From: Pontixanthobacter sp. CEM42
GTDB lineage: Bacteria > Pseudomonadota > Alphaproteobacteria > Sphingomonadales > Sphingomonadaceae
Assembly: GCF_017812015.1 (NCBI RefSeq)
Contig: NZ_JADQTN010000001.1
Span: 1,590,501-1,654,500, forward strand
Length of the DNA: 64,000 nucleotides
Direction of reading: 5' to 3'
Part shown: positions 1 to 64,000 of the stretch, in pieces
How the letters are laid out: every line of letters starts with the position of its first letter
Numbering within the stretch: position 1 is the first letter of the stretch
Notes under the pieces: model-generated
What the model saw: the letters and a program-made list of their open reading frames with translations, nothing else
Database searches by the model: none
Told to the model about the DNA's origin: nothing
Translations under genes and position numbers: made by a program

Positions 1-290
1 GGCATACGTGGTCCGCCGAGTTTCGCCCACGCATCGCGTTGCGCCTGCCGCCAGCCTCTTTCGCGGGCTGCTTGTGCAGTATCGCCGCGCACATCCACTT
101 TGATCCCGCTAACATCGAGATCGCTGCTGCTGACAATCGCCGCAATGCCGCGATCACCCTCTACCTGAGCGATCAGAACCCGACTGAGCAACATCGCGCA
201 GATCATTGCTGCCAGTACCGCCAGGGTCTGGGCGAAAGCGCGGCTATTGAAGCGGCGCGAGGGGGTCAAAGAGGCGATTGCATGGGCCAT
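1..290 (-). CDS. Membrane-anchored or exported protein, 3' end missing (cut by window edge)
   Basis: The reading frame is open from an ATG at 288-290 to the left edge, giving the first 96 residues. The N terminus has a positively charged stretch and a hydrophobic segment at about residues 20-42 that would act as a signal anchor, followed by QVEGDRGIAAIV and a basic, alanine-rich region (TAQAARERGWRQAQRDAW). I recall similar proteins beside purM in sphingomonads, annotated loosely as heavy-metal-associated or DUF2066-like, but I cannot confirm the family. It is divergent from purM, with a gap of about 70 bases that must hold both promoters. The function is unknown. Confidence 0.7.
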   Translation of the reverse strand, partial: MAHAIASLTPSRRFNSRAFAQTLAVLAAMICAMLLSRVLIAQVEGDRGIAAIVSSSDLDVSGIKVDVRGDTAQAARERGWRQAQRDAWAKLGGPRM

Positions 291-361
291 CGGGGAAAAC
301 TCGGCGCCTTTTGCCCAAACATACATGGAAATCCAAGCGCGAATGACTAAAGCCTGTGGTC

Positions 362-1468
362 ATGTCGTCAGAAAATGAATCCGCAGAGAGCTACACCTAC
401 GCCAACGCGGGCGTATCCATCGATGCAGGCAACGCATTGGTGAAGGCCATCGGCCCGCTGGTAAAGGCCACCGCACGGCCCGGTGCGGATTCGGAGATTG
501 GCGGATTCGGCGGCTTTTTTGACCCTAAGGCAGCGGGCTATAAAGACCCATTACTGGTCGCCGCGAATGATGGTGTTGGCACAAAACTGAAGCTCGCCAT
601 CGATTTTGACCGGCATGATAGTGTCGGAATTGATCTGGTGGCAATGTGCGTCAATGATTTGATAGTGCAAGGTGCTGAACCACTGTTTTTCCTCGATTAC
701 TTCGCAACCGGCAAACTCGAAACTGGTGTCGCTGAGCGCGTTGTCGCAGGCATTGCAGGTGGTTGTACCGAGTCCGGTTGCGCGCTGATTGGCGGCGAGA
801 CCGCAGAGATGCCCGGCATGTATGGCGAAGGCGATTACGACCTCGCAGGCTTCTGCGTCGGTGCGGTTGAGCGCGGCGAGCAATTGACCGGCGAAAAGGT
901 TACGCCGGATCAGGTTCTTCTCGGCCTAGCCAGCTCAGGTGTGCATTCCAACGGCTATTCTCTGGTCCGCAAGCTGGCCGCTGACAAAGGTTGGGAATTG
1001 GATGCGCCCGCGCCGTTTGATAGCGAAAAATTGCTGATCGACGCCCTGATCGAGCCGACGCGTATCTATGTGAAGAGCTTGTTACCCGCGATTCGCAGCG
1101 GACGAATTGCCGCACTGGCTCATATTACTGGCGGCGGATTACTTGAGAACATCCCGCGCGTTCTGCCGGAAGGCGCGCATGCAACGGTTGATGCTGGTGC
1201 CTGGGAACAGCCCGGCTTGATGGCGTTCCTGCAAGAGCAAGGAAACATCGACCCAGCCGAAATGGCGCGCACTTTCAATTGCGGCGTCGGGATGATTTTG
1301 GCCGTCGGGTCGGACCACGTCGATGATCTGACAACTGAACTGCAAGCCGCTGGCGAAACCGTGCTGCGCGTCGGCACTATCGGCGAAGGACCACGCGGTT
1401 GCACAGTTCATGGTGCCGCAGGAATTTGGGGCTCCGCCGACGGCTGGAAAGCCGAGCACCTTGCCTGA
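362..1468 (+). CDS. purM: Phosphoribosylformylglycinamidine cyclo-ligase (AIR synthetase)
   Basis: PurM closes the imidazole ring of FGAM with ATP to make aminoimidazole ribotide in de novo purine synthesis, in the cytosol. The 368-residue product has the usual AIRS order: the N-terminal ATP-binding half with ANDGVGTK at about 68-75 and [18 protein letters not shown] near 96-113, then [11 protein letters not shown] and the C-terminal half with HITGGGL. The ATG at 362 is preferred over an in-frame GTG at 356 because the family starts near here. The next gene, purN, begins inside its last codons, so the two steps are translationally coupled. Confidence 0.95.
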
Positions 1469-2435
1469 GAAGGCCCCCGAGAAGGCAAAAGTTGCGGTTC
1501 TGATTTCCGGGACCGGCACCAATATGGCGGCGCTCCTTTATGCCAGCCGTCTTCCCAATTCCGCTTTCGACATTGTGCTGGTTGCTAGCAACAAAGCGGA
1601 TGCGGCAGGCCTAGCGCTGGCTTCGGGCGAAGGCATCGCGACCTCCGCCCATTCGCACAAGGGCATGGAACGCGAAGAGCATGACCAAATCATGGAAAAG
1701 GCGGTGCTGGATGCCGGCGCGGAGTACATCATTCTCGCCGGATATATGCGCATTCTCTCGCCAGAATTTACTGAGCGCTGGCACGGGCGGATGCTTAATA
1801 TCCACCCCTCGCTGCTGCCCAAATATCGCGGGCTGGAAACGCACAAACGCGCGATCGAAGCAGGTGATGCTGTGTCAGGTGCATCGGTCCATCTGGTGTC
1901 GAGTGAACTGGATGCGGGCGAAGTTTTAGGCCAGATCGAAGTGAAGATCACCGCTGACGATACGCCGGAAACATTGGCCGAGCGCGTGAAGCTGGCCGAG
2001 CATCAGCTCTATCCGCGCGTTGTGAATGACTATGTCGGACGGATATTCGACGCCGATTGGCTGCTCAGCCAAGTCCGCCATCTAGCTTTAGCACTGCCGG
2101 AAACTGAAGAACGCCCGAGTCATGGCGCACCTGGCTGGCGCACCGGCGGCAAGAGCGGCAAATATTTCGCCTATTTCAGCGACAAGCACCACGGCGTCGA
2201 ACATATTGCACTGCTCGCCAAGACCAGTGGACAAGACGAGATGATGGCGCTGATCGACCGCGATCCCGACACATTCTTCAAACCAGCTTTCTACGGAGCT
2301 AGCGGATGGATCGGCATCATTCTCAATCGCGCAGGTTGCGATTGGGATCAGGTCGAGCATTGGCTGAAGCGCAGCTGGCAAGCCGTTGCGCCGAAACGCC
2401 TGACCAAATTGCTCGACGCTGCTGACGAGTTTTAG
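1461..2435 (+). CDS. purN: Phosphoribosylglycinamide formyltransferase fused to an MmcQ/YjbR domain
   Basis: Residues 8-195 are a complete PurN, which transfers a formyl group from 10-formyl-THF to glycinamide ribotide. It has the start signature [16 protein letters not shown], the catalytic [12 protein letters not shown] (Asn114, His116) and Asp151 in [10 protein letters not shown]. The family usually stops near 190-215 residues, but here the frame continues to 324. Residues 203-318 ([37 protein letters not shown]) look like an MmcQ/YjbR domain, a double-wing fold of unclear role. The TTG at 1461, overlapping the purM stop, gives a normal PurN N terminus; an ATG at 1410 would add 17 residues. 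The next gene starts on the base after the stop. Confidence 0.9.
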
Positions 2436-3638
2436 GTGCCCCCTCCCCGCACCAGCCTCCTGGCCCGTGCGCCAATCGTCGATACGCTCTCGCGGGGACT
2501 CCAGAAGGCATGGGACAAAGGCTGGACCCCGCCGATTGTGTTGGAGCCCCATGTCTTGTGGGAACGCGCGGCAAAGGACCATGAGCCGGAGGATGAATTC
2601 AGTCGACGCAGCGCAGAGGATGCAGCCGATTTCCGTGAACGCCTCGACCGGCTGTGTCGTTCGCTGAACGAAGAAGCGCAGCTTAATCCGATGGGCCGAG
2701 CATTCGCACATGGCCAGTTGGTCCGGTCGATCAAACAGCGTTTTGCATTGGGCAAGCTGTGGCGCGAACGGCCTGAACTGCTCGAAACTGAACTTGCGCC
2801 GCCGATCATCATCGTTGGCCAAATGCGCGCGGGCACCACGCGTGTGCACCGGCTACTAGCCGCCGATCCAGCACATGCCGCCACGCGCTTTAGCGATAGC
2901 TGGCATCCTGTGCCGCAAACGCCCGATTTGCGCCCCGTCTGGAGCGGCGCAGCGCTCATCTTCGCTCGCACGCTCAACCCATGGCTGGAAACAATCCATC
3001 CGTTCGGCGCAGCACGAGCCGACGAAGAACTTGGCTGGCTGGCCGGCGCATTCGATCACTGCGCCTACGAAGCGCAGTGGCACATTCCCGCCTATGTCGC
3101 TTTCAGCGAAGCCGGTGATGCGGCACCGGTTTATCGGGAATTCGCGCGCATCCTGCGCACCGATGCCGCCAATCACGAAAATGCAAACCAACCGCGCGTG
3201 ATGAAGGTACCGCAATTTTCCGAGGATCTGACCGAGTTACTCGGCCAATTCCCGAATGCTAGAGTCGTAGTCGCCGAGCGCGATGAAGAACCCACAATCC
3301 GAAGTTCGGTCTCGCTGGTGGCGAACCAGATGGCCATGCAATCGGACGATGCTGATCTCGATCGGATTGAGGCGGAATGGACCCGCAAAACGCAGCTTCG
3401 CAAGGAAAGAACAGCACAGGGGCTAGCCAAGTTTGAAGGATCGGTCGCCCACATAGATTTCGCCGCGCTCGACACGGATTGGGAAAGCGCAATTGCAACA
3501 GCCTACAAAACGCTCGACCTGACGCTTAGCGATGCAGCTTTAACAGCGATGCGCGCCGAGCATAGGAAGGCTGGTCGCGCCAAGCACACGAAGCACAAAG
3601 AAGATCTGGAAAGCCTGTCCCGGCCGCGGCGTTATTGA
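2436..3638 (+). CDS. Sulfotransferase family protein
   Basis: The 400-residue protein carries a PAPS-type P-loop, IIIVGQMRAGTT at about 124-135, followed by a helix with HRLLAADP. Further on come VMKVPQFSED and VVVAERDEEPTIRSS, where sulfotransferases bind the 3'-phosphate. This fits the Sulfotransfer_3 type, which moves sulfate from PAPS to a carbohydrate, lipid or peptide; the acceptor cannot be read from sequence. It begins with GTG directly after the purN stop, so it is probably co-transcribed with purMN. About 110 residues precede the P-loop, a helical extension common in this subgroup. Confidence 0.8.
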   Translation: MPPPRTSLLARAPIVDTLSRGLQKAWDKGWTPPIVLEPHVLWERAAKDHEPEDEFSRRSAEDAADFRERLDRLCRSLNEEAQLNPMGRAFAHGQLVRSIKQRFALGKLWRERPELLETELAPPIIIVGQMRAGTTRVHRLLAADPAHAATRFSDSWHPVPQTPDLRPVWSGAALIFARTLNPWLETIHPFGAARADEELGWLAGAFDHCAYEAQWHIPAYVAFSEAGDAAPVYREFARILRTDAANHENANQPRVMKVPQFSEDLTELLGQFPNARVVVAERDEEPTIRSSVSLVANQMAMQSDDADLDRIEAEWTRKTQLRKERTAQGLAKFEGSVAHIDFAALDTDWESAIATAYKTLDLTLSDAALTAMRAEHRKAGRAKHTKHKEDLESLSRPRRY

Positions 3639-3643
3639 GCGGA

Positions 3644-3898
3644 TCAGCCGGCATCGTCGCGCGCGCGATTTACAATCGCAGTAATCTCATCAAGCAGTAA
3701 CAGACGTTCTTTCTTGAGCGTTTCCATCCGTTCGTCAGAAGCGGCGTCGACCTCCGCGTCAATCCGGTGAATTTCGCGATTCACTGTATGATATTTGTCG
3801 GACAACGTGCTGAAATGCCCGCCATTCATTTTCAGGCGATGAAGAATATCGGCATCTTTCGAGAACACTGCACCAAGTTCGTGAGGAGTATGCGCCAT
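3644..3898 (-). CDS. DUF465 (YdcH-like) small protein
   Basis: The 84-residue protein is predicted to be almost wholly helical. The central FSTLSDKYHTVNREIHRID and the charged tail ETLKKERLLLLDEI match the DUF465/YdcH family, whose members form short coiled coils and have no established role. It converges with the sulfotransferase (6 bases between stops) and lies downstream of the ndk terminator, so it probably has its own promoter in the AT-rich stretch at 3899-3975. Confidence 0.85.
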   Translation of the reverse strand: MAHTPHELGAVFSKDADILHRLKMNGGHFSTLSDKYHTVNREIHRIDAEVDAASDERMETLKKERLLLLDEITAIVNRARDDAG

Positions 3899-3961
3899 AG
3901 GGAGTCCTTTCCGGTTATGGCTGTCACTCTCCTACAATCTGCCAGCGCCGACTTTGCGCTA

Positions 3962-4015
3962 GATCAAAAAAGTGCAAAAACACGAAAAAGCCCCGCCGGA
4001 TCACTCCGACGGGGC
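3962..4015 (-). terminator. Rho-independent terminator of ndk
   Basis: On the minus strand, 36 bases past the ndk stop, an 11-base-pair stem with one mismatch (arms 3990-4000 and 4005-4015, loop 4001-4004) is followed by a T tract that continues as two more T runs down to 3962. The shape is that of a strong intrinsic terminator. Confidence 0.85.
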
Positions 4016-4050
4016 CATAATTCTCTAAACTAAAAGGTCAGTGCGGCCGC

Positions 4051-4473
4051 TTAGCCGACAATCTCGTCTTCGTTGAAGAAGTACGCGATTTCAATAGCGG
4101 CGTTTTCGTCGCTGTCGCTACCATGGACCGAGTTAGCTTCGATGCTTTCGGCCACTTCCTTGCGGATTGTGCCCGGCGCAGCGTCCGCCGGATTGGTCGC
4201 GCCCATGATGTCGCGGTTGCGCTGCATAGCGTTCTCACCTTCGAGAACTTGCACAACAACCGGACCGCTGATCATGAAATCAACCAGTTCGCCGAAGAAA
4301 GGGCGCTCTTTGTGTACTGCGTAGAAGCCTTCGGCTTGCTCGCGAGTCATCTGGATGCGCTTGGATGCGACAACGCGCAAGCCAGCTTCTTCCAGCATCA
4401 TAGTGACCTTACCGGTCAGATTGCGCTTGGTTGCGTCGGGTTTGATGATCGAAAAAGTGCGGGTGGCCGCCAT
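4051..4473 (-). CDS. ndk: Nucleoside diphosphate kinase
   Basis: Ndk equalises NTP pools by passing the gamma-phosphate of ATP to other NDPs through a phosphohistidine. The 140 residues are full length. The protein starts with [10 protein letters not shown], carries the nucleotide-binding [16 protein letters not shown], and has the active-site histidine in NSVHGSDS (His117). The ATG at 4471-4473 has an AAGGAAT-like ribosome site just upstream. It is a single-gene unit with its own terminator. Confidence 0.97.
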
Positions 4474-4580
4474 GGGAAATTCCTTGATTCTAGATAGGGG
4501 ATTGAGCTGTTGCGCGCGCCCCTAGCCGCGCTGACGGCGCGCTGCAAGTTTTCCGAGCTGCCTGGCGGGTCGAAGGAACG

Positions 4581-5078
4581 TTACTCCAAGCCGCGACCGA
4601 CAGTCATTTGCCCTGTCGTGCCAACATCCTGCGCATTGGCGTTAATCGAGAAAATCAGATCCCCGTCGCCCTTGCCAGCAAGCATTGTGCCTTGCGCGGT
4701 TTTCATTTCCATTTCGATCTTTACGCCAGCGGCTTCCGCCTGCTTGCGGTAAAATGCCAACACATCCTCAAGCCCATCATCAGTCTTGAATATGATCATC
4801 GAACCCTGTCCATCATTGCGGTTGATGGTCGAGTTGGTCACGACTTCAGCGCCGGGATAGAGAGAGAACCCATCGGGCAGATCAACCGCGACATTGCTCC
4901 CGGAGCGAATTTGCATATCGCCGTCTTCTGACTTGATATCAATGCTGGATTCGCCGCTGCTCGTATCGACGGAGTAGTCGACTGTTTCGCCATCTTCGGT
5001 TTCGTAAGAGCCGGACCGGTCAGAACCGCAAGCAGCAAGAAGCAGTGACGTCGTGGCGACTAGAATGGTGCGTTTCAT
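4581..5078 (-). CDS. Hypothetical lipoprotein
   Basis: The 165-residue protein opens with a short signal peptide and a lipobox, LLLAACGS (Cys17), so it is expected to be lipid-anchored in the periplasm. After an acidic, serine-rich linker there is a compact domain with VAVDLPDGFSLYPGAEVV and a MIIFKTDDGLEDVLAFYRKQ segment. The latter resembles domains that sense or model a small folded unit in sphingomonad lipoproteins, but I do not recognise a named family. There is an AGGGA-type ribosome site before the ATG at 5076-5078. Confidence 0.8.
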   Translation of the reverse strand: MKRTILVATTSLLLAACGSDRSGSYETEDGETVDYSVDTSSGESSIDIKSEDGDMQIRSGSNVAVDLPDGFSLYPGAEVVTNSTINRNDGQGSMIIFKTDDGLEDVLAFYRKQAEAAGVKIEMEMKTAQGTMLAGKGDGDLIFSINANAQDVGTTGQMTVGRGLE

Positions 5079-5155
5079 GATTAAATCCCTCCAGAACTAT
5101 GAGAAACTGCAAATCTCGGCGGGAGCTTAGTCAATCGAGCGATGTGAGTCCAAAA

Positions 5156-5593
5156 TCACGCCATCTGCGCCCATTTGCCGCCTTCTTGCTTCCAGAAATT
5201 GCGCTCCAAGCCGTCTACATCGCCGAGCGATTTCCAGCATGCACGGGCTTCCTGCAGTCGGTCATCGCCGAAAAGCAAGAAGGCACGGTCGAAGCTATCG
5301 ATATCATCGCGCCATTTGCCATCGGCGAGCACTACATATTTGGCATCGTTTGGTGCAGACATTCCATTTGAGAGCAGCACCGGCTGACGCGCCTCATGCA
5401 CGTCACCGGATTTGCCATGTGCCAGAAACGCCTCGGGTGCGGTTTCCCAAAGCTGCTTATCGATACGTTCGAGTTGTTCGGCATCATCAGATACCACCAG
5501 CAGCTTCTCGCCTGCATTCTTGGTCGCACGCGCCAGCAGCGGCACAACCAATTCGGCCGGATCGCGGCTAAGCTGATAGAAATCGACGCGCAT
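5156..5593 (-). CDS. holC: DNA polymerase III chi subunit
   Basis: The 145-residue protein matches HolC. It begins [12 protein letters not shown], with LLARATKNAGEKLLVVSDD, LERIDKQLWE and FLAHG in the order expected. Chi links the clamp loader to single-stranded DNA-binding protein at the replication fork. Its ATG overlaps the stop of the DUF2256 gene in a TGATG, so it is translated by coupling, and both follow pepA in the same direction, an order I recall as common in sphingomonads. Confidence 0.92.
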   Translation of the reverse strand: MRVDFYQLSRDPAELVVPLLARATKNAGEKLLVVSDDAEQLERIDKQLWETAPEAFLAHGKSGDVHEARQPVLLSNGMSAPNDAKYVVLADGKWRDDIDSFDRAFLLFGDDRLQEARACWKSLGDVDGLERNFWKQEGGKWAQMA

Positions 5594-5748
5594 CAGCTCT
5601 TTGCCTCACCCTTCGTTCGTTTGCACCGCTCCGAACAATATCGGACATTATCCCAATCCCGCGCCCATTTCTTGCGCCAGCTGAAGGGCAGCCCACAAGA
5701 TGCGCAGACCTTGCTCGGCAAATCGCCCTTTTTGCGCATTTTAGGCAT
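5593..5748 (-). CDS. DUF2256 zinc-ribbon-like small protein
   Basis: This 51-residue gene was read directly from the minus strand: ATG at 5746-5748, TGA at 5593-5595. The protein begins [13 protein letters not shown] and contains [14 protein letters not shown] and RYCSERCKR, the paired cysteines and tryptophans typical of DUF2256. The four cysteines suggest one bound zinc. The role is not known. It lies between pepA and holC and overlaps the holC start by one base. Confidence 0.9.
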
Positions 5749-5759
5749 GGAATCGTGCC

Positions 5760-7220
5760 TTACCCCTCGCAATTCTCGCGCACGAAATTATCGATCAAGC
5801 GGACTCCGTATCCGGTCGCACCTTTGCCGTGGATTGGACCAGGCTTATCCGACCAAACTGTACCCGCAATATCGCAGTGCGCCCACGGCGTATCGTTCAT
5901 AATGAAACGTTGTAGGAACTGCGCCGCGGTAATCGAGCCAGCGCCCTTACCGCCGATATTTTGCATATCTGCAATCGGGCTGTTGATTTGCTTGTCGTAT
6001 GCAGGGCTGAGCGGCAGGCGCCATAGTTTGTCGCCGCTGCTTTTACCCGACGCGAGCAGCTTGTCCGACAGATCATCACTGTTGGAGAAGAGCCCGCCAT
6101 GCTCGTTACCGAGCGAGATGATAATCGCACCTGTAAGCGTCGCAAAATCGACGATCTGCTTCGGTTCGAACTCGGTTTGTGTCCAATGCAATGCATCACA
6201 CAGCACCAGCCGCCCTTCAGCATCGGTATTGAGAATTTCGATAGTCTGACCGGACATCGATTCGACAACGTCTCCCGGACGCTGCGCTTTGCCGTCAGGC
6301 ATATTCTCTACAAGACCAACTACGCCAACGACATTTGCTTTGGCTTTGCGCTTCACTATCGCGAGCATCGCACCAACGACTGCACCCGAACCGCCCATGT
6401 CCCATTTCATGTCGCCCATACCGGGTCCTGGCTTCAGTGAGATACCGCCAGTATCGAAGGTAACGCCCTTACCCACAAACGCTGTGGGCTTGTCGCCTTC
6501 CTTGCCGCCATTCCAACGGATTGCGAGAATGCGCGAGGGTTGCTCTGACCCGATACCCACGCCAAGCAATGCGCCCATGCCGAGCTCTTCCATCTGATCA
6601 TCGTCGAGCACAATCAGTTCCGCACCGGTGCCCGCAAACTTCTCTTCGCACCGCTCCACAAAGCTGACCGGGTAAAGGACGTTCGCTGGCTCGGACACTA
6701 GATCACGAGTGAACTCAACGCCTTCGGCAACCGCCGTCGCATCAACCCATGCCACTTCAGTGCCCTCTGGAGCGCCCGCCACTATCACTGTTTCAAGCGA
6801 AATTTTCTGTTCGTCTTTCAGCTTGGTCCGGTACAAATCATGTCGCCAGCCGCGCAGACGCAGACCGAGCAACACCGACGCAGCCGCGCCGCCGTCCAAA
6901 CCGCTGTCAGACAAGTCGAGGACCAGTGAAGTTTCGCCGGACGTCATGTATTTTGCAGCGAGGGCCGCTCCGGCTTTCTCAAGATTGGCAGTACGCGCAG
7001 CATCGCTTGCCTTGCCTGCGCCAGCGAGTGCAACGCGAACAACCGCGCCGTCACGTTCCACAAAACCTTCGAAACACTGGCCTGCATTGCCTTTGAAACG
7101 CGCAGCCTTCGCGCCTTCCACAAGCGATTTTTCCAAGCCAGCAGGTACCGCGCCTTTATCGGCGATATGCGCGACGAGGCGCGCGTCTGAGGGCTGGGTG
7201 TCAGTAAAATTGAACTGCAT
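5760..7220 (-). CDS. pepA: Leucyl aminopeptidase (M17)
   Basis: PepA removes N-terminal residues from peptides with a two-metal centre and works as a hexamer in the cytosol. The 486-residue protein has an N-terminal macro-like domain (1-165) and a C-terminal catalytic domain with [11 protein letters not shown] at 249-259 (Lys251, Asp256), [10 protein letters not shown] (Asp274) and the signature NTDAEGRL at 331-338. The ATG at 7220 follows a GGAG ribosome site; upstream in-frame Mets lack one. It is divergent from lptD and is followed by DUF2256 and holC. Confidence 0.95.
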
Positions 7221-7333
7221 GGGTTCTCCAAAAACTCTATTCTGCCGCGCATTTAGCGCCTGATTGTGTCTGATGCACGATGGCATCAAGGATTGGAATT
7301 GCGATTACGCGCGGGCGGTGCGATAGGCAAGCC

Positions 7334-9649
7334 ATGCCGCCGCTGCCTGAATCGCCATTCCATCAGCTCTTAGCGAACCGAATCTCTGCGCCCGGCACGT
7401 TGGTGGCGGTTGCCGCTGTGCTATCCGTCGGCACCGCGAACGCGGCCTATGCACAGGACGCCGCGTCGATGGATCCGTCTGTAATGCAGCCGGTCGAACA
7501 AACCGAAACGCCTGTTGATTCGCCGCCCCACCAGACCGAGGCAGGGCGAGCAATCGATTTTGAAGCCAATGAACTGGCCTACGATTCCGAGAATGACATC
7601 GTCACTGCATCAGGCAATGTCATCCTGCGCAGCGAAGACCGATCGGTCCGCGCGCAGCAGGTGACGTGGAACCGCAAGACCGGACAAATCGTTGCTTCGG
7701 GCGATGTCCGGTTCGTCGATGCAGAGGGCAACCAGCTGTATACCAGCCGGATCGAGCTGACCGACGAATTCGAAGCGGGCGCAATGGAAGAGTTGCTGCT
7801 TGCATTGCGCGCGGGAGGCCGCTTGGCGGCTCGCGGCGGTGCGCGGCAGGATGATGGCGCCATCATTCTTACCGATGCAGCGTACAGCGCCTGCGCCGTG
7901 GCTGATCCCGAAAATTGCGATAAAGACCCGAGTTGGCGCATTACCGCAGACCGCGTCACCTATTCGCCTGACGACCAACAAATCCGTTTCAAAGGTGCCT
8001 ATTTGGAGCTGTTCGGCGCGCGCTTGCTCCCGCTACCGGGCTTGGCCATTCGCGCTGACGGGGCCGCAGTATCCGGCGTCACCGTTCCCAATTTGCGCGT
8101 GTCGGAATCGAATGGAGTCGAAGTACAAGCGGGCTATTACTGGCGCTTGGCCGACAATAAGGATTTGACCGTCGAGGCATCGGTATTTTCGGAAGCGCCT
8201 CCGATGGTGTCGGCACAATGGCGGCATCTGACCGACAAAGGTGCGTATCAGATCACCGGCTATGGCACGAGCAGCCGCAGGATCGGTTTAGGGGGCGCGA
8301 CGCCGACTGCCCAAAACGATCTGCGCGGCTATATATTCGCCAACGGGAAGTTCCAGTTTACACCGAAATGGAGCGTTACCGGATCGGTCAGGCTCGCAAC
8401 CGACCGCACCTTCCTGCGCCGCTATGATATCAGCCGCGAGGACCGGCTTCGTTCGACAGTCAATGTCGAGCGGATTTCCGACACATCCTATTTCTCGCTC
8501 GCTGGCTGGGCGACACAAACGCTGCGCGTGAATGCGGAGCAGGGGCAAGTACCCTTTGCCTTACCTGTGCTGGACTATCGCAAGAGGTTTACCGATCCGT
8601 CCGGACTTGGCGGCACGTTGGAACTGCAAGCGAACACGCTCGCCATTACCCGTAACGAGGGGCAAAATACGCAACGCGCCTTTGCAGGTGCACGGTGGGA
8701 TTTGCGCAAGCTAACCAATCTTGGCCAAGTTGTAACGCTGACAGGGTTGGTGCGCGGCGATGTCTATCACAGCGATAATAACGGTCTGACAGCGACCGCC
8801 ATCTATCGCGGCAATCCTGGCTGGCAAACGCGCGGTGTCGCCTTGGGTGCAATAGACATGCAATGGCCATTTGTCGGTGAAGCGCTCGGCGGAACGCAGG
8901 TCTTTACGCCGCGCGTTCAAATCGTGGCTAGCCCGCCGATCCGCAATTTGGCCGTGCCCAACGAAGATGCCCGCGCAATCGACTTGGAGGACTCCAACTT
9001 GTTCGCGCTTAACCGCTTCCCCGGCTATGACCGGGTCGAGGACGGTACACGCATCACCTATGGCTTCGATTGGGAGCTGCAGCGGCCAAGCTGGCGCGCC
9101 AAGGCGACTTTCGGTCAATCTTACCGCCTCGACAAAGATCAGGACATTCTGGTTGATGGCACCGGCCTGAGCGAACGCGTTTCCGATTTCGTCGGTCGTA
9201 CCGAAGTCCGCTATCGCAACTTCCTGCAACTCACTCACCGCTACCGGCTCGACAAAGACAATTTCGCAGTGCGTCGGAACGAGTTCGACGCGACCGTTGG
9301 TACCAAGCGCACTTATGCCGAGATCGGTTATCTGCGGCTCAACCGCGATATCGCCGCCGGCATTGAAGATTTGCAGGACCGTGAGGAATTGCGGGTCGCC
9401 ACGCGCGTAGCATTTGCGAAATATTGGTCTGTGTTCGGATCGGGCGTGCTCAACCTGACCGATTTCGAGGAAGACCCGACCTTGACTTCGGATGGCTTCG
9501 AGCCGGTCCGCACGCGCCTCGGCGTCGCTTATCAGGATGATTGCCTAGAAATGGGTCTCACTTGGCGGCGCGATTATGTGACGTCGGGCGATGCGCAGCG
9601 CGGCAACACCTTCCAATTCTATTTCGCACTGCGCAACCTAGGCTTCTGA
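7334..9649 (+). CDS. lptD: LPS-assembly outer-membrane protein LptD
   Basis: LptD is the outer-membrane barrel that inserts lipopolysaccharide into the outer leaflet together with LptE. The 771-residue product has a signal peptide ending near AYA-QD at 40, an OstA/LptA-like jelly-roll domain (about 60-170, with IDFEANELAYDSENDIVTA) and a C-terminal beta-barrel that ends ...FYFALRNLGF with the terminal Phe used by the BAM complex. The ATG at 7334 gives a normal signal peptide, whereas the longer frame from 7280 does not. The following surA, pdxA and rsmA reproduce the classic enterobacterial order. Confidence 0.93.
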   Translation: MPPLPESPFHQLLANRISAPGTLVAVAAVLSVGTANAAYAQDAASMDPSVMQPVEQTETPVDSPPHQTEAGRAIDFEANELAYDSENDIVTASGNVILRSEDRSVRAQQVTWNRKTGQIVASGDVRFVDAEGNQLYTSRIELTDEFEAGAMEELLLALRAGGRLAARGGARQDDGAIILTDAAYSACAVADPENCDKDPSWRITADRVTYSPDDQQIRFKGAYLELFGARLLPLPGLAIRADGAAVSGVTVPNLRVSESNGVEVQAGYYWRLADNKDLTVEASVFSEAPPMVSAQWRHLTDKGAYQITGYGTSSRRIGLGGATPTAQNDLRGYIFANGKFQFTPKWSVTGSVRLATDRTFLRRYDISREDRLRSTVNVERISDTSYFSLAGWATQTLRVNAEQGQVPFALPVLDYRKRFTDPSGLGGTLELQANTLAITRNEGQNTQRAFAGARWDLRKLTNLGQVVTLTGLVRGDVYHSDNNGLTATAIYRGNPGWQTRGVALGAIDMQWPFVGEALGGTQVFTPRVQIVASPPIRNLAVPNEDARAIDLEDSNLFALNRFPGYDRVEDGTRITYGFDWELQRPSWRAKATFGQSYRLDKDQDILVDGTGLSERVSDFVGRTEVRYRNFLQLTHRYRLDKDNFAVRRNEFDATVGTKRTYAEIGYLRLNRDIAAGIEDLQDREELRVATRVAFAKYWSVFGSGVLNLTDFEEDPTLTSDGFEPVRTRLGVAYQDDCLEMGLTWRRDYVTSGDAQRGNTFQFYFALRNLGF

Positions 9650-9832
9650 GGCGACTATAATGTCATCTGGCAGAGCTGCACCGATCTTTGGCCCCATATT
9701 ATTGGCAATGCGCCGCAAACCCGCTATCCGGCGCAGCAATACCGTAGGTTACTCATGTTTGGTTAAGCCAGATTGTGGTCCAACCGGCGGAACCCAAGGC
9801 GCGAAGGACGGCGCTGCAAACGGATTATACAT

Positions 9833-11185
9833 GTGATTTATAAGAATTTTTCCAAGGTTTTTGGTGGACTTGCCGCGGCGACTCTCGCGCTCAGTCCAAT
9901 TGCGCTGCAAGCGCAGACTGTTGGCGGTTCGGGTACGGGATCGACTGGTGGCATCAATATTCCGGACAACATTTCCTTTTTACAAAATAATGACCCGAAC
10001 AACCGCACCGCAACCGCTGTCGTCAACGGCACCATCATTACAGGCACTGATATTGATCACCGAATGGCGATCATGTTCCCTACCGAGGGTGAGCCAGTGC
10101 CGAAGGAGCAGCGTGACTTTCAACGGGCCCAAGTCGTGCGTAACCTCATCGACGAAACCCTACAAATCCAGGCTGCTATCGCACAGGAAATGCCGGTCAC
10201 GGACGCTGAAGTGAATCAGCGTTATGCACAAGTCGCTTCACAGAATTTTGGTTCCGATCCGTCACAGATGGACACATATCTTCTCGGCTTAGGTTCGTCT
10301 CCTGCGTCGTTGAAACGTCAGATTCGCGGTGAAATCGCGTGGACTAATGTGGTCCGTCGCAACGTAACTCCATTCGTAAATGTTTCCGAAGAAGAAGTAC
10401 GCGAAGAGCTTGCCCGGCGTGAGGCTGAGAAAGGCACCGAAGAGTATCGGATCGGCGAAATCTATTTGAGCGCCACTCCGGAAACGCAGCAGGCCGCACT
10501 GGAAAACGCACAGCAAATCGTACAGCAGCTTGAGCAAGGCGGCAGCTTTGTTGCCTATGCGCGGCAGTTTTCCGAATCCTCAACCGCAGCGCTTGGCGGT
10601 GACCTTGGCTTCGTAAGGCTGAATACGCTGCCTACAGCTATGTCTGATACGGCACGCCAGATGCAGCCTGGCCAGTTGGTTGGTCCGTTCCAGATTCCGG
10701 GCGGCTATATGATCATGTATCTGATCGATAAGCGCCAAATCGGTATGGCTGATCCACGCGATGCCATGCTTAGCCTCAAACAAATTGCGATCAGTTTCCC
10801 GGCAGATGCAGATCAAGCGGAGGTGGATGCCCGCGTAGCGACATTCACCGAAGCGCTGCAAACGATGCGTGGCTGCGGTGATGCAGAGGCCGTTGCCTCG
10901 ACCATCGGCGCGGAAGTGGTCGCCAGCGATATTCGCGTTCGGGCTCTCCCCGAACAGATGCAGAGCGCAATGCTGTCCATGCAAATCGGCCAAACCACCG
11001 CCCCCTTCGGCTCGGCAACTGATGGTGTGCGCGTGCTGATGCTGTGCGGCCGTGACGATCCTGTGCAGGTTGGCGGTGCCGATTTCGACACTGTGATGCA
11101 GGAGAAAGAAAACGCACGGATCGAGAAACGCGCCCAACGTTATCTCCGCGATCTGCGCAACGACGCTTATATCGAGTACAATTGA
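9833..11185 (+). CDS. surA: Periplasmic peptidyl-prolyl isomerase / chaperone SurA
   Basis: SurA escorts outer-membrane proteins, LptD among them, through the periplasm. From a GTG at 9833 the 450-residue protein has a signal peptide (about 1-28, ending LQAQ), a SurA N-terminal chaperone domain (50-175) and a parvulin domain (about 205-310) with FSESSTAALGGDLGFV and GPFQIPGGYMIMYL. The second half ends in a short helical tail. Upstream in-frame starts at 9773 would put 20 basic residues before the signal. The TTG of pdxA overlaps its stop. Confidence 0.9.
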   Translation: MIYKNFSKVFGGLAAATLALSPIALQAQTVGGSGTGSTGGINIPDNISFLQNNDPNNRTATAVVNGTIITGTDIDHRMAIMFPTEGEPVPKEQRDFQRAQVVRNLIDETLQIQAAIAQEMPVTDAEVNQRYAQVASQNFGSDPSQMDTYLLGLGSSPASLKRQIRGEIAWTNVVRRNVTPFVNVSEEEVREELARREAEKGTEEYRIGEIYLSATPETQQAALENAQQIVQQLEQGGSFVAYARQFSESSTAALGGDLGFVRLNTLPTAMSDTARQMQPGQLVGPFQIPGGYMIMYLIDKRQIGMADPRDAMLSLKQIAISFPADADQAEVDARVATFTEALQTMRGCGDAEAVASTIGAEVVASDIRVRALPEQMQSAMLSMQIGQTTAPFGSATDGVRVLMLCGRDDPVQVGGADFDTVMQEKENARIEKRAQRYLRDLRNDAYIEYN

Positions 11186-12186
11186 GCGCTAAACAGCTTC
11201 CGCTCGCCATTTCGCTGGGCGATCCAGCGGGTATCGGGCCGGAGCTGATTGCACGTATCTGGCAAGAACGGCGCGATGTGCTGCGCGGCCAAGCGCCGTT
11301 TTTTGTGGTGGGCGGAGCGTCCGTGCTTGATCGGGCACTCGGCCAGCAGGCAACAACGATCATCAGCGATCCTACGGAGACCGCGGCAGCGTTCGGCGAT
11401 TATTTGCCTGTCCTTGGCGAGGAGACATGCGAGTATCGTCCGGCACAGCCTGATGATGAGGGCGCAGCATTGGCGTTGCACTCTTTGGCAGAGGCAACGC
11501 GGCACACATTGCTGGGCAAAGCGTCTGCAGTGGTTACCGCACCCGTTGCCAAAGCACAGCTTGCCAAGGTCGGGTTCGAATATCCGGGGCAGACGGAATT
11601 CCTCGCTGATGTATGCGGTCTCAAACCCGATGATGCAGTGATGATGTTAGCTGGCCCGAGCCTGAAAGCTGTCCCGCTGACAGTTCATGTGGCGTTGGCC
11701 GATGTTGTAAGGCTTCTCTCGCTAGAGCTGATCCAGCACAAAGCACGCATCACCGCCGCTGCGCTGCGCCGCGATTTCGGAATAGCCAGACCACGCATCG
11801 CAATTGCGGGCCTCAACCCCCACGCCAGTGAGGGCGGGAAGTTCGGCTGCGAAGAGCGTGAGATTATCGCGCCCGCTATCGAGGCTCTTCGCGAGGAAGG
11901 GATGGATGCCAGCGGCCCCCACCCCGCCGATGCATTGTTCTCGCCCCGCGCGCGCGACGGCTATGACGCAGCGCTGTGCATGTATCACGATCAAGCTCTG
12001 ATCCCGGTCAAGGCGCTCGATTTTGATCAGGGTGTGAATGTCACGCTTGGCTTGCCAATCATCCGTACTTCACCCGATCATGGCACAGCCTTTGATATCG
12101 CTGGCGAAAACATGGCCGATCCCGGCGCGATGGTCGCAGCGATCAGGATGGCCGGAGAATGTGCTGCGCGGCGGACCAATGGATAG
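11182..12186 (+). CDS. pdxA: 4-hydroxythreonine-4-phosphate dehydrogenase
   Basis: PdxA oxidises 4-phosphohydroxy-L-threonine with NAD in pyridoxal phosphate synthesis. At 334 residues it is full length. The three metal-binding histidines are visible in [17 protein letters not shown] and [13 protein letters not shown], and the start [13 protein letters not shown] is diagnostic. The TTG start overlaps the surA stop (TTGA), and the rsmA start lies inside its last codons, so all three are coupled. Confidence 0.95.
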
Positions 12187-13003
12187 TCTTCCTCCTTTGC
12201 GCGAAGTGATTGCACGCCACGGCCTCAGCGCGTCGAAAGCGCTTGGCCAGAATTTCCTGTTCGACGAACAATTGCTGGACCGAATTGCCGCAATTCCAGG
12301 TGATCTGGATGGAAAAGCCGTGCTGGAAATCGGCCCCGGTCCCGGTGGTTTGACACGCGCATTGCTGCGAGCTGGCGCGCGAGTGACAGCGGTCGAAATG
12401 GACGAACGCTGTCTGCCTGCGCTTGCCGAATTGGAGAATATTTTCCCAGGGCAGCTTTCTGTCGTTCACGGTGACGCCATGAAGCTCGATCATGCAGAAT
12501 TGATGGGCGAGCCATTCGCGGTCGTCGCCAATCTGCCTTACAATGTCGGCACAGCTCTGTTCGTAAACTGGCTCGGTGGCGAAAACTGGCCGCCGCAATG
12601 GAGCTCGCTAACGCTGATGTTCCAGCAAGAGGTGGCCAAACGGATCGTCGCAGCGCCGAGCGGGAGCGCATTCGGACGCCTCGCGATCCTCGCCCAATGG
12701 CGCAGCGTCGCCAAGCTGGCGATGAAAGTCCACCGCAGCGCTTTCACTCCGCCACCCAAAGTGATGAGCGCGATTGTTCATATTGAGCCAAAGGAAATGC
12801 CAGACGGTGTCTCCGCGAAAGTTCTGGAGCAGGTGACAGCGGCAGCCTTCGGCCAACGCCGCAAAATGCTGCGCCAGAGTTTGAAAAGCGTGCCCGGAGC
12901 GCTGGAGGCACTGGCTAGGTTGGAAATTGATGAAACGCGGCGCGCGGAGACGCTAAGCGTGAGCGAGTTTGTGAGTTTGGCGAGAACGCTCGCCAGCCTA
13001 TGA
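12179..13003 (+). CDS. rsmA: 16S rRNA (adenine1518-N6/adenine1519-N6)-dimethyltransferase
   Basis: RsmA (KsgA) dimethylates two adjacent adenines near the 3' end of 16S rRNA late in 30S maturation. The 274-residue protein shows [19 protein letters not shown] motif [17 protein letters not shown] and the catalytic NLPYNVGT, followed by the C-terminal helical domain with [14 protein letters not shown]. The ATG at 12179 overlaps pdxA by 8 bases. It ends the lptD-surA-pdxA-rsmA unit. Confidence 0.95.
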
Positions 13004-13033
13004 AATTTCCAGAACGCCGTATAGTAAACTGGC

Positions 13034-13642
13034 ATGAACGAAAACAAAGTCAGAAGAGCCATCATTGATCGGGATGGCTTACCACAGAATTTTCCAACCC
13101 AATCACATCCGCCAGAGTTTTGGGAGCAATTAGGCCGCACGGTGGCGAGTTTCGGCTTTCTGGAAGAAACACTGGGCAAAGCGATATTCGCGTTCACAGC
13201 GACGCGGGAATATCGAGATGACGAGGTCGAAGAAGCTATTTTGGCTTGGTTACCTCAGCTTGAGCGAGCGCTGTCTGATCAACTTTGGAATCTTGCGGAG
13301 ACATTCAACAAGGTCACCAAAGACCATCAAGCAACTACCATTGCAAACGTCGCCGAACTTGTCGAAGACATAAAAGCGGCGACAGTGGTTCGAAATGTGC
13401 TCTGCCATGGGTCGTGGCAAAAAAAGCCCGATAAGAATGGTGCATCGGTTCCGCTTTTTGTGAATCGAAACACTGAGATTTTTCAAACGCCAATTGATGT
13501 AGCCTATTTGGCTCAGGTGCAACGCCATGTCGTTGAACTCGCATGCAGCGTGATAGACACTGTAACCCACATGGGTTGGCAGTTTCCCGGAAGCGGCGGG
13601 CCAGGCCAAGCTATCTGGAATAGGACTGCCAACGACGAATGA
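13034..13642 (+). CDS. Hypothetical helical protein with HEPN-like RNxxxH motif
   Basis: The 202-residue product matches no named family I know. It is mostly helical, with a FGFLEETLGKAIFAF helix near 40-54 and RNVLCHGSW at 120-128, where Arg120, Asn121 and His125 fit the Rx4-6H motif of HEPN RNases. Base composition is more AT-rich and codon use less biased than in rsmA and glcB on either side, suggesting recent acquisition. It stands alone, 30 bases past rsmA and converging on glcB, with no partner antitoxin or nucleotidyltransferase beside it. HEPN membership is inference from one motif. Confidence 0.7.
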   Translation: MNENKVRRAIIDRDGLPQNFPTQSHPPEFWEQLGRTVASFGFLEETLGKAIFAFTATREYRDDEVEEAILAWLPQLERALSDQLWNLAETFNKVTKDHQATTIANVAELVEDIKAATVVRNVLCHGSWQKKPDKNGASVPLFVNRNTEIFQTPIDVAYLAQVQRHVVELACSVIDTVTHMGWQFPGSGGPGQAIWNRTANDE

Positions 13643-13649
13643 GCGACGT

Positions 13650-15776
13650 TCAACTCGCCTTCTTCACCAACCGCCATTGATGCAGCAGCGGCTCGGTATA
13701 GCCGCTGGGTTGCTCAATGCCGTTGAACACGAGATCGCACGCTGCGGTGAAGGCAACACCATCCCAATTGCCTTCCATCGACTCGTAAGTCGGATCGCCA
13801 GCATTCTGTGCATCGACCTTGGCAGCCATGCGCTTGAGGCTGTCCATCACCTGATCCTGCGTACACACGCCGTGCAGCAGCCAATTGGCCATATGCTGCG
13901 ATGAAATACGAAGTGTCGCGCGGTCTTCCATCAGGCCGACATCGTTGATGTCCGGCACTTTGGAACAGCCCACACCCGCATCAATCCAGCGGACGACATA
14001 GCCGAGCAGACCCTGCGCGTTGTTATCGAGTTCCTCGCGTACTTCTTCCTCGGACCAATTCACACTATCGGCGAGCGGAATAGTCAGCAGCGGCTCAAGC
14101 CCCGGCACATCGCCAAGGCCCTTCTGAACCTCGAACACGTCTTTCTGGTGGTAATGTAGCGCGTGGAGCGTCGCAGCGGTCGGTGATGGAACCCAGGCGG
14201 TGTTTGCACCGGCATTCAAATGCCCGATCTTCTCGCGCATCATCTGGCCCATCAGGTCGGGCGCTGCCCACATGCCTTTGCCGATCTGCGCTTTGCCCGA
14301 AAGACCGTGACGCAGGCCGATCCCGACATTGCGAGCCTCGTAAGCCTTTAGCCAATCGCTGTTCTTCATCTCTGCCTTACGGACCATCGGTCCGACTTGC
14401 ATCGCCGTGTGAATTTCATCACCGGTCCGGTCGAGGAAGCCGGTGTTGATGAAAACGATCCGGTCTTTCACTGCTCTGATACACGCGCCCAGATTGGCGC
14501 TGGTACGGCGCTCCTCATCCATCACACCAACTTTAATTGTGTGCCGCTTGAGGCCGAGCAGATCCTCCACCGCATTGAACAGATCATTGGTAAAGCCGCA
14601 TTCCTCCGGCCCGTGCATTTTTGGCTTCACGATATAGATGCTGCCGTGTGCTGAGTTGCCGTACTCAGCCTTACCCTCGACATCGAAAGTGCTTATCGCG
14701 CTGGTGAACACCGCGTCCATGATACCTTCGGGGATTTCGCTACCATCGGGCAGGATAATCGCCGGATTGGTCATCAGATGCCCGACATTGCGGACAAACA
14801 TCAGACTGCGGCCCGATAGGCTTTGGGCGCTTCCATCAGGCGCGGTGTAGTCTTTGTTTGCAGTAAGCTTCCTTGTGAGCGTCCTGCCGCCCTTCTGGAA
14901 GCTCTCTTCCAAATCGCCACGGATCACGCCGAGCCAGTTAGTGTAAGCAAGCAACTTATCCTCGGCATCGACCGCTGCGACAGAATCTTCGCAATCGGCA
15001 ATCGCGGTTAGCGCGCTCTCGAGGACTATGTCAGCAATGTTCAATGGATCGCTGCTGCCGATCGGATGCTCGGCGTCAAACACGATCTCAATGTGCAACC
15101 CGTTGTTCTTGAATAACCTGCCACGCGCGGTCTGTCCGACATATTGATCATTGTCAGAAATCGGCACAAAGCATCCGGCATCATCGCTGAGGTCAGTCAG
15201 ATCAGCCCAGCTTCCAGACTTGAGTGGAATGGACTCATCGAGGAACTCGCGTCCCGCCGCGATAACCGCAGCGCCGCGTACTGGGCAGTAACCGGCCTGC
15301 TCTGCTTCGGGTGCTTCAGGTAGAGCGTCGGTACCGTAAAACCCGTCATACAGACTGCCCCAGCGCGCATTCGCCGCGTTCAGCAGGAAGCGCGCGTTCA
15401 GGATCGGTACCACCAATTGCGGGCCAGCCATTGTCGCGATTTCGGGATCGACGTTCTGCGTCCCGATGGTGAAATCGCCCGGTTCGGGGACAAGGTATCC
15501 AATATCTTCCAGAAAATGCTGATACTCGGCCTGATTATGCGGTTGCCCTCCTCTTTGACCACGCCGCTGCCGATGCCAAGAATCGATCTCGATCTGGAGC
15601 AATTCGCGCTTGGCCAAAAGCTGGCGATTACGCGGCGCAAAAGTGGCGAGTAGATCAGCAAAGCCGTTCCAGAACGCGTCCACATCGCGGCCCAGTGGAG
15701 TCAGGACTTCGGTCTCAAGAAATTCGGCCAGCTTGCTGTCAATAGTCAGCCCTGCACGGATCGCGGTATCGCTCAT
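13650..15776 (-). CDS. glcB: Malate synthase G
   Basis: GlcB condenses glyoxylate with acetyl-CoA to malate, in the glyoxylate cycle or in glycolate use. At 708 residues it has the length of the monomeric G form rather than the shorter A form. Recognisable parts are the N-terminal clasp, TNWLGVIRGDLEESF, GRSLMFVRNVGHLMTNPAI, the metal/substrate region VGVMDEERRTSANL with FINTGFLDRTGDE, and KAQIGKGMWAAPDLM. A GAGGA ribosome site precedes the ATG at 15776. No isocitrate lyase gene is in the window. Confidence 0.96.
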   Translation of the reverse strand: MSDTAIRAGLTIDSKLAEFLETEVLTPLGRDVDAFWNGFADLLATFAPRNRQLLAKRELLQIEIDSWHRQRRGQRGGQPHNQAEYQHFLEDIGYLVPEPGDFTIGTQNVDPEIATMAGPQLVVPILNARFLLNAANARWGSLYDGFYGTDALPEAPEAEQAGYCPVRGAAVIAAGREFLDESIPLKSGSWADLTDLSDDAGCFVPISDNDQYVGQTARGRLFKNNGLHIEIVFDAEHPIGSSDPLNIADIVLESALTAIADCEDSVAAVDAEDKLLAYTNWLGVIRGDLEESFQKGGRTLTRKLTANKDYTAPDGSAQSLSGRSLMFVRNVGHLMTNPAIILPDGSEIPEGIMDAVFTSAISTFDVEGKAEYGNSAHGSIYIVKPKMHGPEECGFTNDLFNAVEDLLGLKRHTIKVGVMDEERRTSANLGACIRAVKDRIVFINTGFLDRTGDEIHTAMQVGPMVRKAEMKNSDWLKAYEARNVGIGLRHGLSGKAQIGKGMWAAPDLMGQMMREKIGHLNAGANTAWVPSPTAATLHALHYHQKDVFEVQKGLGDVPGLEPLLTIPLADSVNWSEEEVREELDNNAQGLLGYVVRWIDAGVGCSKVPDINDVGLMEDRATLRISSQHMANWLLHGVCTQDQVMDSLKRMAAKVDAQNAGDPTYESMEGNWDGVAFTAACDLVFNGIEQPSGYTEPLLHQWRLVKKAS

Positions 15777-15949
15777 AGTTCCTCACACAAATCGGCGCGC
15801 GGCGATGGGCCGGACGCATAGTTCAATCAGATTGGTCTGGGGAGGACGAGGGCGATATGGCTGCGCTGGCGGTGAATTGCAACGGCTTTCGGAAGAGTTG
15901 CGAACAGCGGGGTTGGAAGCCGCTTCGCGCCAAGCTAGAGCGGTTTCAG

Positions 15950-17161
15950 ATGAAACAACTTGATGCCCAATCCGAAGCGCTCATTGCCCCCATCGATCAG
16001 GACGCGATGCTGGCCGATGCGCAGGCGTGGAGTGCGATCAATACCGGCACCGCAAACCTTGATGGACTAGCGAAACAGGCAGGTGTTTTGGCCGACGCAT
16101 TTGCGGCGCTACCAGGCGATGTAGAACTGGTTGATCCAACGCCTGTGTCAGCGATTGCGGCGGATGGCAGCGAATTCGAAAAACCGCATGGTCAGCATCT
16201 GATTGCCCGCATTCGTCCCGATGCCGAGCGCCGTCTGTTGTTTACCGGCCATATGGATACAGTCTTCCCCAAGGATCACAGCTTTCAGGAACAGACTTGG
16301 CTCGATGATGACACACTGAATGGCCCCGGCCTCGCCGACATGAAGGGCGGGATTGCGGTGTTCCTGCATGCTCTCAAAGCGTTTGAGCGATCCGATGTCG
16401 CAGACCAGATCGGCTATGATGTGCTGCTCAATTCGGATGAGGAAACGGGATCACTCGCATCGGCCCCTCTGATCGAGCAGATGGCACAGGGCAAATATGC
16501 GGCGCTGACCTATGAACCCTCCGCGCTTCCCGACGGAACACTGGCCCATGCTCGCGGTGGCAGCGGCAATTACTCGCTAACGATTACCGGCAAGTCCGCC
16601 CATGCTGGCCGCAATCCGCAGGATGGCCGCAATGCGATCGTCGCGGCGGCGGCAATCGTGCTGGGTCTCAAGGAGTTGCAGACCGAAGACTGCCCGATCA
16701 ACCCCGCTAAGATTGAAGGCGGCGCGGCCAATAATGTAGTGCCCGATCACGCGGTGCTACGGTTCAACATTCGTCCGAAAAGCCCCGACGCAGCAGCAGC
16801 CTTTGAAGCGGCTTTGGCAAGCCTCATCGGCGAGACGCAGCAGGCGCATGAAGTCACCATCCACCAACATGGCGGCATTTCGCGCCCTCCCAAGCCGGTA
16901 GACCGTAAGGCTCAGCGCCTGTTCGATCTCGTTCGCGATTGCGGTGCCTCGCTCGGCCAAACCATCGGGTGGCAATCAACCGGCGGCGTATGCGACGGCA
17001 ACAATATCGCTGATTGCGGGGTGCCCGTGGTCGATACGATGGGCGTTCGAGGCGGGGCTATCCACTCGCCCGACGAGTTTATGATCGTTTCCTCTTTGCG
17101 CGAGCGTGCGGCATTGTCAGCGCTCGTGATCCATCGCCTTGCTTCGGGAGAAGAACTTTGA
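15950..17161 (+). CDS. M20 family metallohydrolase in the arginine succinyltransferase operon
   Basis: The 403-residue protein is an M20 di-zinc hydrolase of the carboxypeptidase G2 / DapE type. All expected ligands are present: His101 in TGHMDTV, Asp130 in LADMKGG, Glu164-Glu165 in SDEETGS, Glu189 in YEPSA, and a late His in IHSPDEF. The dimerisation lid carries GKSAHAGRNPQDGRNA. It overlaps astA by four bases, so succinylated amino acids from that pathway are the likely substrates; a desuccinylase role replacing AstE is inference. ATG 15950 gives the family N terminus; an ATG at 15857 has a better ribosome site but adds 31 residues that do not resemble the family. Confidence 0.85.
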   Translation: MKQLDAQSEALIAPIDQDAMLADAQAWSAINTGTANLDGLAKQAGVLADAFAALPGDVELVDPTPVSAIAADGSEFEKPHGQHLIARIRPDAERRLLFTGHMDTVFPKDHSFQEQTWLDDDTLNGPGLADMKGGIAVFLHALKAFERSDVADQIGYDVLLNSDEETGSLASAPLIEQMAQGKYAALTYEPSALPDGTLAHARGGSGNYSLTITGKSAHAGRNPQDGRNAIVAAAAIVLGLKELQTEDCPINPAKIEGGAANNVVPDHAVLRFNIRPKSPDAAAAFEAALASLIGETQQAHEVTIHQHGGISRPPKPVDRKAQRLFDLVRDCGASLGQTIGWQSTGGVCDGNNIADCGVPVVDTMGVRGGAIHSPDEFMIVSSLRERAALSALVIHRLASGEEL

Positions 17162-18174
17162 GTTTCCGCCTGCGCGCCGCGCATTCTGACGACCTCGAAC
17201 CGCTATATGAAATGGCCAAGCTTACCGGCGGGGGGTTCACCAATCTTCCGCCTGATCGCGATGCATTGGGCTCCAAACTGCAGCGCGCCGCCGATGCCTT
17301 TGGCCGCGATGATGAGAAGCTCGGCGATGACCAATTCGTCCTCGTGCTGGAGAATACCGAAACCGGTGATGTGCGCGGCACGTGCCAGCTCTTCACGCAG
17401 GTCGGGCAGCAATGGCCGTTCTATTCCTACCGGCTCAACACCCTAACCCAATATTCGAAAGAGCTCGACCGGACAGTCCGCGCCGAAATGCTCAGCCTTG
17501 TGACCGATCTGGAAGGGTCGAGCGAAGTCGGCGGTCTGTTCTTGCATCCCAATGAGCGTGCCGGAGGCCTCGGCCTACTGCTCGCGCGGAGCCGCTATCT
17601 GTTTATCGCAATGCACCGTGCACGCTTTGCCGAGCGGATATTGGCCGAATTGCGCGGCATCATCGACGATCGCGGCGGATCGCCTTTTTGGGACAATGTC
17701 GCGGGCCGGTTCTTCGGCATGAGCTTTCAGGAAGCCGACTATTTCAACTCGATCAATGGCAACCAGTTCATTGCCGATTTGATGCCCAAGCATCCCGTCT
17801 ATGTCGAAATGCTGTCGGACGAAGCACGCAAAGTCATTGGCATGCCGCACCCGACCGGGCGCGCCGCGATGCGTATGCTCGAAAATGAAGGCTTCGCTGC
17901 TGAGGGCTATGTCGATATTTTCGATGGCGGGCCCAGCATGACCGCACGTACCGATACCGTAAAAAGCATTGCCGGGTCGGTTAAGGCCGAGTTGGCGACA
18001 ACCGACTTGGAAGAAGGTGAGAAGGCGCTTGTCGCGACAGGCCGCCTGACAGAGTTCCGTTCCGCATACGGGCTGCGGGAATTGGGTGATGACGGTTCCA
18101 TCACCATTGATAGCGCATGCGCAGAAGCGCTGAATGTGAAGGCCGGTGATACAGTCTGGAGCGTCGCCAAGTGA
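17158..18174 (+). CDS. astA: Arginine N-succinyltransferase
   Basis: AstA transfers succinyl from succinyl-CoA to the alpha-amino group of arginine, the first step of the AST route of arginine breakdown. The 338 residues equal the family length, with LRAAHSDDLEPLYEMAKLTG at the start, a GNAT-like core containing EVGGLFLHPNERAGGLG, and PFWDNVAGRFFGMSFQEAD. The TTG start is four bases inside the stop of the hydrolase and its own stop overlaps astB, so the three form a tight operon. Confidence 0.94.
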   Translation: MSFRLRAAHSDDLEPLYEMAKLTGGGFTNLPPDRDALGSKLQRAADAFGRDDEKLGDDQFVLVLENTETGDVRGTCQLFTQVGQQWPFYSYRLNTLTQYSKELDRTVRAEMLSLVTDLEGSSEVGGLFLHPNERAGGLGLLLARSRYLFIAMHRARFAERILAELRGIIDDRGGSPFWDNVAGRFFGMSFQEADYFNSINGNQFIADLMPKHPVYVEMLSDEARKVIGMPHPTGRAAMRMLENEGFAAEGYVDIFDGGPSMTARTDTVKSIAGSVKAELATTDLEEGEKALVATGRLTEFRSAYGLRELGDDGSITIDSACAEALNVKAGDTVWSVAK

Positions 18175-19418
18175 GCGTAGTCGAGATCAACTTCGATGGG
18201 CTCGTCGGCCCCTCGCATAATTACGCAGGCCTTAGCTTGGGCAATCTCGCCGCTACAAAAAGCGCGGGCAGCACATCCTATCCCCGCGCCGCGGCGCTGC
18301 AGGGCTTGGAAAAGATGCAGGCGAACCGCGCGCTTGGCCTGACACAAGGATTTCTGCTGCCTTTGCCCCGCCCCAACGGCAAATTCCTTTCCGCAATCGG
18401 AGCTGACAAGACCACCGATCGCGCGCTGATCGCCGCTGCATGGTCTGCCAGCTCTATGTGGACAGCCAATGCTGCGACGGTGAGCCCTGCTGCCGATACC
18501 GCAGACAGCAAATGCCATCTGACGCCTGCAAACCTCGTGACAATGCCGCATCGCGGACAGGAATGGCAGGACACCGCCGCACAACTCAGGATCGCATTCG
18601 GCAATGGTGACCACTTCGCTATGCACGATGCCGTTCCCGCCAGTTTCGGCGATGAAGGCGCTGCCAATCATATGCGGTTCTGCACTGGCCACGGAGAGCC
18701 GGGTGTTGAGGCATTTGTCTATGGCAAAACTGGTGGCAAGTTCCCTGCTCGCCAACATGAGCAAGCCAGCCGCGCTGTCGCCCGTCTGCATGGACTGAGC
18801 GAAGAGCGCACCATCTTCATCGAACAAAACCCCGAAGCAATTGCAGCGGGTGCCTTCCACAATGATGTGGTCGCCGTCGCCAATGAGCGCGTGCTGTTTA
18901 CGCACAGCGAAGCCTTTGCCGACCAGCACGGCGCTTATGATGCAATCCGTGCCAAATTCCCCGAATTAGAAGTCGTCGAAGTCTCAGCATGCGCCGTCAG
19001 CCTTGGCGAAGCGATCAAAACCTATCTGTTCAATTCGCAGCTGCTGACACTGCCCGATGGCGGGATGGAGCTGATCTCGCCCCTCGAAGCCAAAACCGAG
19101 GCGGTTCATCGCTGGGCCAAGGACGCCATCGGCGGCAACCAACCGATCCGCGCGATCCGCTTTGTCGATGTGCGGCAAAGCATGGCCAATGGCGGCGGCC
19201 CCGCTTGCCTGCGCCTGCGTGTGGTTGCTGACCCCGCGACAGTCGATCCGCGCTTCCTGCTGGATGACGCCACGGCTGAGACAATCGGCAATGTGGTCAG
19301 CGAATATTGGCCCGAGACGATCAACACCGATCAGGTCGGTGATGAAGCGCTGGCAAAACGTGTCATTGCAGCACGGCACAAACTCTTGGAAGCATTGGGG
19401 CTTTCAGAACTAAGTTAA
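18171..19418 (+). CDS. astB: N-succinylarginine dihydrolase
   Basis: AstB hydrolyses N2-succinylarginine to N2-succinylornithine, ammonia and CO2. The 415-residue protein is a pentein-fold enzyme: EINFDGLVGPSHNYAGLS opens it, FHNDVVAVAN holds the catalytic histidine region, and the nucleophilic Cys346 is in NGGGPACLRLRVV. The GTG start overlaps the astA stop. AstC and AstD are not in the window, so the middle steps must be supplied elsewhere. Confidence 0.95.
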   Translation: MSVVEINFDGLVGPSHNYAGLSLGNLAATKSAGSTSYPRAAALQGLEKMQANRALGLTQGFLLPLPRPNGKFLSAIGADKTTDRALIAAAWSASSMWTANAATVSPAADTADSKCHLTPANLVTMPHRGQEWQDTAAQLRIAFGNGDHFAMHDAVPASFGDEGAANHMRFCTGHGEPGVEAFVYGKTGGKFPARQHEQASRAVARLHGLSEERTIFIEQNPEAIAAGAFHNDVVAVANERVLFTHSEAFADQHGAYDAIRAKFPELEVVEVSACAVSLGEAIKTYLFNSQLLTLPDGGMELISPLEAKTEAVHRWAKDAIGGNQPIRAIRFVDVRQSMANGGGPACLRLRVVADPATVDPRFLLDDATAETIGNVVSEYWPETINTDQVGDEALAKRVIAARHKLLEALGLSELS

Positions 19419-19552
19419 TGCTCTGGACGAACTGTCGGCATTCGTTACACTTGCAATCCTGTTAACCACCAAAGCGCGCAGAAACCGGCCACTGGCATGA
19501 AATTTGCGACCTAAGAAGTTAACGCGGATACGATAATCGCAGGGATGAGCGC

Positions 19553-19810
19553 ATGTTGAGAAAAATAGGCAAACTGTTTGTCATCAAGACAAAGTGGGAA
19601 GCCTATATCATCATCTACGCGCTGGCGCTGGGCTGCACGGCGCGCGGATCACAATATCTGATCGAATATCCCGGCTGGTTCGGGAAACTGATGTTTCTGG
19701 CGACGACCGGCGCAGTGTTTCTGGCGGGTGCAAAGATATTTGATGCGCTAGCTTATGAGCGGAAAGCGCGTGAGGCTGAGGCTGCACAGACGTCTTCACA
19801 CAAGACCTGA
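19553..19810 (+). CDS. Small membrane protein of unknown function
   Basis: The 85-residue protein has a basic N terminus, two hydrophobic segments (about 18-38 and 45-62) with the short turn YPGWFG between them, and a charged alanine/glutamate tail. I recognise the type (KLFVIKTKWEAYIIIYALALG) from sphingomonad genomes but know of no function. There is a GGGATGAG-like ribosome site before the ATG. A 134-base gap separates it from astB, so it is probably a separate unit. Confidence 0.75.
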   Translation: MLRKIGKLFVIKTKWEAYIIIYALALGCTARGSQYLIEYPGWFGKLMFLATTGAVFLAGAKIFDALAYERKAREAEAAQTSSHKT

Positions 19811-19959
19811 TTCCCATGTCCAGCTTCGTTTCAGACTTGGCTTAGACGGAGTCGAGAATGGTAAGGTGCGTGAACCGGAACGCAGCGACCATTCAAGGTC
19901 GTGAGTACCGGAAGCGCAGCGCATTGCCATTCGCAGGCCGGTATAAGCCGAGTATGGAA

Positions 19960-20300
19960 TGAAGATGGGGGGTTCTGTTGCTAGGCCCCCCCAGGCCCCC
20001 GGAATCCGCTTCTGTTGCCCGGTGGGTCCAACCGCGCTTTAGCTTAGTAAGATCAGGCCGCTAGGCCGTCAGATTACGCTGCGAGAGCGAGTGCTTCGTT
20101 ATCGTTTGCACTTATAAAGATGAGCCTTTTACGGGGTTTCTCAACCCGGGCAAAAACAATGCTTTTCAACACACGTCGATCCTAGTTCGGCCCCATCAGG
20201 ATCAGCCATTTCAGGCCGATTTTGGTGGAGCCGCCGGGTACTGCCCCCGGGTCCGTTATATCTATTGCACATCGCAATTTATCGCCATAGTCCGCCGAAA
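19960..20300 (-). ncRNA. ssrA: Circularly permuted (two-piece) tmRNA
   Basis: On the minus strand the acceptor piece comes first and ends CGGCTCCACCA at 20223. After a 28-base spacer the coding piece starts GGGGCCGAAC at 20194. The first seven bases of the coding piece pair with the acceptor end (one GU), closing the tRNA-like acceptor stem, and a T-arm-like stem (CCGGG/CCCGG) lies just 5' of it. The tag frame from 20109 to 20074 encodes ANDNEALALAA and then TAA, a degradation tag ending LALAA. A G/C-rich hairpin (19967-19972 with 19986-19991) marks the 3' side. tmRNA rescues stalled ribosomes with SmpB. The outer ends are approximate to about 15 bases. Confidence 0.92.
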
Positions 20301-20360
20301 CGAACAAGCCCTATATAGCGCGCATTGCGTGAATATAAAGTGACTAAGGCGCGACCCAAC

Positions 20361-20440
20361 CGTCATCCCCGCGAAAGCGGGGACCCAGAGCGTAAACGTG
20401 TAACTCACCAATCTGGATTCCCGCTTCCGCGGGAATGACG
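20361..20440. repeat. Compound palindromic element, possible REP-like repeat
   Basis: The outer arms CGTCATCCCCGCG and CGCGGGAATGACG are inverted. Inside each lies a small perfect hairpin (CCCCGC-GAAA-GCGGGG at the left, CCCGC-TTCC-GCGGG at the right), and the two loops are complementary to each other. It sits between the tmRNA and mscL, followed on the plus strand by TTTTT. Elements of this form are scattered in sphingomonad genomes as far as I recall; only one copy is visible here. Confidence 0.7.
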
Positions 20441-20456
20441 TTTTTGAGCCTTGCGC

Positions 20457-20891
20457 TTACTTCTTCAAAGCGTCCCGGATCTCTGTAAGCAGCTCGATCT
20501 CGGTAGGACCAGCCGGTTCTTCTGCCGCTGCTTCCTCTTCCGCTTCAAATTTCGCTTTGGCTTTGTTCGCATAACGCACCAGCAGGAAGATGATGAAGGC
20601 CAAGATCACGAAGTTGATGATCGAGGTAATGAACGCGCCCCATGCGAGGACATTGGCACCCGCTTCACGCGCTGCTTCCAGGCCCATGCCTTCAGTAACC
20701 AATTCGGCGCCGCTCAGCACAGTGTATTTGTTGCTGAAGTCGACATCGCCAAAAATCATACCGACGATTGGCATAATCAGATCGGCGGTGAGCGATGCTA
20801 CGATCACGGCGAATGCGCCAGCGATGATGACCGCAACGGCCAGTTCCATGACATTGCCCTTGGCAATGAAGTCCTTAAATTCTGCGAGCAT
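20457..20891 (-). CDS. mscL: Large-conductance mechanosensitive channel
   Basis: MscL opens under membrane tension to release solutes during osmotic downshock. From the ATG at 20891 the 144-residue protein shows the family start MLAEFKDFIAKGNVMELAVAV, two membrane helices (about 15-43 and 78-102) around a periplasmic loop, and a C-terminal charged helix bundle ending ELLTEIRDALKK. An ATG five codons upstream is possible; the GGGGAT ribosome site favours 20891. The glutamate/alanine-rich linker before the tail is longer than in E. coli. Confidence 0.95.
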   Translation of the reverse strand: MLAEFKDFIAKGNVMELAVAVIIAGAFAVIVASLTADLIMPIVGMIFGDVDFSNKYTVLSGAELVTEGMGLEAAREAGANVLAWGAFITSIINFVILAFIIFLLVRYANKAKAKFEAEEEAAAEEPAGPTEIELLTEIRDALKK

Positions 20892-21096
20892 GGTATAAAT
20901 CCCCAATTTTCAATGTCGTTTTCAATCCCGCTGCGCCTTTGCCACCATCGGACAGCGATGCCAAGTGCGGCGTTCTAACGCCGAGTTGCGGGCAAAATAT
21001 GCTCCGTCAAATCCTTGAAAACCGGCTAAGGTGTGCTATCTACATAAGACAGACAGCGTGCGACCAATCCGCGCGCCCAATGCGGGGACCACAACC

Positions 21097-21711
21097 ATGA
21101 ATTTACGTAATTTCGGCCGCCTGACCGTGGTGGCATTTGTTTCGCTGACCTTAGCCGCCTGCGGGATCAACTCGGTTCCGACCAAGGAAGAAGCCGCGAA
21201 AGCTCAATGGGCCAATGTCGAGGCAGCCCAGCAGCGCCGCCACGATGTCATCCCCAATCTCGTTAGCGTCGTCGAAGCAGCGGCCATTTCCGAAGAAAAT
21301 ATCCTGACCGGTGTGATCGAGGCGCGATCCAAAGCGATGGGTGTCAACATCACTACAGATGATCTCTCCGACCCCGCAGAGTTCGAGAAAATGCAGCAGG
21401 CTGAGAACCAGTTCACGCAAGCCCTCGGCCAGTTCCGCACCGTCGTCGAAGCCTATCCGCAATTGCAGTCAAATGCGCGTTTTGCGGATCTGATGACCGA
21501 AATCGAGCAATCGAACAACATGATCACGACCGAAATCGGCCGCTACAATGATGCAGCGCGCGATTTCAACACCGAAATCCGGACGTTCCCGTCCTCTATC
21601 GGCGCGAATATCATCCACGGCTCAGAAGCCCTCCAGTATTTCGAAGCCGCCGAAGGCGCTCAGGAAAATCCTGACGTCGATCTGAGTGGGATCACCGGCG
21701 ACGATAGCTGA
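21097..21711 (+). CDS. LemA family lipoprotein
   Basis: The 204-residue protein has a lipobox, SLTLAACGIN (Cys22), then the LemA helical core: AKAQWANVEAAQQRRHDVIPNL, followed by long helices with AENQFTQALGQFRTVVEAYP and the closing YNDAARDFNTEIRTFP. LemA proteins are membrane-linked with a cytoplasmic or periplasmic four-helix domain of unclear role. The three following genes encode TPM-domain proteins, a conserved pairing. The ATG at 21097 is the first giving a signal sequence; the reading frame upstream is not needed. Confidence 0.92.
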   Translation: MNLRNFGRLTVVAFVSLTLAACGINSVPTKEEAAKAQWANVEAAQQRRHDVIPNLVSVVEAAAISEENILTGVIEARSKAMGVNITTDDLSDPAEFEKMQQAENQFTQALGQFRTVVEAYPQLQSNARFADLMTEIEQSNNMITTEIGRYNDAARDFNTEIRTFPSSIGANIIHGSEALQYFEAAEGAQENPDVDLSGITGDDS

Positions 21712-21715
21712 TCGC

Positions 21716-22294
21716 GTGAAACACTTCCTGTTTTCGATCAAAGCGGGGTTGATAGCGCCAGTATTCCTACTCGCGCTGTCCACCCCGTTGGTCGCCTGCA
21801 ATGCGCAGGAAGTTGAGACAGAGACGGCAATTGAACCACCAACCGGCCCCGTTGTTGATACTGCCAATATTATTCCGGCTGAGGTGGAAGACGCGCTTGA
21901 TAGTCGGTTACGGAACTATTTTACCGATAGCGGCACTGCAATTGTTGTGTCGACCGTACCAACGCTGTCAGGCCAGCCGATAGAAGATGTCGCACGAACA
22001 ACTTTCAACGAGTGGGGCATCGGTAACCCAGATACCCACCGCGGCCTGTTGATGCTGATCGCGGTGAATGACCGGCAGCTTCGTATCGAAGTCGGCTGCG
22101 GCTTGGAAAAGCCGGTGACCAACGCAGCCGCACAGACGGTGGTTACCGACACAATTATCCCGTTTTTCAAATCGGGTGACTTTACCGGCGGGATTAATGC
22201 GGGTGTCATCGATCTGATCACCTTGCTCGACAATGCCACCGAATTTGGCCCTATCACCCCCTATTGCACCAAGTTGATGCAGGACGCAGCATGA
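21716..22294 (+). CDS. TPM-domain lipoprotein, short form
   Basis: From a GTG four bases after lemA, the 192-residue product has a signal peptide with lipobox STPLVACNA (Cys28) and a TPM domain (about 45-175): VVDTANIIPAEVEDALDSRL, GTAIVVSTVPTLSGQPIEDVA, GLLMLIAVNDRQLRIEVG and FFKSGDFTGGINAGV. It lacks the membrane and glycine-rich tail of the next gene and ends with a cysteine-containing segment (PYCTKLMQ). A cysteine (CGLE) also replaces the usual tyrosine of the GYGLE motif. The role is unknown; related TPM proteins include photosystem repair proteins in plants. Confidence 0.85.
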   Translation: MKHFLFSIKAGLIAPVFLLALSTPLVACNAQEVETETAIEPPTGPVVDTANIIPAEVEDALDSRLRNYFTDSGTAIVVSTVPTLSGQPIEDVARTTFNEWGIGNPDTHRGLLMLIAVNDRQLRIEVGCGLEKPVTNAAAQTVVTDTIIPFFKSGDFTGGINAGVIDLITLLDNATEFGPITPYCTKLMQDAA

Positions 22295-23136
22295 AGTCTT
22301 TCTGGCAAACAATTCTGACCCTTTTCACCGCACTGTTACTCAGTGTCGCAGGTAGCGCGGCCTATGCGCAGGATTTGCCGCCACGCCCTGATGGGCCGAT
22401 CTATGACGGTGCGGACATTCTCTCGCCAGCAACCGAAGCCAGCCTGGATTCACGCCTACGCGAGTACAACGCCACCACAGGTCGCGCGATTGTCGTAGCG
22501 ACGGTTCCTGACCTCGGTGGCGAGGAAATCGACCCCTATGCGACCAATCTATTCGCAGCATGGGGCATCGGCGGGGCCGAGCGCGATCAAGGCCTTCTGC
22601 TGCTGATCGCGCGTGACGACCGCAAGATGCGGATCGAGGTTGGCTACGGGCTCCACCCTTATTTCGGCGGCATTATGGCGGGGCGGGTAATCCGCAATGA
22701 CATTACCCCGCGCTTCAAGGCTGGCGATTTTGATGGTGGCGTGAATGCCGGCATCGATGCAATCTTGGCGCATTTGGCGAAATCACCCGCGGACGCCCAA
22801 GCCATCGCTGAGGCGGCTGCCGCTGCGGAACAGTCGCGCTCCTCATCCGGCGGCGGCTTCCCGATCAGCGCGATCTTCTGGTTTTTCATTATCCTGTTCT
22901 TCTTCGTCATCCCGATGTTGCGTGGCGGCGGACGTGGCCGCAGGCGTTATCGCAGTGGGATTGGCGGCACTGTCGGTGACATTATCCTTTGGGAAGCCGG
23001 CAAAGCGGTTGCTCGCGGCCTCTCTGACAGCGGTGGCGGATTCGGCGGCGGAGGCTTCGGCAGCGGTGGAGGCGGCGGTTTTGGCGGTTTCGGCGGCGGC
23101 ATGTCCGGCGGCGGCGGCGCGAGCGGAGGCTGGTAG
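22291..23136 (+). CDS. TPM-domain membrane protein with glycine-rich tail
   Basis: The ATG at 22291 overlaps the previous stop (ATGA). The 281-residue protein has a signal peptide (cleavage near AYA-QD, residue 24), a TPM domain (about 35-165) with GRAIVVATVPDLGGEEIDPYA and IEVGYGLHPYFGG, one membrane helix at about 190-210, a basic patch GRGRRRYR and a C-terminal tail made almost only of glycine, serine and phenylalanine. This is the typical YgcG-like layout found next to LemA. The glycine tail may be flexible or surface-associated. Confidence 0.9.
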   Translation: MKSFWQTILTLFTALLLSVAGSAAYAQDLPPRPDGPIYDGADILSPATEASLDSRLREYNATTGRAIVVATVPDLGGEEIDPYATNLFAAWGIGGAERDQGLLLLIARDDRKMRIEVGYGLHPYFGGIMAGRVIRNDITPRFKAGDFDGGVNAGIDAILAHLAKSPADAQAIAEAAAAAEQSRSSSGGGFPISAIFWFFIILFFFVIPMLRGGGRGRRRYRSGIGGTVGDIILWEAGKAVARGLSDSGGGFGGGGFGSGGGGGFGGFGGGMSGGGGASGGW

Positions 23137-23139
23137 ATT

Positions 23140-23814
23140 ATGGGTTATTTGTCACAAGAAGATCACGCGATCGTCACCAAGGCTGTTTCCGATGCGGAGC
23201 TGACCACATCGGGTGAAATCGTTACCGTGCTGGCCGACCGGTCGGATGGCTATTCCGACGTTGCGCTCGCATGGGCTGCACTGGCGTCGTTTTTCACATT
23301 AGCCATGCTCACGATCTTCCCTGATCCGGTGCTCAATACCTATGCAAGTCTTCATGGAAACTGGAACACCGAATGGTCGCCGAATGATATCTTCGCGATG
23401 GCCGCAGGCGCCGCGACATTCTGGTTCTTGGTGGTGTGGGGCATCCAGTTTTGGACCCCAATCAAATTCGCAATGATTCCGGGTAAGATCAAACGTCTGC
23501 GCGTCCGCGAACGGGCGATCAAGCACTTCAAAGTCGGCGCCGAGCGCAGAACACATGGCCGCACCGGCTTCATGATCTACCTGTCTATGCGCGAACACCG
23601 CGCTGAAATCGTTGCCGATGAACCCATTGCCGAACTGGTCGATGCAGAGGTTTGGGGCGAAGCGATGGCGGATATGCTGGCCGAGATCAAACGAGGCCAT
23701 ATCGCCGAGGGCATGGCCGCTGGCGTCCGCGATGTTGGCAAAGTCCTGTCCGAACACTTTCCGCGCGCCGAAGATGATCAAAACGAATTGCCGGATCGGC
23801 TGATTGAAGTCTAA
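23140..23814 (+). CDS. TPM-domain membrane protein, cytoplasmic type
   Basis: The 224-residue protein has no signal peptide. It starts GYLSQEDHAIVTKAVSDAEL with a GEIVTVLADRSDGYSDVAL strand, then two membrane segments (about 43-60 and 86-106), and a second half with GRTGFMIYLSMREHRAEIVAD and EAMADMLAEIKRGHIAEGM, the TPM end motif. It is the third TPM gene in a row after lemA, three bases after the previous stop, so all four are probably one operon. The function is unknown. Confidence 0.85.
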   Translation: MGYLSQEDHAIVTKAVSDAELTTSGEIVTVLADRSDGYSDVALAWAALASFFTLAMLTIFPDPVLNTYASLHGNWNTEWSPNDIFAMAAGAATFWFLVVWGIQFWTPIKFAMIPGKIKRLRVRERAIKHFKVGAERRTHGRTGFMIYLSMREHRAEIVADEPIAELVDAEVWGEAMADMLAEIKRGHIAEGMAAGVRDVGKVLSEHFPRAEDDQNELPDRLIEV

Positions 23815-23823
23815 ACGCTCCGC

Positions 23824-24390
23824 ATGAGTGTTTCCGATCCCGCCGTTACTGATCCCGATGCAAACCTGCCCGAAGAAATCGTCTGGCAGGGCAAATTTAT
23901 TACCGCCAAGGTCCGCGGCCGCTGGGAATATGTCGGTCGAGCGCGCAATATCCGCGCTGCCGCGATCCTCGCGATCGAGGACGGCCATGTGCTGCTGGTC
24001 GAACAATACCGTATCCCGCTGGGTAAGCGCAGCCTGGAAATCCCCGCAGGCCTAATCGGCGACGACGATGGCGCGGAAGGCGAACCTCCCGAAGTCGCCG
24101 CCGCGCGCGAGCTCGAGGAAGAGACCGGCTACGTCGCTGAACGCTTCGAAAACCTTGGCGAGTATTATTCTAGTCCCGGCATGGTCAGCGAGAGCTTCAC
24201 ACTGCTCCGCGCCCACCGTCTGACCAAAGTCAGTGAAGGCGGCGGTACCGATAGCGAAGACATCATCGTCCACCGCGTCAAACTGACCGATCTAAGACAA
24301 TTCGTTGCGGATTGGCGCAAGGGCGGGCATGCAGTCGATGTACGGCTGGCGATATTACTGGCTGAGGATTTTCTGAAAGAGGATGAGTGA
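23824..24390 (+). CDS. Nudix hydrolase, ADP-ribose pyrophosphatase-like
   Basis: The 188-residue protein fits the ADP-ribose pyrophosphatase group, which splits ADP-ribose to AMP and ribose-5-phosphate. Evidence: EQYRIPLGKRSLEIPAGLIG before the Nudix helix, EVAAARELEEETGY in it, and YYSSPGMVSESFTLLRA after it. Relative to the strict Gx5Ex7REUxEExGU pattern there is an insertion of about six residues (DDDGAEGE) in the loop before the helix. It follows the TPM genes after 9 bases and its stop meets the start of the SDR gene. Confidence 0.88.
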   Translation: MSVSDPAVTDPDANLPEEIVWQGKFITAKVRGRWEYVGRARNIRAAAILAIEDGHVLLVEQYRIPLGKRSLEIPAGLIGDDDGAEGEPPEVAAARELEEETGYVAERFENLGEYYSSPGMVSESFTLLRAHRLTKVSEGGGTDSEDIIVHRVKLTDLRQFVADWRKGGHAVDVRLAILLAEDFLKEDE

Positions 24391-25173
24391 ATGGTAGATC
24401 GCGTCAAAGGTAAATTGGCATTGGTAACCGGCGCGGCGCAAGGTCTGGGGGCAGCGCATTCGCTACTGCTCGCCAAAGAGGGCGCGCGCGTACTGTGCAC
24501 CGATATCAACAGCAACGGCGCCGCCAACACCGCGCAATTCATCAACGAGCAATTCGGCGCGGGCACGGCCTATTCGATTGAACATGACGTAACCAACGTG
24601 TCGCACTGGAATGCTGCGGTAGAAATGGCGCGCGACAACCTCGGCGGTCTGAACGTGCTGGTGAACAATGCCGGGATTGGCGTCGCGGGCAATATCGAGG
24701 ATTGCACATTCGAAGACTGGAAACGGTGCTTCGCAGTCAATGTCGATTCAATCTTCCACGGTTGTCAGGCTGCCTTGCCATTGATGCGCGAACATGCGCC
24801 TGGGTCGATCATCAATATCAGCTCCATCGCAGGCCTGATCGCGAGCGACACTATGCCCGCCTACAACGCCTCCAAGGCATCTGTCTGGATGCTGAGCAAA
24901 TCTATCGCGCTGCATTGTGCAAAGAAGAATATGGGGATCCGGTGTAATTCGATCCATCCGACATTTGTCGATACGCCGATCCTTGACGGCACGGCCAAGC
25001 ATGCGGGGATCGAAAAAGGCGTTCTGATGGAGAAGTTGGCACGTCAGGTGCCGCTGAAAATGGTCGGTGAGCCAAACGATATTGCTAACGCTGTGCTCTA
25101 TCTCGCAAGTGACGAGAGCCGCTTTATGACCGGGGCCGAGTTGAAACTGGATGGCGGCATTTCCGCCATGTAG
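24391..25173 (+). CDS. Short-chain dehydrogenase/reductase
   Basis: The 260-residue SDR has the cofactor motif TGAAQGLG at 14-21, VLVNNAGIGV, a serine in NISSIAGLIAS and the catalytic YNASKAS, so it should be an active NAD(P)-dependent oxidoreductase. The acidic residue in LCTDINSNG after strand 2 points to NAD. The style (HPTFVDTPILDG, GAELKLDGG) is like hydroxysteroid or cyclohexanol dehydrogenases, but the substrate is unknown. The start abuts the Nudix stop. Confidence 0.88.
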   Translation: MVDRVKGKLALVTGAAQGLGAAHSLLLAKEGARVLCTDINSNGAANTAQFINEQFGAGTAYSIEHDVTNVSHWNAAVEMARDNLGGLNVLVNNAGIGVAGNIEDCTFEDWKRCFAVNVDSIFHGCQAALPLMREHAPGSIINISSIAGLIASDTMPAYNASKASVWMLSKSIALHCAKKNMGIRCNSIHPTFVDTPILDGTAKHAGIEKGVLMEKLARQVPLKMVGEPNDIANAVLYLASDESRFMTGAELKLDGGISAM

Positions 25174-25236
25174 TTTGCCGCCCCTGACTTTTTCTTGGGG
25201 CCGAGCTGAAACTGATTGGCGCATTCCGCCATGTCG
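25130..25236. repeat. Direct repeat: partial copy of the SDR 3' end
   Basis: The last 40 or so bases of the SDR gene (25132-25172, GGGGCCGAGTTGAAACTG onward) recur at 25198-25236 with about five differences and one small gap: GGGGCCGAGCTGAAACTG, then GGC and GCATTCCGCCATGT. The second copy is outside the coding frame. Between the copies lies GCCCC-(12)-GGGGC, able to fold as a hairpin. Confidence 0.75.
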
Positions 25237-25280
25237 CTAACGGCCCCTGCGGGCTTGGTACTCTGTGTTCTAATGTCTGG

Positions 25281-25300
25281 GAGGGACCGTGAGGCCCCTC
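25281..25300 (-). terminator. Hairpin just after the PspC-domain gene, possible terminator
   Basis: An 8-base-pair stem (GAGGGACC pairing with GGCCCCTC, one mismatch, loop GTGA) starts on the base after the stop codon of the PspC-domain gene. No T run follows on the minus strand, so it could equally protect the mRNA 3' end. Confidence 0.35.
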
Positions 25301-25516
25301 TCAGTCTGCGATAAGGGCGATTGCTGCGTATACGAGGAGCAGCGAGCCGAAACCGATCAATGTACCGGCAACGAAGCCGATGCGGACCAACATTGGATCC
25401 CAGTTGAAGTAGTTTGCGATGCCTGAGCATACGCCCCACAATTTGGCATTACGCTTATCGAGGCTGAAGCCATTCGATGGCGGTCCGCCAGCAGGTTTAC
25501 GTTCTAAATTGCTCAT
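25301..25516 (-). CDS. PspC-domain protein
   Basis: The 71-residue protein is one PspC domain: a short polar leader, FSLDKRNAKLWGVCSGIANYF, DPMLVRIGFVAG, then a membrane segment FGSLLLVYAAIALIA. PspC domains sit in the inner membrane and in enterobacteria help sense envelope stress. The ATG at 25516 overlaps the stop of the upstream small peptide (ATGA), so it is translated by coupling. No pspA or pspF is nearby. Confidence 0.9.
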   Translation of the reverse strand: MSNLERKPAGGPPSNGFSLDKRNAKLWGVCSGIANYFNWDPMLVRIGFVAGTLIGFGSLLLVYAAIALIAD

Positions 25517-25644
25517 GCGATTGCTCCTGAAAGGACGATGCCTTGTTCTGCCGGAATGATTGCGTATGCGAATACGCAAACTGACAGAGTGACGGATGAT
25601 ACAGCGGCAACTACGCGACTGCCAAGATCACTAAGGTTTAACAT
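25513..25644 (-). CDS. Small membrane peptide, 43 residues, upstream of PspC
   Basis: This gene was read directly from the minus strand. It has an ideal ribosome site (GGAGGA, 7 bases before the ATG at 25644) and its TGA overlaps the PspC start. The peptide begins MLNLSDLGSRVVAAV, has one hydrophobic segment (about 11-30) and ends AYAIIPAEQ then GIVLSGAIA. It closely resembles the next upstream peptide (25679-25798). The function is unknown. Confidence 0.75.
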   Translation of the reverse strand: MLNLSDLGSRVVAAVSSVTLSVCVFAYAIIPAEQGIVLSGAIA

Positions 25645-25678
25645 GTGAATTCCTCCGATTGAGTGGTGGGCCGGTCGA

Positions 25679-25798
25679 TTAGGCGATCAGGCCGGTGGGG
25701 GTTGCTGGGATAATGGCGGTAGCCATAAACAGAGCCGAGATGGCTACTGCGGTGAAGCTTGCGAAAACGCGGTTGCTGATTTGGTCAAATGTAGTCAT
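25679..25798 (-). CDS. Small membrane peptide, 39 residues, paralogue of the 43-residue one
   Basis: ATG at 25798, TAA at 25679-25681, with AGAGGGAA upstream as ribosome site. The peptide begins MTTFDQISNRVFASFTAV, has a hydrophobic stretch and ends ATAIIPATPTGLIA. It shares the pattern RV-A----V--S----A-AIIPA--G--IA with the 43-residue peptide, so the pair arose by duplication. The three genes (two peptides and the PspC-domain protein) run in one direction with 34 bases between the peptides. Confidence 0.7.
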   Translation of the reverse strand: MTTFDQISNRVFASFTAVAISALFMATAIIPATPTGLIA

Positions 25799-26022
25799 CG
25801 TTTTATTCCCTCTTAAGTTGTTCCGGTGGGTCATCCCGCCGATGCCAACAACACTGCAGAGACCGTGCCAGTTTTGAAAAACCGCAGAATTTAGCCATTT
25901 TTAAGCATTCCGGCTGATTTCCGAACATTAACACTTCCTGAATGTTGGGATTTTTCACCAACTATTAGAATTGCGGTTTGGAGTGGCGCGTGGTGATGTC
26001 TCTGGCTAGTGCCAATTTACAC

Positions 26023-27108
26023 ATGGCTCTCAACCAAATCACCCTCTCCCACTTTCGCAATCACGCCGAGACGCGGCTTGATGACACGCGGCGGTTCAAC
26101 CTGTTGGTGGGGGAGAACGGTGCGGGTAAAACCAACATACTCGAAGCTATCTCGCTGTTCGCCCCAGGACGCGGATTGCGACGTGCGGCACTGGCAGAGA
26201 TGGCTGGCAGCAGCGGTGATGGCGAATTGGCCATTGGCGCATCGCTAGCCACTGAGCCAGATCAAGAGCCTGTACGACTGGGCAGCTATACCAAGCCGGC
26301 ACAGCCGGGCCGCAGGCTGGTACGCATCAATGGCAGCGAGACCAGCGCAGTCAGTCTGGGCGAATGGCTCGCGATTGGCTGGCTCACCCCCGCCATGGAC
26401 CGGTTATTTACCGATAGCGCAGGCGCGAGGCGGCGCTTCGTTGACCGAATGGCACTGGCGGTGGATCCGCTCCACGCCCGCCATGCCACACGGTACGAGG
26501 CCGCCCTACGCGAACGCAATCGCTTGCTGAGTGACGAGAGAGAGCCCGAAGCCGCATGGCTGGATGGCGTTGAGACACAAATGGCCGAACACGGCGCTGC
26601 GCTTGCCGCAGGCCGTGCAGGCCTGATCTCGCGCATAATGGAGGAGCTTGCGACGCTCCCCTCCGAACCGTTCGCCCGCCCCGCCCTGTCATACGCGGCG
26701 GGTGCCCCGATAATGCAAAGCGATCTGGCAGAGGCCCTGCGCGACAACCGCCGCAAGGACCGCGCTGCCTCCCGCACGCTCATCGGCCCGCACCGCGATG
26801 AGCTTGAAGTCGCAATGGAAGGCAAGAACGCCCCCGCCGCCAGCTGCTCTACCGGAGAGCAAAAAGCGATGCTGATCGCGATTATCCTCGCCCATGCTAA
26901 CCTCGCCGCAAGGGGCCGCCCCAACCTGCTGCTACTCGATGAAGTCGCTGCTCACCTGGACCCGATCCGCCGCGAGGCCCTGTTCGAACGGCTACGCGAT
27001 AGCGGCGCACAAGTGTGGCTGACAGGTACGGAGCTGGCACCGTTTGAAGCCATCCGCGAAGAAGCCGCGGTTTGGCGGGTAGTTGATGGTAGGGTGGAGC
27101 GGTTTTGA
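26023..27108 (+). CDS. recF: DNA replication and repair protein RecF
   Basis: RecF is an SMC-like ATPase that helps load RecA on gapped DNA. The 361-residue protein starts MALNQITLSHFRNH, with Walker A GENGAGKTNILEAI, a signature region STGEQKAMLIAIILAHA and Walker B LLLLDEVAAHLD. The 26023 ATG matches the usual start; two upstream in-frame codons (25978, 25996) would add 9-15 residues. It is separate from dnaA, dnaN and gyrB, as is usual in alphaproteobacteria. Confidence 0.93.
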   Translation: MALNQITLSHFRNHAETRLDDTRRFNLLVGENGAGKTNILEAISLFAPGRGLRRAALAEMAGSSGDGELAIGASLATEPDQEPVRLGSYTKPAQPGRRLVRINGSETSAVSLGEWLAIGWLTPAMDRLFTDSAGARRRFVDRMALAVDPLHARHATRYEAALRERNRLLSDEREPEAAWLDGVETQMAEHGAALAAGRAGLISRIMEELATLPSEPFARPALSYAAGAPIMQSDLAEALRDNRRKDRAASRTLIGPHRDELEVAMEGKNAPAASCSTGEQKAMLIAIILAHANLAARGRPNLLLLDEVAAHLDPIRREALFERLRDSGAQVWLTGTELAPFEAIREEAAVWRVVDGRVERF

Positions 27109-27180
27109 GGTCATTACCCAAGCCCATCAAAGCCTATGCCGAGACCTTGCTGATTAGTGGAAGTTAAGTAGGCTGAATCG

Positions 27181-27723
27181 ATGACTGATCATTCTGCATC
27201 GAAACCTAAATCTGAGTCGACCCGCTGGGGAGTCATAGCGCTAGTTTTTGCTATCGCTTTAGTATCTCTTACACTTGCAGCTCCACCGATAGAAGTCATC
27301 GAACTTTCCGTATCACCCGACTTGAGAGCTTGGTTGGAGTGGGGCAAGTTCGCAACTGAGCTATTATTGGTTCTATTATTCGGTGGTGCCGTATTCTCGG
27401 ACGGCGTCGCTCAATCTGTAGAAAGAGCTTGCGTGCGTATTGATGCGAAGCTCGACGCCGAGCATCAAGACTTTAGGGACATTTTTCAAAAGATAAGCGC
27501 TGGTGAGCGCCTAAGTTGGGATGATTGGAAGAGGCTCGCCAAAAGGCTGACACCGAATTTTGCTAGTCCAGCAAACCCACTTAGTGATCGCGATTTTAGA
27601 CTCATGCTCTGGCTGTCGACACGCGGAATGCCGAAAGGCCTCTTCGGTCTCATCGCATTGATTCTATTTCTGGCGAAAGTCGGAATTGACGTAATTCTGT
27701 TACAATCAACGGTAACTGCCTAG
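27181..27723 (+). CDS. Hypothetical membrane protein
   Basis: The 180-residue protein has three hydrophobic segments, at about 16-37, 56-75 and 152-175, around a soluble middle part (about 80-148) with DAKLDAEHQDFRDIFQKI and SWDDWKRLAKRL. No family is recognised. Its DNA is clearly more AT-rich than recF and the arylesterase on either side, with frequent TTA, ATA and AGT codons, so it is probably a recent arrival. It stands alone between recF and the convergent arylesterase gene. Confidence 0.65.
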   Translation: MTDHSASKPKSESTRWGVIALVFAIALVSLTLAAPPIEVIELSVSPDLRAWLEWGKFATELLLVLLFGGAVFSDGVAQSVERACVRIDAKLDAEHQDFRDIFQKISAGERLSWDDWKRLAKRLTPNFASPANPLSDRDFRLMLWLSTRGMPKGLFGLIALILFLAKVGIDVILLQSTVTA

Positions 27724-27796
27724 CCTGTTCGTGTGCATCAACTGATGTATTTCTTCTCTCAGTTTATGGAGGCGGCTAGTCACGCAAAGCGGCTTT

Positions 27797-28495
27797 TCAC
27801 CCCTCCGGCAGCGCCTCTTTCACCGCCCCAACCGTCGCCCCGACCAGCGTCTCAATGCCCTCTTCGGTCGGGTGGACGCGGTCGCCTTGGATGAGCTCGG
27901 GCTTATCGTAGATCGATTCCTGAAAAAACGGGACCAGATCGGCGCCATATTGCTTGGCCAATTCCGGATAGAGGTTGTCGAAAGCCTCCTGAAACTCAGC
28001 GAAATTGGGCGGAGCGCGCATACCCATCAGAAGGACGGGAATTTCACGTTTCTGAAGCTCTTGCAGCATCGTCTCAATGTTCTTGCGGGTCTCTGACACC
28101 GGCAAGCCGCGCAGCAAATCATTGCCGCCAAGCTCCAGAATAAACAGATCGGGTTTTTCTGGCTGACCATCGAGAGTGAAGGTCAGGCGCTGCAATCCTG
28201 CTGCAGTGGTATCGCCCGACACACCGGCATTGGTCACCCGGGCATTGATCCCCTGAGCGCGCAAAGATGCCTCCAACTTGGCCGGATAGCTATCATCGGA
28301 TGCCACGTTATATCCGGCGAACAGGCTATCACCGAAGGCCAGAATGCGTTGCTCCGGCCCCATCACAGGTTGCTCAACCGTGGCATCGCGTGACGCTTCG
28401 GCATCGCTCTTGGGAACGGGCGCCTCGCTACCGCATGCCGCCAAAAACAGCGCAGAAAATAAAACAGGAACAATCGACAAACGGCGTAGTTGCAT
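27797..28495 (-). CDS. tesA: Arylesterase / lysophospholipase, GDSL type lipoprotein (TesA-like)
   Basis: The 232-residue SGNH hydrolase has a lipobox LFLAACGSE (Cys21), the GDSL serine in AFGDSLFAGY (Ser57), Gly and Asn oxyanion residues in GVSGDTT and LELGGNDLLRG, and the Asp-His pair in QGDRVHPTEEG. It should hydrolyse acyl esters or thioesters in the periplasm. The ATG at 28495 has a GGAGG site; the longer frame to 28549 overlaps the ABC gene. It is divergent from the ABC transporter, the same arrangement as tesA and ybbAP in E. coli. Confidence 0.9.
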   Translation of the reverse strand: MQLRRLSIVPVLFSALFLAACGSEAPVPKSDAEASRDATVEQPVMGPEQRILAFGDSLFAGYNVASDDSYPAKLEASLRAQGINARVTNAGVSGDTTAAGLQRLTFTLDGQPEKPDLFILELGGNDLLRGLPVSETRKNIETMLQELQKREIPVLLMGMRAPPNFAEFQEAFDNLYPELAKQYGADLVPFFQESIYDKPELIQGDRVHPTEEGIETLVGATVGAVKEALPEG

Positions 28496-28542
28496 CGGTG
28501 AGCCTCCTTGCTCGTACCCTTTTCCTATGCGATTGGACTTCA

Positions 28543-29244
28543 GTGGCAAGTCAAAACTCTATTTCCGCTCGAAATCTCACACTGACCTATGATCCGGATA
28601 AAAACCCGGTCGAGGTGCTGCGCGGGATCGATCTCGATGTTGCTAACGGCGAGGTGCTGGCACTGCTCGGCCCCTCTGGCTCGGGCAAAAGCTCGCTTAT
28701 GGCGGTGCTGTCCGGCCTAGAGCGCGCCTCTGGCGGCGATCTGACCGTCGCAGGGCAAGATTTCACGACGATGGACGAGGACGGGCTGGCGAAGGCGCGG
28801 CGCGGCCATATCGGTATCGTGTTGCAAGCATTCCACTTGCTGCCGACAATGACCGCACTGGAAAATGTCGCAACGCCGATGGAACTGGCGGGCGATCCTG
28901 ATGCGACCAGCAAAGCCAAGGCAGAGCTGGAAGCGGTTGGTCTGGGCCACCGTCTAGACCATTACCCCACACAGCTTTCGGGCGGCGAGCAGCAGCGCGT
29001 GGCGATTGCCCGCGCGATTGCGCCGGGACCGGAATTGATCTTCGCCGACGAGCCAACCGGCAATCTGGACGTCTCGACCGGCCATGACATTATCGAATTG
29101 CTTTTCAAACGGCGCGAAGACACCGGCGCGACATTGGTGGTGATTACCCACGACGTAGAACTCGCCGAACGCTGTGACCGCATTGTGACCATTGGCGACG
29201 GTCTGATTGCCACCGATACGAAGAACGGCACCAAAGCAGCGTGA
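28543..29244 (+). CDS. ABC transporter ATP-binding protein (YbbA/LolD type)
   Basis: The 233-residue ATPase has Walker A GPSGSGKSS, a Q-loop in VLQAFHLLPTMTALENV, signature LSGGEQQRVAIARA and Walker B ELIFADEPTGNLD, all of the MacB/LolD subgroup. It begins at a GTG (28543) just past the divergent tesA start, and its stop overlaps the permease start (GTGA). With the permease it forms a mechanotransmission-type transporter that may extract lipids or lipoproteins; the substrate is unproven. Confidence 0.9.
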   Translation: MASQNSISARNLTLTYDPDKNPVEVLRGIDLDVANGEVLALLGPSGSGKSSLMAVLSGLERASGGDLTVAGQDFTTMDEDGLAKARRGHIGIVLQAFHLLPTMTALENVATPMELAGDPDATSKAKAELEAVGLGHRLDHYPTQLSGGEQQRVAIARAIAPGPELIFADEPTGNLDVSTGHDIIELLFKRREDTGATLVVITHDVELAERCDRIVTIGDGLIATDTKNGTKAA

Positions 29245-31760
29245 GCGAGACAATTTCCTGGAACACCGCTTGGCGCATTGCCAAGCGCGACCTGAATGCG
29301 CGGTTCAAAGGCTTGCGCCTTCTGCTGGTTTGCCTGTTTTTGGGCACCGGTGCTTTGGCAGCAATCGGCACGCTGACCGGCGCGATCGAGAGTGAACTGG
29401 AAGGCCGCGGGCAAGAATTGCTCGGCGGTGATTTGGAAGTGGAAGTCTGGCAGCGCGATCTGCTCGACGAAGAAAAAGCTGCGCTCGAGGAATTGGGCGA
29501 GATTTCGGGCGGAACACGGCTGCAAGCCATGGCTTCTGCGGGCGAGAATGCCGCGCCGATTGAACTCAAGGCGGTTGATACCAAATGGCCGCTTTACGGC
29601 ACGCTGACATTGGCAGATGGCAGCGAGGCTGCTGCACCAAAGCCCGGTGAAGCATGGCTCGGCCAAGGGGCAATTGACCGGCTTGGCATCAAGGTCGGCG
29701 ACACATTTCGCGTCGGCCAGACCGAACTTATTGCAAAGGGCATCATCGGTAACGAACCTGACCGGTTAAGCGAAGGCTTCCAGCTTGGCCCCACCATACT
29801 TGTGTCCGAAGACACGCCGGCAGCGGCTGGGTTGCTCGCGCCCGGCTCAATGTATCAAAGCAAATACCGTGTGGCTTTCGAAGGAAACCGTTCCCCCGAC
29901 GATGTGCAGGAGGAATTGGAAGAGCAATTCCCCAATGCAGGGTTCGATTTCCGCACCCGCGACCGCGCGTCGCCCGGCGCAGACCGCTTTGTATCGCGAA
30001 TGGGCGAGTTTCTGACGCTGGTTGGCCTTGCTGCGTTGGTCATTGCAGGCATCGGTATTGGCGGGGGTGTATCGTCTTATCTCGAGGCCCGCCGCGCCAG
30101 CATTGCGACGCTTAAAGTTCTTGGCGCATCGAGCCACGACATTGCCCGCATCTACGGATTGCAGGTCGGCGCGGCGGCTCTGATTGGCAGCTTGGTCGGA
30201 TTGCTCGCTGGCGTTCTGGTTACGCCGCTGCTCGCAGCAGCGCTCGATGGCTTGCTGCCCGTCGATACCGGCTTCGTCTTCGAGCCTACTGCCCTCGTGA
30301 TCGCCGCGGCATATGGCTTGTTGGTCGCGCTGGTATTCGCGGCGACGCCAATTCTTCGCGCACGCCGTTTCCCAGCAATGGCGCTGATGCGCGCCCGTGT
30401 TGTGCCGCTCTCGCGTGACGGACGCGCACTGGCGTGGGTAATCGGCGGCATGGCCGGTATTGTTGCGTTGGCGCTGCTCACTGCGCGTCAGCCGTTGCTG
30501 TCCGGCGGCTTCCTGCTCGGCGCGATAGTAGTGCTTGGTCTGCTCGCACTGCTCGGTTTCGGCATTCGCAAGCTGTCCGAGAAACTCCCACGCCCTGCCA
30601 ATCCGTTGATCCGCAACGCAATGGCCAATCTGCATCGTCCCGGATCCTCGACCGGGGCACTGGTAACAGCACTCGGCTTCGGCCTGAGCGCGTTCGTGCT
30701 GCTTGCCGCGATCCAGAGCAGCATCGACGGCAATATCGACCGGCGCGTCCCCGAACAGGCGCCCGATTACTTCGTGCTCGATATCCCTCGCGACCGCGTT
30801 GGCGAATTTGAAACATTGGTTCAAGCAGACCAAGCAGACGCGGCCATTCGCACCGTCCCTGCCCTGCGCGGTGCCATCCTCGCCTACGGGCCTGAGGACA
30901 GCATGATCCGCGTATCCGATCTGGAGGAAATTCCCGATGGCGCATGGCCTTTGCGCGGCGAGCGCGGGCTTACCTATGCCGACGAGTTACCGATAGGTAA
31001 TTCGCTGACCGAAGGCGACTGGTGGGCTGCCGATTATGCCGATGAACCCCTGGTCTCCGTCGATCAGGAATTTGCCACTGCCATTGATCTTAAGATCGGA
31101 GATCAAATCACCGTCGGTGTGCTGGGTGTCGAGAAGACCGCGCGCGTGGCCAATTTCCGGCAGATCGACTGGGAAAATATGGGCTTCAACTACGTGCTGG
31201 TATTCTCGTCCAACGCGCTTGCGGATGCGCCGCATAACATAGCGGCGACTATCGAATTGCCGGAAGGCGCCGCTACCGGCCCGTTGCTGCGTCAGCTGGT
31301 CAAGGAATTCCCCTCCAGCTCAGTTATCGAAATCGGTCAGGTACTGTCGGAAGCCCGGGTCATTCTCAGCCAAGTTGGCCTTGCCACTTTCGCCGCTGCA
31401 TCGGTGGCCGTGCTCGCCGGTCTGGCAGTGTTAATCGGCGCCATCGCAGCGGCGCGGGCCGCCAGAACCTATGACACCGTGGTAATGCGTGTGCTGGGCG
31501 CGAGCCGGCGGCAGATCATGGTCATGCAGCTTGCCGAATACGGTATTCTCGCGTTGATCCTGGCCGTTGTGGCTCTTGGTTTGGGCAGCGGTCTCGCGTG
31601 GCTGGTTATCACTCAACTGTTCGAGTTCGACTGGCTCCCCAACTGGTGGGAAGTTCTTGCAGTCCTTGGCGGCGGACTCGGCTTTGTGATGGTGTTTGCG
31701 CTGGCCGGCTCGCTCCCACTGCTGAAAGCGAAACCGGCACAAGCGTTGAGAGCGCTGTAG
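29241..31760 (+). CDS. FtsX-like ABC permease (YbbP-like)
   Basis: The 839-residue protein has an N-terminal helix (about 25-47), a first periplasmic domain, a block of helices near 255-430 with two FtsX repeats, a second periplasmic region (about 490-690) and a last set of three helices ending near 830 (KAKPAQALRAL). This is the layout of YbbP-type permeases with ten or so helices. The GTG start overlaps the ATPase stop. Together they probably act with the GDSL hydrolase gene across the divergent promoter. Confidence 0.9.
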   Translation: MSETISWNTAWRIAKRDLNARFKGLRLLLVCLFLGTGALAAIGTLTGAIESELEGRGQELLGGDLEVEVWQRDLLDEEKAALEELGEISGGTRLQAMASAGENAAPIELKAVDTKWPLYGTLTLADGSEAAAPKPGEAWLGQGAIDRLGIKVGDTFRVGQTELIAKGIIGNEPDRLSEGFQLGPTILVSEDTPAAAGLLAPGSMYQSKYRVAFEGNRSPDDVQEELEEQFPNAGFDFRTRDRASPGADRFVSRMGEFLTLVGLAALVIAGIGIGGGVSSYLEARRASIATLKVLGASSHDIARIYGLQVGAAALIGSLVGLLAGVLVTPLLAAALDGLLPVDTGFVFEPTALVIAAAYGLLVALVFAATPILRARRFPAMALMRARVVPLSRDGRALAWVIGGMAGIVALALLTARQPLLSGGFLLGAIVVLGLLALLGFGIRKLSEKLPRPANPLIRNAMANLHRPGSSTGALVTALGFGLSAFVLLAAIQSSIDGNIDRRVPEQAPDYFVLDIPRDRVGEFETLVQADQADAAIRTVPALRGAILAYGPEDSMIRVSDLEEIPDGAWPLRGERGLTYADELPIGNSLTEGDWWAADYADEPLVSVDQEFATAIDLKIGDQITVGVLGVEKTARVANFRQIDWENMGFNYVLVFSSNALADAPHNIAATIELPEGAATGPLLRQLVKEFPSSSVIEIGQVLSEARVILSQVGLATFAAASVAVLAGLAVLIGAIAAARAARTYDTVVMRVLGASRRQIMVMQLAEYGILALILAVVALGLGSGLAWLVITQLFEFDWLPNWWEVLAVLGGGLGFVMVFALAGSLPLLKAKPAQALRAL

Positions 31761-31789
31761 GGCACCTCTCACTCAGCCTCAGCGGAGCC

Positions 31790-32257
31790 TTATTCGAAGG
31801 TTGAAGCGCTCACTGGATCGAGCGGATCTTCACCATATTTATTGGCACCCTTCGTGCCCGGCAACGCCATCACGACAAGATAGGCGATGAACACCAGAAA
31901 GTTCAGGATCGGCACGAACGAAAGCAGGATGTAACCGACATAAATCCATCCAGTCAGATTCATATCATGCAAGCGCCGGATCGATACCGCCACAGAGGCC
32001 ACGCCCGTCAATATCATCCAGATATAAGCCGGAATGAAGATCAGCATTGCAAAGCCAAAACCGGCGCCCATCAGGGGACCCATCATCGCGCTAGTCGGAT
32101 CTAGCGCCGACATGCCACCTGCAAATAGAAACATCAGCGCAACCAGCCCAACAAGGATAATCGCGTTGAGCAATACAAACATCCAGAACTCTCTGCGTCC
32201 CGAACGCCCTTCGATCAACCGGTACAACTTTCTGTACGGCATCAACATATGTTCCAT
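31790..32257 (-). CDS. DUF805 membrane protein
   Basis: The 155-residue protein has a soluble leader YRKLYRLIEGRSGRREFWMF, the DUF805 signature, followed by four hydrophobic segments and the ARxLHD-like VSIRRLHDMNLTGW, ending with LPGTKGANKYGEDP. DUF805 proteins are inner-membrane proteins of unknown role, often near phage or stress genes. It sits alone and is convergent with the permease. Confidence 0.88.
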   Translation of the reverse strand: MEHMLMPYRKLYRLIEGRSGRREFWMFVLLNAIILVGLVALMFLFAGGMSALDPTSAMMGPLMGAGFGFAMLIFIPAYIWMILTGVASVAVSIRRLHDMNLTGWIYVGYILLSFVPILNFLVFIAYLVVMALPGTKGANKYGEDPLDPVSASTFE

Positions 32258-32321
32258 AGTCAGTCCCTCCCTTTCTCAGTCCTGATTTGGAACGCACCAT
32301 AATTCTGCACAACGCGCAACG

Positions 32322-32348
32322 AAAAAGGGACCGCCTTGCGGCAGCCCC
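32322..32348 (-). terminator. Rho-independent terminator of the TonB-dependent receptor
   Basis: On the minus strand a 9-base-pair stem (GGGGCTGCC / GGCGGTCCC, two GU pairs, loop GCAA; arms 32340-32348 and 32327-32335) is followed by TTTTT. It lies 25 bases past the receptor stop. Confidence 0.85.
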
Positions 32349-32372
32349 TTCTCGATAGATTGGTTGTTCGGT

Positions 32373-34967
32373 TTAGAACTTGAAGCGAACAACACCGCCA
32401 TATGTGCGTGGTGCGCTCGGGTAACCCGACACTGTACCGGCCTGTGCAACACCATCGAACACCGTCAGGATGTACTGGCTGTTGAGCAGGTTGCGGACAT
32501 AGGCCCCGACTTCCACGCCGTTCTCCATTTTGAACGTCATCGAACCGTTGACCAGGTTTACTTCACGATCAAAGATTTGGGTGTTGCCCAAACCGGCGTT
32601 GAAGGTTGGCAAACCGTTGTTAATCGGCGTGTTACTCTCGTGGCTGTAGTCCACACGAGTAACCAGCTGATTTCCGCTCGCACCGAAATCATGCGTGTAG
32701 GTCGCCGAAGTAGAGATCGCCCACTCAGGAATACCGCCAGGACGCACGCCGCTCAGATCACCCAGAACGCTGCCTGGGAAATCGTCAAACAGAGGATCAA
32801 GGTAGGTCGTTGCGAAGGTGAGCACCAGACCATCCGTCGGATTGATCGTGGCATCAAATTCGAAACCTTTAACCGACTGCTGACCGGCATTTTGCAGAGC
32901 AAAACCGGTGCCGGTAAAGGCGAGGCTCTGGAAGCCTTTGATCGTCTGGTCGAACAACGCAACGTTGAAACCGAAGCCAGGCCATTGTGCCTTCAGACCC
33001 AGCTCGTAGACTTCGGCATTCTCAGGACCTGCGAAGCGCGAACCGCTTGACAGGTTGGCAACCGCCAAGCCTGCATTGGTAATCGGCGAGTCCGGCGCGG
33101 CAAAGAACGACCCGCTTGGACCGGCCACATAGTCTGCCGACGATGGGCGGCTGTCACGCGACAGGTTGACCGAGCTAGCTTTGAAGCCGGTTGCGTAGCT
33201 GGCATAGACGTTGATTTCGTCCGAAACCTGGTACGCAACGCGTCCCAGATAAGTGAACTTGTCATCACGCGTCCGGCCATCTTCAACCGCATTCGGAATA
33301 GTCAGGAATGGCGGCTGAAACTGGAATGCCTGCAGCCCGATAAACGGGTTTGCCGCACTAGTCGCAGCAGCCAGCAATGCATCCTGGTTCGCTTGTGGAA
33401 GCGCTTGGAACTGATCCCGCGTGGTCACAGCACCACCCGATGCGATAGTGATAAACGCATCAACGAGGTTAACTTGACCCAATGGATCAGGGCTAATCTG
33501 CGACAGCGCAAAGTCTTTCTTATCGTCAGTGTAGTTGAAACCGCCTGTGAAGACCAAGCCTTCAACTGGTTCAAAATCAACCGTACCGAAGATCGAATAG
33601 GACGTGTTGTCCATCGAGAAAGTTTCTTCCGACAATAGCGGCGTAAGGAAAATGCTTTCCTGTTGTAGGCCAAGACCTGCCTCTACACCGTTAAACACCG
33701 ATGGCGCGCCTGACAGAACGTCTGCAGGGTTGCCGCCTGCGAGGAGCTCAAACACATCGCGGATGTCGGCACCATTTTGGATCGCACTGTCTTGTGTGAT
33801 CGTTTCGTCAAAATAGTACGCACCGAGCAGGAAGTTGATCGGTCCGTCGAAATCCGACGCGATGCGGAATTCCTGAGTGAAGCTTTTCACCGCCTGGTCG
33901 CGTGTTTCTGTCGCCAGCGACGCGCTGGTATAGTCAATGTCCGACAGGAAGAAGTTCTCCAGCTCACGATAGGCAGTGATCGAAGTCACTTGGATCGTAT
34001 CGCTTTCCCAGTCGATCTGCACCGAGCCGCCATAGTTGTCGACTTCGTTGGTTGGGACAAAGTTCAGGAATGCATTGTAGCTGAAGAAGTTGGTGTCGAG
34101 CTGACCGCCAACAGCGTTGATCGCGCCGGTAACCGGACCAGAAACCAATGTGCTGACCTGACAGCAAACTTCGTCGATCCGCGAATAATCGGCAATCGCA
34201 CGAATTTTGAGGTTCGGCGTTGGCTCGATCAGAAGCTGACCGCGTGCAGACCAGCGATTGCGGTTGTTCTGCTCTTCATTCAAATTCACGATAGTCGCGT
34301 AGCCGTCACGGCGGTTGTAACTACCGTCGAGCGAGAATGCGATCGCATCGGTGATTGGGCCGGTAATGTCGCCCTTGATCACGACGTTGTTGAAATTGCC
34401 GTAGCTGGCTTCAACCGCACCGCCGAATTCGAACTGCGGTTCGCGGGTCACAACCGAAATAACACCAGCAGATGCGTTCTTACCGAACAGGGTCGATTGG
34501 GGGCCGTTCAGAACCTCGATCCGTTGGACGTTTGGAAGGTCAGACAGGGCCGCCGCAGAGCGCGAACGGAACACGCCGTCAATGAACACACCAACCGATG
34601 GTTCAATACCGAAGTTGTTATCGCCGTTACCGAAGCCGCGAACGATGAATGTGGATGCAGAAGATGTCTGCAGCTGGCTGACACGCAGTGATGGAGTGAC
34701 GGTTTGGAGATCGAGAACGTCACGGATTTGCGCCGTCTCAAGAACTTCACCCGTTGTAACGGAAACCGCAATCGGTGTCTCTTTCAGGCTGGTTTCACGC
34801 TTGGAAGCGGTAACGATGATCACATTCTCATCGACATCGTCCTCAGCCTCTGCGTCGCCAGTGTCCTGAGCCATTGCGACCGAAGGCATTGCAAGCCCGA
34901 GAGCGGCAACGCCAGCGAACAGCGTAGCGCGTGAGGCTACGCCATAATTACGTGTAGTAACTTTCAT
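32373..34967 (-). CDS. TonB-dependent outer-membrane receptor
   Basis: The 864-residue protein has a signal peptide (to about AMAQD, residue 34), an acidic linker, then a plug domain beginning NVIIVTASKRETSLKETP with VLNGPQSTLFGKNASAGVI, followed by a beta-barrel with aromatic-rich strands ending GGVVRFKF and the terminal Phe. It should import a bulky substrate (siderophore, vitamin, oligosaccharide or terpenoid-like compound) using TonB energy. Related receptors are numerous in sphingomonads, so the ligand is open. The ATG at 34967 is the natural signal-peptide start. Confidence 0.9.
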   Translation of the reverse strand: MKVTTRNYGVASRATLFAGVAALGLAMPSVAMAQDTGDAEAEDDVDENVIIVTASKRETSLKETPIAVSVTTGEVLETAQIRDVLDLQTVTPSLRVSQLQTSSASTFIVRGFGNGDNNFGIEPSVGVFIDGVFRSRSAAALSDLPNVQRIEVLNGPQSTLFGKNASAGVISVVTREPQFEFGGAVEASYGNFNNVVIKGDITGPITDAIAFSLDGSYNRRDGYATIVNLNEEQNNRNRWSARGQLLIEPTPNLKIRAIADYSRIDEVCCQVSTLVSGPVTGAINAVGGQLDTNFFSYNAFLNFVPTNEVDNYGGSVQIDWESDTIQVTSITAYRELENFFLSDIDYTSASLATETRDQAVKSFTQEFRIASDFDGPINFLLGAYYFDETITQDSAIQNGADIRDVFELLAGGNPADVLSGAPSVFNGVEAGLGLQQESIFLTPLLSEETFSMDNTSYSIFGTVDFEPVEGLVFTGGFNYTDDKKDFALSQISPDPLGQVNLVDAFITIASGGAVTTRDQFQALPQANQDALLAAATSAANPFIGLQAFQFQPPFLTIPNAVEDGRTRDDKFTYLGRVAYQVSDEINVYASYATGFKASSVNLSRDSRPSSADYVAGPSGSFFAAPDSPITNAGLAVANLSSGSRFAGPENAEVYELGLKAQWPGFGFNVALFDQTIKGFQSLAFTGTGFALQNAGQQSVKGFEFDATINPTDGLVLTFATTYLDPLFDDFPGSVLGDLSGVRPGGIPEWAISTSATYTHDFGASGNQLVTRVDYSHESNTPINNGLPTFNAGLGNTQIFDREVNLVNGSMTFKMENGVEVGAYVRNLLNSQYILTVFDGVAQAGTVSGYPSAPRTYGGVVRFKF

Positions 34968-35257
34968 GGATTCTCCCATCCTATGTTGTGATCGAGCCGC
35001 CCTTATGGTGAACGTTTCCCAATCGCAGTCTTAACTGTGTGCATAGGTATGCCCGTAAATTCCGCCAAGTGGAAGCCTTACGTTACGTAACCTTGCGCGC
35101 TAACTCCCTCGCACTATGCATTTGTTGCACATAAGCCACAGCCGATTTTACCCCGTAGCGCTTGCTGTTTGACGGCCTCTCCGCTAGGGCGCGCGCCATA
35201 TTGCACTCCGATGTTGCACCGCACAATTGCGTGTACTCTAATTGAAAGCACAAACTG
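34968..35257. promoter_or_regulatory. Divergent promoter region with two palindromes
   Basis: The 290 bases separate the receptor gene from typA and hold no convincing gene. They include the perfect 10-base palindrome GTTACGTAAC at 35082-35091 and a dyad GCATA-GG-TATGC at 35041-35052, both nearer the receptor. TTACGTAA sites are used by several regulator families. Assignment to either gene is a guess. Confidence 0.4.
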
Positions 35258-37093
35258 ATGTCCGCTAACCAGCGTAACGTGGCGATTATCGCCCACGTCG
35301 ACCACGGCAAAACCACACTTGTCGACCAGCTCTTCCGTCAATCCGGCACGTTCCGCGACAACCAGCGCGTTGAAGAGCGGGCGATGGACTCCAACGATCT
35401 GGAGAAAGAGCGCGGCATTACCATTCTCGCGAAGTGCACTTCAGTCGAATACGGCGAAGGCGACGACGCCCGCCGTATCAATATCGTCGACACACCCGGA
35501 CACGCCGATTTTGGCGGCGAGGTTGAGCGTATTCTGTCGATGGTCGACGGGGTAATCCTGTTGGTCGATAGCTCCGAAGGTGCAATGCCGCAGACCAAAT
35601 TTGTGACCGGAAAAGCGCTCGCGCTTGGCCTCAAACCTATTGTTGTCGTCAACAAGATCGACCGTCCCGATGGCCGCGCGGAAGAAGTGCTCGACGAAGT
35701 GTTCGACCTGTTCGTCTCGCTCGACGCGAATGACGAACAGCTTGATTTTCCTGTGCTCTACGCATCGGGCCGTGACGGCTACGCCAGCGAAGACATTAAC
35801 GCACGCAGCGGCGATCTGACACCTTTGTTCGAAACAATCGTCAGTCACGTCCCTGCCCCTCAGGCAGACGTCGATGCGCCGTTCAAATTCCTCGTTACGC
35901 TGCTTGATCGTGACAACTTCCTCGGCCGCGTCCTCACCGGCAAAGTGGAATCGGGCACGATCAAAGTGAACTCGCCGATCCATGCGCTCGATGCAGACGG
36001 CAATGTGATCGAAACCGGCCGCGCATCGAAACTGATGTCGTTCGAAGGACTTGACCGCGTACCGGTTGAGGAAGCGAAAGCAGGCGATATTATCTCGCTC
36101 GCAGGCCTTACCGTTGCGACCGTTTCGAACACGATTTGCGATCCGGATGTAACAGAGCCGCTGCAAGCGCAGCCTATCGATCCGCCGACCCTATCGATGC
36201 GTTTTGCCGTCAACGACAGCCCGTTGGCTGGCCGCGAAGGCAGCAAAGTCACCAGCCGCATGATCCGCGACCGTCTGGCTCGTGAAGCCGAAAGCAACGT
36301 TGCGATCAAAATCACCGAGTCCCACGACAAAGACAGCTTTGAAGTTGCTGGCCGCGGCGAATTGCAGCTTGGCGTTCTTATCGAAACAATGCGCCGCGAA
36401 GGCTTTGAACTCGGCATCAGCCGCCCACGCGTGCTGTTCCGCGAAGACGAGAACGGCAAGCGTACCGAACCATATGAAACCGTCGTGATCGACGTGGATG
36501 ATGAATTCTCCGGCACCGTGGTTGAAAAGCTCGCTCTGCGTAAGGGTGAAATGACCGATATGCGCCCCAGCGGTGGCGGTAAAACCCGGATTACCTTCAG
36601 CGCCCCGTCACGCGGTCTGATCGGTTATCACGGCGAATTCCTGACGGATACGCGCGGCACCGGCATCATGAACCGCCTGTTCGAGAAATACGGCCCTTAC
36701 AAAGGCAAAATCGGCGGCCGTCAGAACGGCGTACTGATCAGCCGTGAGAACGGTGAAGCGATCACCTACGCTCTCAACATGCTTGAAGAGCGCGGCATCC
36801 TGTTCGTGAAGCCGAAAGAGAAGCTCTACGAAGGCATGATCATCGGCGAAAACGCCAAGCCCGAGGACATGGAGGTAAATCCCATGAAATCGAAGCAGCT
36901 GACCAACTTCCGCTCAAGCGGCAAGGATGATGCTATCCGCCTCACTCCGCCAAAGGTAATGACGCTGGAACAGGCCATTGCCTATATCGACAATGATGAA
37001 ATGGTCGAAGTCACCCCGGAAAATATCCGCCTGCGCAAAGCAACGCTCGACCCGAACGAGCGCAAGAAAGAAAAGAAGCGCGCGGAAGACTAA
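35258..37093 (+). CDS. typA: Ribosome-associated GTPase TypA/BipA
   Basis: TypA is a translational GTPase tied to ribosome assembly and stress growth. The 611-residue protein has the G-domain motifs AHVDHGKTT (P-loop), [20 protein letters not shown] and NKIDRPDGR, then domain 2, the EF-G-like domains III and V with [18 protein letters not shown], and the TypA-specific C-terminal domain with [17 protein letters not shown]. It is transcribed away from the TonB receptor and followed by a clear terminator. Confidence 0.96.
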
Positions 37094-37100
37094 GAAAGAC

Positions 37101-37138
37101 ACCCCCTCCTTCAAAGCGAAGTGAGGGGGTTTCTTTTT
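37101..37138. terminator. Bidirectional terminator between typA and the phosphate transporter
   Basis: The arms ACCCCCTC and GAGGGGGT (37101-37108 and 37123-37130) are extended by CTTC/GAAG inside, and TTCTTTTT follows on the plus strand. Both convergent genes end within 10 to 45 bases, so it can serve both. Confidence 0.85.
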
Positions 37139-38132
37139 AGACCACCAAACCAACCGCAAACGCAATTCCCGCGGCAATCGGTAGTGTCGCAACCCAGCTC
37201 ATGATCACATTGCGGACCATCGACAGGTCGAGCGTGCCTGCACCCGCGCCAGTTCCGATGATCGATCCGACCGAAACATGCGTAGTTGATACTGGCAGGC
37301 CGAACCGGCTTGCGCCTAGCACCAGACCTGCGGTGATCAGATTGGCCGAAACGCCTTGGGTCGGATCGAGATGATTGAGTTTCAGGCTCATGGTTTCGGC
37401 CACCCGGCGTGACAGCAACCAGCCGCCGATGCCCATCGCAATCGTAACTGCAACGGCTGACTCTGCAGCGCTCGCGACTTGTGTGCCAATCAGAAGCGCC
37501 GCCAATTTTGGCGTGTCGTTCACCCCGCGCGCAAAGCAGATGCTTGTCGCAGACAGGTAGTGGACCGCGTCCAGTACCGGCGTCGGGTGATCTTTGCCGT
37601 GCTCGCGCGCCTCTGCCTCGGCATGTTCGACGGCGACCTTCTTGCGTCCGCGCACTTGCCGGATCACCAGATAGACGATGAAGGCCAGGAAAGCCGACAG
37701 GAACGGGCTGGTCAGCAATGGCAGCACAAATTTCGCGCCAAGATTGCCCAGATTGATCGACGTTTCACTTTGGGCGATGCCCGCGCCGACCAACCCGCCA
37801 ACCAGTGCGTGCGTAGTCGAGATCGGAAAACCCAAACGCGTCGCCAGAATAACGGTCACCGCTGCACCGCTCGCGACTGCGAGCGCGAAGCTAGGTGTAT
37901 TGGCGAGCTCTGTTCCGACCAAACCTTTGCCCGAGAATTGCTGGACCAAGCCATCTGCGATCAGCACCGAGGCGATACCGCCCAGCACAGTCGCAATTGT
38001 CGCGAAGATCAGCGCCTTGCGATAGGTAAGCGATGCGCTGCCCCAGACCGTCGCGAAACCTTTGAAATTGTCGTTCGCGCCATTGCTGAACGCCAGAAAA
38101 AGGGCCGTGAAGCCCAGTAATGCGATGATCAT
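37137..38132 (-). CDS. pit: Inorganic phosphate transporter, PiT family
   Basis: The 331-residue membrane protein is a low-affinity phosphate (metal-phosphate) symporter. Both inverted signature repeats are present: SNGANDNFKGFATVWG in the first half and ARGVNDTPKLAALL in the second, each followed by GFPISTTHALVGG and GLPVSTTHVSVGS. Ten or so membrane helices fill the rest. No PhoU-like gene is adjacent, although these transporters are often paired with one. Confidence 0.93.
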   Translation of the reverse strand: MIIALLGFTALFLAFSNGANDNFKGFATVWGSASLTYRKALIFATIATVLGGIASVLIADGLVQQFSGKGLVGTELANTPSFALAVASGAAVTVILATRLGFPISTTHALVGGLVGAGIAQSETSINLGNLGAKFVLPLLTSPFLSAFLAFIVYLVIRQVRGRKKVAVEHAEAEAREHGKDHPTPVLDAVHYLSATSICFARGVNDTPKLAALLIGTQVASAAESAVAVTIAMGIGGWLLSRRVAETMSLKLNHLDPTQGVSANLITAGLVLGASRFGLPVSTTHVSVGSIIGTGAGAGTLDLSMVRNVIMSWVATLPIAAGIAFAVGLVV

Positions 38133-38226
38133 AAAAGTCCCTGTTTTTCAGTGTGCTGACACATCAATATCGTCGGGTGAAGCTGGTGCAGTTGATTCTC
38201 CACGCCTCGGTTCCATTGGCCCGCAG

Positions 38227-38946
38227 TTAGAAGCGCGTGGTGAACTGGATCAGCCACAACGGCATGATTTCGATCAGCGATGCTTCGATCATTTTGTCGA
38301 AGCCCGTCAGGACCATCACACCCACCAATGTTAGCGCCAATCCGAAGAGCGGCTTGCCCCATTTTGCGAAGCCGGAAAGCGTCTTGCGCCGGTCACCCAG
38401 CGCTTTGCGCGATCCATAGGCGAATAGCAGGATCGACACTGCGACACCCAGTCCGAACACCAGGAATGTGAAGAAGGCTGAGACAAGGTTCTCGCCCGTG
38501 CTCGCCGCCGCAATGGCGACGCCCAAGGTTGGGCCGACACATGGTGCCCAGACCAGACCGAGTAACAACCCGATCATATACTGGCCGCGCACGCCTTTAT
38601 TGGAGACCTTCGAAAGCGCCTGATTGCCGCGATTGGTCAGCGGGGTTGCCGCTGCGCTCAAAGTCGCCTGCAATTGCGGCACCAGCAGAACAATCCCCGC
38701 CAGCACCAGCAATCCGCCCGCAAACATCCGGATCGCGCGCTCATCAATGCCGAGCGAAAAACCGAAAGCGATAATCGTGAAACCGAAAATGGTGAACGAT
38801 GTCACCAGACCCGCAGCCAGCGCCAGCGGGCCGAACTTGCTCTGCCCCAAAGCCGACCCGATCAGGATCGGAATCAGCGGCAGCACGCAAGGATTGAGGA
38901 TCGTCACCAAACCGGCGACGAATGCCAGGGCAAACCCAGTCAGCAT
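38227..38946 (-). CDS. ccdA: Cytochrome c biogenesis / thiol reductant transporter, CcdA family
   Basis: The 239-residue protein has six membrane helices and the two conserved redox cysteines in LNPCVLPLIP and WAPCVGPTLG. CcdA-type proteins carry electrons from cytoplasmic thioredoxin to periplasmic thiol proteins. The next gene in the same direction encodes an exported thioredoxin-like protein, a likely partner. Confidence 0.92.
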   Translation of the reverse strand: MLTGFALAFVAGLVTILNPCVLPLIPILIGSALGQSKFGPLALAAGLVTSFTIFGFTIIAFGFSLGIDERAIRMFAGGLLVLAGIVLLVPQLQATLSAAATPLTNRGNQALSKVSNKGVRGQYMIGLLLGLVWAPCVGPTLGVAIAAASTGENLVSAFFTFLVFGLGVAVSILLFAYGSRKALGDRRKTLSGFAKWGKPLFGLALTLVGVMVLTGFDKMIEASLIEIMPLWLIQFTTRF

Positions 38947-38995
38947 GGTAACGATCCTCTCTGAGAAACCTTTGGGGGTAGGCGACCCGAAGGCC

Positions 38996-39388
38996 TCAGA
39001 TAGCGTTCAGCACGACAGTGCGCAGCGCTGTGCGATTGGTTTGCGCGATTGAGCGAGCAGTTTCCTTTTTGCCTTTGAATACCAGGATGGTCGACTGGCG
39101 CGGAACACGGTGCGTCCGCAGGAAGGCTTTGTCTTGGTCGAAATCGACCTTGATAAATACTGCGCCTTTCAAGCGTTTATCCGCGCGTAGTTCGTTCAGG
39201 ATCGGTTGTTGGGCCTTACAAGTGGGGCACCAATTCGCATGCACATCAACGACAATCGTCTTGCCTGCATTTTGCGCGGCGGTGAACGTGCTGGCGCTAT
39301 AATCGGTCCAGCCGGGAGCAGCCGCCGCAGGCGTCAAAGCGAACAAGGCCGCAAAAGCAGCAACAATCGAAAGCAGTTTTTTCATCAA
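38996..39388 (-). CDS. Exported thioredoxin-like protein
   Basis: The 130-residue protein has a signal peptide (to about AAAA-PGW, residue 23) and a single thioredoxin domain with active site HANWCPTCKAQ, cis-proline-type PRQSTILVF and no second domain. It is expected in the periplasm, receiving electrons from the adjacent CcdA protein. Two consecutive ATGs (39388 and 39385) are both possible starts. The CPTC spacing is unlike the CGPC of cytoplasmic thioredoxin. Confidence 0.88.
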   Translation of the reverse strand: MMKKLLSIVAAFAALFALTPAAAAPGWTDYSASTFTAAQNAGKTIVVDVHANWCPTCKAQQPILNELRADKRLKGAVFIKVDFDQDKAFLRTHRVPRQSTILVFKGKKETARSIAQTNRTALRTVVLNAI

Positions 39389-39478
39389 TCAATCCCTTGG
39401 ATATGTAGTCTATCCTGAGGGTATTCGCGCACGCATCGCCACGGGTTACACCTTACCGCGGATTTTGCTGAAGAAAAT

Positions 39479-40258
39479 TTACCCGAAGAAATTCGGCTGC
39501 CCGTTGGAAGCGCTGACACCGCCATCGACCGCCATATTCACTCCGGTCACAAACACCGCATCGTCTGATGCAAGGAATGCTACCGGACCAGCAATCTCTT
39601 CAGGCTCTGCCGCACGGCCCAGCGGCATACGGTTCTTGATCGCTTTCATTGCGCCGTCATTGTCCGTCACACCATCGGTCATGTCCGATTTGGTAAGCGA
39701 AGGACATACGCAGTTCACCCGCACATCCTGCGCCCCCAATTGCAACGCCATCGCGCGGGTCAGATTGACCACTGCACCCTTAGAGGCATTGTAGATCGGC
39801 ATCATCCAGTCCCCGCCGAGGCCTGAGACGCTGGCAATGTTGATGATGTTGCCCTTGGTCTTCAGTAGCTCCGGGATCGCTGACCGGCTGAGATACATCA
39901 CGCCTTTCACATTGATATCGATCACCGCGTCGATGTCTTTGTCGCGCGCATCTGCAAGCTGCCCCATCCGCGCAACACCGGCATTGTTGACCAGCACATC
40001 GAGCGCGCCGAATTTCTCGACCGTCTTGCGTACAATCCGCGCTGCAAACTCGGGTGAACTGACATCGCCTTCAACGATCAGCGTGCGATCAGCATCCAAC
40101 GTTTCCGCAACTTTCTCGCAATCGGCGCGGTTACGCGAATTGAGCACCACATTCGCGCCCTCCTCGGCAAAGCGCCGCGCAATCCCCTCGCCAATCCCGC
40201 TAGAGGAGCCGGTGACGATGACAGTTTTGCCAGTAAAGCGAGCGAGGCCAGTGTTCAT
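39479..40258 (-). CDS. Short-chain dehydrogenase/reductase
   Basis: The 259-residue SDR has TGSSSGIGEGIA at the cofactor end, NNAGVARMG, the serine in IASVSGLGG and Tyr-Lys in IYNASKGA. The NSRNRADCEK stretch after strand 2 favours NADP. The C-terminal motif FVTGVNMAVDGG is normal. It is divergent from putP with a 104-base gap, and the substrate is unknown. Confidence 0.87.
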   Translation of the reverse strand: MNTGLARFTGKTVIVTGSSSGIGEGIARRFAEEGANVVLNSRNRADCEKVAETLDADRTLIVEGDVSSPEFAARIVRKTVEKFGALDVLVNNAGVARMGQLADARDKDIDAVIDINVKGVMYLSRSAIPELLKTKGNIINIASVSGLGGDWMMPIYNASKGAVVNLTRAMALQLGAQDVRVNCVCPSLTKSDMTDGVTDNDGAMKAIKNRMPLGRAAEPEEIAGPVAFLASDDAVFVTGVNMAVDGGVSASNGQPNFFG

Positions 40259-40362
40259 GTGAGTGGTCCTTTGGAAAGAGTGGTTTGCGCTAACAATGCA
40301 TGGCGGAGCAAAACGGTCCTGACTAGTGGCCAGCCCCCTCCAGCTTTGTTACGGACCCGCGT

Positions 40363-41847
40363 ATGGAAACCGGAACCTACATCTCGCTCGCCGCTTACTT
40401 CATCCTGATGATCGCCATCGGGCTTTACGCCTGGCGCAAATCGACGTCGGACAGCGAGGGATATCTGCTCGGCGGGCGCAATTTGCATCCGGCGGTGGCG
40501 GCTCTCTCGGCGGGCGCTTCAGATATGTCGGGCTGGTTGCTGCTGGGACTGCCCGGTGCACTCTATGTCGCGGGTCTGGTCGAGGCATGGATCGGGATCG
40601 GGCTGTTTATCGGTGCATGGATCAACTGGATTGTGGTTGCGCCAAGGTTACGCAAACAAACCGAGGAAATGGGCAACGCGTTGACCATTCCGCAATTTCT
40701 CGCGAACCGTTTCCCCGATCAGGCCGTGACACTGCGGGTGATTGCGGCGATCATTATCGTTGCATTCTTCGCCGTCTATACAGCGTCAGGGCTGGTCGGC
40801 GGCGGTAAGTTGTTTGAGACGAGCTTTGCCGGATTGTTCGGTGCAGCTGGCATGTCGGACTACATGATCGGTATCTGGATCACTGCGGGTGTGGTGCTGG
40901 TCTATACGATGGTCGGCGGATTTCTGGCGGTCAGCCTGACCGACTTTGTGCAGGGCTGCATCATGGTCGTCGCATTGGTGCTGATGCCGGTGGTTATCCT
41001 GATGGGCGGCACCGATCTGAACGCAGCGGCAAGCGCAGCACAGGCGGCGGGTAATGCCAATTATCTCAGCCTGTTTGGCGGACTGACCGTGGTCGGCTTC
41101 CTCAGCACCGTCGCATGGGGCCTCGGCTATTTCGGGCAGCCGCATATCATCGTGCGCTTTATGGCGGTGCGCAGCGTTGAGGAGGTCAAGACCGCGCGCC
41201 GCATCGGCATGAGCTGGATGGGCGTGGCGCTGATCGGCGCAGTCGGTGTAGCGATTGCTGGACGCGCCTATGCGGAGCAGAACGGGATAGTGGTGGAGGA
41301 TCCCGAGACGATCTTCATCATCCTCGCCAATACGCTGTTCCATCCGCTGATCACCGGCTTTCTGCTGGCCGCATTGCTCGCTGCGATCATGAGCACAATC
41401 AGCTCGCAGCTACTGGTCGCCTCCAGCAGCCTGACAGAGGATTTCTACCGCCTGTTCCTGCGAAAGGAAGCCACCGAGCGCGAGACCGTCAATGTCGGGC
41501 GAGTATGCGTGCTGCTGGTGGCACTGGCCGCGATGGTGATCGCCAGCGACCGCAACAGTCAGGTACTCGGCCTCGTCTCGAACGCATGGGCCGGCTTCGG
41601 TGCGGCGTTTGGCCCGCTGATTATCCTGTCGCTGACATGGAAGAAAATGACCGGCGCAGGAGCAGTGGCCGGATTGGTCACCGGCGCGGCTGTGGTCGCA
41701 GGCTGGATAGCGCTGGGCTGGAATGCAGAATTCCTCGGCGGCGCGGGTCTGTACGAAATCATCCCTGGCTTCATCGCCGCGTGGCTGGCGATTGTGCTTG
41801 TCAGCCGGATGACATATTCCGATCAAAATACAGCCGCCACGGCTTGA
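40363..41847 (+). CDS. putP: Sodium/proline symporter
   Basis: The 494-residue sodium:solute symporter has 13 membrane helices and the PutP marks SEGYLLGGRNLHPAVAALSAGASDMSGWLLLGLPGALY and the sodium-site region GGFLAVSLTDFVQG. It takes up L-proline with Na+. It is followed after 10 bases by gamma-glutamyltransferase, an unusual partner that could link release of amino acids from peptides or glutathione to uptake. The region before it has no clear operator. Confidence 0.92.
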   Translation: METGTYISLAAYFILMIAIGLYAWRKSTSDSEGYLLGGRNLHPAVAALSAGASDMSGWLLLGLPGALYVAGLVEAWIGIGLFIGAWINWIVVAPRLRKQTEEMGNALTIPQFLANRFPDQAVTLRVIAAIIIVAFFAVYTASGLVGGGKLFETSFAGLFGAAGMSDYMIGIWITAGVVLVYTMVGGFLAVSLTDFVQGCIMVVALVLMPVVILMGGTDLNAAASAAQAAGNANYLSLFGGLTVVGFLSTVAWGLGYFGQPHIIVRFMAVRSVEEVKTARRIGMSWMGVALIGAVGVAIAGRAYAEQNGIVVEDPETIFIILANTLFHPLITGFLLAALLAAIMSTISSQLLVASSSLTEDFYRLFLRKEATERETVNVGRVCVLLVALAAMVIASDRNSQVLGLVSNAWAGFGAAFGPLIILSLTWKKMTGAGAVAGLVTGAAVVAGWIALGWNAEFLGGAGLYEIIPGFIAAWLAIVLVSRMTYSDQNTAATA

Positions 41848-41857
41848 GGAGAACACC

Positions 41858-43663
41858 ATGCGATTGATTGCAAGTGCCGCGCTGCTGATCACAGCAAGCA
41901 CCATCCCAGCCCATTCGCAGGAGGCGGAAGAAACGCCGGCTATCGGCGCATCGGAAACTATCGGCGCGGGCGGCAGGCCCATCGGCAAGGATTGGTCGCG
42001 CAGCCCGGTAATCGCGCAACACGGCATGGCCGCGACCGCGCATCCGCTCGCCACGCAAATCGCGCTCGATATCCTTAAAGACGGCGGCACCGCCGTTGAT
42101 GCGGCGATTGCGGCCAATGCAGCGCTGGGCCTGATGGAACCGACTGGCAACGGCATTGGCGGCGATCTCTACGCGATCATTTACGACTCCAAGACCGAGA
42201 AGCTTTACGGTATCAACGGATCGGGCCGTTCTCCCAAAAACCAGACGCTCGACCAGCTCAAAGCGAAGCTGAATGGCGCAGAGGCCCTGCCCCCTGTCGG
42301 CCCGCTGCCAATCACCATCCCCGGCACCGTCGATGCATGGTTCGAAATGCACGGCAAGTTCGGCAAGCTGTCGATGGCAGACATCCTTGCGCCGACCGTC
42401 AACTACGCGCGCGAAGGGCACCCCGTCGCGCCGGTTATCGCGATGTATCTCGACCGCTCGCTTCGCGCGTACGAGCGGCGACAGAAAGCCACTCCGTTCG
42501 ATTTTTCCAACGCCCGCGCGACATGGTTCGCTGACGGCGCGCCCGCAGCAGGCGATGTGTTCAAGAACCCCGACCTCGCGCAAACGCTGGAGACCATCGG
42601 CAAAGACGGCCGCGACGCGTTTTATGACGGCGCGCTCACCGATGTGATGGTCACATACCTTCAGCAGCAAGGTTCCGCCTTCACGCGCGAGGATTTCGCC
42701 ACCCACACCAGCAGCTGGGTCGATCCCGCCTGCGTCACCTATCACAGCGGCTATGAACTGTGCGAGCTCCCGCCCAACGGCCAGGGCTTCGCCGCGCTGC
42801 AAATGGTCAACATCCTCAAAAATGTCGATCTGAAGCAGTGGGATCGCGGTTCCCCCGAAGTGCTGCATTACATCACCGAGGCGAAGCGGCTGGCCTATGC
42901 CGATGTCGCGCGCTTCTATGCCGATCTCGATTTCGCGCCTTTCCCGATGGATCTGCTGAGTGACGCATATGGCAAGAAGCGTTTTGCCTTGATCGATCCG
43001 GAACGCGCCACGCCCGAATTCGCGCCGGGCGAGCCTGCACCCGAGCCCAAGCTAGAGGGCGAAGGCGACACCACCTATCTTACCGTGACTGACAAAAACG
43101 GCATGATGGTCAGCCTGATCCAGTCCAATTACCGCGGCATGGGCGGCGGTCTGACGCCTGACGGGTTGGGCTTTATGTTCCAGGACCGCGGCGAGCTGTT
43201 CAGCCTCGATCTCGCGCACCCCAACGCCTATGAACCGGGCAAGCGCCCGTTCCACACGATCATCCCCGCCTTCGCCAAGAAAGACGGCAAACCATGGATG
43301 AGCTTCGGTCTGATGGGCGGCGGAATGCAGCCGCAAGGGCACGTGCAAGTGCTGATCAATATGGTCGATTACGGGATGAATGTGCAGGAAGCCGGCGACG
43401 CCGCGCGCCTCAACCACGATGGCGGCCGCCAACCGACCGAGCCGCTATCCGGCCCCAGCAAAGACCCGCTCGGCACGCTGAATGTCGAACCCGGCATCTC
43501 CGCTGCAACAATCGCGCGCCTGAAAGCCATGGGCCACAACGTCCGCGTGGTCGATAACGGCATCATGTTCGGCGGCTACCAAGCGATTGTGCGCGATCCG
43601 GAAACCGGCGTGTATTCGGGCGCAACGGAGATGCGGAAGGACGGGCAGGCTAGCGGGTACTAG
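41858..43663 (+). CDS. ggt: Gamma-glutamyltransferase
   Basis: Ggt cleaves or transfers the gamma-glutamyl group of glutathione and similar peptides in the periplasm, after self-cleavage into two chains. The 601-residue precursor has a signal peptide (to about AHSQ, residue 21), a large-subunit region with MEPTGNGIGGDLYAIIYD, and the processing site GDTTYLTV where Thr405 would become the N terminus and nucleophile of the small subunit. SNYRGMGGGL and GLMGGGMQPQGHVQ complete the active site. The gene is 10 bases after putP. Confidence 0.93.
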   Translation: MRLIASAALLITASTIPAHSQEAEETPAIGASETIGAGGRPIGKDWSRSPVIAQHGMAATAHPLATQIALDILKDGGTAVDAAIAANAALGLMEPTGNGIGGDLYAIIYDSKTEKLYGINGSGRSPKNQTLDQLKAKLNGAEALPPVGPLPITIPGTVDAWFEMHGKFGKLSMADILAPTVNYAREGHPVAPVIAMYLDRSLRAYERRQKATPFDFSNARATWFADGAPAAGDVFKNPDLAQTLETIGKDGRDAFYDGALTDVMVTYLQQQGSAFTREDFATHTSSWVDPACVTYHSGYELCELPPNGQGFAALQMVNILKNVDLKQWDRGSPEVLHYITEAKRLAYADVARFYADLDFAPFPMDLLSDAYGKKRFALIDPERATPEFAPGEPAPEPKLEGEGDTTYLTVTDKNGMMVSLIQSNYRGMGGGLTPDGLGFMFQDRGELFSLDLAHPNAYEPGKRPFHTIIPAFAKKDGKPWMSFGLMGGGMQPQGHVQVLINMVDYGMNVQEAGDAARLNHDGGRQPTEPLSGPSKDPLGTLNVEPGISAATIARLKAMGHNVRVVDNGIMFGGYQAIVRDPETGVYSGATEMRKDGQASGY

Positions 43664-43749
43664 GGCGGGTATTGAGGGGCGTCTCCGCGTTAAGCGTTGG
43701 ACCGCGATAGCAGCTTGTAACTGCGCTCTTTTTACCGCATCACCGCGTG

Positions 43750-44085
43750 ATGGGGGAAGTTAATATAGCCGCTCTTGAAAAGCTCGTTTCCGAAGCGAAA
43801 GCCTCGGGCGGTTCCGAGCTCGCAAATGCACAATCATTTGTCATATACCTAACGCAAGCACTCGGTCTCGAGCCTCCTAAAATGCAGGGCGAGGAGACCG
43901 CGAAAAGCGATTATGTATTCGAACGTCCGGTTACCTTCCGGCATCCGGGCGGCACCACCAGCACCGGCCGCATTGATTGCTACAAGCGCGACAGCTTCAT
44001 TCTGGAAGCGAAACAATCCGCCAAGCGCAAGAAAGCACGCGAGACCGAGCAGCTGGAAATGGCGGGCATCGAAACCACGCAATAG
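43750..44085 (+). pseudogene. N-terminal nuclease part of a MmeI-like restriction-modification protein, ended by an in-frame TAG
   Basis: The ATG at 43750 (GTG at 43747 also in frame) opens a 111-residue frame with the PD-(D/E)xK nuclease motif GRID-x-EAK: Asp76, Glu86 and Lys88, the same spacing as I recall for MmeI. A TAG at 44083-44085 stops it after GIETTQ. The next codon continues in the same frame into LGHAKRGTKTWDKV and the methyltransferase gene, so a single nonsense change in an originally continuous gene of about 1,190 codons explains both pieces. Without readthrough the nuclease is severed from the rest. Confidence 0.85.
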
Positions 44086-44124
44086 CTGGGCCATGCCAAA
44101 CGCGGCACCAAAACGTGGGACAAG

Positions 44125-47100
44125 GTGATGATCGCCGCCAAGAAACAGGCGGAAGATTACGCCCGCTCCTTGCCCGATGATCATGCCTACCCGCCCTTTC
44201 TACTGATCGCCGATATTGGCAACGTAATCGAAGTTTACGCTGATTTCAGCGGTCAGGGCCGCAACTACGCGCATTTCCCCGATCGCCAAAGTTACCGCCT
44301 GTCGATGGACGATCTGCTTGAGACGGGCGTTCAGGACAGGCTGCGCGCGATCTGGGATGATCCGCAACGCCTAGATCCCACGCGCATTTCTGCCGCCGTA
44401 ACCGAGGACATTGCCGAGCGGCTCGCAAAGATCGCCAAGAGCTTGGAAAAACGGCATGATCCCAAGGATATCGCCGAATTCCTGATGCGGTGCCTCTTCA
44501 CCATGTTTGCAGAGGATGTGGCCCTGATCCCCGACCACGGTTTCCAGAAACTGCTCGAACAAATGGTCGATACGCCAGAGCATTTCCCGCCAGCACTGGA
44601 AAGCCTGTGGCAGGTAATGGACAAAGGCGGCTACGCCCCGCATCTCAATGCCACGCTCAAACGATTTAACGGATCGCTGTTCAAAACGCATCGCGCGCTG
44701 CCGCTTGAGGCAGACGATATTCGCGAATTGTGGCTCGCCAGCAAGAAGGACTGGCGTGACGTTGAACCCGCCATTTTCGGTACTCTGCTCGAGCGCGCAC
44801 TGAATACCAAGGAACGCGGTAAGCTGGGCGCCCACTTCACTCCGCGCGTATATGTTGAGCGGCTCGTGGTGCCGACAATTATCGAGCCTCTGCGCGAGGA
44901 TTGGGAGGAAGTGCAGGCGCTGGTCGAAGATCTGCGCCGGGCTGGCAACAACGACGCAGCGCTGGAAGCAGTTCGCCAGTTCCATCATACTCTATGCATC
45001 ACGCGCGTGCTCGACCCCGCCTGTGGCACCGGCAATTTCCTTTATGTCAGCCTCGAACTGATGAAGCGGCTCGAAGGTGAAGTGCTCGAAACGCTGGAAG
45101 CGCTGGGCGATGATGAAGCGCGGCTTCTGCTCGATGGCGAAACGGTCAATCCGCGTCAGTTCTACGGCCTCGAAATCAATCCGCGCGCCGTACCGATTGC
45201 CGATCTGGTGCTTTGGATCGGTTTCCTGAAATGGCAACTCCGCACAGTGGAAGTGAAAGACCTGCCCGAACCGATCCTGCACGCTTACGGCACCGTCAAG
45301 CAACAGGATGCAATCCTTGCCTATGACAAGCAGGAATTGCTGCGGAACGAGGACGGCACGCCGATGACGCGGTGGGACGGGGAGACGATGAAGCTCCACC
45401 CCATCACCGGCGAGGAAATCCCCGATCCCGATGCGCAGATGGAACTCTACACATACGAAAATCCGCGCCGCGCCGATTGGCCGGAGGTGGAATTTATCGT
45501 CGGCAACCCGCCTTTCATCGGCGGCAAGGATATGCGCGCTGAGTTGGGCGATGGCTATGCCGAGGCGGCTTGGAAGGCGCGTAAAGGCGTGCCTGGCGGG
45601 GCCGATTTCGTAATGCATTTTTGGGACGAGGCGGCAACGCGGCTGCTCGCCAAGCCGCCTGCGAAAACGAAAGGCGAGAACTCGCTGCGGCGGTTCGGTT
45701 TTATCACTACCAATTCCATCACCCAGACCTTCAGCCGCCGCGTGGTGGAAAAGCATATGAACGCGAAGTTGCCGCTATCGCTGGTCTATGCCGTGCCCGA
45801 CCACCCGTGGGTGAAAGGCAGCGAGCGCGCGGCAGTGCGGATCGCCATGACCGTGGCGGTGCGCGGCGAGCGCCAGGGCAAGTTGGCCGAAGTAGTGCAC
45901 GAAAGCGGGCTCAATAACGATACGCGTGATGTGCGGCTGGAAAGTGAAGTGGGGAAGATCACGAGCGCACTGCGCCTGGGAGCTGATTTTTCACGTATCT
46001 CAGACCTCATTGCCAATGAAAAGATCGGGAACAAAGGTATCGTTCTTCACGGCAAGGGCTTCTTGGTAGACGAGGCGACCGCCAACCGCTTGGAGGAGCG
46101 CTCAGATAAAGCAAACGATAGGATTATCCGGCCGTTGTTCAATGGCAACGATTTAACGCAAAGGAGCAGAGGTGTCTGGGCGATCGACGCGGCATTCCTC
46201 GAGAAGGCCGATTTGGAGAGAAATTACCCAAAAATATACCAGCATCTATATGATCATGTTCGTCCGGAAAGGTTGCAGAACAAGCGGGAAGTGCGCCGGC
46301 TGAATTGGTGGAAATTCGGAGAGATCGGAGCAACTTTTCGACCTGACCTACTGAGGATTCCGTCCTACATTGCGACCACGAGGACGGCCAAGCATCGAAC
46401 GTTCTCAAAGGTATCGAGCTTCGTAATCCCGGAAAGCAAGCTCGTAACGTTCATGACCGATAGTAATCAGATTCTTGCATTGCTCTCATCTCGACTTCAC
46501 CATACCTTTGCATTGACAACCGGTGGTTTCTTGGAAGACCGCCCAACTTATCAGCATACGGATACATTCAACCCCTTCCCCTTCCCCATCCTCACCGACA
46601 CCCAATCCGCCAAGCTCGACGCCCTCGGCGAACGCCTAGACGCCTTCCGCAAAGAGCGGCTGGCGGAACACGCCTTCCTCACCATGACCGGCATGTACAA
46701 TGTGCTCGAACGCTATCGCGAACTCGATCGCAAGGCGGACGTGCCGCCGCTTTCAGAGGAGGAACTGGATGTCGCCGAAGCGGCTCAAATTACCGTGCTC
46801 AAGGACATTCATGACGAAATCGACCGCGAGGTCTTCGCTGCCTATGGCTGGGAAGACTTGGGCAAGCGGCTCGTCGGCAAGCCCGGCGCGACCACACCCA
46901 GCCCGCACAAATCCGAAGATCAGGAAGAAGCCGAGGAAGAGTTGCTCGCACGCCTCGTGGCGCTGAACCAAGAACGCGCTGCAGAGGAGAAACGCGGGAT
47001 CGTTCGTTGGCTGCGCCCCGATTTCCAGATCCCGCGCCTTGGGCATAAAGTCTCTGGCAGCGAGCAGGTCGAGGCCGACTTGGGTGAAGTGGTGCTGATC

Positions 47101-47319
47101 GAAGAGCGCAAATGGCCGACCGATGGCCTCGAGCAAATCCGCACATTGCGCGATGTTCTGGCCGAAGCAGAAGCGCCCCTGCCCGCCGATGCCCTTGCCA
47201 CCTTGTTCAAGGGCCGCAATACCGCCAAACGCAAATCGCGGGTTTCCGAAGTGCTCGAAACGCTGGTCGCAACGGGTGCCGCACGGTCTGGCGAAAAGGG
47301 CTATTTCCTGCCGCGCTAG
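44125..47319 (+). CDS. Type IIG/IIL-like adenine DNA methyltransferase with specificity domain
   Basis: The 1,064-residue frame (GTG at 44125) contains a helical linker (about 90-225, QKLLEQMVDTPEHFP), SAM motif I DPACGTGNF at 297-305, the catalytic NPPF at 461-464 (N6-adenine type, FIVGNPPFIGGKDM), and a target-recognition region at about 610-815, followed by FPFPILTDTQSAKLD and a coiled-coil tail. This is the MmeI/COG1002 layout, one chain for cutting, methylating and recognising DNA. The nuclease piece lies upstream, beyond an in-frame TAG. Methylation alone could persist. Confidence 0.88.
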   Translation: MMIAAKKQAEDYARSLPDDHAYPPFLLIADIGNVIEVYADFSGQGRNYAHFPDRQSYRLSMDDLLETGVQDRLRAIWDDPQRLDPTRISAAVTEDIAERLAKIAKSLEKRHDPKDIAEFLMRCLFTMFAEDVALIPDHGFQKLLEQMVDTPEHFPPALESLWQVMDKGGYAPHLNATLKRFNGSLFKTHRALPLEADDIRELWLASKKDWRDVEPAIFGTLLERALNTKERGKLGAHFTPRVYVERLVVPTIIEPLREDWEEVQALVEDLRRAGNNDAALEAVRQFHHTLCITRVLDPACGTGNFLYVSLELMKRLEGEVLETLEALGDDEARLLLDGETVNPRQFYGLEINPRAVPIADLVLWIGFLKWQLRTVEVKDLPEPILHAYGTVKQQDAILAYDKQELLRNEDGTPMTRWDGETMKLHPITGEEIPDPDAQMELYTYENPRRADWPEVEFIVGNPPFIGGKDMRAELGDGYAEAAWKARKGVPGGADFVMHFWDEAATRLLAKPPAKTKGENSLRRFGFITTNSITQTFSRRVVEKHMNAKLPLSLVYAVPDHPWVKGSERAAVRIAMTVAVRGERQGKLAEVVHESGLNNDTRDVRLESEVGKITSALRLGADFSRISDLIANEKIGNKGIVLHGKGFLVDEATANRLEERSDKANDRIIRPLFNGNDLTQRSRGVWAIDAAFLEKADLERNYPKIYQHLYDHVRPERLQNKREVRRLNWWKFGEIGATFRPDLLRIPSYIATTRTAKHRTFSKVSSFVIPESKLVTFMTDSNQILALLSSRLHHTFALTTGGFLEDRPTYQHTDTFNPFPFPILTDTQSAKLDALGERLDAFRKERLAEHAFLTMTGMYNVLERYRELDRKADVPPLSEEELDVAEAAQITVLKDIHDEIDREVFAAYGWEDLGKRLVGKPGATTPSPHKSEDQEEAEEELLARLVALNQERAAEEKRGIVRWLRPDFQIPRLGHKVSGSEQVEADLGEVVLIEERKWPTDGLEQIRTLRDVLAEAEAPLPADALATLFKGRNTAKRKSRVSEVLETLVATGAARSGEKGYFLPR
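45950..46575 (+). other. Putative target-recognition segment with foreign base composition
   Basis: Within the methyltransferase gene these bases are more AT-rich, and use AGA, AGG, ATA and TTA codons that are rare on either side. The flanks (before 45950 and after 46575) return to the GC-rich codon use of the neighbours. It covers residues of about 610-815, where specificity domains are exchanged in this family. Confidence 0.7.
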
Positions 47320-47405
47320 GGCCGCATTTTCCTACTCGCCGCTTCCCTGCTAGCTTCGCTTTGTCCTTCTTCGCATCGGTTTCCGGCCGGAAAAGGCAAA
47401 GTTCG

Positions 47406-47444
47406 TTAGTTCATGCGCCTCTGCGGATGTGTTTTATGAACTAA
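47406..47444. promoter_or_regulatory. Inverted repeat in the promoter region of the VOC gene
   Basis: TTAGTTCAT (47406-47414) and ATGAACTAA (47436-47444) are perfect 9-base inverted arms separated by 21 bases, followed by CCCAATTTGGG. The element is 56 bases before the VOC start, a place where a dimeric repressor or activator could bind. Confidence 0.5.
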
Positions 47445-47499
47445 ACCCCCAATTTGGGGATCGTGACGCTGCGACTCGGGCGGCAGAGGAGAGAGATTG

Positions 47500-47868
47500 A
47501 TGGCCAAAATCACAGGACTGGGCGGCGTGTTTTATGTTGCGGAGGACCCTGCGGCGACGCGCGAATGGTACCGCGAAAAGCTGGGTATTGATGGCGAATA
47601 TGGCCCGCAATTGAGCTGGTCGGAAGAGACGGGTGACAAGCCCTATTCGCTGATCAGTCATTTCTCCGACGACAAATATATCAAGCCAGGCAAAGGCGGG
47701 TTTATGATCAATCTGCGCGTCGATGATCTGGACGGCTTTGTCGAAGTGCTGAAAGACCGCGATGTCGAAATCCTCGACTCTGTGGATGAGGGATACGGCA
47801 AATTCGCATGGATTCTCGACCCCAATGGCGTGAAGATCGAATTGTGGGAACAGGTCGAAGCGCCCTGA
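47500..47868 (+). CDS. VOC (glyoxalase-fold) family protein
   Basis: The 122-residue protein is a single glyoxalase/bleomycin-resistance module: ITGLGGVFYVAEDPAATREWYREKLGI at the start, FMINLRVDDLDGFVEVLKDR in the middle and FAWILDPNGVKIELWE at the end, with Glu in the last motif as a possible metal ligand. Such proteins work as dimers; the substrate is unknown. The ATG at 47500 follows a GAGGAGAG ribosome site. Confidence 0.9.
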   Translation: MAKITGLGGVFYVAEDPAATREWYREKLGIDGEYGPQLSWSEETGDKPYSLISHFSDDKYIKPGKGGFMINLRVDDLDGFVEVLKDRDVEILDSVDEGYGKFAWILDPNGVKIELWEQVEAP

Positions 47869-47932
47869 TTACGCGCCGCATGGCAACCTCGGCACGGGCG
47901 CGTTAGGCGGGTATTAACCACCTCCCGCAAAT

Positions 47933-48604
47933 ATGGCGGTGATGGTTCGTAATGCTCTCCTGATTGCCGCGTCTGCTCTTCTGGGTGGATGCAGCCTGCT
48001 GCCGGGATCGGACCGCTCCGACCCGCCGCGCAGCACGCAATCGGCGAACATGCCGGTATCGGGAGAGGCCCGCCAATGTCTGGCGCAACTGGACCGCACC
48101 GGATCGCGCTATAGCCCGTTGCCCGACCGGACGCTGGGCCAAGGCTGCACCAATTTCAACACGGTGCGATTGTCGGATTTGCGCGGTGATACTGCGAATT
48201 TTGCACTAGCCAATCTGGGCCCGGTAACATGCCCAACCGCCAATGCCTTTGCCGGATGGGCCAGATATGGCGTGGACCGCGCCGCGCGGCAAATCCTCGG
48301 CAGTCCGCTGCTGAGAATTGAAACGATGGGCAGCTATTCCTGCCGCAATGTCGCGGGGTCAAACCGTCGCTCAGCTCATTCGCGGGCAGAGGCAATCGAT
48401 GTGGCGGCTTTCGTGCTGGCCGATGGACGAAGAGTGAGCGTTTTGGGCGATTGGAACGCCGGATCAGCGGAAGAACGCGAGTTCCTGCGCATCGTCCGCG
48501 GGAGCGCCTGCAAACGGTTTGGAACGGTTCTAAGTCCGGACTACAACGCCGATCACCGCGATCATTTCCATCTGGAAGTCGGCAGCAGCGACTTCTGCCG
48601 ATAG
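47933..48604 (+). CDS. Extensin-like C-terminal domain lipoprotein
   Basis: The 223-residue protein has a signal peptide and lipobox ALLGGCSL, a short linker, then an extensin-like C-terminal domain with GQGCTNFNTVRLSD, CPTANAFAGWARYGV, GSYSCRN, AHSRAEAIDVAAFVL and a last DHRDHFHLEV. The His and Asp residues in the last two motifs resemble metal ligands of D-Ala-D-Ala-carboxypeptidase-like folds, so a cell-wall role is possible. The ATG at 47933 and another at 47942 are in frame; either gives a similar signal. Confidence 0.88.
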   Translation: MAVMVRNALLIAASALLGGCSLLPGSDRSDPPRSTQSANMPVSGEARQCLAQLDRTGSRYSPLPDRTLGQGCTNFNTVRLSDLRGDTANFALANLGPVTCPTANAFAGWARYGVDRAARQILGSPLLRIETMGSYSCRNVAGSNRRSAHSRAEAIDVAAFVLADGRRVSVLGDWNAGSAEEREFLRIVRGSACKRFGTVLSPDYNADHRDHFHLEVGSSDFCR

Positions 48605-48607
48605 GGC

Positions 48608-49231
48608 CTAGGCCGCGTTCGGCGTGGCATCGATTTGTGCCTCCAACCGCACTCTAACCGCCTCTGCAGCGTGATGTGCGCCTAGCTTGTGCATCATATT
48701 CGCGCGATGGATTTCAACGGTGCGCGGGCTGATATCCAATTCGCGGGCGATCGCCTTGTTGCTGCGCCCCCGGGTTAACCAGTCGAGCACTTCGCGCTCA
48801 CGATTGGAAAGGTTCGCAATCAAGCTACGGGCATCAATCATTTTGCGCCGCGCCTCACCATATTCAACTGCCTCACCGCCGAGACGAGAGAGTGTGCCAT
48901 CGAACAATTCCATATCGAACGGCAGCGACAGATAATGCAGCGCACCTGCTTTCATCGCATCCACCACCCGCTCGGGAACCGGCTGGGTTGCGGCGGCGAT
49001 CACGGGCAACCAAATCCCGGCATCGGCCAGAGTTTCGATCAAGCCAGCGGTGCCACCGGTCTCCGGATCGTCTGTGGCAACGATGATTCCGTGCGATGGT
49101 GCATGCCCGATCAACTCGCCAATGTCGGCATAGACTTCGGCATGATAACCGAGGTCAAATGCAATTGAGGCATGTTCCGCCCGGTTGCGGCTGGACGGGT
49201 CGACGAAATGTATTGTGAAGCGTTTTTCCAT
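48608..49231 (-). CDS. LuxR/FixJ-type transcription regulator with degenerate receiver domain
   Basis: The 207-residue protein has an N-terminal receiver-like domain (about 5-120) and a C-terminal LuxR HTH (about 141-185: LSNREREVLDWLTRGRSNKA, SPRTVEIHRANMMHKL). In the receiver the acid pocket has Asp11, but the phosphorylation position aligns to Thr53 (IVATDDPE) and the conserved Lys to Leu103 (LSLPFD), so phosphorylation as in FixJ is unlikely. The partner signal is unknown. Dyads lie upstream of its start. It is transcribed away from the Anbu operon side but in the same direction as it. Confidence 0.85.
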   Translation of the reverse strand: MEKRFTIHFVDPSSRNRAEHASIAFDLGYHAEVYADIGELIGHAPSHGIIVATDDPETGGTAGLIETLADAGIWLPVIAAATQPVPERVVDAMKAGALHYLSLPFDMELFDGTLSRLGGEAVEYGEARRKMIDARSLIANLSNREREVLDWLTRGRSNKAIARELDISPRTVEIHRANMMHKLGAHHAAEAVRVRLEAQIDATPNAA

Positions 49232-49247
49232 GAACGCATATCTGACG

Positions 49248-49276
49248 TACTACGCATGATTGCGCATTCCGTAGTA
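49248..49276. promoter_or_regulatory. Dyad TACTACG-N15-CGTAGTA just upstream of the LuxR-type gene
   Basis: The arms at 49248-49254 and 49270-49276 are perfect 7-base inverted repeats starting 17 bases before the start codon at 49231. Position and symmetry suggest an operator, perhaps for autoregulation. Confidence 0.5.
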
Positions 49277-49311
49277 ATACCGATGTGGAGATTTAATTGC
49301 CGAAAAATTCA

Positions 49312-49338
49312 GGATATTCGGACAATATTAGAATATCC
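49312..49338. promoter_or_regulatory. Second dyad GGATATTC-N11-GAATATCC
   Basis: Perfect 8-base inverted arms at 49312-49319 and 49331-49338 in the AT-rich gap between the LuxR-type gene and the Anbu gene, about 80 bases before the former's start. A second overlapping arm pair (TTCGGA/TCCGAA) is embedded. Confidence 0.4.
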
Positions 49339-49396
49339 GAAACGGATCTTTCACAGTACAAGTTCAGTCATTTCGAATAAACAGATCGCCATGAAC

Positions 49397-50143
49397 TTAG
49401 GATTTTTCGTCAAAGCTGTAGTCAGGAAGCGAATGAAATGCTGATTTCAGCGCGTCGCCCCAGCTAGACGATATGGCTTGGAAATACTCATCATCATGCG
49501 TGATCCTGCGGACATGTGTAGCTTCGAAAGAAGCGCGCCCGATGACCATGAGATCAAGCGGCAGACCGACCGACAGATTGGCCTTTAGCGTCGAATCGAA
49601 GGACACCATGATCAGCTTCACCGCATCTTCAAAGCTCATATCCTTGTCGTAACCCCGGATCAGGATCGGGCGCCCATATTTGGTTTCGCCAATCTGGAAG
49701 AAGGGTGTGTCGAAGCTCGCCTCGATAAAATTACCCTCAGGGTAGATCATAAACAGGCGCGGCTCCATGCCTTCGATCTGCCCTGCCAGAATGATCGATG
49801 CGGTGAAGCGGCCCTTACCCCGCGCGCCATTGTCTTCCTGTGTCTTGGCAATGGTATCGCGCAGCAATTGGCCGATCTCTGACGCGACCTGAAACATCGT
49901 GGGCGCTTTCAGCAGCGAATTGTTACGATCTTCAGGCGCTTTTGTGCGTTCCTCAAGCTGACTGATAACCGCTTGCGTGGTCGCAAGGTTGCCAGCGGTC
50001 ATAACCGACAGAATGCGCTCACCGGGGACCGTCCAGTGAAACATCTTCTTAAAGACAGAGATATTGTCGACGCCCGAATTCGTCCGAGTGTCGCTCATCA
50101 TCACGAGGCCCTTATCGAGCACCATTCCAACACAATATGTCAT
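49397..50143 (-). CDS. Anbu, proteasome-like self-compartmentalising protease
   Basis: The 248-residue protein matches Anbu (COG3484): MTYCVGMVLDKGLVMMSDTR at the start, where Thr2 after Met removal would be the N-terminal nucleophile, then GVDNISVFKKMFHW, GRFTASIILAGQIEG and the NLSVGLPLDL segment. Anbu forms large ring or helical assemblies related to the 20S beta subunits and HslV. It is the last gene of the four-gene run ending here, after the transglutaminase-like gene. Confidence 0.92.
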   Translation of the reverse strand: MTYCVGMVLDKGLVMMSDTRTNSGVDNISVFKKMFHWTVPGERILSVMTAGNLATTQAVISQLEERTKAPEDRNNSLLKAPTMFQVASEIGQLLRDTIAKTQEDNGARGKGRFTASIILAGQIEGMEPRLFMIYPEGNFIEASFDTPFFQIGETKYGRPILIRGYDKDMSFEDAVKLIMVSFDSTLKANLSVGLPLDLMVIGRASFEATHVRRITHDDEYFQAISSSWGDALKSAFHSLPDYSFDEKS

Positions 50144-50242
50144 GAGAAATCCTTCATCCGGCCAGCCGCCGTTATCGCGCGCGAATACACCTAGAAAATC
50201 GAACGGTCCATCCGAAATCGTGCACCCCGATCATTGACCGCA

Positions 50243-51055
50243 TCATTGCTGAACTTGCTGCTCCACCTCGACATCGACCTGCAGGTCTTCGTTGAGCGAA
50301 CCAAAAGTGATGCCAGTAATCGGCGCTGCATCACGGTAATCACGCCCGGTGGCAACGCGAACATAGCGCGGGTCGGGGCTGATGCCGTTAGAGATATCGA
50401 AACCAACCCAGCCAAGCCCATCAACATGCGCCTCTGCCCATGCATGGGTAGCGTCTTGTTCCACCCGATCATTCATCATCAGGTATCCGCTGACATAGCG
50501 TGCCGGGACATCCATCGCCCGCGCTGCACCAATGAAGATGTGCGCGTGATCCTGGCACACGCCGCTGCCTTGGGTGGCGGCTTCCTCAGCGGTGGTTTTC
50601 ACTCCGGTCTGGCCCGTCATATAGGCCACATCGGAACGGATCCGTTCCGAAAGCGCATGCAGCCCGTCCAACTTGTTCCCGTCGAGCGTACCGATGTCCC
50701 GCAGCATCTGCTTTACGGTTGGCCCCGGCTTGGTCAGCGCGGTTTGGCCAAGGAAGCTCCACAATGGTAAATGCCCGGAATGGCGCCCAATAACGCCGGC
50801 ATTGTCTTCCGTATCCACCAACCCTTCGCAGCTGATCAGGACTTCGCGAACGCCGGGTTCGACCGTTACCAGTGTAACCGTGTTGAAATTCTGGTCGTCA
50901 TACTCAAGCTCGGCCTCGGCATTCTCGTATGACATTGTCCAGTCGAGAATTTTCTGACCTTGCGTTTCCTTCGGCGTCAGGCGCAACCGTTGCAGCGCAT
51001 GCACCACAGGCTCTCTGAACCGATACCGGGTGTTATGGCGAATGGATAATCTCAC
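50243..51055 (-). CDS. Transglutaminase-like cysteine protease of the Anbu operon
   Basis: The 270-residue protein has an N-terminal beta domain (1-100) with RYRFREPVVHALQRLRLTPK and a transglutaminase-like core with all three catalytic residues: Cys167 (GSGVCQDHAH), His204 (DATHAWAEAH) and Asp220 (WVGFDISNG). It overlaps the alpha-E gene by four bases. In other bacteria this gene, alpha-E and ATP-grasp neighbours are found with Anbu; the substrate is unknown. Confidence 0.92.
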   Translation of the reverse strand: MRLSIRHNTRYRFREPVVHALQRLRLTPKETQGQKILDWTMSYENAEAELEYDDQNFNTVTLVTVEPGVREVLISCEGLVDTEDNAGVIGRHSGHLPLWSFLGQTALTKPGPTVKQMLRDIGTLDGNKLDGLHALSERIRSDVAYMTGQTGVKTTAEEAATQGSGVCQDHAHIFIGAARAMDVPARYVSGYLMMNDRVEQDATHAWAEAHVDGLGWVGFDISNGISPDPRYVRVATGRDYRDAAPITGITFGSLNEDLQVDVEVEQQVQQ

Positions 51056-51999
51056 GCGATGAACCTGTAGTCTTCCGCGATCGCGGCAGCGATAGCATTG
51101 TTGCGATTGCTAAAATCGATCAGGAACTGGTGCAGGCCAGTATCGAAAATATCGTCGATCGTGGTCGCGCTCATCTCGGTATCGGCATCGCGCATCAATT
51201 CGTTACAGAGACCTTCATTGTGATGGAGCCTGGCGAGCGCCGCAAGATTGTCCCGCAGAGCCGAATGGCAAAATGCTAAGCTGCGCGGGAAGCGGTCATC
51301 GAGCACCAGAAATTCAACAATGCCGCGCGCATCAATCTCGCCTGCGTTGAGCCAACGATAGGCGCGGTCGCCCGATACGGAGCGTAGCACATTGTCCCAT
51401 TGACCCGTATCGAGGCTGGACCCGACATAAGATAGCGACGGCAGTAGCAGATAATATTTGATGTCGAGAATGCGCGCGATGCTGTCCCCGCGCTCCACAA
51501 ACGTGCCGGCCCGCGCAAAATGGAAACCGGCATCGCGAAGCATTGAGCCAGCCATGGCTCCATGGACCTGCATCCCTGCACGCCGGACATCGCCGACAAC
51601 TTTGCCAAGATTGCCCTGAGCAACGGGGCGCTTCAAATCATCCTGCAACTGCATCCAGCTGGTATTGACAGCCTCCCAGACCTCGCTGCTGATCACATTG
51701 CGGACCAGTCGAGCGTTGGTCCGCACCTGTTCGAACGTGCTCAGCACATTAGCGCTATTCTCTTTGTCCCGCAGGATGAAGTTCCAGACATTGGGGCCGG
51801 AGTAATCGTCTTCAAACTTCGCTTCAAACGCGACTTTCTGCCCTGAAGTGACAATGACAGAACGCCATTCCTCTTTCGCTTTGGTATGGTCACGTGTGAG
51901 CGCCATGCGCAGTCCAGCATCAAGCAGGCGTGCGGTGTTCTCCGCCCGCTCCAAATAGCGGAACATCCAGAACAGTCCGTTGGCTGTACGGCCTAGCAT
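51052..51999 (-). CDS. Alpha-E domain protein
   Basis: The 315-residue, mostly helical protein starts MLGRTANGLFWMFRYLERAENTARLLD and carries ISSEVWEAVNTSWMQLQDDL and GTFVERGDSIARILDIKYYL, which mark the alpha-E family. Alpha-E is always found next to the circularly permuted ATP-grasp protein and is thought to help make a small peptide-like product. Its ATG overlaps nothing upstream (31 bases to the next gene), while its stop overlaps the transglutaminase start. Confidence 0.92.
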   Translation of the reverse strand: MLGRTANGLFWMFRYLERAENTARLLDAGLRMALTRDHTKAKEEWRSVIVTSGQKVAFEAKFEDDYSGPNVWNFILRDKENSANVLSTFEQVRTNARLVRNVISSEVWEAVNTSWMQLQDDLKRPVAQGNLGKVVGDVRRAGMQVHGAMAGSMLRDAGFHFARAGTFVERGDSIARILDIKYYLLLPSLSYVGSSLDTGQWDNVLRSVSGDRAYRWLNAGEIDARGIVEFLVLDDRFPRSLAFCHSALRDNLAALARLHHNEGLCNELMRDADTEMSATTIDDIFDTGLHQFLIDFSNRNNAIAAAIAEDYRFIA

Positions 52000-52030
52000 G
52001 CGCGGCTCGCGAGGGTGTCTAGAGCAGCCA

Positions 52031-53458
52031 TCAGTCTTTCAGCACCCATGTATCTTTAGTCCCGCCGCCTTGGCTGGAATTGACCACCAGCGATCCTTTT
52101 TTAAGCGCAACCCGCGTCAATCCCCCGGGTGTGATATCTACGCCATTGGGCGATACCAAAACATAGGGGCGCAAATCGACATGGCGCGGTGCAAGGCCGC
52201 TCTTGGTGAAGATGGGTGTGGTAGAAAGCGCAAGCGTCGGTTGCGCGATGTAGTTTTCCGGCGTTGTCTTCAGCTTCTTGCGGAAAGCTGCGATTTCCTT
52301 CTTTGAGGCGGTTGGCCCGATCAGCATACCGTAACCGCCCGAACCGTGGACTTCTTTCACCACCAGCTCTTCGAGATTGTCGAGCACATAAGCGAGGCTA
52401 TCATCATCCGCGCAGCGCCATGTCTGAACATTGGGGAGTAGCGGTTTTTCGCCGGTGTAGAATTCGACGATCTCCGGCATGAAGCTGTAAACCGCTTTGT
52501 CATCGCACACGCCTGTTCCCGGTGCATTGGCGATCGTGACGCCGCCAGCGCGGTAAACATCCATGATCCCCGGCACACCCAGGACAGAGTCCGAATTGAA
52601 CGTCAACGGATCGAGATATTCATCGTCAATCCGGCGGTAGATCACATCGAGCGGTTGGAACCCGCGAGTGGTACGCATCTGCACGCGGCCATCCATTACC
52701 CGCAGATCGCTGCCTTCGACCAGTTCCGCGCCCATTTGGTCTGCAAGGAAAGCATGTTCGAAGTAAGCGCTGTTATAGATGCCCGGCGTTAGGACAGCGA
52801 CAGTAGGCTTGCCCTTGGTTGCTGGCGGCGCACAGGCTGCGAGGCTCTTAGCAAGCTGACGCGGATAGGTTGCAACTGGCTCGACATCGACTTGCGAGAA
52901 CAGCTCGGGGAACATCGCCATCATTGTTTCGCGGTTTTCGAGCATATAGCTCACACCCGAGGGAGTGCGGGCATTGTCTTCGAGTACAAACCACTCATCC
53001 GGCCCGGTCCGAACCAGATCGATCCCGACTATATGCGAATAGACACCGCCCGGTGGCGTAAACCCGACCATTTGCTGCAGCCATGCTGCATTGTTCTGAA
53101 ACAGACGCTGCGGCACCCGGCCGGCGCGGATAATCTCTTGCCGGTGGTAGAGATCGTACATGAAGGCGTTGAGCGCACTGACACGTTGCTCGATACCGCG
53201 GACCAATCGCCGCCACTCGCCTGCACCAATAACACGCGGCACCATATCAAACGGGATCAAGCGCTCTTCGGCCTCATCCTCACCATAGACGTTGAAAGTA
53301 ATACCGGTTTTTCGAAAATTGCTTTCGGCTTCACGGTGCTTGCGCTTCAGCCAAGAGGGGTCCTGCTGGTCGTACCATTCGCAATAGCCGCCATAAGCAG
53401 GGCGAACCGATCCGCCCTCCGCATACATCTCGTCGAAATTGGCTGGCGCCTCGCTCAT
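52031..53458 (-). CDS. Circularly permuted ATP-grasp family protein
   Basis: The 475-residue protein is a type 2 circularly permuted ATP-grasp ligase: FDEMYAEGGSVRPAYGGYCEW at the start, PFDMVPRVIGAGEWRRL, LEDNARTPSGVSYMLENR, the VYRRIDDEYLDPL region and VVKEVHGSGGYGMLIGP as ATP grasp. It likely forms an amide bond on an unknown peptide or amino acid. With alpha-E and the transglutaminase it is the synthetic part of the Anbu operon. The ATG at 53458 is the family start; the longer frame adds 11 residues. Confidence 0.92.
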   Translation of the reverse strand: MSEAPANFDEMYAEGGSVRPAYGGYCEWYDQQDPSWLKRKHREAESNFRKTGITFNVYGEDEAEERLIPFDMVPRVIGAGEWRRLVRGIEQRVSALNAFMYDLYHRQEIIRAGRVPQRLFQNNAAWLQQMVGFTPPGGVYSHIVGIDLVRTGPDEWFVLEDNARTPSGVSYMLENRETMMAMFPELFSQVDVEPVATYPRQLAKSLAACAPPATKGKPTVAVLTPGIYNSAYFEHAFLADQMGAELVEGSDLRVMDGRVQMRTTRGFQPLDVIYRRIDDEYLDPLTFNSDSVLGVPGIMDVYRAGGVTIANAPGTGVCDDKAVYSFMPEIVEFYTGEKPLLPNVQTWRCADDDSLAYVLDNLEELVVKEVHGSGGYGMLIGPTASKKEIAAFRKKLKTTPENYIAQPTLALSTTPIFTKSGLAPRHVDLRPYVLVSPNGVDITPGGLTRVALKKGSLVVNSSQGGGTKDTWVLKD

Positions 53459-53542
53459 GAACCCCCGAAAATGCTTGTCCAGCGAACGCAATCATTTCGC
53501 GTTCGTCAGGCTACCCCGTTGCAGCCTTATAAACCCAAAGCC

Positions 53543-54340
53543 TCACTTGTCTCCAAGTTCCCGTAAAATCGCCCGGATGCACTCTGGCGAGTAGGAAAAG
53601 CCAATGTGATTGCAGCGCAATGCCACAGCACGATCACGCTCGCCTTCCTTGCCGCAGGTACAGCGCGGGCTGACGATCCCGTCGCGCGCACTCCAGAAGG
53701 CGACCGTTTCCACGGGCGGTTTCTCGCCGACATCGCCCTCGATTGGCGGCTGATCCACCTTGTGACCGGTGACAAACTGATAGATGCGCCAAGCGTTGTT
53801 GGCGCGTGGATTGCCGCTGAAAGGCGATCCCATCGTAATGACTTTGGCCACTTTATCGGGATGGCGCTTCGCCAGCTCACGCGCGAACAGACCGCCAAGG
53901 CTCCAACCCACCAGCACGACATCACGGCCATAGCGCTCATGGATATCAATCAGTCGCTCTTCCAGAAAAGCGACATTCTCGGTCGTGGGACCAAAATTAA
54001 AACCCATACCCCAGCGCTTGACTGTGTGCCCTGCCCGCTCGATCTGCTGCGCCATATATTTCATGCGCACCGGATGCGTGCCAAAACCGGGAAGCATCAT
54101 CACCGTTTGGGGTGACTGCGTTTCGGCAATCTCCATCTTGCGGAACAGCCGTAACGCCGGTTCCAACACTGCCCGCGCCTCTGCCAGTGTGTGCCGTATC
54201 TTCGGACGCGGCGCAGGCTCGGGATTGGTTTCCCGCGCCAAGGCAACCCTGCGCGACAATTCACCTTTGCGGATTTGCAATCCGTCGAGCGGTGATGGAG
54301 GTTGTTTGGCTGCCAACTTAGCTTCTGGATTTAGGGGCAA
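53543..54340 (-). CDS. Alpha/beta hydrolase
   Basis: The 265-residue protein has a basic N-terminal extension (1-75), then VMMLPGFGTHPVRMKYM, the nucleophile elbow GWSLGG (Ser147), and a late catalytic-histidine region CNHIGFSY. A cysteine-rich loop (SPRCTCGKEGERD) precedes the last strand. It belongs with serine lipases or peptidases of the alpha/beta fold, but no class can be assigned. The start overlaps the preceding DUF3617-like gene by 10 bases. Confidence 0.85.
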   Translation of the reverse strand: MPLNPEAKLAAKQPPSPLDGLQIRKGELSRRVALARETNPEPAPRPKIRHTLAEARAVLEPALRLFRKMEIAETQSPQTVMMLPGFGTHPVRMKYMAQQIERAGHTVKRWGMGFNFGPTTENVAFLEERLIDIHERYGRDVVLVGWSLGGLFARELAKRHPDKVAKVITMGSPFSGNPRANNAWRIYQFVTGHKVDQPPIEGDVGEKPPVETVAFWSARDGIVSPRCTCGKEGERDRAVALRCNHIGFSYSPECIRAILRELGDK

Positions 54341-54861
54341 TCGCCGATCCGCTCGGACTTGATGTTCATTTTCATGTTCATCTCGCCAATCGGACCGCCG
54401 CTAATTTTCATATCCATTTCGAGATCAGTCTGATCCGATTGGACAGTTCCGCTCATCGCCACTTCGGCGCCAGAACCCATTGGCCCGCTGCATTTCATAT
54501 TGGCATCAAGATCCGATCCAGAGACGTCAAACTTGCTAAACTCGCATTGCGACGATTGATCCGCCTGCCCCAAGCCGCGCACCATATCCTGAAAGCCGTT
54601 TTCCGCCTCTTCCTGAGTCAGGCACCGCTCCGACGTATCGGTCCGCTGGGCCTGCTGCTCAGCCATCGCTTGCTGCGCTTCCGGAAGGCCCGTGATACTC
54701 ACATCGACGACCTCGGTGACGGTCCGATAAAGTCCTGGCTCAGGCTTTTCCAGTTCTTCGATGGCCGCTGCTACTTCTTCCTGAGTTTTCGGTTCTTCGG
54801 CCTCGCTTCCGCAGGCGGCTAGGCCCAGAGCAAGGAGCGGCAGACAAAAACGGACACGCAT
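54331..54861 (-). CDS. DUF3617-like lipoprotein
   Basis: The 176-residue protein has a lipobox LGLAACGSE and an acidic leader, then [20 protein letters not shown] and a series of beta strands ending [23 protein letters not shown]3617 domains are small beta-sandwiches in the envelope with no known function; the pattern GLYR-(N)-V and CSGPMGSG support it. The ATG at 54861 follows an AAGGAGG ribosome site. Its last codons overlap the next gene. Confidence 0.85.
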
Positions 54862-54970
54862 CGGTAAATCCTCCTTAAAACATGGTTGCAAGCTATCAGT
54901 CGGACCACTCCCTGCCAAGCGCCGCATTGATGCCTTGCCCGCAGCCGGTTTACCCCCCATATGTTCCGCT

Positions 54971-57157
54971 ATGTCTCAGCTCGTTATCCGCCGCGGTCTT
55001 GAAGAACCCGATACGTCCGAAGAATTCGTCCCGCACAAGCCCAATCGACCCGAAAAATCGATGCCGGGCAAGAAGTTTGAGCTCGTTTCAGATTATGAGC
55101 CCGCAGGCGACCAACCGACTGCAATTGCCGAATTGGTTGGCGGCGTTGGTGATGGTGAAGCAACGCAGACGCTGCTCGGCGTTACCGGTTCGGGCAAGAC
55201 TTTCACTATGGCCAAAGTGATCGAGGAAACGCAGCGCCCCGCCCTGATCCTCGCGCCCAATAAAATCCTCGCCGCACAGCTCTTCGGGGAGTTCAAGAGC
55301 TTCTTCCCCAACAATGCGGTCGAATATTTCGTCAGCTATTATGACTACTACCAGCCCGAAGCATATGTCGCGCGGTCGGATACCTATATCGAGAAAGAAA
55401 GCTCGGTAAACGAGGCAATCGACCGGATGCGGCACTCGGCCACGCGGTCCTTGCTTGAGCGGGACGATGTCATCATCGTCGCCTCGGTTTCCTGCCTGTA
55501 CGGTATCGGATCGGTTGAGACTTATTCAGCGATGATATTTGACATCAAAAAGGGCGAAAGCGTTGATCAGCGAGAGTTGATCCGGAAGCTGGTGGCGCTG
55601 CAATATAAGCGCAATGATGCAGCCTTTACGCGCGGTACATTCCGAGTGCGCGGCGATAATCTGGAACTCTACCCTAGCCACTATGAGGATATGGCATGGC
55701 GGATCAGTTTCTTCGGTGACGATATCGAGGAAATCAACGAGTTCGACCCGCTGACAGGTACCAAAGGCGCTAGGCTCGATACCGTTCGCGTCTATGCGAA
55801 TTCGCACTATGTCACACCCGGTCCGACCATGAAGCAGGCCGCTGATGCGATTAAGTTTGAGCTGCAAGAGCGACTGAAAGAGTTGAATGAGGAAGGCCTG
55901 CTGCTGGAAGCCCAGCGGCTTGAGCAACGCACCAATTTCGATCTTGAAATGATCGCCGCCACTGGGTCATGCGCGGGAATTGAGAACTACTCGCGTTTCC
56001 TGACAGGCCGTCTGCCCGGCGAACCACCACCGACACTATTCGAGTATCTTCCCGAAAACGCATTGCTCTTTGTCGACGAAAGCCATCAAACGGTACCGCA
56101 GATCGGAGCGATGTCGAAAGGCGATCACCGCCGCAAACTGACGCTCGCGCAATATGGCTTCCGCCTACCCAGCTGTATCGACAACCGCCCGCTGCGCTTC
56201 AACGAATGGGATGCGATGCGCCCGCAAACCGTGGCGGTTTCGGCCACCCCTGGCGGCTGGGAAATGGAGCAAGCCGGCGGCGTCTTTGCCGAGCAAGTCA
56301 TCCGACCCACGGGCCTGATCGACCCACCGGTCGAAATCCGCCCGGTCGAGGATCAGGTGCAGGATTGCATCGACCAATGCCGCCAGACTGCTGAGAAAGG
56401 TTATCGCACGCTCGTCACCACACTGACCAAGCGGATGGCGGAGGACCTCACCGAATTTATGCACGAAGCGGGCCTGCGCGTCCGTTACATGCATAGCGAT
56501 GTAGAGACGCTCGAACGCATCGAACTGATCCGTGATCTACGGCTTGGCGTATATGACGTTCTGGTCGGCATAAATTTGCTGCGTGAAGGCCTGGACATTC
56601 CAGAATGCGGGTTAGTTTGCATCCTCGACGCCGACAAAGAAGGCTTTCTCCGCAGCGAGACCTCGCTCGTCCAGACCATCGGCCGCGCAGCGCGTAACGT
56701 CGACGGCAAGGTCATTCTCTATGCCGACCGGATAACCGGCAGCATGGAACGCGCGATGGCCGAAACCGACCGCCGCCGCGAAAAACAACGCGCCTATAAT
56801 GAAGAACACGGCATCACGCCCGCGACTATCAAACGCGATATCGCCGATATCGTAGCGCACACAGCCAGCAAGGATAGCGTCACAGTCGATACCGGCGATG
56901 AGGAGGTTAACAATCTCGTCGGCCACAACCTCCGCGCCTATATCGAAGACCTAGAGAAACGCATGCGCGACGCCGCTGCCGATCTGGAATTCGAAGAAGC
57001 TGGCCGCCTCCGCGACGAAATCCGCAAGTTGGAAGCGGATGAGCTCGGCATCCCCGACGAAGACAAGAAAGCACCGATTGTCGGGCGTGCGCAGGAGGGT
57101 AAGCCTGGTACCCGGAAGATGCGCTATGGGAAAACACAGCGGAAGTTTGGGAAGTGA
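54971..57157 (+). CDS. uvrB: Excinuclease ABC subunit B
   Basis: UvrB is the damage-verification helicase of nucleotide excision repair. The 728-residue protein has Walker [14 protein letters not shown] (about 70-77), the beta-hairpin [24 protein letters not shown]-like DESH, helicase motif [16 protein letters not shown], motif [13 protein letters not shown] and a C-terminal UVR coiled coil [16 protein letters not shown] 30-residue N-terminal extension precedes the usual start. The ATG at 54971 is preferred; the longer frame adds 12 residues. Confidence 0.96.
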
Positions 57158-57696
57158 AGTCTGCTCTCGTCATCTCTCTCTTGCTCGCCATGACTGCCTG
57201 CAAACCACCCGCAACCGATGACTATGTCGAACGGGTAGCTTTGGCCGAGGTTGACGGCCATGCCAGCACGCCCATCGCTTCTCCTGACACCGAAGATGCC
57301 GTTTGGGTTGAGAGCGACCGAGCGGGCCGGATACTCTATGGTGTACCCGGCGGGACACCGTTGATGGCGCTTGCTTGCGATGAACAGAATGGCACGCGAT
57401 TCGTGCACGTTACCCGCTTTGCTGCGGCCGATCCTGAAGCGAAGGCATTGATCGCGCTTATCGGTAATGGGCACACGGCGCGCTTGCCGATTGATGCGAC
57501 ATGGAATGGGCGCGTATGGCTGTGGGAAGGGAACTATCCCGCGAGCAGCCTTGATCTGAATGTCTTCACCGGCCCGCGCAGGGTCGAAGCGACCGTGCCC
57601 GGAGCCGGAAGTGTTATTCTGAACCCGAGTCCGCGTCCGGCGCAGCTGGTCGAGGCGTGTCGGCGGGAATCCGCTGAGACTGCTCCGCCAAGCTAA
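57154..57696 (+). CDS. Hypothetical lipoprotein
   Basis: The 180-residue protein starts with a GTG that overlaps the uvrB stop (GTGA). A signal peptide and lipobox LLAMTACKP (Cys16) lead to a small domain with [32 protein letters not shown] and [10 protein letters not shown]. No family is recognised. Its 3' end overlaps the DsbD-like gene on the other strand by 83 bases. Confidence 0.75.
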
Positions 57697-59734
57697 CCAG
57701 ACTGTCAGGCGTCAGCACTTGCGGCAGGATTTGCGCTTCGCCGCCCGCAGGGTACCAGACATAGAGCGGGACGCCCGCTGCACCATGCTCAGCTAGATAT
57801 TCAGTGATCGCTGCATCGCGCCGCGTCCAGTCGCCGCGAATGGCTATCACGTCGGCTTGCTCAAATGCCGCACGGGTGGCTTCACGTTCGATCGCGACCC
57901 CTTCATTCACTTTGCAAGTGACGCACCAATCCGCAGTGAACCATGCGAAAACGGGACGTCCTGATGCGCGTGCCTCCACCAAAGCATCAGCGCTGTACGC
58001 GGCCGGATCGAGCAGCGATTTTGCGCTACTCGTCGCGTTCTGCGAATAGCTTGTCGGCAGCGCGAAAGCGGCGAAAATGGCGAAAGGCGCGACAATCAGA
58101 CCAAAGGCTGGCCATGCCATTTTGCCGGCCTTTTGCAGGCGCCCGACAGCTGCCAGCGCAATAAACAGCCCGATAATGAGTACCATAGCCATCAGGGCGA
58201 ACCCCTGCCCTCCGAGGCGAGAGACCAGCCACACCAGCGCCAGTGCGGTCAGGCCCATGGGGATCGCCATCAGCTTCCGGAAACGCTCCATCCATGTGCC
58301 CGGCTTGGGTAGCATGTTCCGGAGCGCTGGAACGAAGCCAATGAGCAGGAATGGCAGCGCCAAGCCGAGGCCTAGCACCGCGAAGAGCAGCAGCGCCTGA
58401 TAGGTCGGGAGTAGCAGTGCAGCACCGACTGCCGCCGCCATAAATGGTCCGGTGCATGGCGTCGCAGCTACTGCAGCCAGCAGGCCTGTCGCAAAAGCGC
58501 TGGCCGGTTCGCCGCTTCGAGTGAGCCACACCGATGGCAATTCGAAGACACCTGCCAAATTGGCTGTGATCGCCACTGCCAGCACTAGCAGAGCCACAAC
58601 CACGCCGGGTTCTTGCAGCTGGAATGCCCAACCGACTTGCTCACCTGCAGCCCTTAGAGCCAGCATGATCGCACCCAGTGCAACACAGGCGAGGATCACG
58701 CCTGCACTGTAAGCAACCCCCTCTTTGCGCGCCTCGCTCTCACTTCCGCCAGCACGTGCGAGGCTCAATGCCTTCAAGCTCAGGATTGGGAACACACAGG
58801 GCATGATATTGAGGATCAACCCGCCAGTCAGGGCGGCCAGCAACAGCAAGCTCAAAGCAGGAGCGTCAGCAGACAGCGTGGCAAAAGACCCATCGGGCGA
58901 AGCAATATCGCTTGGCCGCGCGGTGAACCGCACTCCGTTTTGCCCCTCAAATGCCAGAATACCGGTGATCTGGTCCGGCCTTGCGTCAGGGTCTGACAGT
59001 GAAATTTCTGCAATCAGCATGTCGTCACCACGCATGAAGGTCTGAACCGCTGCATATTGCACAAGGTCGATATTCGCGATGTAAATATGTGGATTGGATA
59101 GAGTCACCGCAGAAGGAAGCGGGATCGCGATACGCAGCGTATTCCCGTCCATTTCGAACGTGGCTTCGCTGTCTATCATTGGGGGAATAGCCGTCCGCCA
59201 CTGGGCAAAGCGATCATCACCGAAGTCACCCTGACCCACTGGCAACGTAATCTGCATTTCGCCTTCTTCCGGCACACATATTTGGTCGGTGCAAGCAAGC
59301 CATTCCGCTTTCAACCCAATCTGTGCTGCGCCCGATTCGGGCACATCGTCCGGCACCGAAACGGGGATCAGAACCGCATATGAACCCTCATAAATGTGAT
59401 TCATCAAACCGCTGATCAGCAACTTCTTCGGTACCGGGTATTGCGGCTCGCCAGCCGTCCAGTCTTCCGGCAAGTCCCATTCGAGCTGCATTCCGTAACC
59501 CGCGTCGCCAGGGTTTTCCCAATAGCCGTGCCATTCCTCGGAGACCGGTTCAAAATGGATCGCCAGCGTCAAATCTTCGCCCGCAATCGCCGGCCCATCT
59601 GCAACCAACGTCGCTTCAATATTGGGATCGATGCCGGGGATATTCTGGGCGTAGCTCGTGGCACTGAACGCCAAAGCGATCATCAGTGCCGGGAAAGCCG
59701 CAAACCGGTGCGCCCATTGGCGGATAGCAGGCAT
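57614..59734 (-). CDS. dsbD: DsbD-like thiol:disulfide interchange protein
   Basis: The 706-residue protein has a signal peptide (to about SYAQ, residue 29), an N-terminal periplasmic domain (30-260) with the cysteine pair ACTDQICVPEEG, eight or so membrane helices with NIMPCVFPILSLK and ATPCTGPFMAAA, and a C-terminal thioredoxin domain with WCVTC (Cys604 and Cys607). It passes reducing power from the cytoplasm to the periplasm. The ATG at 59734 gives the signal peptide; the longer frame to 59797 does not. It overlaps the convergent lipoprotein gene. Confidence 0.93.
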   Translation of the reverse strand: MPAIRQWAHRFAAFPALMIALAFSATSYAQNIPGIDPNIEATLVADGPAIAGEDLTLAIHFEPVSEEWHGYWENPGDAGYGMQLEWDLPEDWTAGEPQYPVPKKLLISGLMNHIYEGSYAVLIPVSVPDDVPESGAAQIGLKAEWLACTDQICVPEEGEMQITLPVGQGDFGDDRFAQWRTAIPPMIDSEATFEMDGNTLRIAIPLPSAVTLSNPHIYIANIDLVQYAAVQTFMRGDDMLIAEISLSDPDARPDQITGILAFEGQNGVRFTARPSDIASPDGSFATLSADAPALSLLLLAALTGGLILNIMPCVFPILSLKALSLARAGGSESEARKEGVAYSAGVILACVALGAIMLALRAAGEQVGWAFQLQEPGVVVALLVLAVAITANLAGVFELPSVWLTRSGEPASAFATGLLAAVAATPCTGPFMAAAVGAALLLPTYQALLLFAVLGLGLALPFLLIGFVPALRNMLPKPGTWMERFRKLMAIPMGLTALALVWLVSRLGGQGFALMAMVLIIGLFIALAAVGRLQKAGKMAWPAFGLIVAPFAIFAAFALPTSYSQNATSSAKSLLDPAAYSADALVEARASGRPVFAWFTADWCVTCKVNEGVAIEREATRAAFEQADVIAIRGDWTRRDAAITEYLAEHGAAGVPLYVWYPAGGEAQILPQVLTPDSLVSLAEQSQRIPADTPRPAAPDADSGSE

Positions 59735-59828
59735 TGCGGGCAATCTCCTTGCGTACTCCCCGTCCGCGCATTTAGGGAGAGTTTGTCTATCCCGCAATGC
59801 ATGCCATCAAAGGCCCAACCACGCGACC

Positions 59829-60284
59829 ATGCCGATTCTGCGAAAACTCCAGACTTTCAGCGGCTTGCCCGGTGCAGAGGCTTGGGCATTTTTCGAGGCG
59901 ACAGTTTTGCTAGCTTACGCACGTTTGCTCGTAAATTTGGTGCCGCTTTCGCGCTGGCGCAAACAGATCGAAGTCTCGAGGAGCGACACTTCAGAAGTTT
60001 CTCCACTCACCAAACAGCAACGCCAAACTTCGCGGATGATAACGCGAACCATCAAGCGGGCTGGCCGCAATTTGCCGGTCAAATTCGTCTGTCTGCCACA
60101 AGCATTTGCAGCGCGGTGGATGCTTTCACGCAGGGGCATTCCGACCGAGTTGTTCCTTGGCACCCAACTGGCCGCCGAGGAAGATCGCGAATTTCACGCC
60201 TGGCTCAAAGCGGGCGATATTATGATCACCGGCCATTGCGATGAAGAGGCGTATGCCGTGTTTGGCTCGCAGCGACGCGCTTAG
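59829..60284 (+). CDS. Lasso-peptide-type B2 cysteine protease (transglutaminase-like)
   Basis: The 151-residue protein matches the B2 leader-peptidase domain of lasso biosynthesis: KFVCLPQAFAARWMLSRRGI with the nucleophile Cys88, then GTQLAAEED and FHAWLKAGD with His123 and Asp130. An N-terminal helical part (1-75) precedes it. In lasso systems B2 removes the leader peptide with help from the PqqD-like B1 protein. No B1-like gene is seen in this window. The ATG at 59829 gives the expected length. It shares its last four bases with the convergent nucleotidyltransferase gene. Confidence 0.88.
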   Translation: MPILRKLQTFSGLPGAEAWAFFEATVLLAYARLLVNLVPLSRWRKQIEVSRSDTSEVSPLTKQQRQTSRMITRTIKRAGRNLPVKFVCLPQAFAARWMLSRRGIPTELFLGTQLAAEEDREFHAWLKAGDIMITGHCDEEAYAVFGSQRRA

Positions 60285-61477
60285 GGTTTCGCAGCGACCA
60301 AACGTTTCAAGGCACGCCCCATGCCGAGAATCGGCGACAGCACGCCAAGAACCCAAAACCGCCCTGGCTTTACAGAAATCGTTGCAAGATCGCGCGGACG
60401 GGCCAGCTCGCGCAGCAAAGCATGGCGGCGATAGCCACCACCACTTTTCAGCAGCACAGAATGACGGAACCGGTCACGGTAATGTGCCCAGTCTTTGAGG
60501 CTATGCGGCCGCGACGGCATATCCTCAAACATCATCCCGAGTTCCAAATCAATCAAATCGCTGACATCATGCTGCATCAAATCTGCAAACGCAGCTGGGA
60601 TAGGCGTGCCAAGGACCCGTTCCGCCAAAGCCAGACTTACTGCACCGATCCGCTGAAGATCGTCGCTAGCGAAAATCTCTGCCGCCTCGCCAGCCTCCTG
60701 ATCTGAAAGGCCCCGCACCACGTGATCAACATCTGCCAACCATTTCAGCCGCACCCAACCCGACTTCGCCCCATGCACACAGATATAGACGCAATGCATT
60801 GCCGCAGGGAGCATAGGGATCGTTTGCCCGCCGATTGTCGTGCCTACGACGCTTTGTGACCATAGCTGATCAATCCAGGGCATTAGTGAGGGGTTCGGAA
60901 CCATCCGCCAGTGGAGATCAAGCTGCATCCCATCGCTTTTACGGATGAAAGTGAAAGCGTTGTGCAAAGCCATGAATGTCTCGCGGCTTTGCTCGGTAAG
61001 ATCGAAATCAGGATAGAAAAGCTCAAAGCCATGCGCCGCGACGATCTGTTCTGCCTCAGCGTAGCGATCCGGCGCCACAAGCAGATCAACGTCGATCATT
61101 TGCCTCTGCGACGGGGCAGCGTAATACTCTGCCGCAATGCCGACCCCTTTAAGCGATGCACAAGCAATACCCTGCTTCGAAAACGCCTCCATCAACTCAC
61201 TCGCAAGCTTGACAGCGCGCATATAGTATTCCGCGTTTTCACTGGTCTTCCCAGAGAAGTGCCGCACTAAGTCCCCGGGCGGATTAATGGCCGAGAATTG
61301 CTGTAGTCCCGCATAGACAAGCGCGCCAACGCGGTGACGCTCAACCAGTGCCGCAAACCGTTCCCAGTCAAAGTCGTCCGTAGAGCTCAATATTTCAGTC
61401 AGGAACGGCGACGCATCGGGCGATTCTGCAATTAGCAGCGCCAGCAACTTCTGCTCGATGTCCAGACGGTCGTTCAA
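60281..61477 (-). CDS. Uncharacterised nucleotidyltransferase family protein (PF14907-like)
   Basis: The 398-residue protein has the nucleotidyltransferase motif QMIDVDLLV with Asp129 and Asp131, preceded by SLKGVGIAAEYYA, and a helical rest with LDLHWRMVPNP and VRLKWLADVDHVV. Proteins of this group recur in RiPP and capsule clusters. The TTG at 61477 is preceded by AGGGAGCAAAG, a good ribosome site; the ATG at 61528 has none and would overlap the ABC gene's promoter. It points back towards the B2 gene, away from the ABC exporter. Confidence 0.82.
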   Translation of the reverse strand: MNDRLDIEQKLLALLIAESPDASPFLTEILSSTDDFDWERFAALVERHRVGALVYAGLQQFSAINPPGDLVRHFSGKTSENAEYYMRAVKLASELMEAFSKQGIACASLKGVGIAAEYYAAPSQRQMIDVDLLVAPDRYAEAEQIVAAHGFELFYPDFDLTEQSRETFMALHNAFTFIRKSDGMQLDLHWRMVPNPSLMPWIDQLWSQSVVGTTIGGQTIPMLPAAMHCVYICVHGAKSGWVRLKWLADVDHVVRGLSDQEAGEAAEIFASDDLQRIGAVSLALAERVLGTPIPAAFADLMQHDVSDLIDLELGMMFEDMPSRPHSLKDWAHYRDRFRHSVLLKSGGGYRRHALLRELARPRDLATISVKPGRFWVLGVLSPILGMGRALKRLVAAKP

Positions 61478-61541
61478 CTTTGCTCCCTCGTGTGATGTTT
61501 GCTTGTTGCCTTTGACACCATCTGGCAAGACTCGTTTCGCA

Positions 61542-63257
61542 ATGGGGGCCTTTCGATCTTATTTTGCTGATGTCAGGCGCGACGCGGGCGGTGATCTTGG
61601 CGTGGCTGCGGCGTTGGTGGGAACAGGCGCCGTGCTGGAGGGTATCGGCATCGTTGCGATCCTTCCGTTCGCCGCGCTGATTACCGGAAACGCCGATACG
61701 CAGGCTGCGCGTTCTATCCTCGAATTCATGAGCGATTTCGGCATCTCGACCGAACTTGGGCGAGCGATAGCGCTATCCTGCGGCTTCCTGTTGCTGCTCG
61801 CGCTTCGCGGACTGGTCGTTTGGAAACGCGACACGAAGCTATTTCACATGGGCCTTGGCTATGTCGATCGCTGGCGCAGCAAGCTGTTTCGCGCGATTGC
61901 CGATGCGCGGTGGGGCGTGGTGAGCAATCTGCGCCGGACCGATATCGAGCATTCGATTACCAGTGATGTGATGCGGCTCTCCTCGGGAACCGATCGGATG
62001 CTAAAAGGGGGTGCGGCGATTGCTCTCGCGGGCGTGCAACTGGCAATCATTGCATTGCTAGCCCCAGTGCTCTTGCTGATGGTCTTCGGCTTGATGTTGA
62101 TCGCTGCCGCAGTGACGATACCCCTGCTCCGAAAAGCTGATCGCTTAGGTCAGCGGCTAACCAAGTCGGGACGCAAGATACACAGCGTGCTGGGCGACTT
62201 TCTCATCAGCCAGAAACTGGCGCGACTGAACAATGCCGAAAACGAGTTCTTTGATCGCTTTGACGGCTCGGTGCGCGATGTTCGCTCCCATCAGTCGGAG
62301 TTTTTCGCGTCGCAAACTGCGGCAAGAGTAGGGTTCCAATTTGCAGCGGGCTGTGTGGTCGTTGCCGCGCTGCTGGTGGGTTTCTTCGCGCTCCAAACAC
62401 CGTTGTCGATCTTGGCAGTGACGCTACTAGTGTTGGCCCGTTTGGTCGGCCCCGTGCAGATGATCGCGCAAACAGGGCAAGCGATTGCCAACACTCTTCC
62501 GGCCTATTCATCTCTGCAAAACACCTTGGCTGAACTTCAGGCCAATGCGGAGCCGTCCATCAATCTTGACGACATCGAACCGAAGACCGGTCCGGCCGCG
62601 CTCACGCTTTCAGCTATCTCGTTCGCATATTCCGAGAATAGTTCACCAGTCCTGCAAGGGATCAATTTGTCCGTCGCTCCGGGCGAAATCGTGGCGATTG
62701 CAGGCGTATCGGGAAACGGAAAAACTACTCTACTCGATATCGTCAGCGGACTGCACAAATGCGCCGAGGGAACTGTCGCGGTTGATGGCAAGCAGCTCAT
62801 TGAACCTTCTGATTTCCGTAATTGGCGCTCCCAATCGGCCTACCTCCCGCAAGATCCATTTCTGTTCGACAGCAGTTTGCGCGAGAACCTCACTTGGTCT
62901 GCACGGGAAGTCAGCGATGACGCTTTATGGACGGCGCTCGAAACCGCCGAAGCAGACCAGTTCGTCCGCAAAATGCCTGATGGTTTGGGTAGCCGTGCAG
63001 GTGAACGAGGGCAAAACCTATCGGGCGGCCAACGCCAGCGAATATGCATCGCGCGAGCACTCCTTCGAAAGCCGCGATTGTTGATTCTAGACGAGGCGAC
63101 AAATGCCCTCGATGCACAGCTAGAGAAAGATATCCTGCACCGACTCATTGCTATGCGCGACCAATTTTCGATAATCTTGGTCACACACCGGCCCGATACG
63201 CAGCGTCTGGCTGATCGCATTGTAACACTCTCTGGCGGGACGATTGTAAGCCGATGA
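61542..63257 (+). CDS. ABC transporter, fused permease and ATPase (peptide exporter type)
   Basis: The 571-residue half-transporter has an N-terminal six-helix domain (about 20-310) and a nucleotide-binding domain with Walker A GVSGNGKTTLLD, signature LSGGQRQRICIARAL and Walker B LLILDEATNALD. It fits the McjD/MsbA group that exports peptides or lipids. The ATG at 61542 starts the usual short cytoplasmic leader. Its stop overlaps the sulfotransferase start (ATGA), so the two are one operon. Confidence 0.9.
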   Translation: MGAFRSYFADVRRDAGGDLGVAAALVGTGAVLEGIGIVAILPFAALITGNADTQAARSILEFMSDFGISTELGRAIALSCGFLLLLALRGLVVWKRDTKLFHMGLGYVDRWRSKLFRAIADARWGVVSNLRRTDIEHSITSDVMRLSSGTDRMLKGGAAIALAGVQLAIIALLAPVLLLMVFGLMLIAAAVTIPLLRKADRLGQRLTKSGRKIHSVLGDFLISQKLARLNNAENEFFDRFDGSVRDVRSHQSEFFASQTAARVGFQFAAGCVVVAALLVGFFALQTPLSILAVTLLVLARLVGPVQMIAQTGQAIANTLPAYSSLQNTLAELQANAEPSINLDDIEPKTGPAALTLSAISFAYSENSSPVLQGINLSVAPGEIVAIAGVSGNGKTTLLDIVSGLHKCAEGTVAVDGKQLIEPSDFRNWRSQSAYLPQDPFLFDSSLRENLTWSAREVSDDALWTALETAEADQFVRKMPDGLGSRAGERGQNLSGGQRQRICIARALLRKPRLLILDEATNALDAQLEKDILHRLIAMRDQFSIILVTHRPDTQRLADRIVTLSGGTIVSR

Positions 63258-64000
63258 GCAGCGAACTGATTGAACAGCGCCGCGCTTCCATCAAGCGACA
63301 TCTATTCCTGCTGTGTCCCAACAACAGCGGCTCGACCTATCTGTCTCGCGCACTTGCGACATCGCAATCTGTGTGGAGCCTGGAGCGCGAAGGGCAGCAC
63401 ACGCTAGGTTTTGCAGGACCGCATACAGGCGCGTCACCCTGGCCGCTGATCTGGGCCGCGGAAGAGAAGTCACTCACACATTTCCGCAATTCGCGTGATT
63501 ATGATTGGGAACGGACCAAGAAAGCCTGGTATTTCCATGCAACCGCAGCTCGCGATGATGCCCCGGTTTTCCATACTAAGTCTCCCCCGTTTCTACTGAT
63601 CGCAGACCAATTGGCCGCGAATTTCGAGAACCCGTCTTTCTTGTTCATGGTCCGCAATCCATATGCCGCGCTTGAAGGGATTCTAAGGCGACGTAAGCCA
63701 GTCGACGACGGGGACCTTCAACTTAACATGCCCAGGATTGCGGCGCGGCATCTAATTACGTGTTTCAAATACCAGCGCGACAATATCGCGCGTTATGCTG
63801 ACGATTCTTTCGCCTTTTCCTATGAGGCCTTGTGCAGCGATCCTGCCGAGATCGCACGCGGAATATCGGAGCTTGCTCCCGAACTGAACGATCTTCACCT
63901 ATCGCAAAGGCTCGCTGTAAAGGGCACTTATGACGAGACACTGCGCAACATGAACGATGACCAGATTGCCCGACTGACCGACGCGCAAATCGCGATGGCA
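63254..64000 (+). CDS. Sulfotransferase-like protein, 3' end beyond the window
   Basis: The first 249 residues are visible from an ATG at 63254 with no stop before 64000. A PAPS-type P-loop CPNNSGSTYLSRAL at about 21-34 and the 3'-phosphate region FLFMVRNPYAALEGILRRR place it with sulfotransferases. Position between the exporter and unseen downstream genes suggests it decorates the same product, although this is inference. The usual length would be about 300-400 residues. Confidence 0.8.
   Translation, partial: MSSELIEQRRASIKRHLFLLCPNNSGSTYLSRALATSQSVWSLEREGQHTLGFAGPHTGASPWPLIWAAEEKSLTHFRNSRDYDWERTKKAWYFHATAARDDAPVFHTKSPPFLLIADQLAANFENPSFLFMVRNPYAALEGILRRRKPVDDGDLQLNMPRIAARHLITCFKYQRDNIARYADDSFAFSYEALCSDPAEIARGISELAPELNDLHLSQRLAVKGTYDETLRNMNDDQIARLTDAQIAMA

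Follow-up and report, generated by a model that had tools for sequence, protein, structure and literature searches.

A probable lasso-peptide gene cluster with two sulfotransferases and an HprK-like kinase in Pontixanthobacter sp. CEM42

Gene content of the cluster

The window analyzed was a 64,000-nucleotide stretch of Pontixanthobacter sp. CEM42 (contig NZ_JADQTN010000001.1, positions 1,590,501 to 1,654,500), and a group of biosynthetic genes ran across its right end. The sequence was extended rightward in locus L002 (G000:C1:1649000-1668999), where the window position equals the L002 position + 58499. The first four features below are given in window coordinates; the remainder lie outside the window and are given in L002 coordinates.

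59829..60284, + strand: B2 leader peptidase, 151 aa, Cys88/His123/Asp130
60281..61528, - strand: PF14907 nucleotidyltransferase, 171 bits (cut-off 31.2), start codon uncertain
61542..63257, + strand: ABC exporter (ABC_membrane + ABC_tran), likely exporting the predicted product
63254..64000, + strand: ST1, Sulfotransfer_3 sulfotransferase, 34.2 bits (cut-off 27), gene cut by the window end
L002 5620-6216, + strand: AspOH, aspartyl-hydroxylase-type oxygenase
L002 6209-7114, + strand: HprK-like kinase
L002 7111-7986, + strand: ST2, second sulfotransferase
L002 8013-8309, + strand: PqqD-like B1
L002 8443-8574, + strand: precursor, 43 codons
L002 8697-10352, + strand: Asn-synthase-like cyclase
L002 10354-11238, + strand: GT8 glycosyltransferase
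L002 11243-14455, - strand: permease/FG-GAP/UnbV fusion

The initial annotation had proposed the left edge of a lasso-type cluster, with a B2 protein retaining Cys88, His123 and Asp130 beside a nucleotidyltransferase, a peptide-type ABC exporter and a sulfotransferase. The three B2 residues were confirmed, and the NCBIfam model lasso_biosyn_B2 gave the protein 67.9 bits (cut-off 33), Pfam Transglut_core3 66.4 bits (cut-off 26); its neighbors matched the families listed above. The four-base overlap of the exporter and ST1 genes agreed with the coordinates, and ST1 was 270 aa at full length in the genome, ending at L002:5567. All parts missing from the window were found within 5 kb of its right end, including the cyclase, B1, the HprK-like kinase and the 43-codon precursor, which supported the proposed left edge. 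The contrary outcome, downstream sequence without a cyclase, B1 or precursor gene, was looked for and did not occur. The presence of a sulfotransferase was correctly noted but not the number; there were two, together with a hydroxylase and a GT8 glycosyltransferase.

B1 reached 72.3 bits against PF05402 (cut-off 23.4), as a PqqD-like/RRE protein, and 69.5 against the lasso-specific NCBIfam PqqD model, under its cut-off of 80. The Asn-synthase-like macrolactam cyclase matched PF00733 at 107 bits (cut-off 21); its top NCBIfam model was the lasso cyclase at 250 bits, under the cut-off of 525.

Precursor peptide

When L002 900-11300 was scanned for ORFs of 20-110 codons with a ribosome-site-like motif upstream, one lasso-like precursor was obtained, and it lay outside the window, so its earlier placement beyond position 64000 was right. 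The precursor ends …RTRGGPGNIRPVENAFYATS and is followed by a terminator-like hairpin. It carries the leader motif WKKPQV (aromatic-xxPx-aliphatic) and RTR|GG, with Thr near the predicted cleavage site, and the W, P and T were invariant across 12 aligned precursors, the cluster's own included. The core has a single Ser at its C terminus, a single Tyr and no Asp. Counting from Thr at the canonical -2, the predicted ring Glu falls on core position 10; a core that begins one Gly later would put it at position 9. The acceptor Asp/Glu of lasso rings is at position 7-9 according to the portion of PMC9266682 consulted. The macrolactam would weigh 1730.838 Da with a 17-residue core and 1673.816 Da with a 16-residue core, tail modifications not counted. 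In TGGS precursors, with Thr at -2, Ser is core position 2.

Some precursor genes were far from the cluster, as in P. luteolus (L047). A fourth stand-alone precursor in genome G179 ends FYNPS and was left out of the counts below. An S9 peptidase beside the stand-alone precursors of G179 and G015 was rejected as a lasso isopeptidase (67-70 bits against a cut-off of 400). A homologue of at least 67% identity was found in 8 of the 9 genomes searched, and these 8 include G179 and also G037, where no precursor was found; the peptidase therefore looks housekeeping. Secreted "tail-collar" proteins were likewise rejected as long precursors, there being no core at their C termini.

Distribution of the genes and of tail residues

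Relatives of ST1 were found in 22 loci, mostly from Alpha- and Gammaproteobacteria (named records). A cyclase or B1 was present in 20/22 of these loci, HprK in 20/22, GT8 in 19/22, ST2 in 18/22 and AspOH in 17/22. HprK and ST2 adjoined on the same strand in 34 of the 37 loci with both (some loci being the same genome twice). B2 matches occurred in 83 of 199 genomes, from which 40 further loci were taken; 19 of these had a cyclase, 16 had HprK and 6 had ST2 (one weak, L106), and a profile search for ST1 gave 0/40. Seed sequences for the profiles came from the same loci, and matches to seeds arise by construction. Of the 14 carriers of the permease/FG-GAP fusion, 11 had it close to a lasso cyclase.

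In ST1 clusters, Tyr was within the last 9 residues in all 21 precursors found (20 loci), and all 21 ended in Ser. Where ST1 was elsewhere in the genome, both residues were present in the one precursor; the same was true of 6/6 stand-alone precursors. With HprK and ST2 and no ST1, Tyr was present in 4/10 and C-terminal Ser in 10/10 precursors (9 loci); with HprK and no sulfotransferase, the values were 0/8 and 4/8. The last become 0/9 and 4/9 when a lasso-like candidate in L088 is counted, which was excluded; the HprK match there scored 41 bits, and the candidate has a C-terminal Ala and lacks Tyr among its final nine residues. Precursors were chosen either by BLAST with Tyr-bearing queries, which biases towards this result, or by a leader-motif pattern requiring neither Tyr nor Ser. 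None was found in ST1 loci L049, L054 and L066 or within L016/L047, nor in L040, L042, L087, L089, L090 and L100; L052 held no cluster.

On the cyclase tree the ST1 label needed only 2 changes, with 1-2 independent pairs. The association of Tyr with ST1 thus amounts to about two independent events and is phylogenetically weak. Fisher tests (4.7e-8, 1.9e-4) were rejected as proof of the link because the tree shows so few independent events.

Sulfotransferases and kinase

The ST1 model (pLDDT 92.6) has a predicted PAPS-type sulfotransferase fold. In structural comparison it lay nearest (TM about 0.5) to polyketide-synthase sulfotransferases and to human TPST1/2, the top match being a polyketide-synthase domain and not TPST; the predicted fold is close to that of the human tyrosylprotein sulfotransferases. 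Profile matches were to CurM (1.4e-6) and TPST2 (1.1e-3). Tyr-directed sulfation by ST1 is putative and is read from the Tyr invariance across the 21 precursors. The ST2 profile matched Teg14, Teg12 and StaL at 4e-29 to 1e-23, enzymes whose substrates are tyrosine-derived phenols of glycopeptides.

The kinase matched Hpr(Ser) kinase at 4.4e-7 in a profile comparison and reached only 17 bits against NCBIfam HprK_rel_A (cut-off 200). Its model (pLDDT 95.1) matched PEPCK first and then HprK/P, and the P-loop residues G123 and G128-K-S-T were invariant in 24 sequences. By the HprK-like kinase and the C-terminal Ser, the cluster falls into the predicted phosphorylated (paeninodin-like) lasso subgroup. 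Kinases of lasso clusters, those of Proteobacteria included, act on a C-terminal Ser according to the available part of PMC8498205.

Proposed pathway and product

We consider it probable (roughly 0.68) that these genes form a complete lasso-peptide cluster whose product has a modified, probably polyanionic tail. Since a kinase, a hydroxylase, a glycosyltransferase and a pair of sulfotransferases sit in a lasso cluster, the product is probably a knotted peptide bearing both sulfate and phosphate on its tail; on the best reading, which draws on comparative genomics, it would be a lasso peptide with an O-sulfated Tyr and a phosphorylated C-terminal Ser.

The gene content and its conservation, the precursor, the invariant Tyr and Ser of the precursors found in ST1 clusters and the predicted folds of ST1 and the kinase are results of the analysis; we infer every chemical step, the order of the steps and their sites. 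B1 (RRE) would bind the precursor leader via WKKPQV. While the precursor is still linear, the HprK-like kinase would phosphorylate the only core Ser, at the C terminus, and ST1 would move sulfate from PAPS onto the only Tyr; ST2 and the AspOH-type oxygenase may contribute one more sulfate and a hydroxyl group. B2 would then cut off the leader after ...RTR (or ...RTRG), and the cyclase would link the new N-terminal Gly to Glu. The PF14907 enzyme and GT8 might subsequently add sugar, possibly on the phosphate, and the ABC protein would export the product, perhaps with the permease/FG-GAP fusion.

The initial annotation had offered an 80-Da shift as the mass check for sulfate. With a kinase gene in the cluster as well, that shift is ambiguous on its own: sulfate (+79.957) and phosphate (+79.966) are only 9.5 mDa apart. 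The clusters carry their own comparisons, with or without ST1 and with or without Tyr, so the site assignments are directly testable.

Only tentatively do we extend this product to a widespread proteobacterial "sulfo-phospho-lasso" class: threaded peptides with a short tail bearing Tyr O-sulfate and C-terminal phospho-Ser (with or without sugar) three residues apart, here with a ring that might reach ten residues where 7-9 is usual, with precursor genes that can be far from their enzymes, and a dedicated permease/FG-GAP/UnbV fusion for export or self-protection.

Alternative explanations

The cluster could instead be of the phospho-/glyco-lasso type of paeninodin or pseudomycoidin, with sulfate going not to Tyr but to an added sugar (the product of GT8 or PF14907) or to a hydroxyl made by AspOH, which we regard as unlikely. 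GT8 and AspOH co-occur with ST1 in most loci, so Tyr could also be the target of either; the weaker ST1 fold matches include heparan 3-O-sulfotransferases, and PsmN, an annotated nucleotidyltransferase, adds hexose to the phosphorylated Ser of pseudomycoidin according to the part of PMC9266682 consulted. Against sulfation of a sugar or hydroxyl stand the invariance of Tyr in ST1 clusters and the loci with ST1 and a Tyr precursor in which one of the supposed partners had no match: GT8 within the fetched locus of L053, and AspOH in L051, L058, L064 (a short contig) and L065. Similarly improbable is an assignment of Tyr sulfation to ST2, with ST1 acting elsewhere. Its matches to Teg14, Teg12 and StaL favor this, and ST2 may be a Tyr enzyme given the tail Tyr in four of the ten ST2-only precursors; the other six (L030, L031, L033, L041 twice, L082) lack it, and in those clusters ST2 must act on something else.

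A stress or osmolyte system (asparagine/glutamate synthesis and betaine uptake), as suggested for halotolerant Pontixanthobacter, is very improbable. The ORF clusters that co-occur with salt tolerance in six strains hold, in the part of PMC10040529 seen, a B2, nucleotidyltransferase, ABC protein, sulfotransferase, Asp hydroxylase, sulfotransferase, PqqD, asparagine synthase and glycosyltransferase, and thus look like the gene set described here. However, B1, B2, precursor and cyclase jointly define lasso biosynthesis, six strains cannot tell function from shared ancestry, and Sphingopyxis and Sphingorhabdus are among further genera that have the set. If the sulfated and phosphorylated lasso peptide is the true product, the published halotolerance reading of these genes would be corrected, and the cluster would offer a new modification enzyme class for lasso engineering and a bacterial source of peptide sulfotransferases.

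Comparison with known systems

RaxX/RaxST is a sulfatyrotide system and, like the product proposed here, RaxX is a Tyr-sulfated RiPP; we know of no macrolactam or B/C enzymes in that system. Sulfatyrotides are named as a RiPP class in the portion of PMC9484694 consulted. We found no characterized example of a lasso peptide whose tail is both sulfated and phosphorylated, and in searches of open-licence papers no sulfated lasso peptide appeared in the titles or abstracts listed. Neither "sulfo" nor "sulfat" occurs in the main text, as available, of PMC9266682, a 2022 review claiming to cover all unique lasso-peptide modifications.

The excerpts of that review describe the 2-oxoglutarate oxygenase of canucin A (CanE), which works on the linear precursor with the aid of B1; its target is a C-terminal Asp, whereas the core found here has no Asp. 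Firmicute lasso clusters (Zhu et al. 2016c, as cited in the part of PMC8498205 consulted) also have a putative sulfotransferase gene, described there only as a flanking gene. Pseudomycoidin likewise combines a kinase (PsmK) with an annotated nucleotidyltransferase (PsmN, likened to ours by annotation); unlike the present cluster it is of Firmicute origin, and no sulfotransferase or AspOH is named for it in the parts of PMC8498205 and PMC9266682 consulted. There is also a likeness in gene content to the phosphorylated clusters of the paeninodin/syanodin type (PadeK, SyanK), which in the same excerpts share A, B1, B2, C, an exporter, an HprK-like kinase and a precursor with C-terminal Ser. Sulfation is not reported there for those clusters, and the two sulfotransferases, AspOH, GT8 and the invariant Tyr are on the side of the present cluster only.

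Gene content of the cluster

The right edge of the window, taken from a 3.08-Mb source genome (G000:C1:1590501-1654500), almost certainly belongs to a lasso-peptide cluster. Cys88, His123 and Asp130, which the initial annotation had read in the leader peptidase B2, were all confirmed, as were the four bases shared by the ABC exporter and the sulfotransferase ST1 and the absence of a precursor from gaps 59735-59828 and 61478-61541. When the sequence farther right was inspected, a check proposed at that time, every predicted part was present.

Genes in L002 (G000:C1:1649000-1668999; window position = L002 position + 58499)
1330-1785, +, leader peptidase (B2)
1782-3029, -, PF14907 nucleotidyltransferase (NTase)
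3043-4758, +, ABC exporter
4755-5567, +, ST1 sulfotransferase
5620-6216, +, Asp/Asn-hydroxylase-type oxygenase (AspOH)
6209-7114, +, HprK-like kinase
7111-7986, +, second sulfotransferase (ST2)
8013-8309, +, PqqD-like B1
8443-8574, +, lasso precursor
8697-10352, +, cyclase
10354-11238, +, GT8
11243-14455, -, permease/FG-GAP/UnbV protein, just beyond the window (as are all genes after ST1)

Overlaps of 4-8 bases were found at ABC/ST1, AspOH/HprK and HprK/ST2. The precursor was MSNAKDNRTEWKKPQVTAITPVRRTRGGPGNIRPVENAFYATS, with GAGGGG 5' of its gene. A hairpin with T's after it lay between the precursor and cyclase genes (L002:8598-8660; -24.1 kcal/mol, z = -4.5), and 0 of 200 shuffles folded equally well; this terminator or attenuator look-alike may allow an excess of precursor. 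We propose, with a probability of about 0.68, that the cluster encodes a lasso peptide with a probably O-sulfated Tyr and a phosphorylated C-terminal Ser; this holds as a general scheme, the individual sites being less sure. A sulfated product is likely if the cluster is expressed, and the reading of Tyr as the sulfation site and ST1 as its enzyme is slightly favored.

Precursor peptides

Thr at -2 is highly conserved among lasso precursors (PMC12670498, PMC10368454). With Thr so placed, the first Asp/Glu from position 7 onward was core position 10 in the source-genome precursor. The Thr-x-Gly/Ala/Ser pattern was present in 25 of 28 precursors of ST1 genomes, and the first Asp/Glu was then at position 8 or 9 in 17/25, at 10 in 5/25 and at 11 or 12 in 3/25. 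When the core was started one residue later, 22/25 fell at position 7-9, the reported range for ring closure (PMC9266682), but Thr was then at -3.

Tail residues of precursors (Tyr within the last nine residues; C-terminal Ser). The counts carry selection bias (BLAST with Tyr-bearing queries or a leader-motif pattern), and some rows were dropped.
ST1 in locus (20 loci): Tyr 21/21; Ser 21/21
ST1 elsewhere in genome: Tyr 1/1; Ser 1/1
Stand-alone precursors of ST1 genomes: Tyr 6/6; Ser 6/6
HprK and ST2 without ST1 (9 loci): Tyr 4/10; Ser 10/10
HprK-only clusters: Tyr 0/8; Ser 4/8
HprK and weak sulfotransferase match: Tyr 0/1; Ser 0/1
Cluster without HprK: Tyr 0/1; Ser 1/1

In a cyclase tree of 39 rows, the ST1 label had to change twice and the Tyr label four times, leaving only 1-2 independent pairs; the Tyr/ST1 association is thus a strong conservation signal within the ST1 group and not independent statistical proof. 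Proteobacterial lasso kinases are described as targeting a C-terminal Ser (PMC8498205). Four of the precursors that lack this residue (L084, L097, L106 and L107) carried a TGGS motif, whose Ser is core position 2 given Thr at -2. By comparison, Ser3 is the phosphorylation site of a Bradymonas lasso kinase (PMC10368454), so the target of HprK-like kinases need not be the C terminus in every cluster.

No precursor was found between B1 and the cyclase in G179, identified as P. luteolus by DNA in common with L047 (82% of 60-mers, the loci partly overlapping). Four precursor genes in a row were located on the same contig, about 1.2 Mb from the cluster (L017, about 8225-9709). Two other genomes had one precursor at the cluster and additional stand-alone genes: two in G044 (L020 8457-9106) and one in G015 (L022 8482-8667). 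In each of these genomes a single cyclase was matched, and the stand-alone genes were all distant from it. An alignment of 12 precursors (without the fourth G179 copy) showed invariant W, P, T, F and Y and an invariant final S. Taken together, this suggests that cluster enzymes may serve distant precursors.

Predicted modifying enzymes

The AlphaFold2 model of ST1 (pLDDT 92.6) best matched, among solved structures in Foldseek, a cyanobacterial polyketide-synthase sulfotransferase domain, followed by human TPST2; TPST1 ranked lower, as did a mycobacterial STF protein and the CurM domain. TM was about 0.5 for these matches. The sequence profile search gave CurM first, then TPST relatives at about 1e-3, and related ST2 to the glycopeptide sulfotransferases Teg14, Teg12 and StaL. 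The kinase had no HprK match in Pfam and only 17 bits in NCBIfam. It was named HprK-like because a 24-sequence profile found Hpr(Ser) kinase (4.4e-7) and its model (pLDDT 95) matched ATP-PEPCK best, with HprK/P appearing from rank 33. HprK and ST2 adjoined on the same strand in 34 of the 37 loci having both (a few genomes being counted twice, as G and named records), suggesting that the two enzymes may act jointly.

A putative sulfotransferase gene has been noticed in some Firmicute lasso clusters (PMC8498205); neither "sulfo" nor "sulfat" occurs in the main text of PMC9266682, a compilation of lasso modifications. Literature searches among open-licence papers turned up no title or abstract on a sulfated lasso peptide. 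Some ST1 clusters held a third, Sulfotransfer_2-type sulfotransferase (L019:13826-14590, L051:8378-9043 and L067:8461-9096), and a lasso cyclase of Sphingopyxis sp. PET50 (L057:6742-9177) apparently carried a fused C-terminal Sulfotransfer_2 domain (residues 609-806/811).

Distribution among relatives

Lasso clusters were predicted for several species of Erythrobacter as formerly defined (PMC9723273), so their occurrence in this group is not new. What appears to be the same gene set was listed among salt-tolerance candidates (PMC10040529, Table 2, clusters 1738-1748). There the Asn-synthase-related, cyclase-like ORF is taken for an asparagine synthetase, and the ABC ORF is likened to betaine transporters. 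In a family-level sample of 199 genomes, the B2 family was present in 83 and cyclase relatives (E <= 1e-40) in 8, showing that lasso genes were common whereas close cyclase relatives were not.

Searching genome contigs for ST1 gave 22 loci. Carriers included Pontixanthobacter, Parerythrobacter, Sphingorhabdus, Sphingopyxis, Citromicrobium, Amylibacter, Anianabacter and a Rhodobacteraceae bacterium, together with Alteromonas, Methylophaga, BD1-7, Pseudomonadales, others and one MAG labelled Anaerolineales. By profiles made from seed members of these loci themselves, some of which end at contig borders, a cyclase or B1 was present at 20/22 (missing in L052 and L058), HprK at 20, GT8 at 19, ST2 at 18, AspOH at 17, B2 at 12, NTase at 10, ABC at 7 and permease/FG-GAP at 6. 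The cluster belonging to L052 (P. rizhaonensis) appears to be L024 (G120), in which no ST1 match was found; ST1 therefore seems displaced, and the Tyr is retained in the precursor.

At a comparable chromosomal site in G037, of the same genus, only B2, the nucleotidyltransferase and ABC were present (L044:9509-13021), with the UbiH-like flank immediately after them; the remaining genes seem to have been lost or never gained. Phage tail-collar-like proteins adjoined HprK/sulfotransferase lasso clusters in five loci (L030:3192-4431, L031:2915-4154, L033:11380-12704, L041:5760-7061 and L051:3905-4438), paired in four of them, with PF07484 in the one protein tested.

The permease/FG-GAP fusion

The fusion matched the ArsP_1 permease model marginally (35.2 vs 32.3 bits); it also carried FG-GAP repeats and an ASPIC/UnbV domain. 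Homologues (E <= 1e-60) occurred in 14/199 genomes, all 14 of which also had B2 (base rate 83/199), and in 11 the retrieved segment with the gene, 20 kb or less in length, also contained a lasso cyclase. The other three were G037, with the L044 remnant, and G023 (L041) and G089 (L025, L040), with HprK/sulfotransferase lasso clusters elsewhere. The gene was kept in clusters without an ABC match (L046, L048, L050 and L021). It was present at only 6/22 ST1 loci and so is not a standard component of such clusters. From its gene neighborhood, we propose a role in export or self-protection. In the literature searched, lasso and FG-GAP genes were reported together only in the Bradymonas paper (PMC10368454), where an FG-GAP protein likewise borders the lasso cluster and was presumed to be uninvolved.
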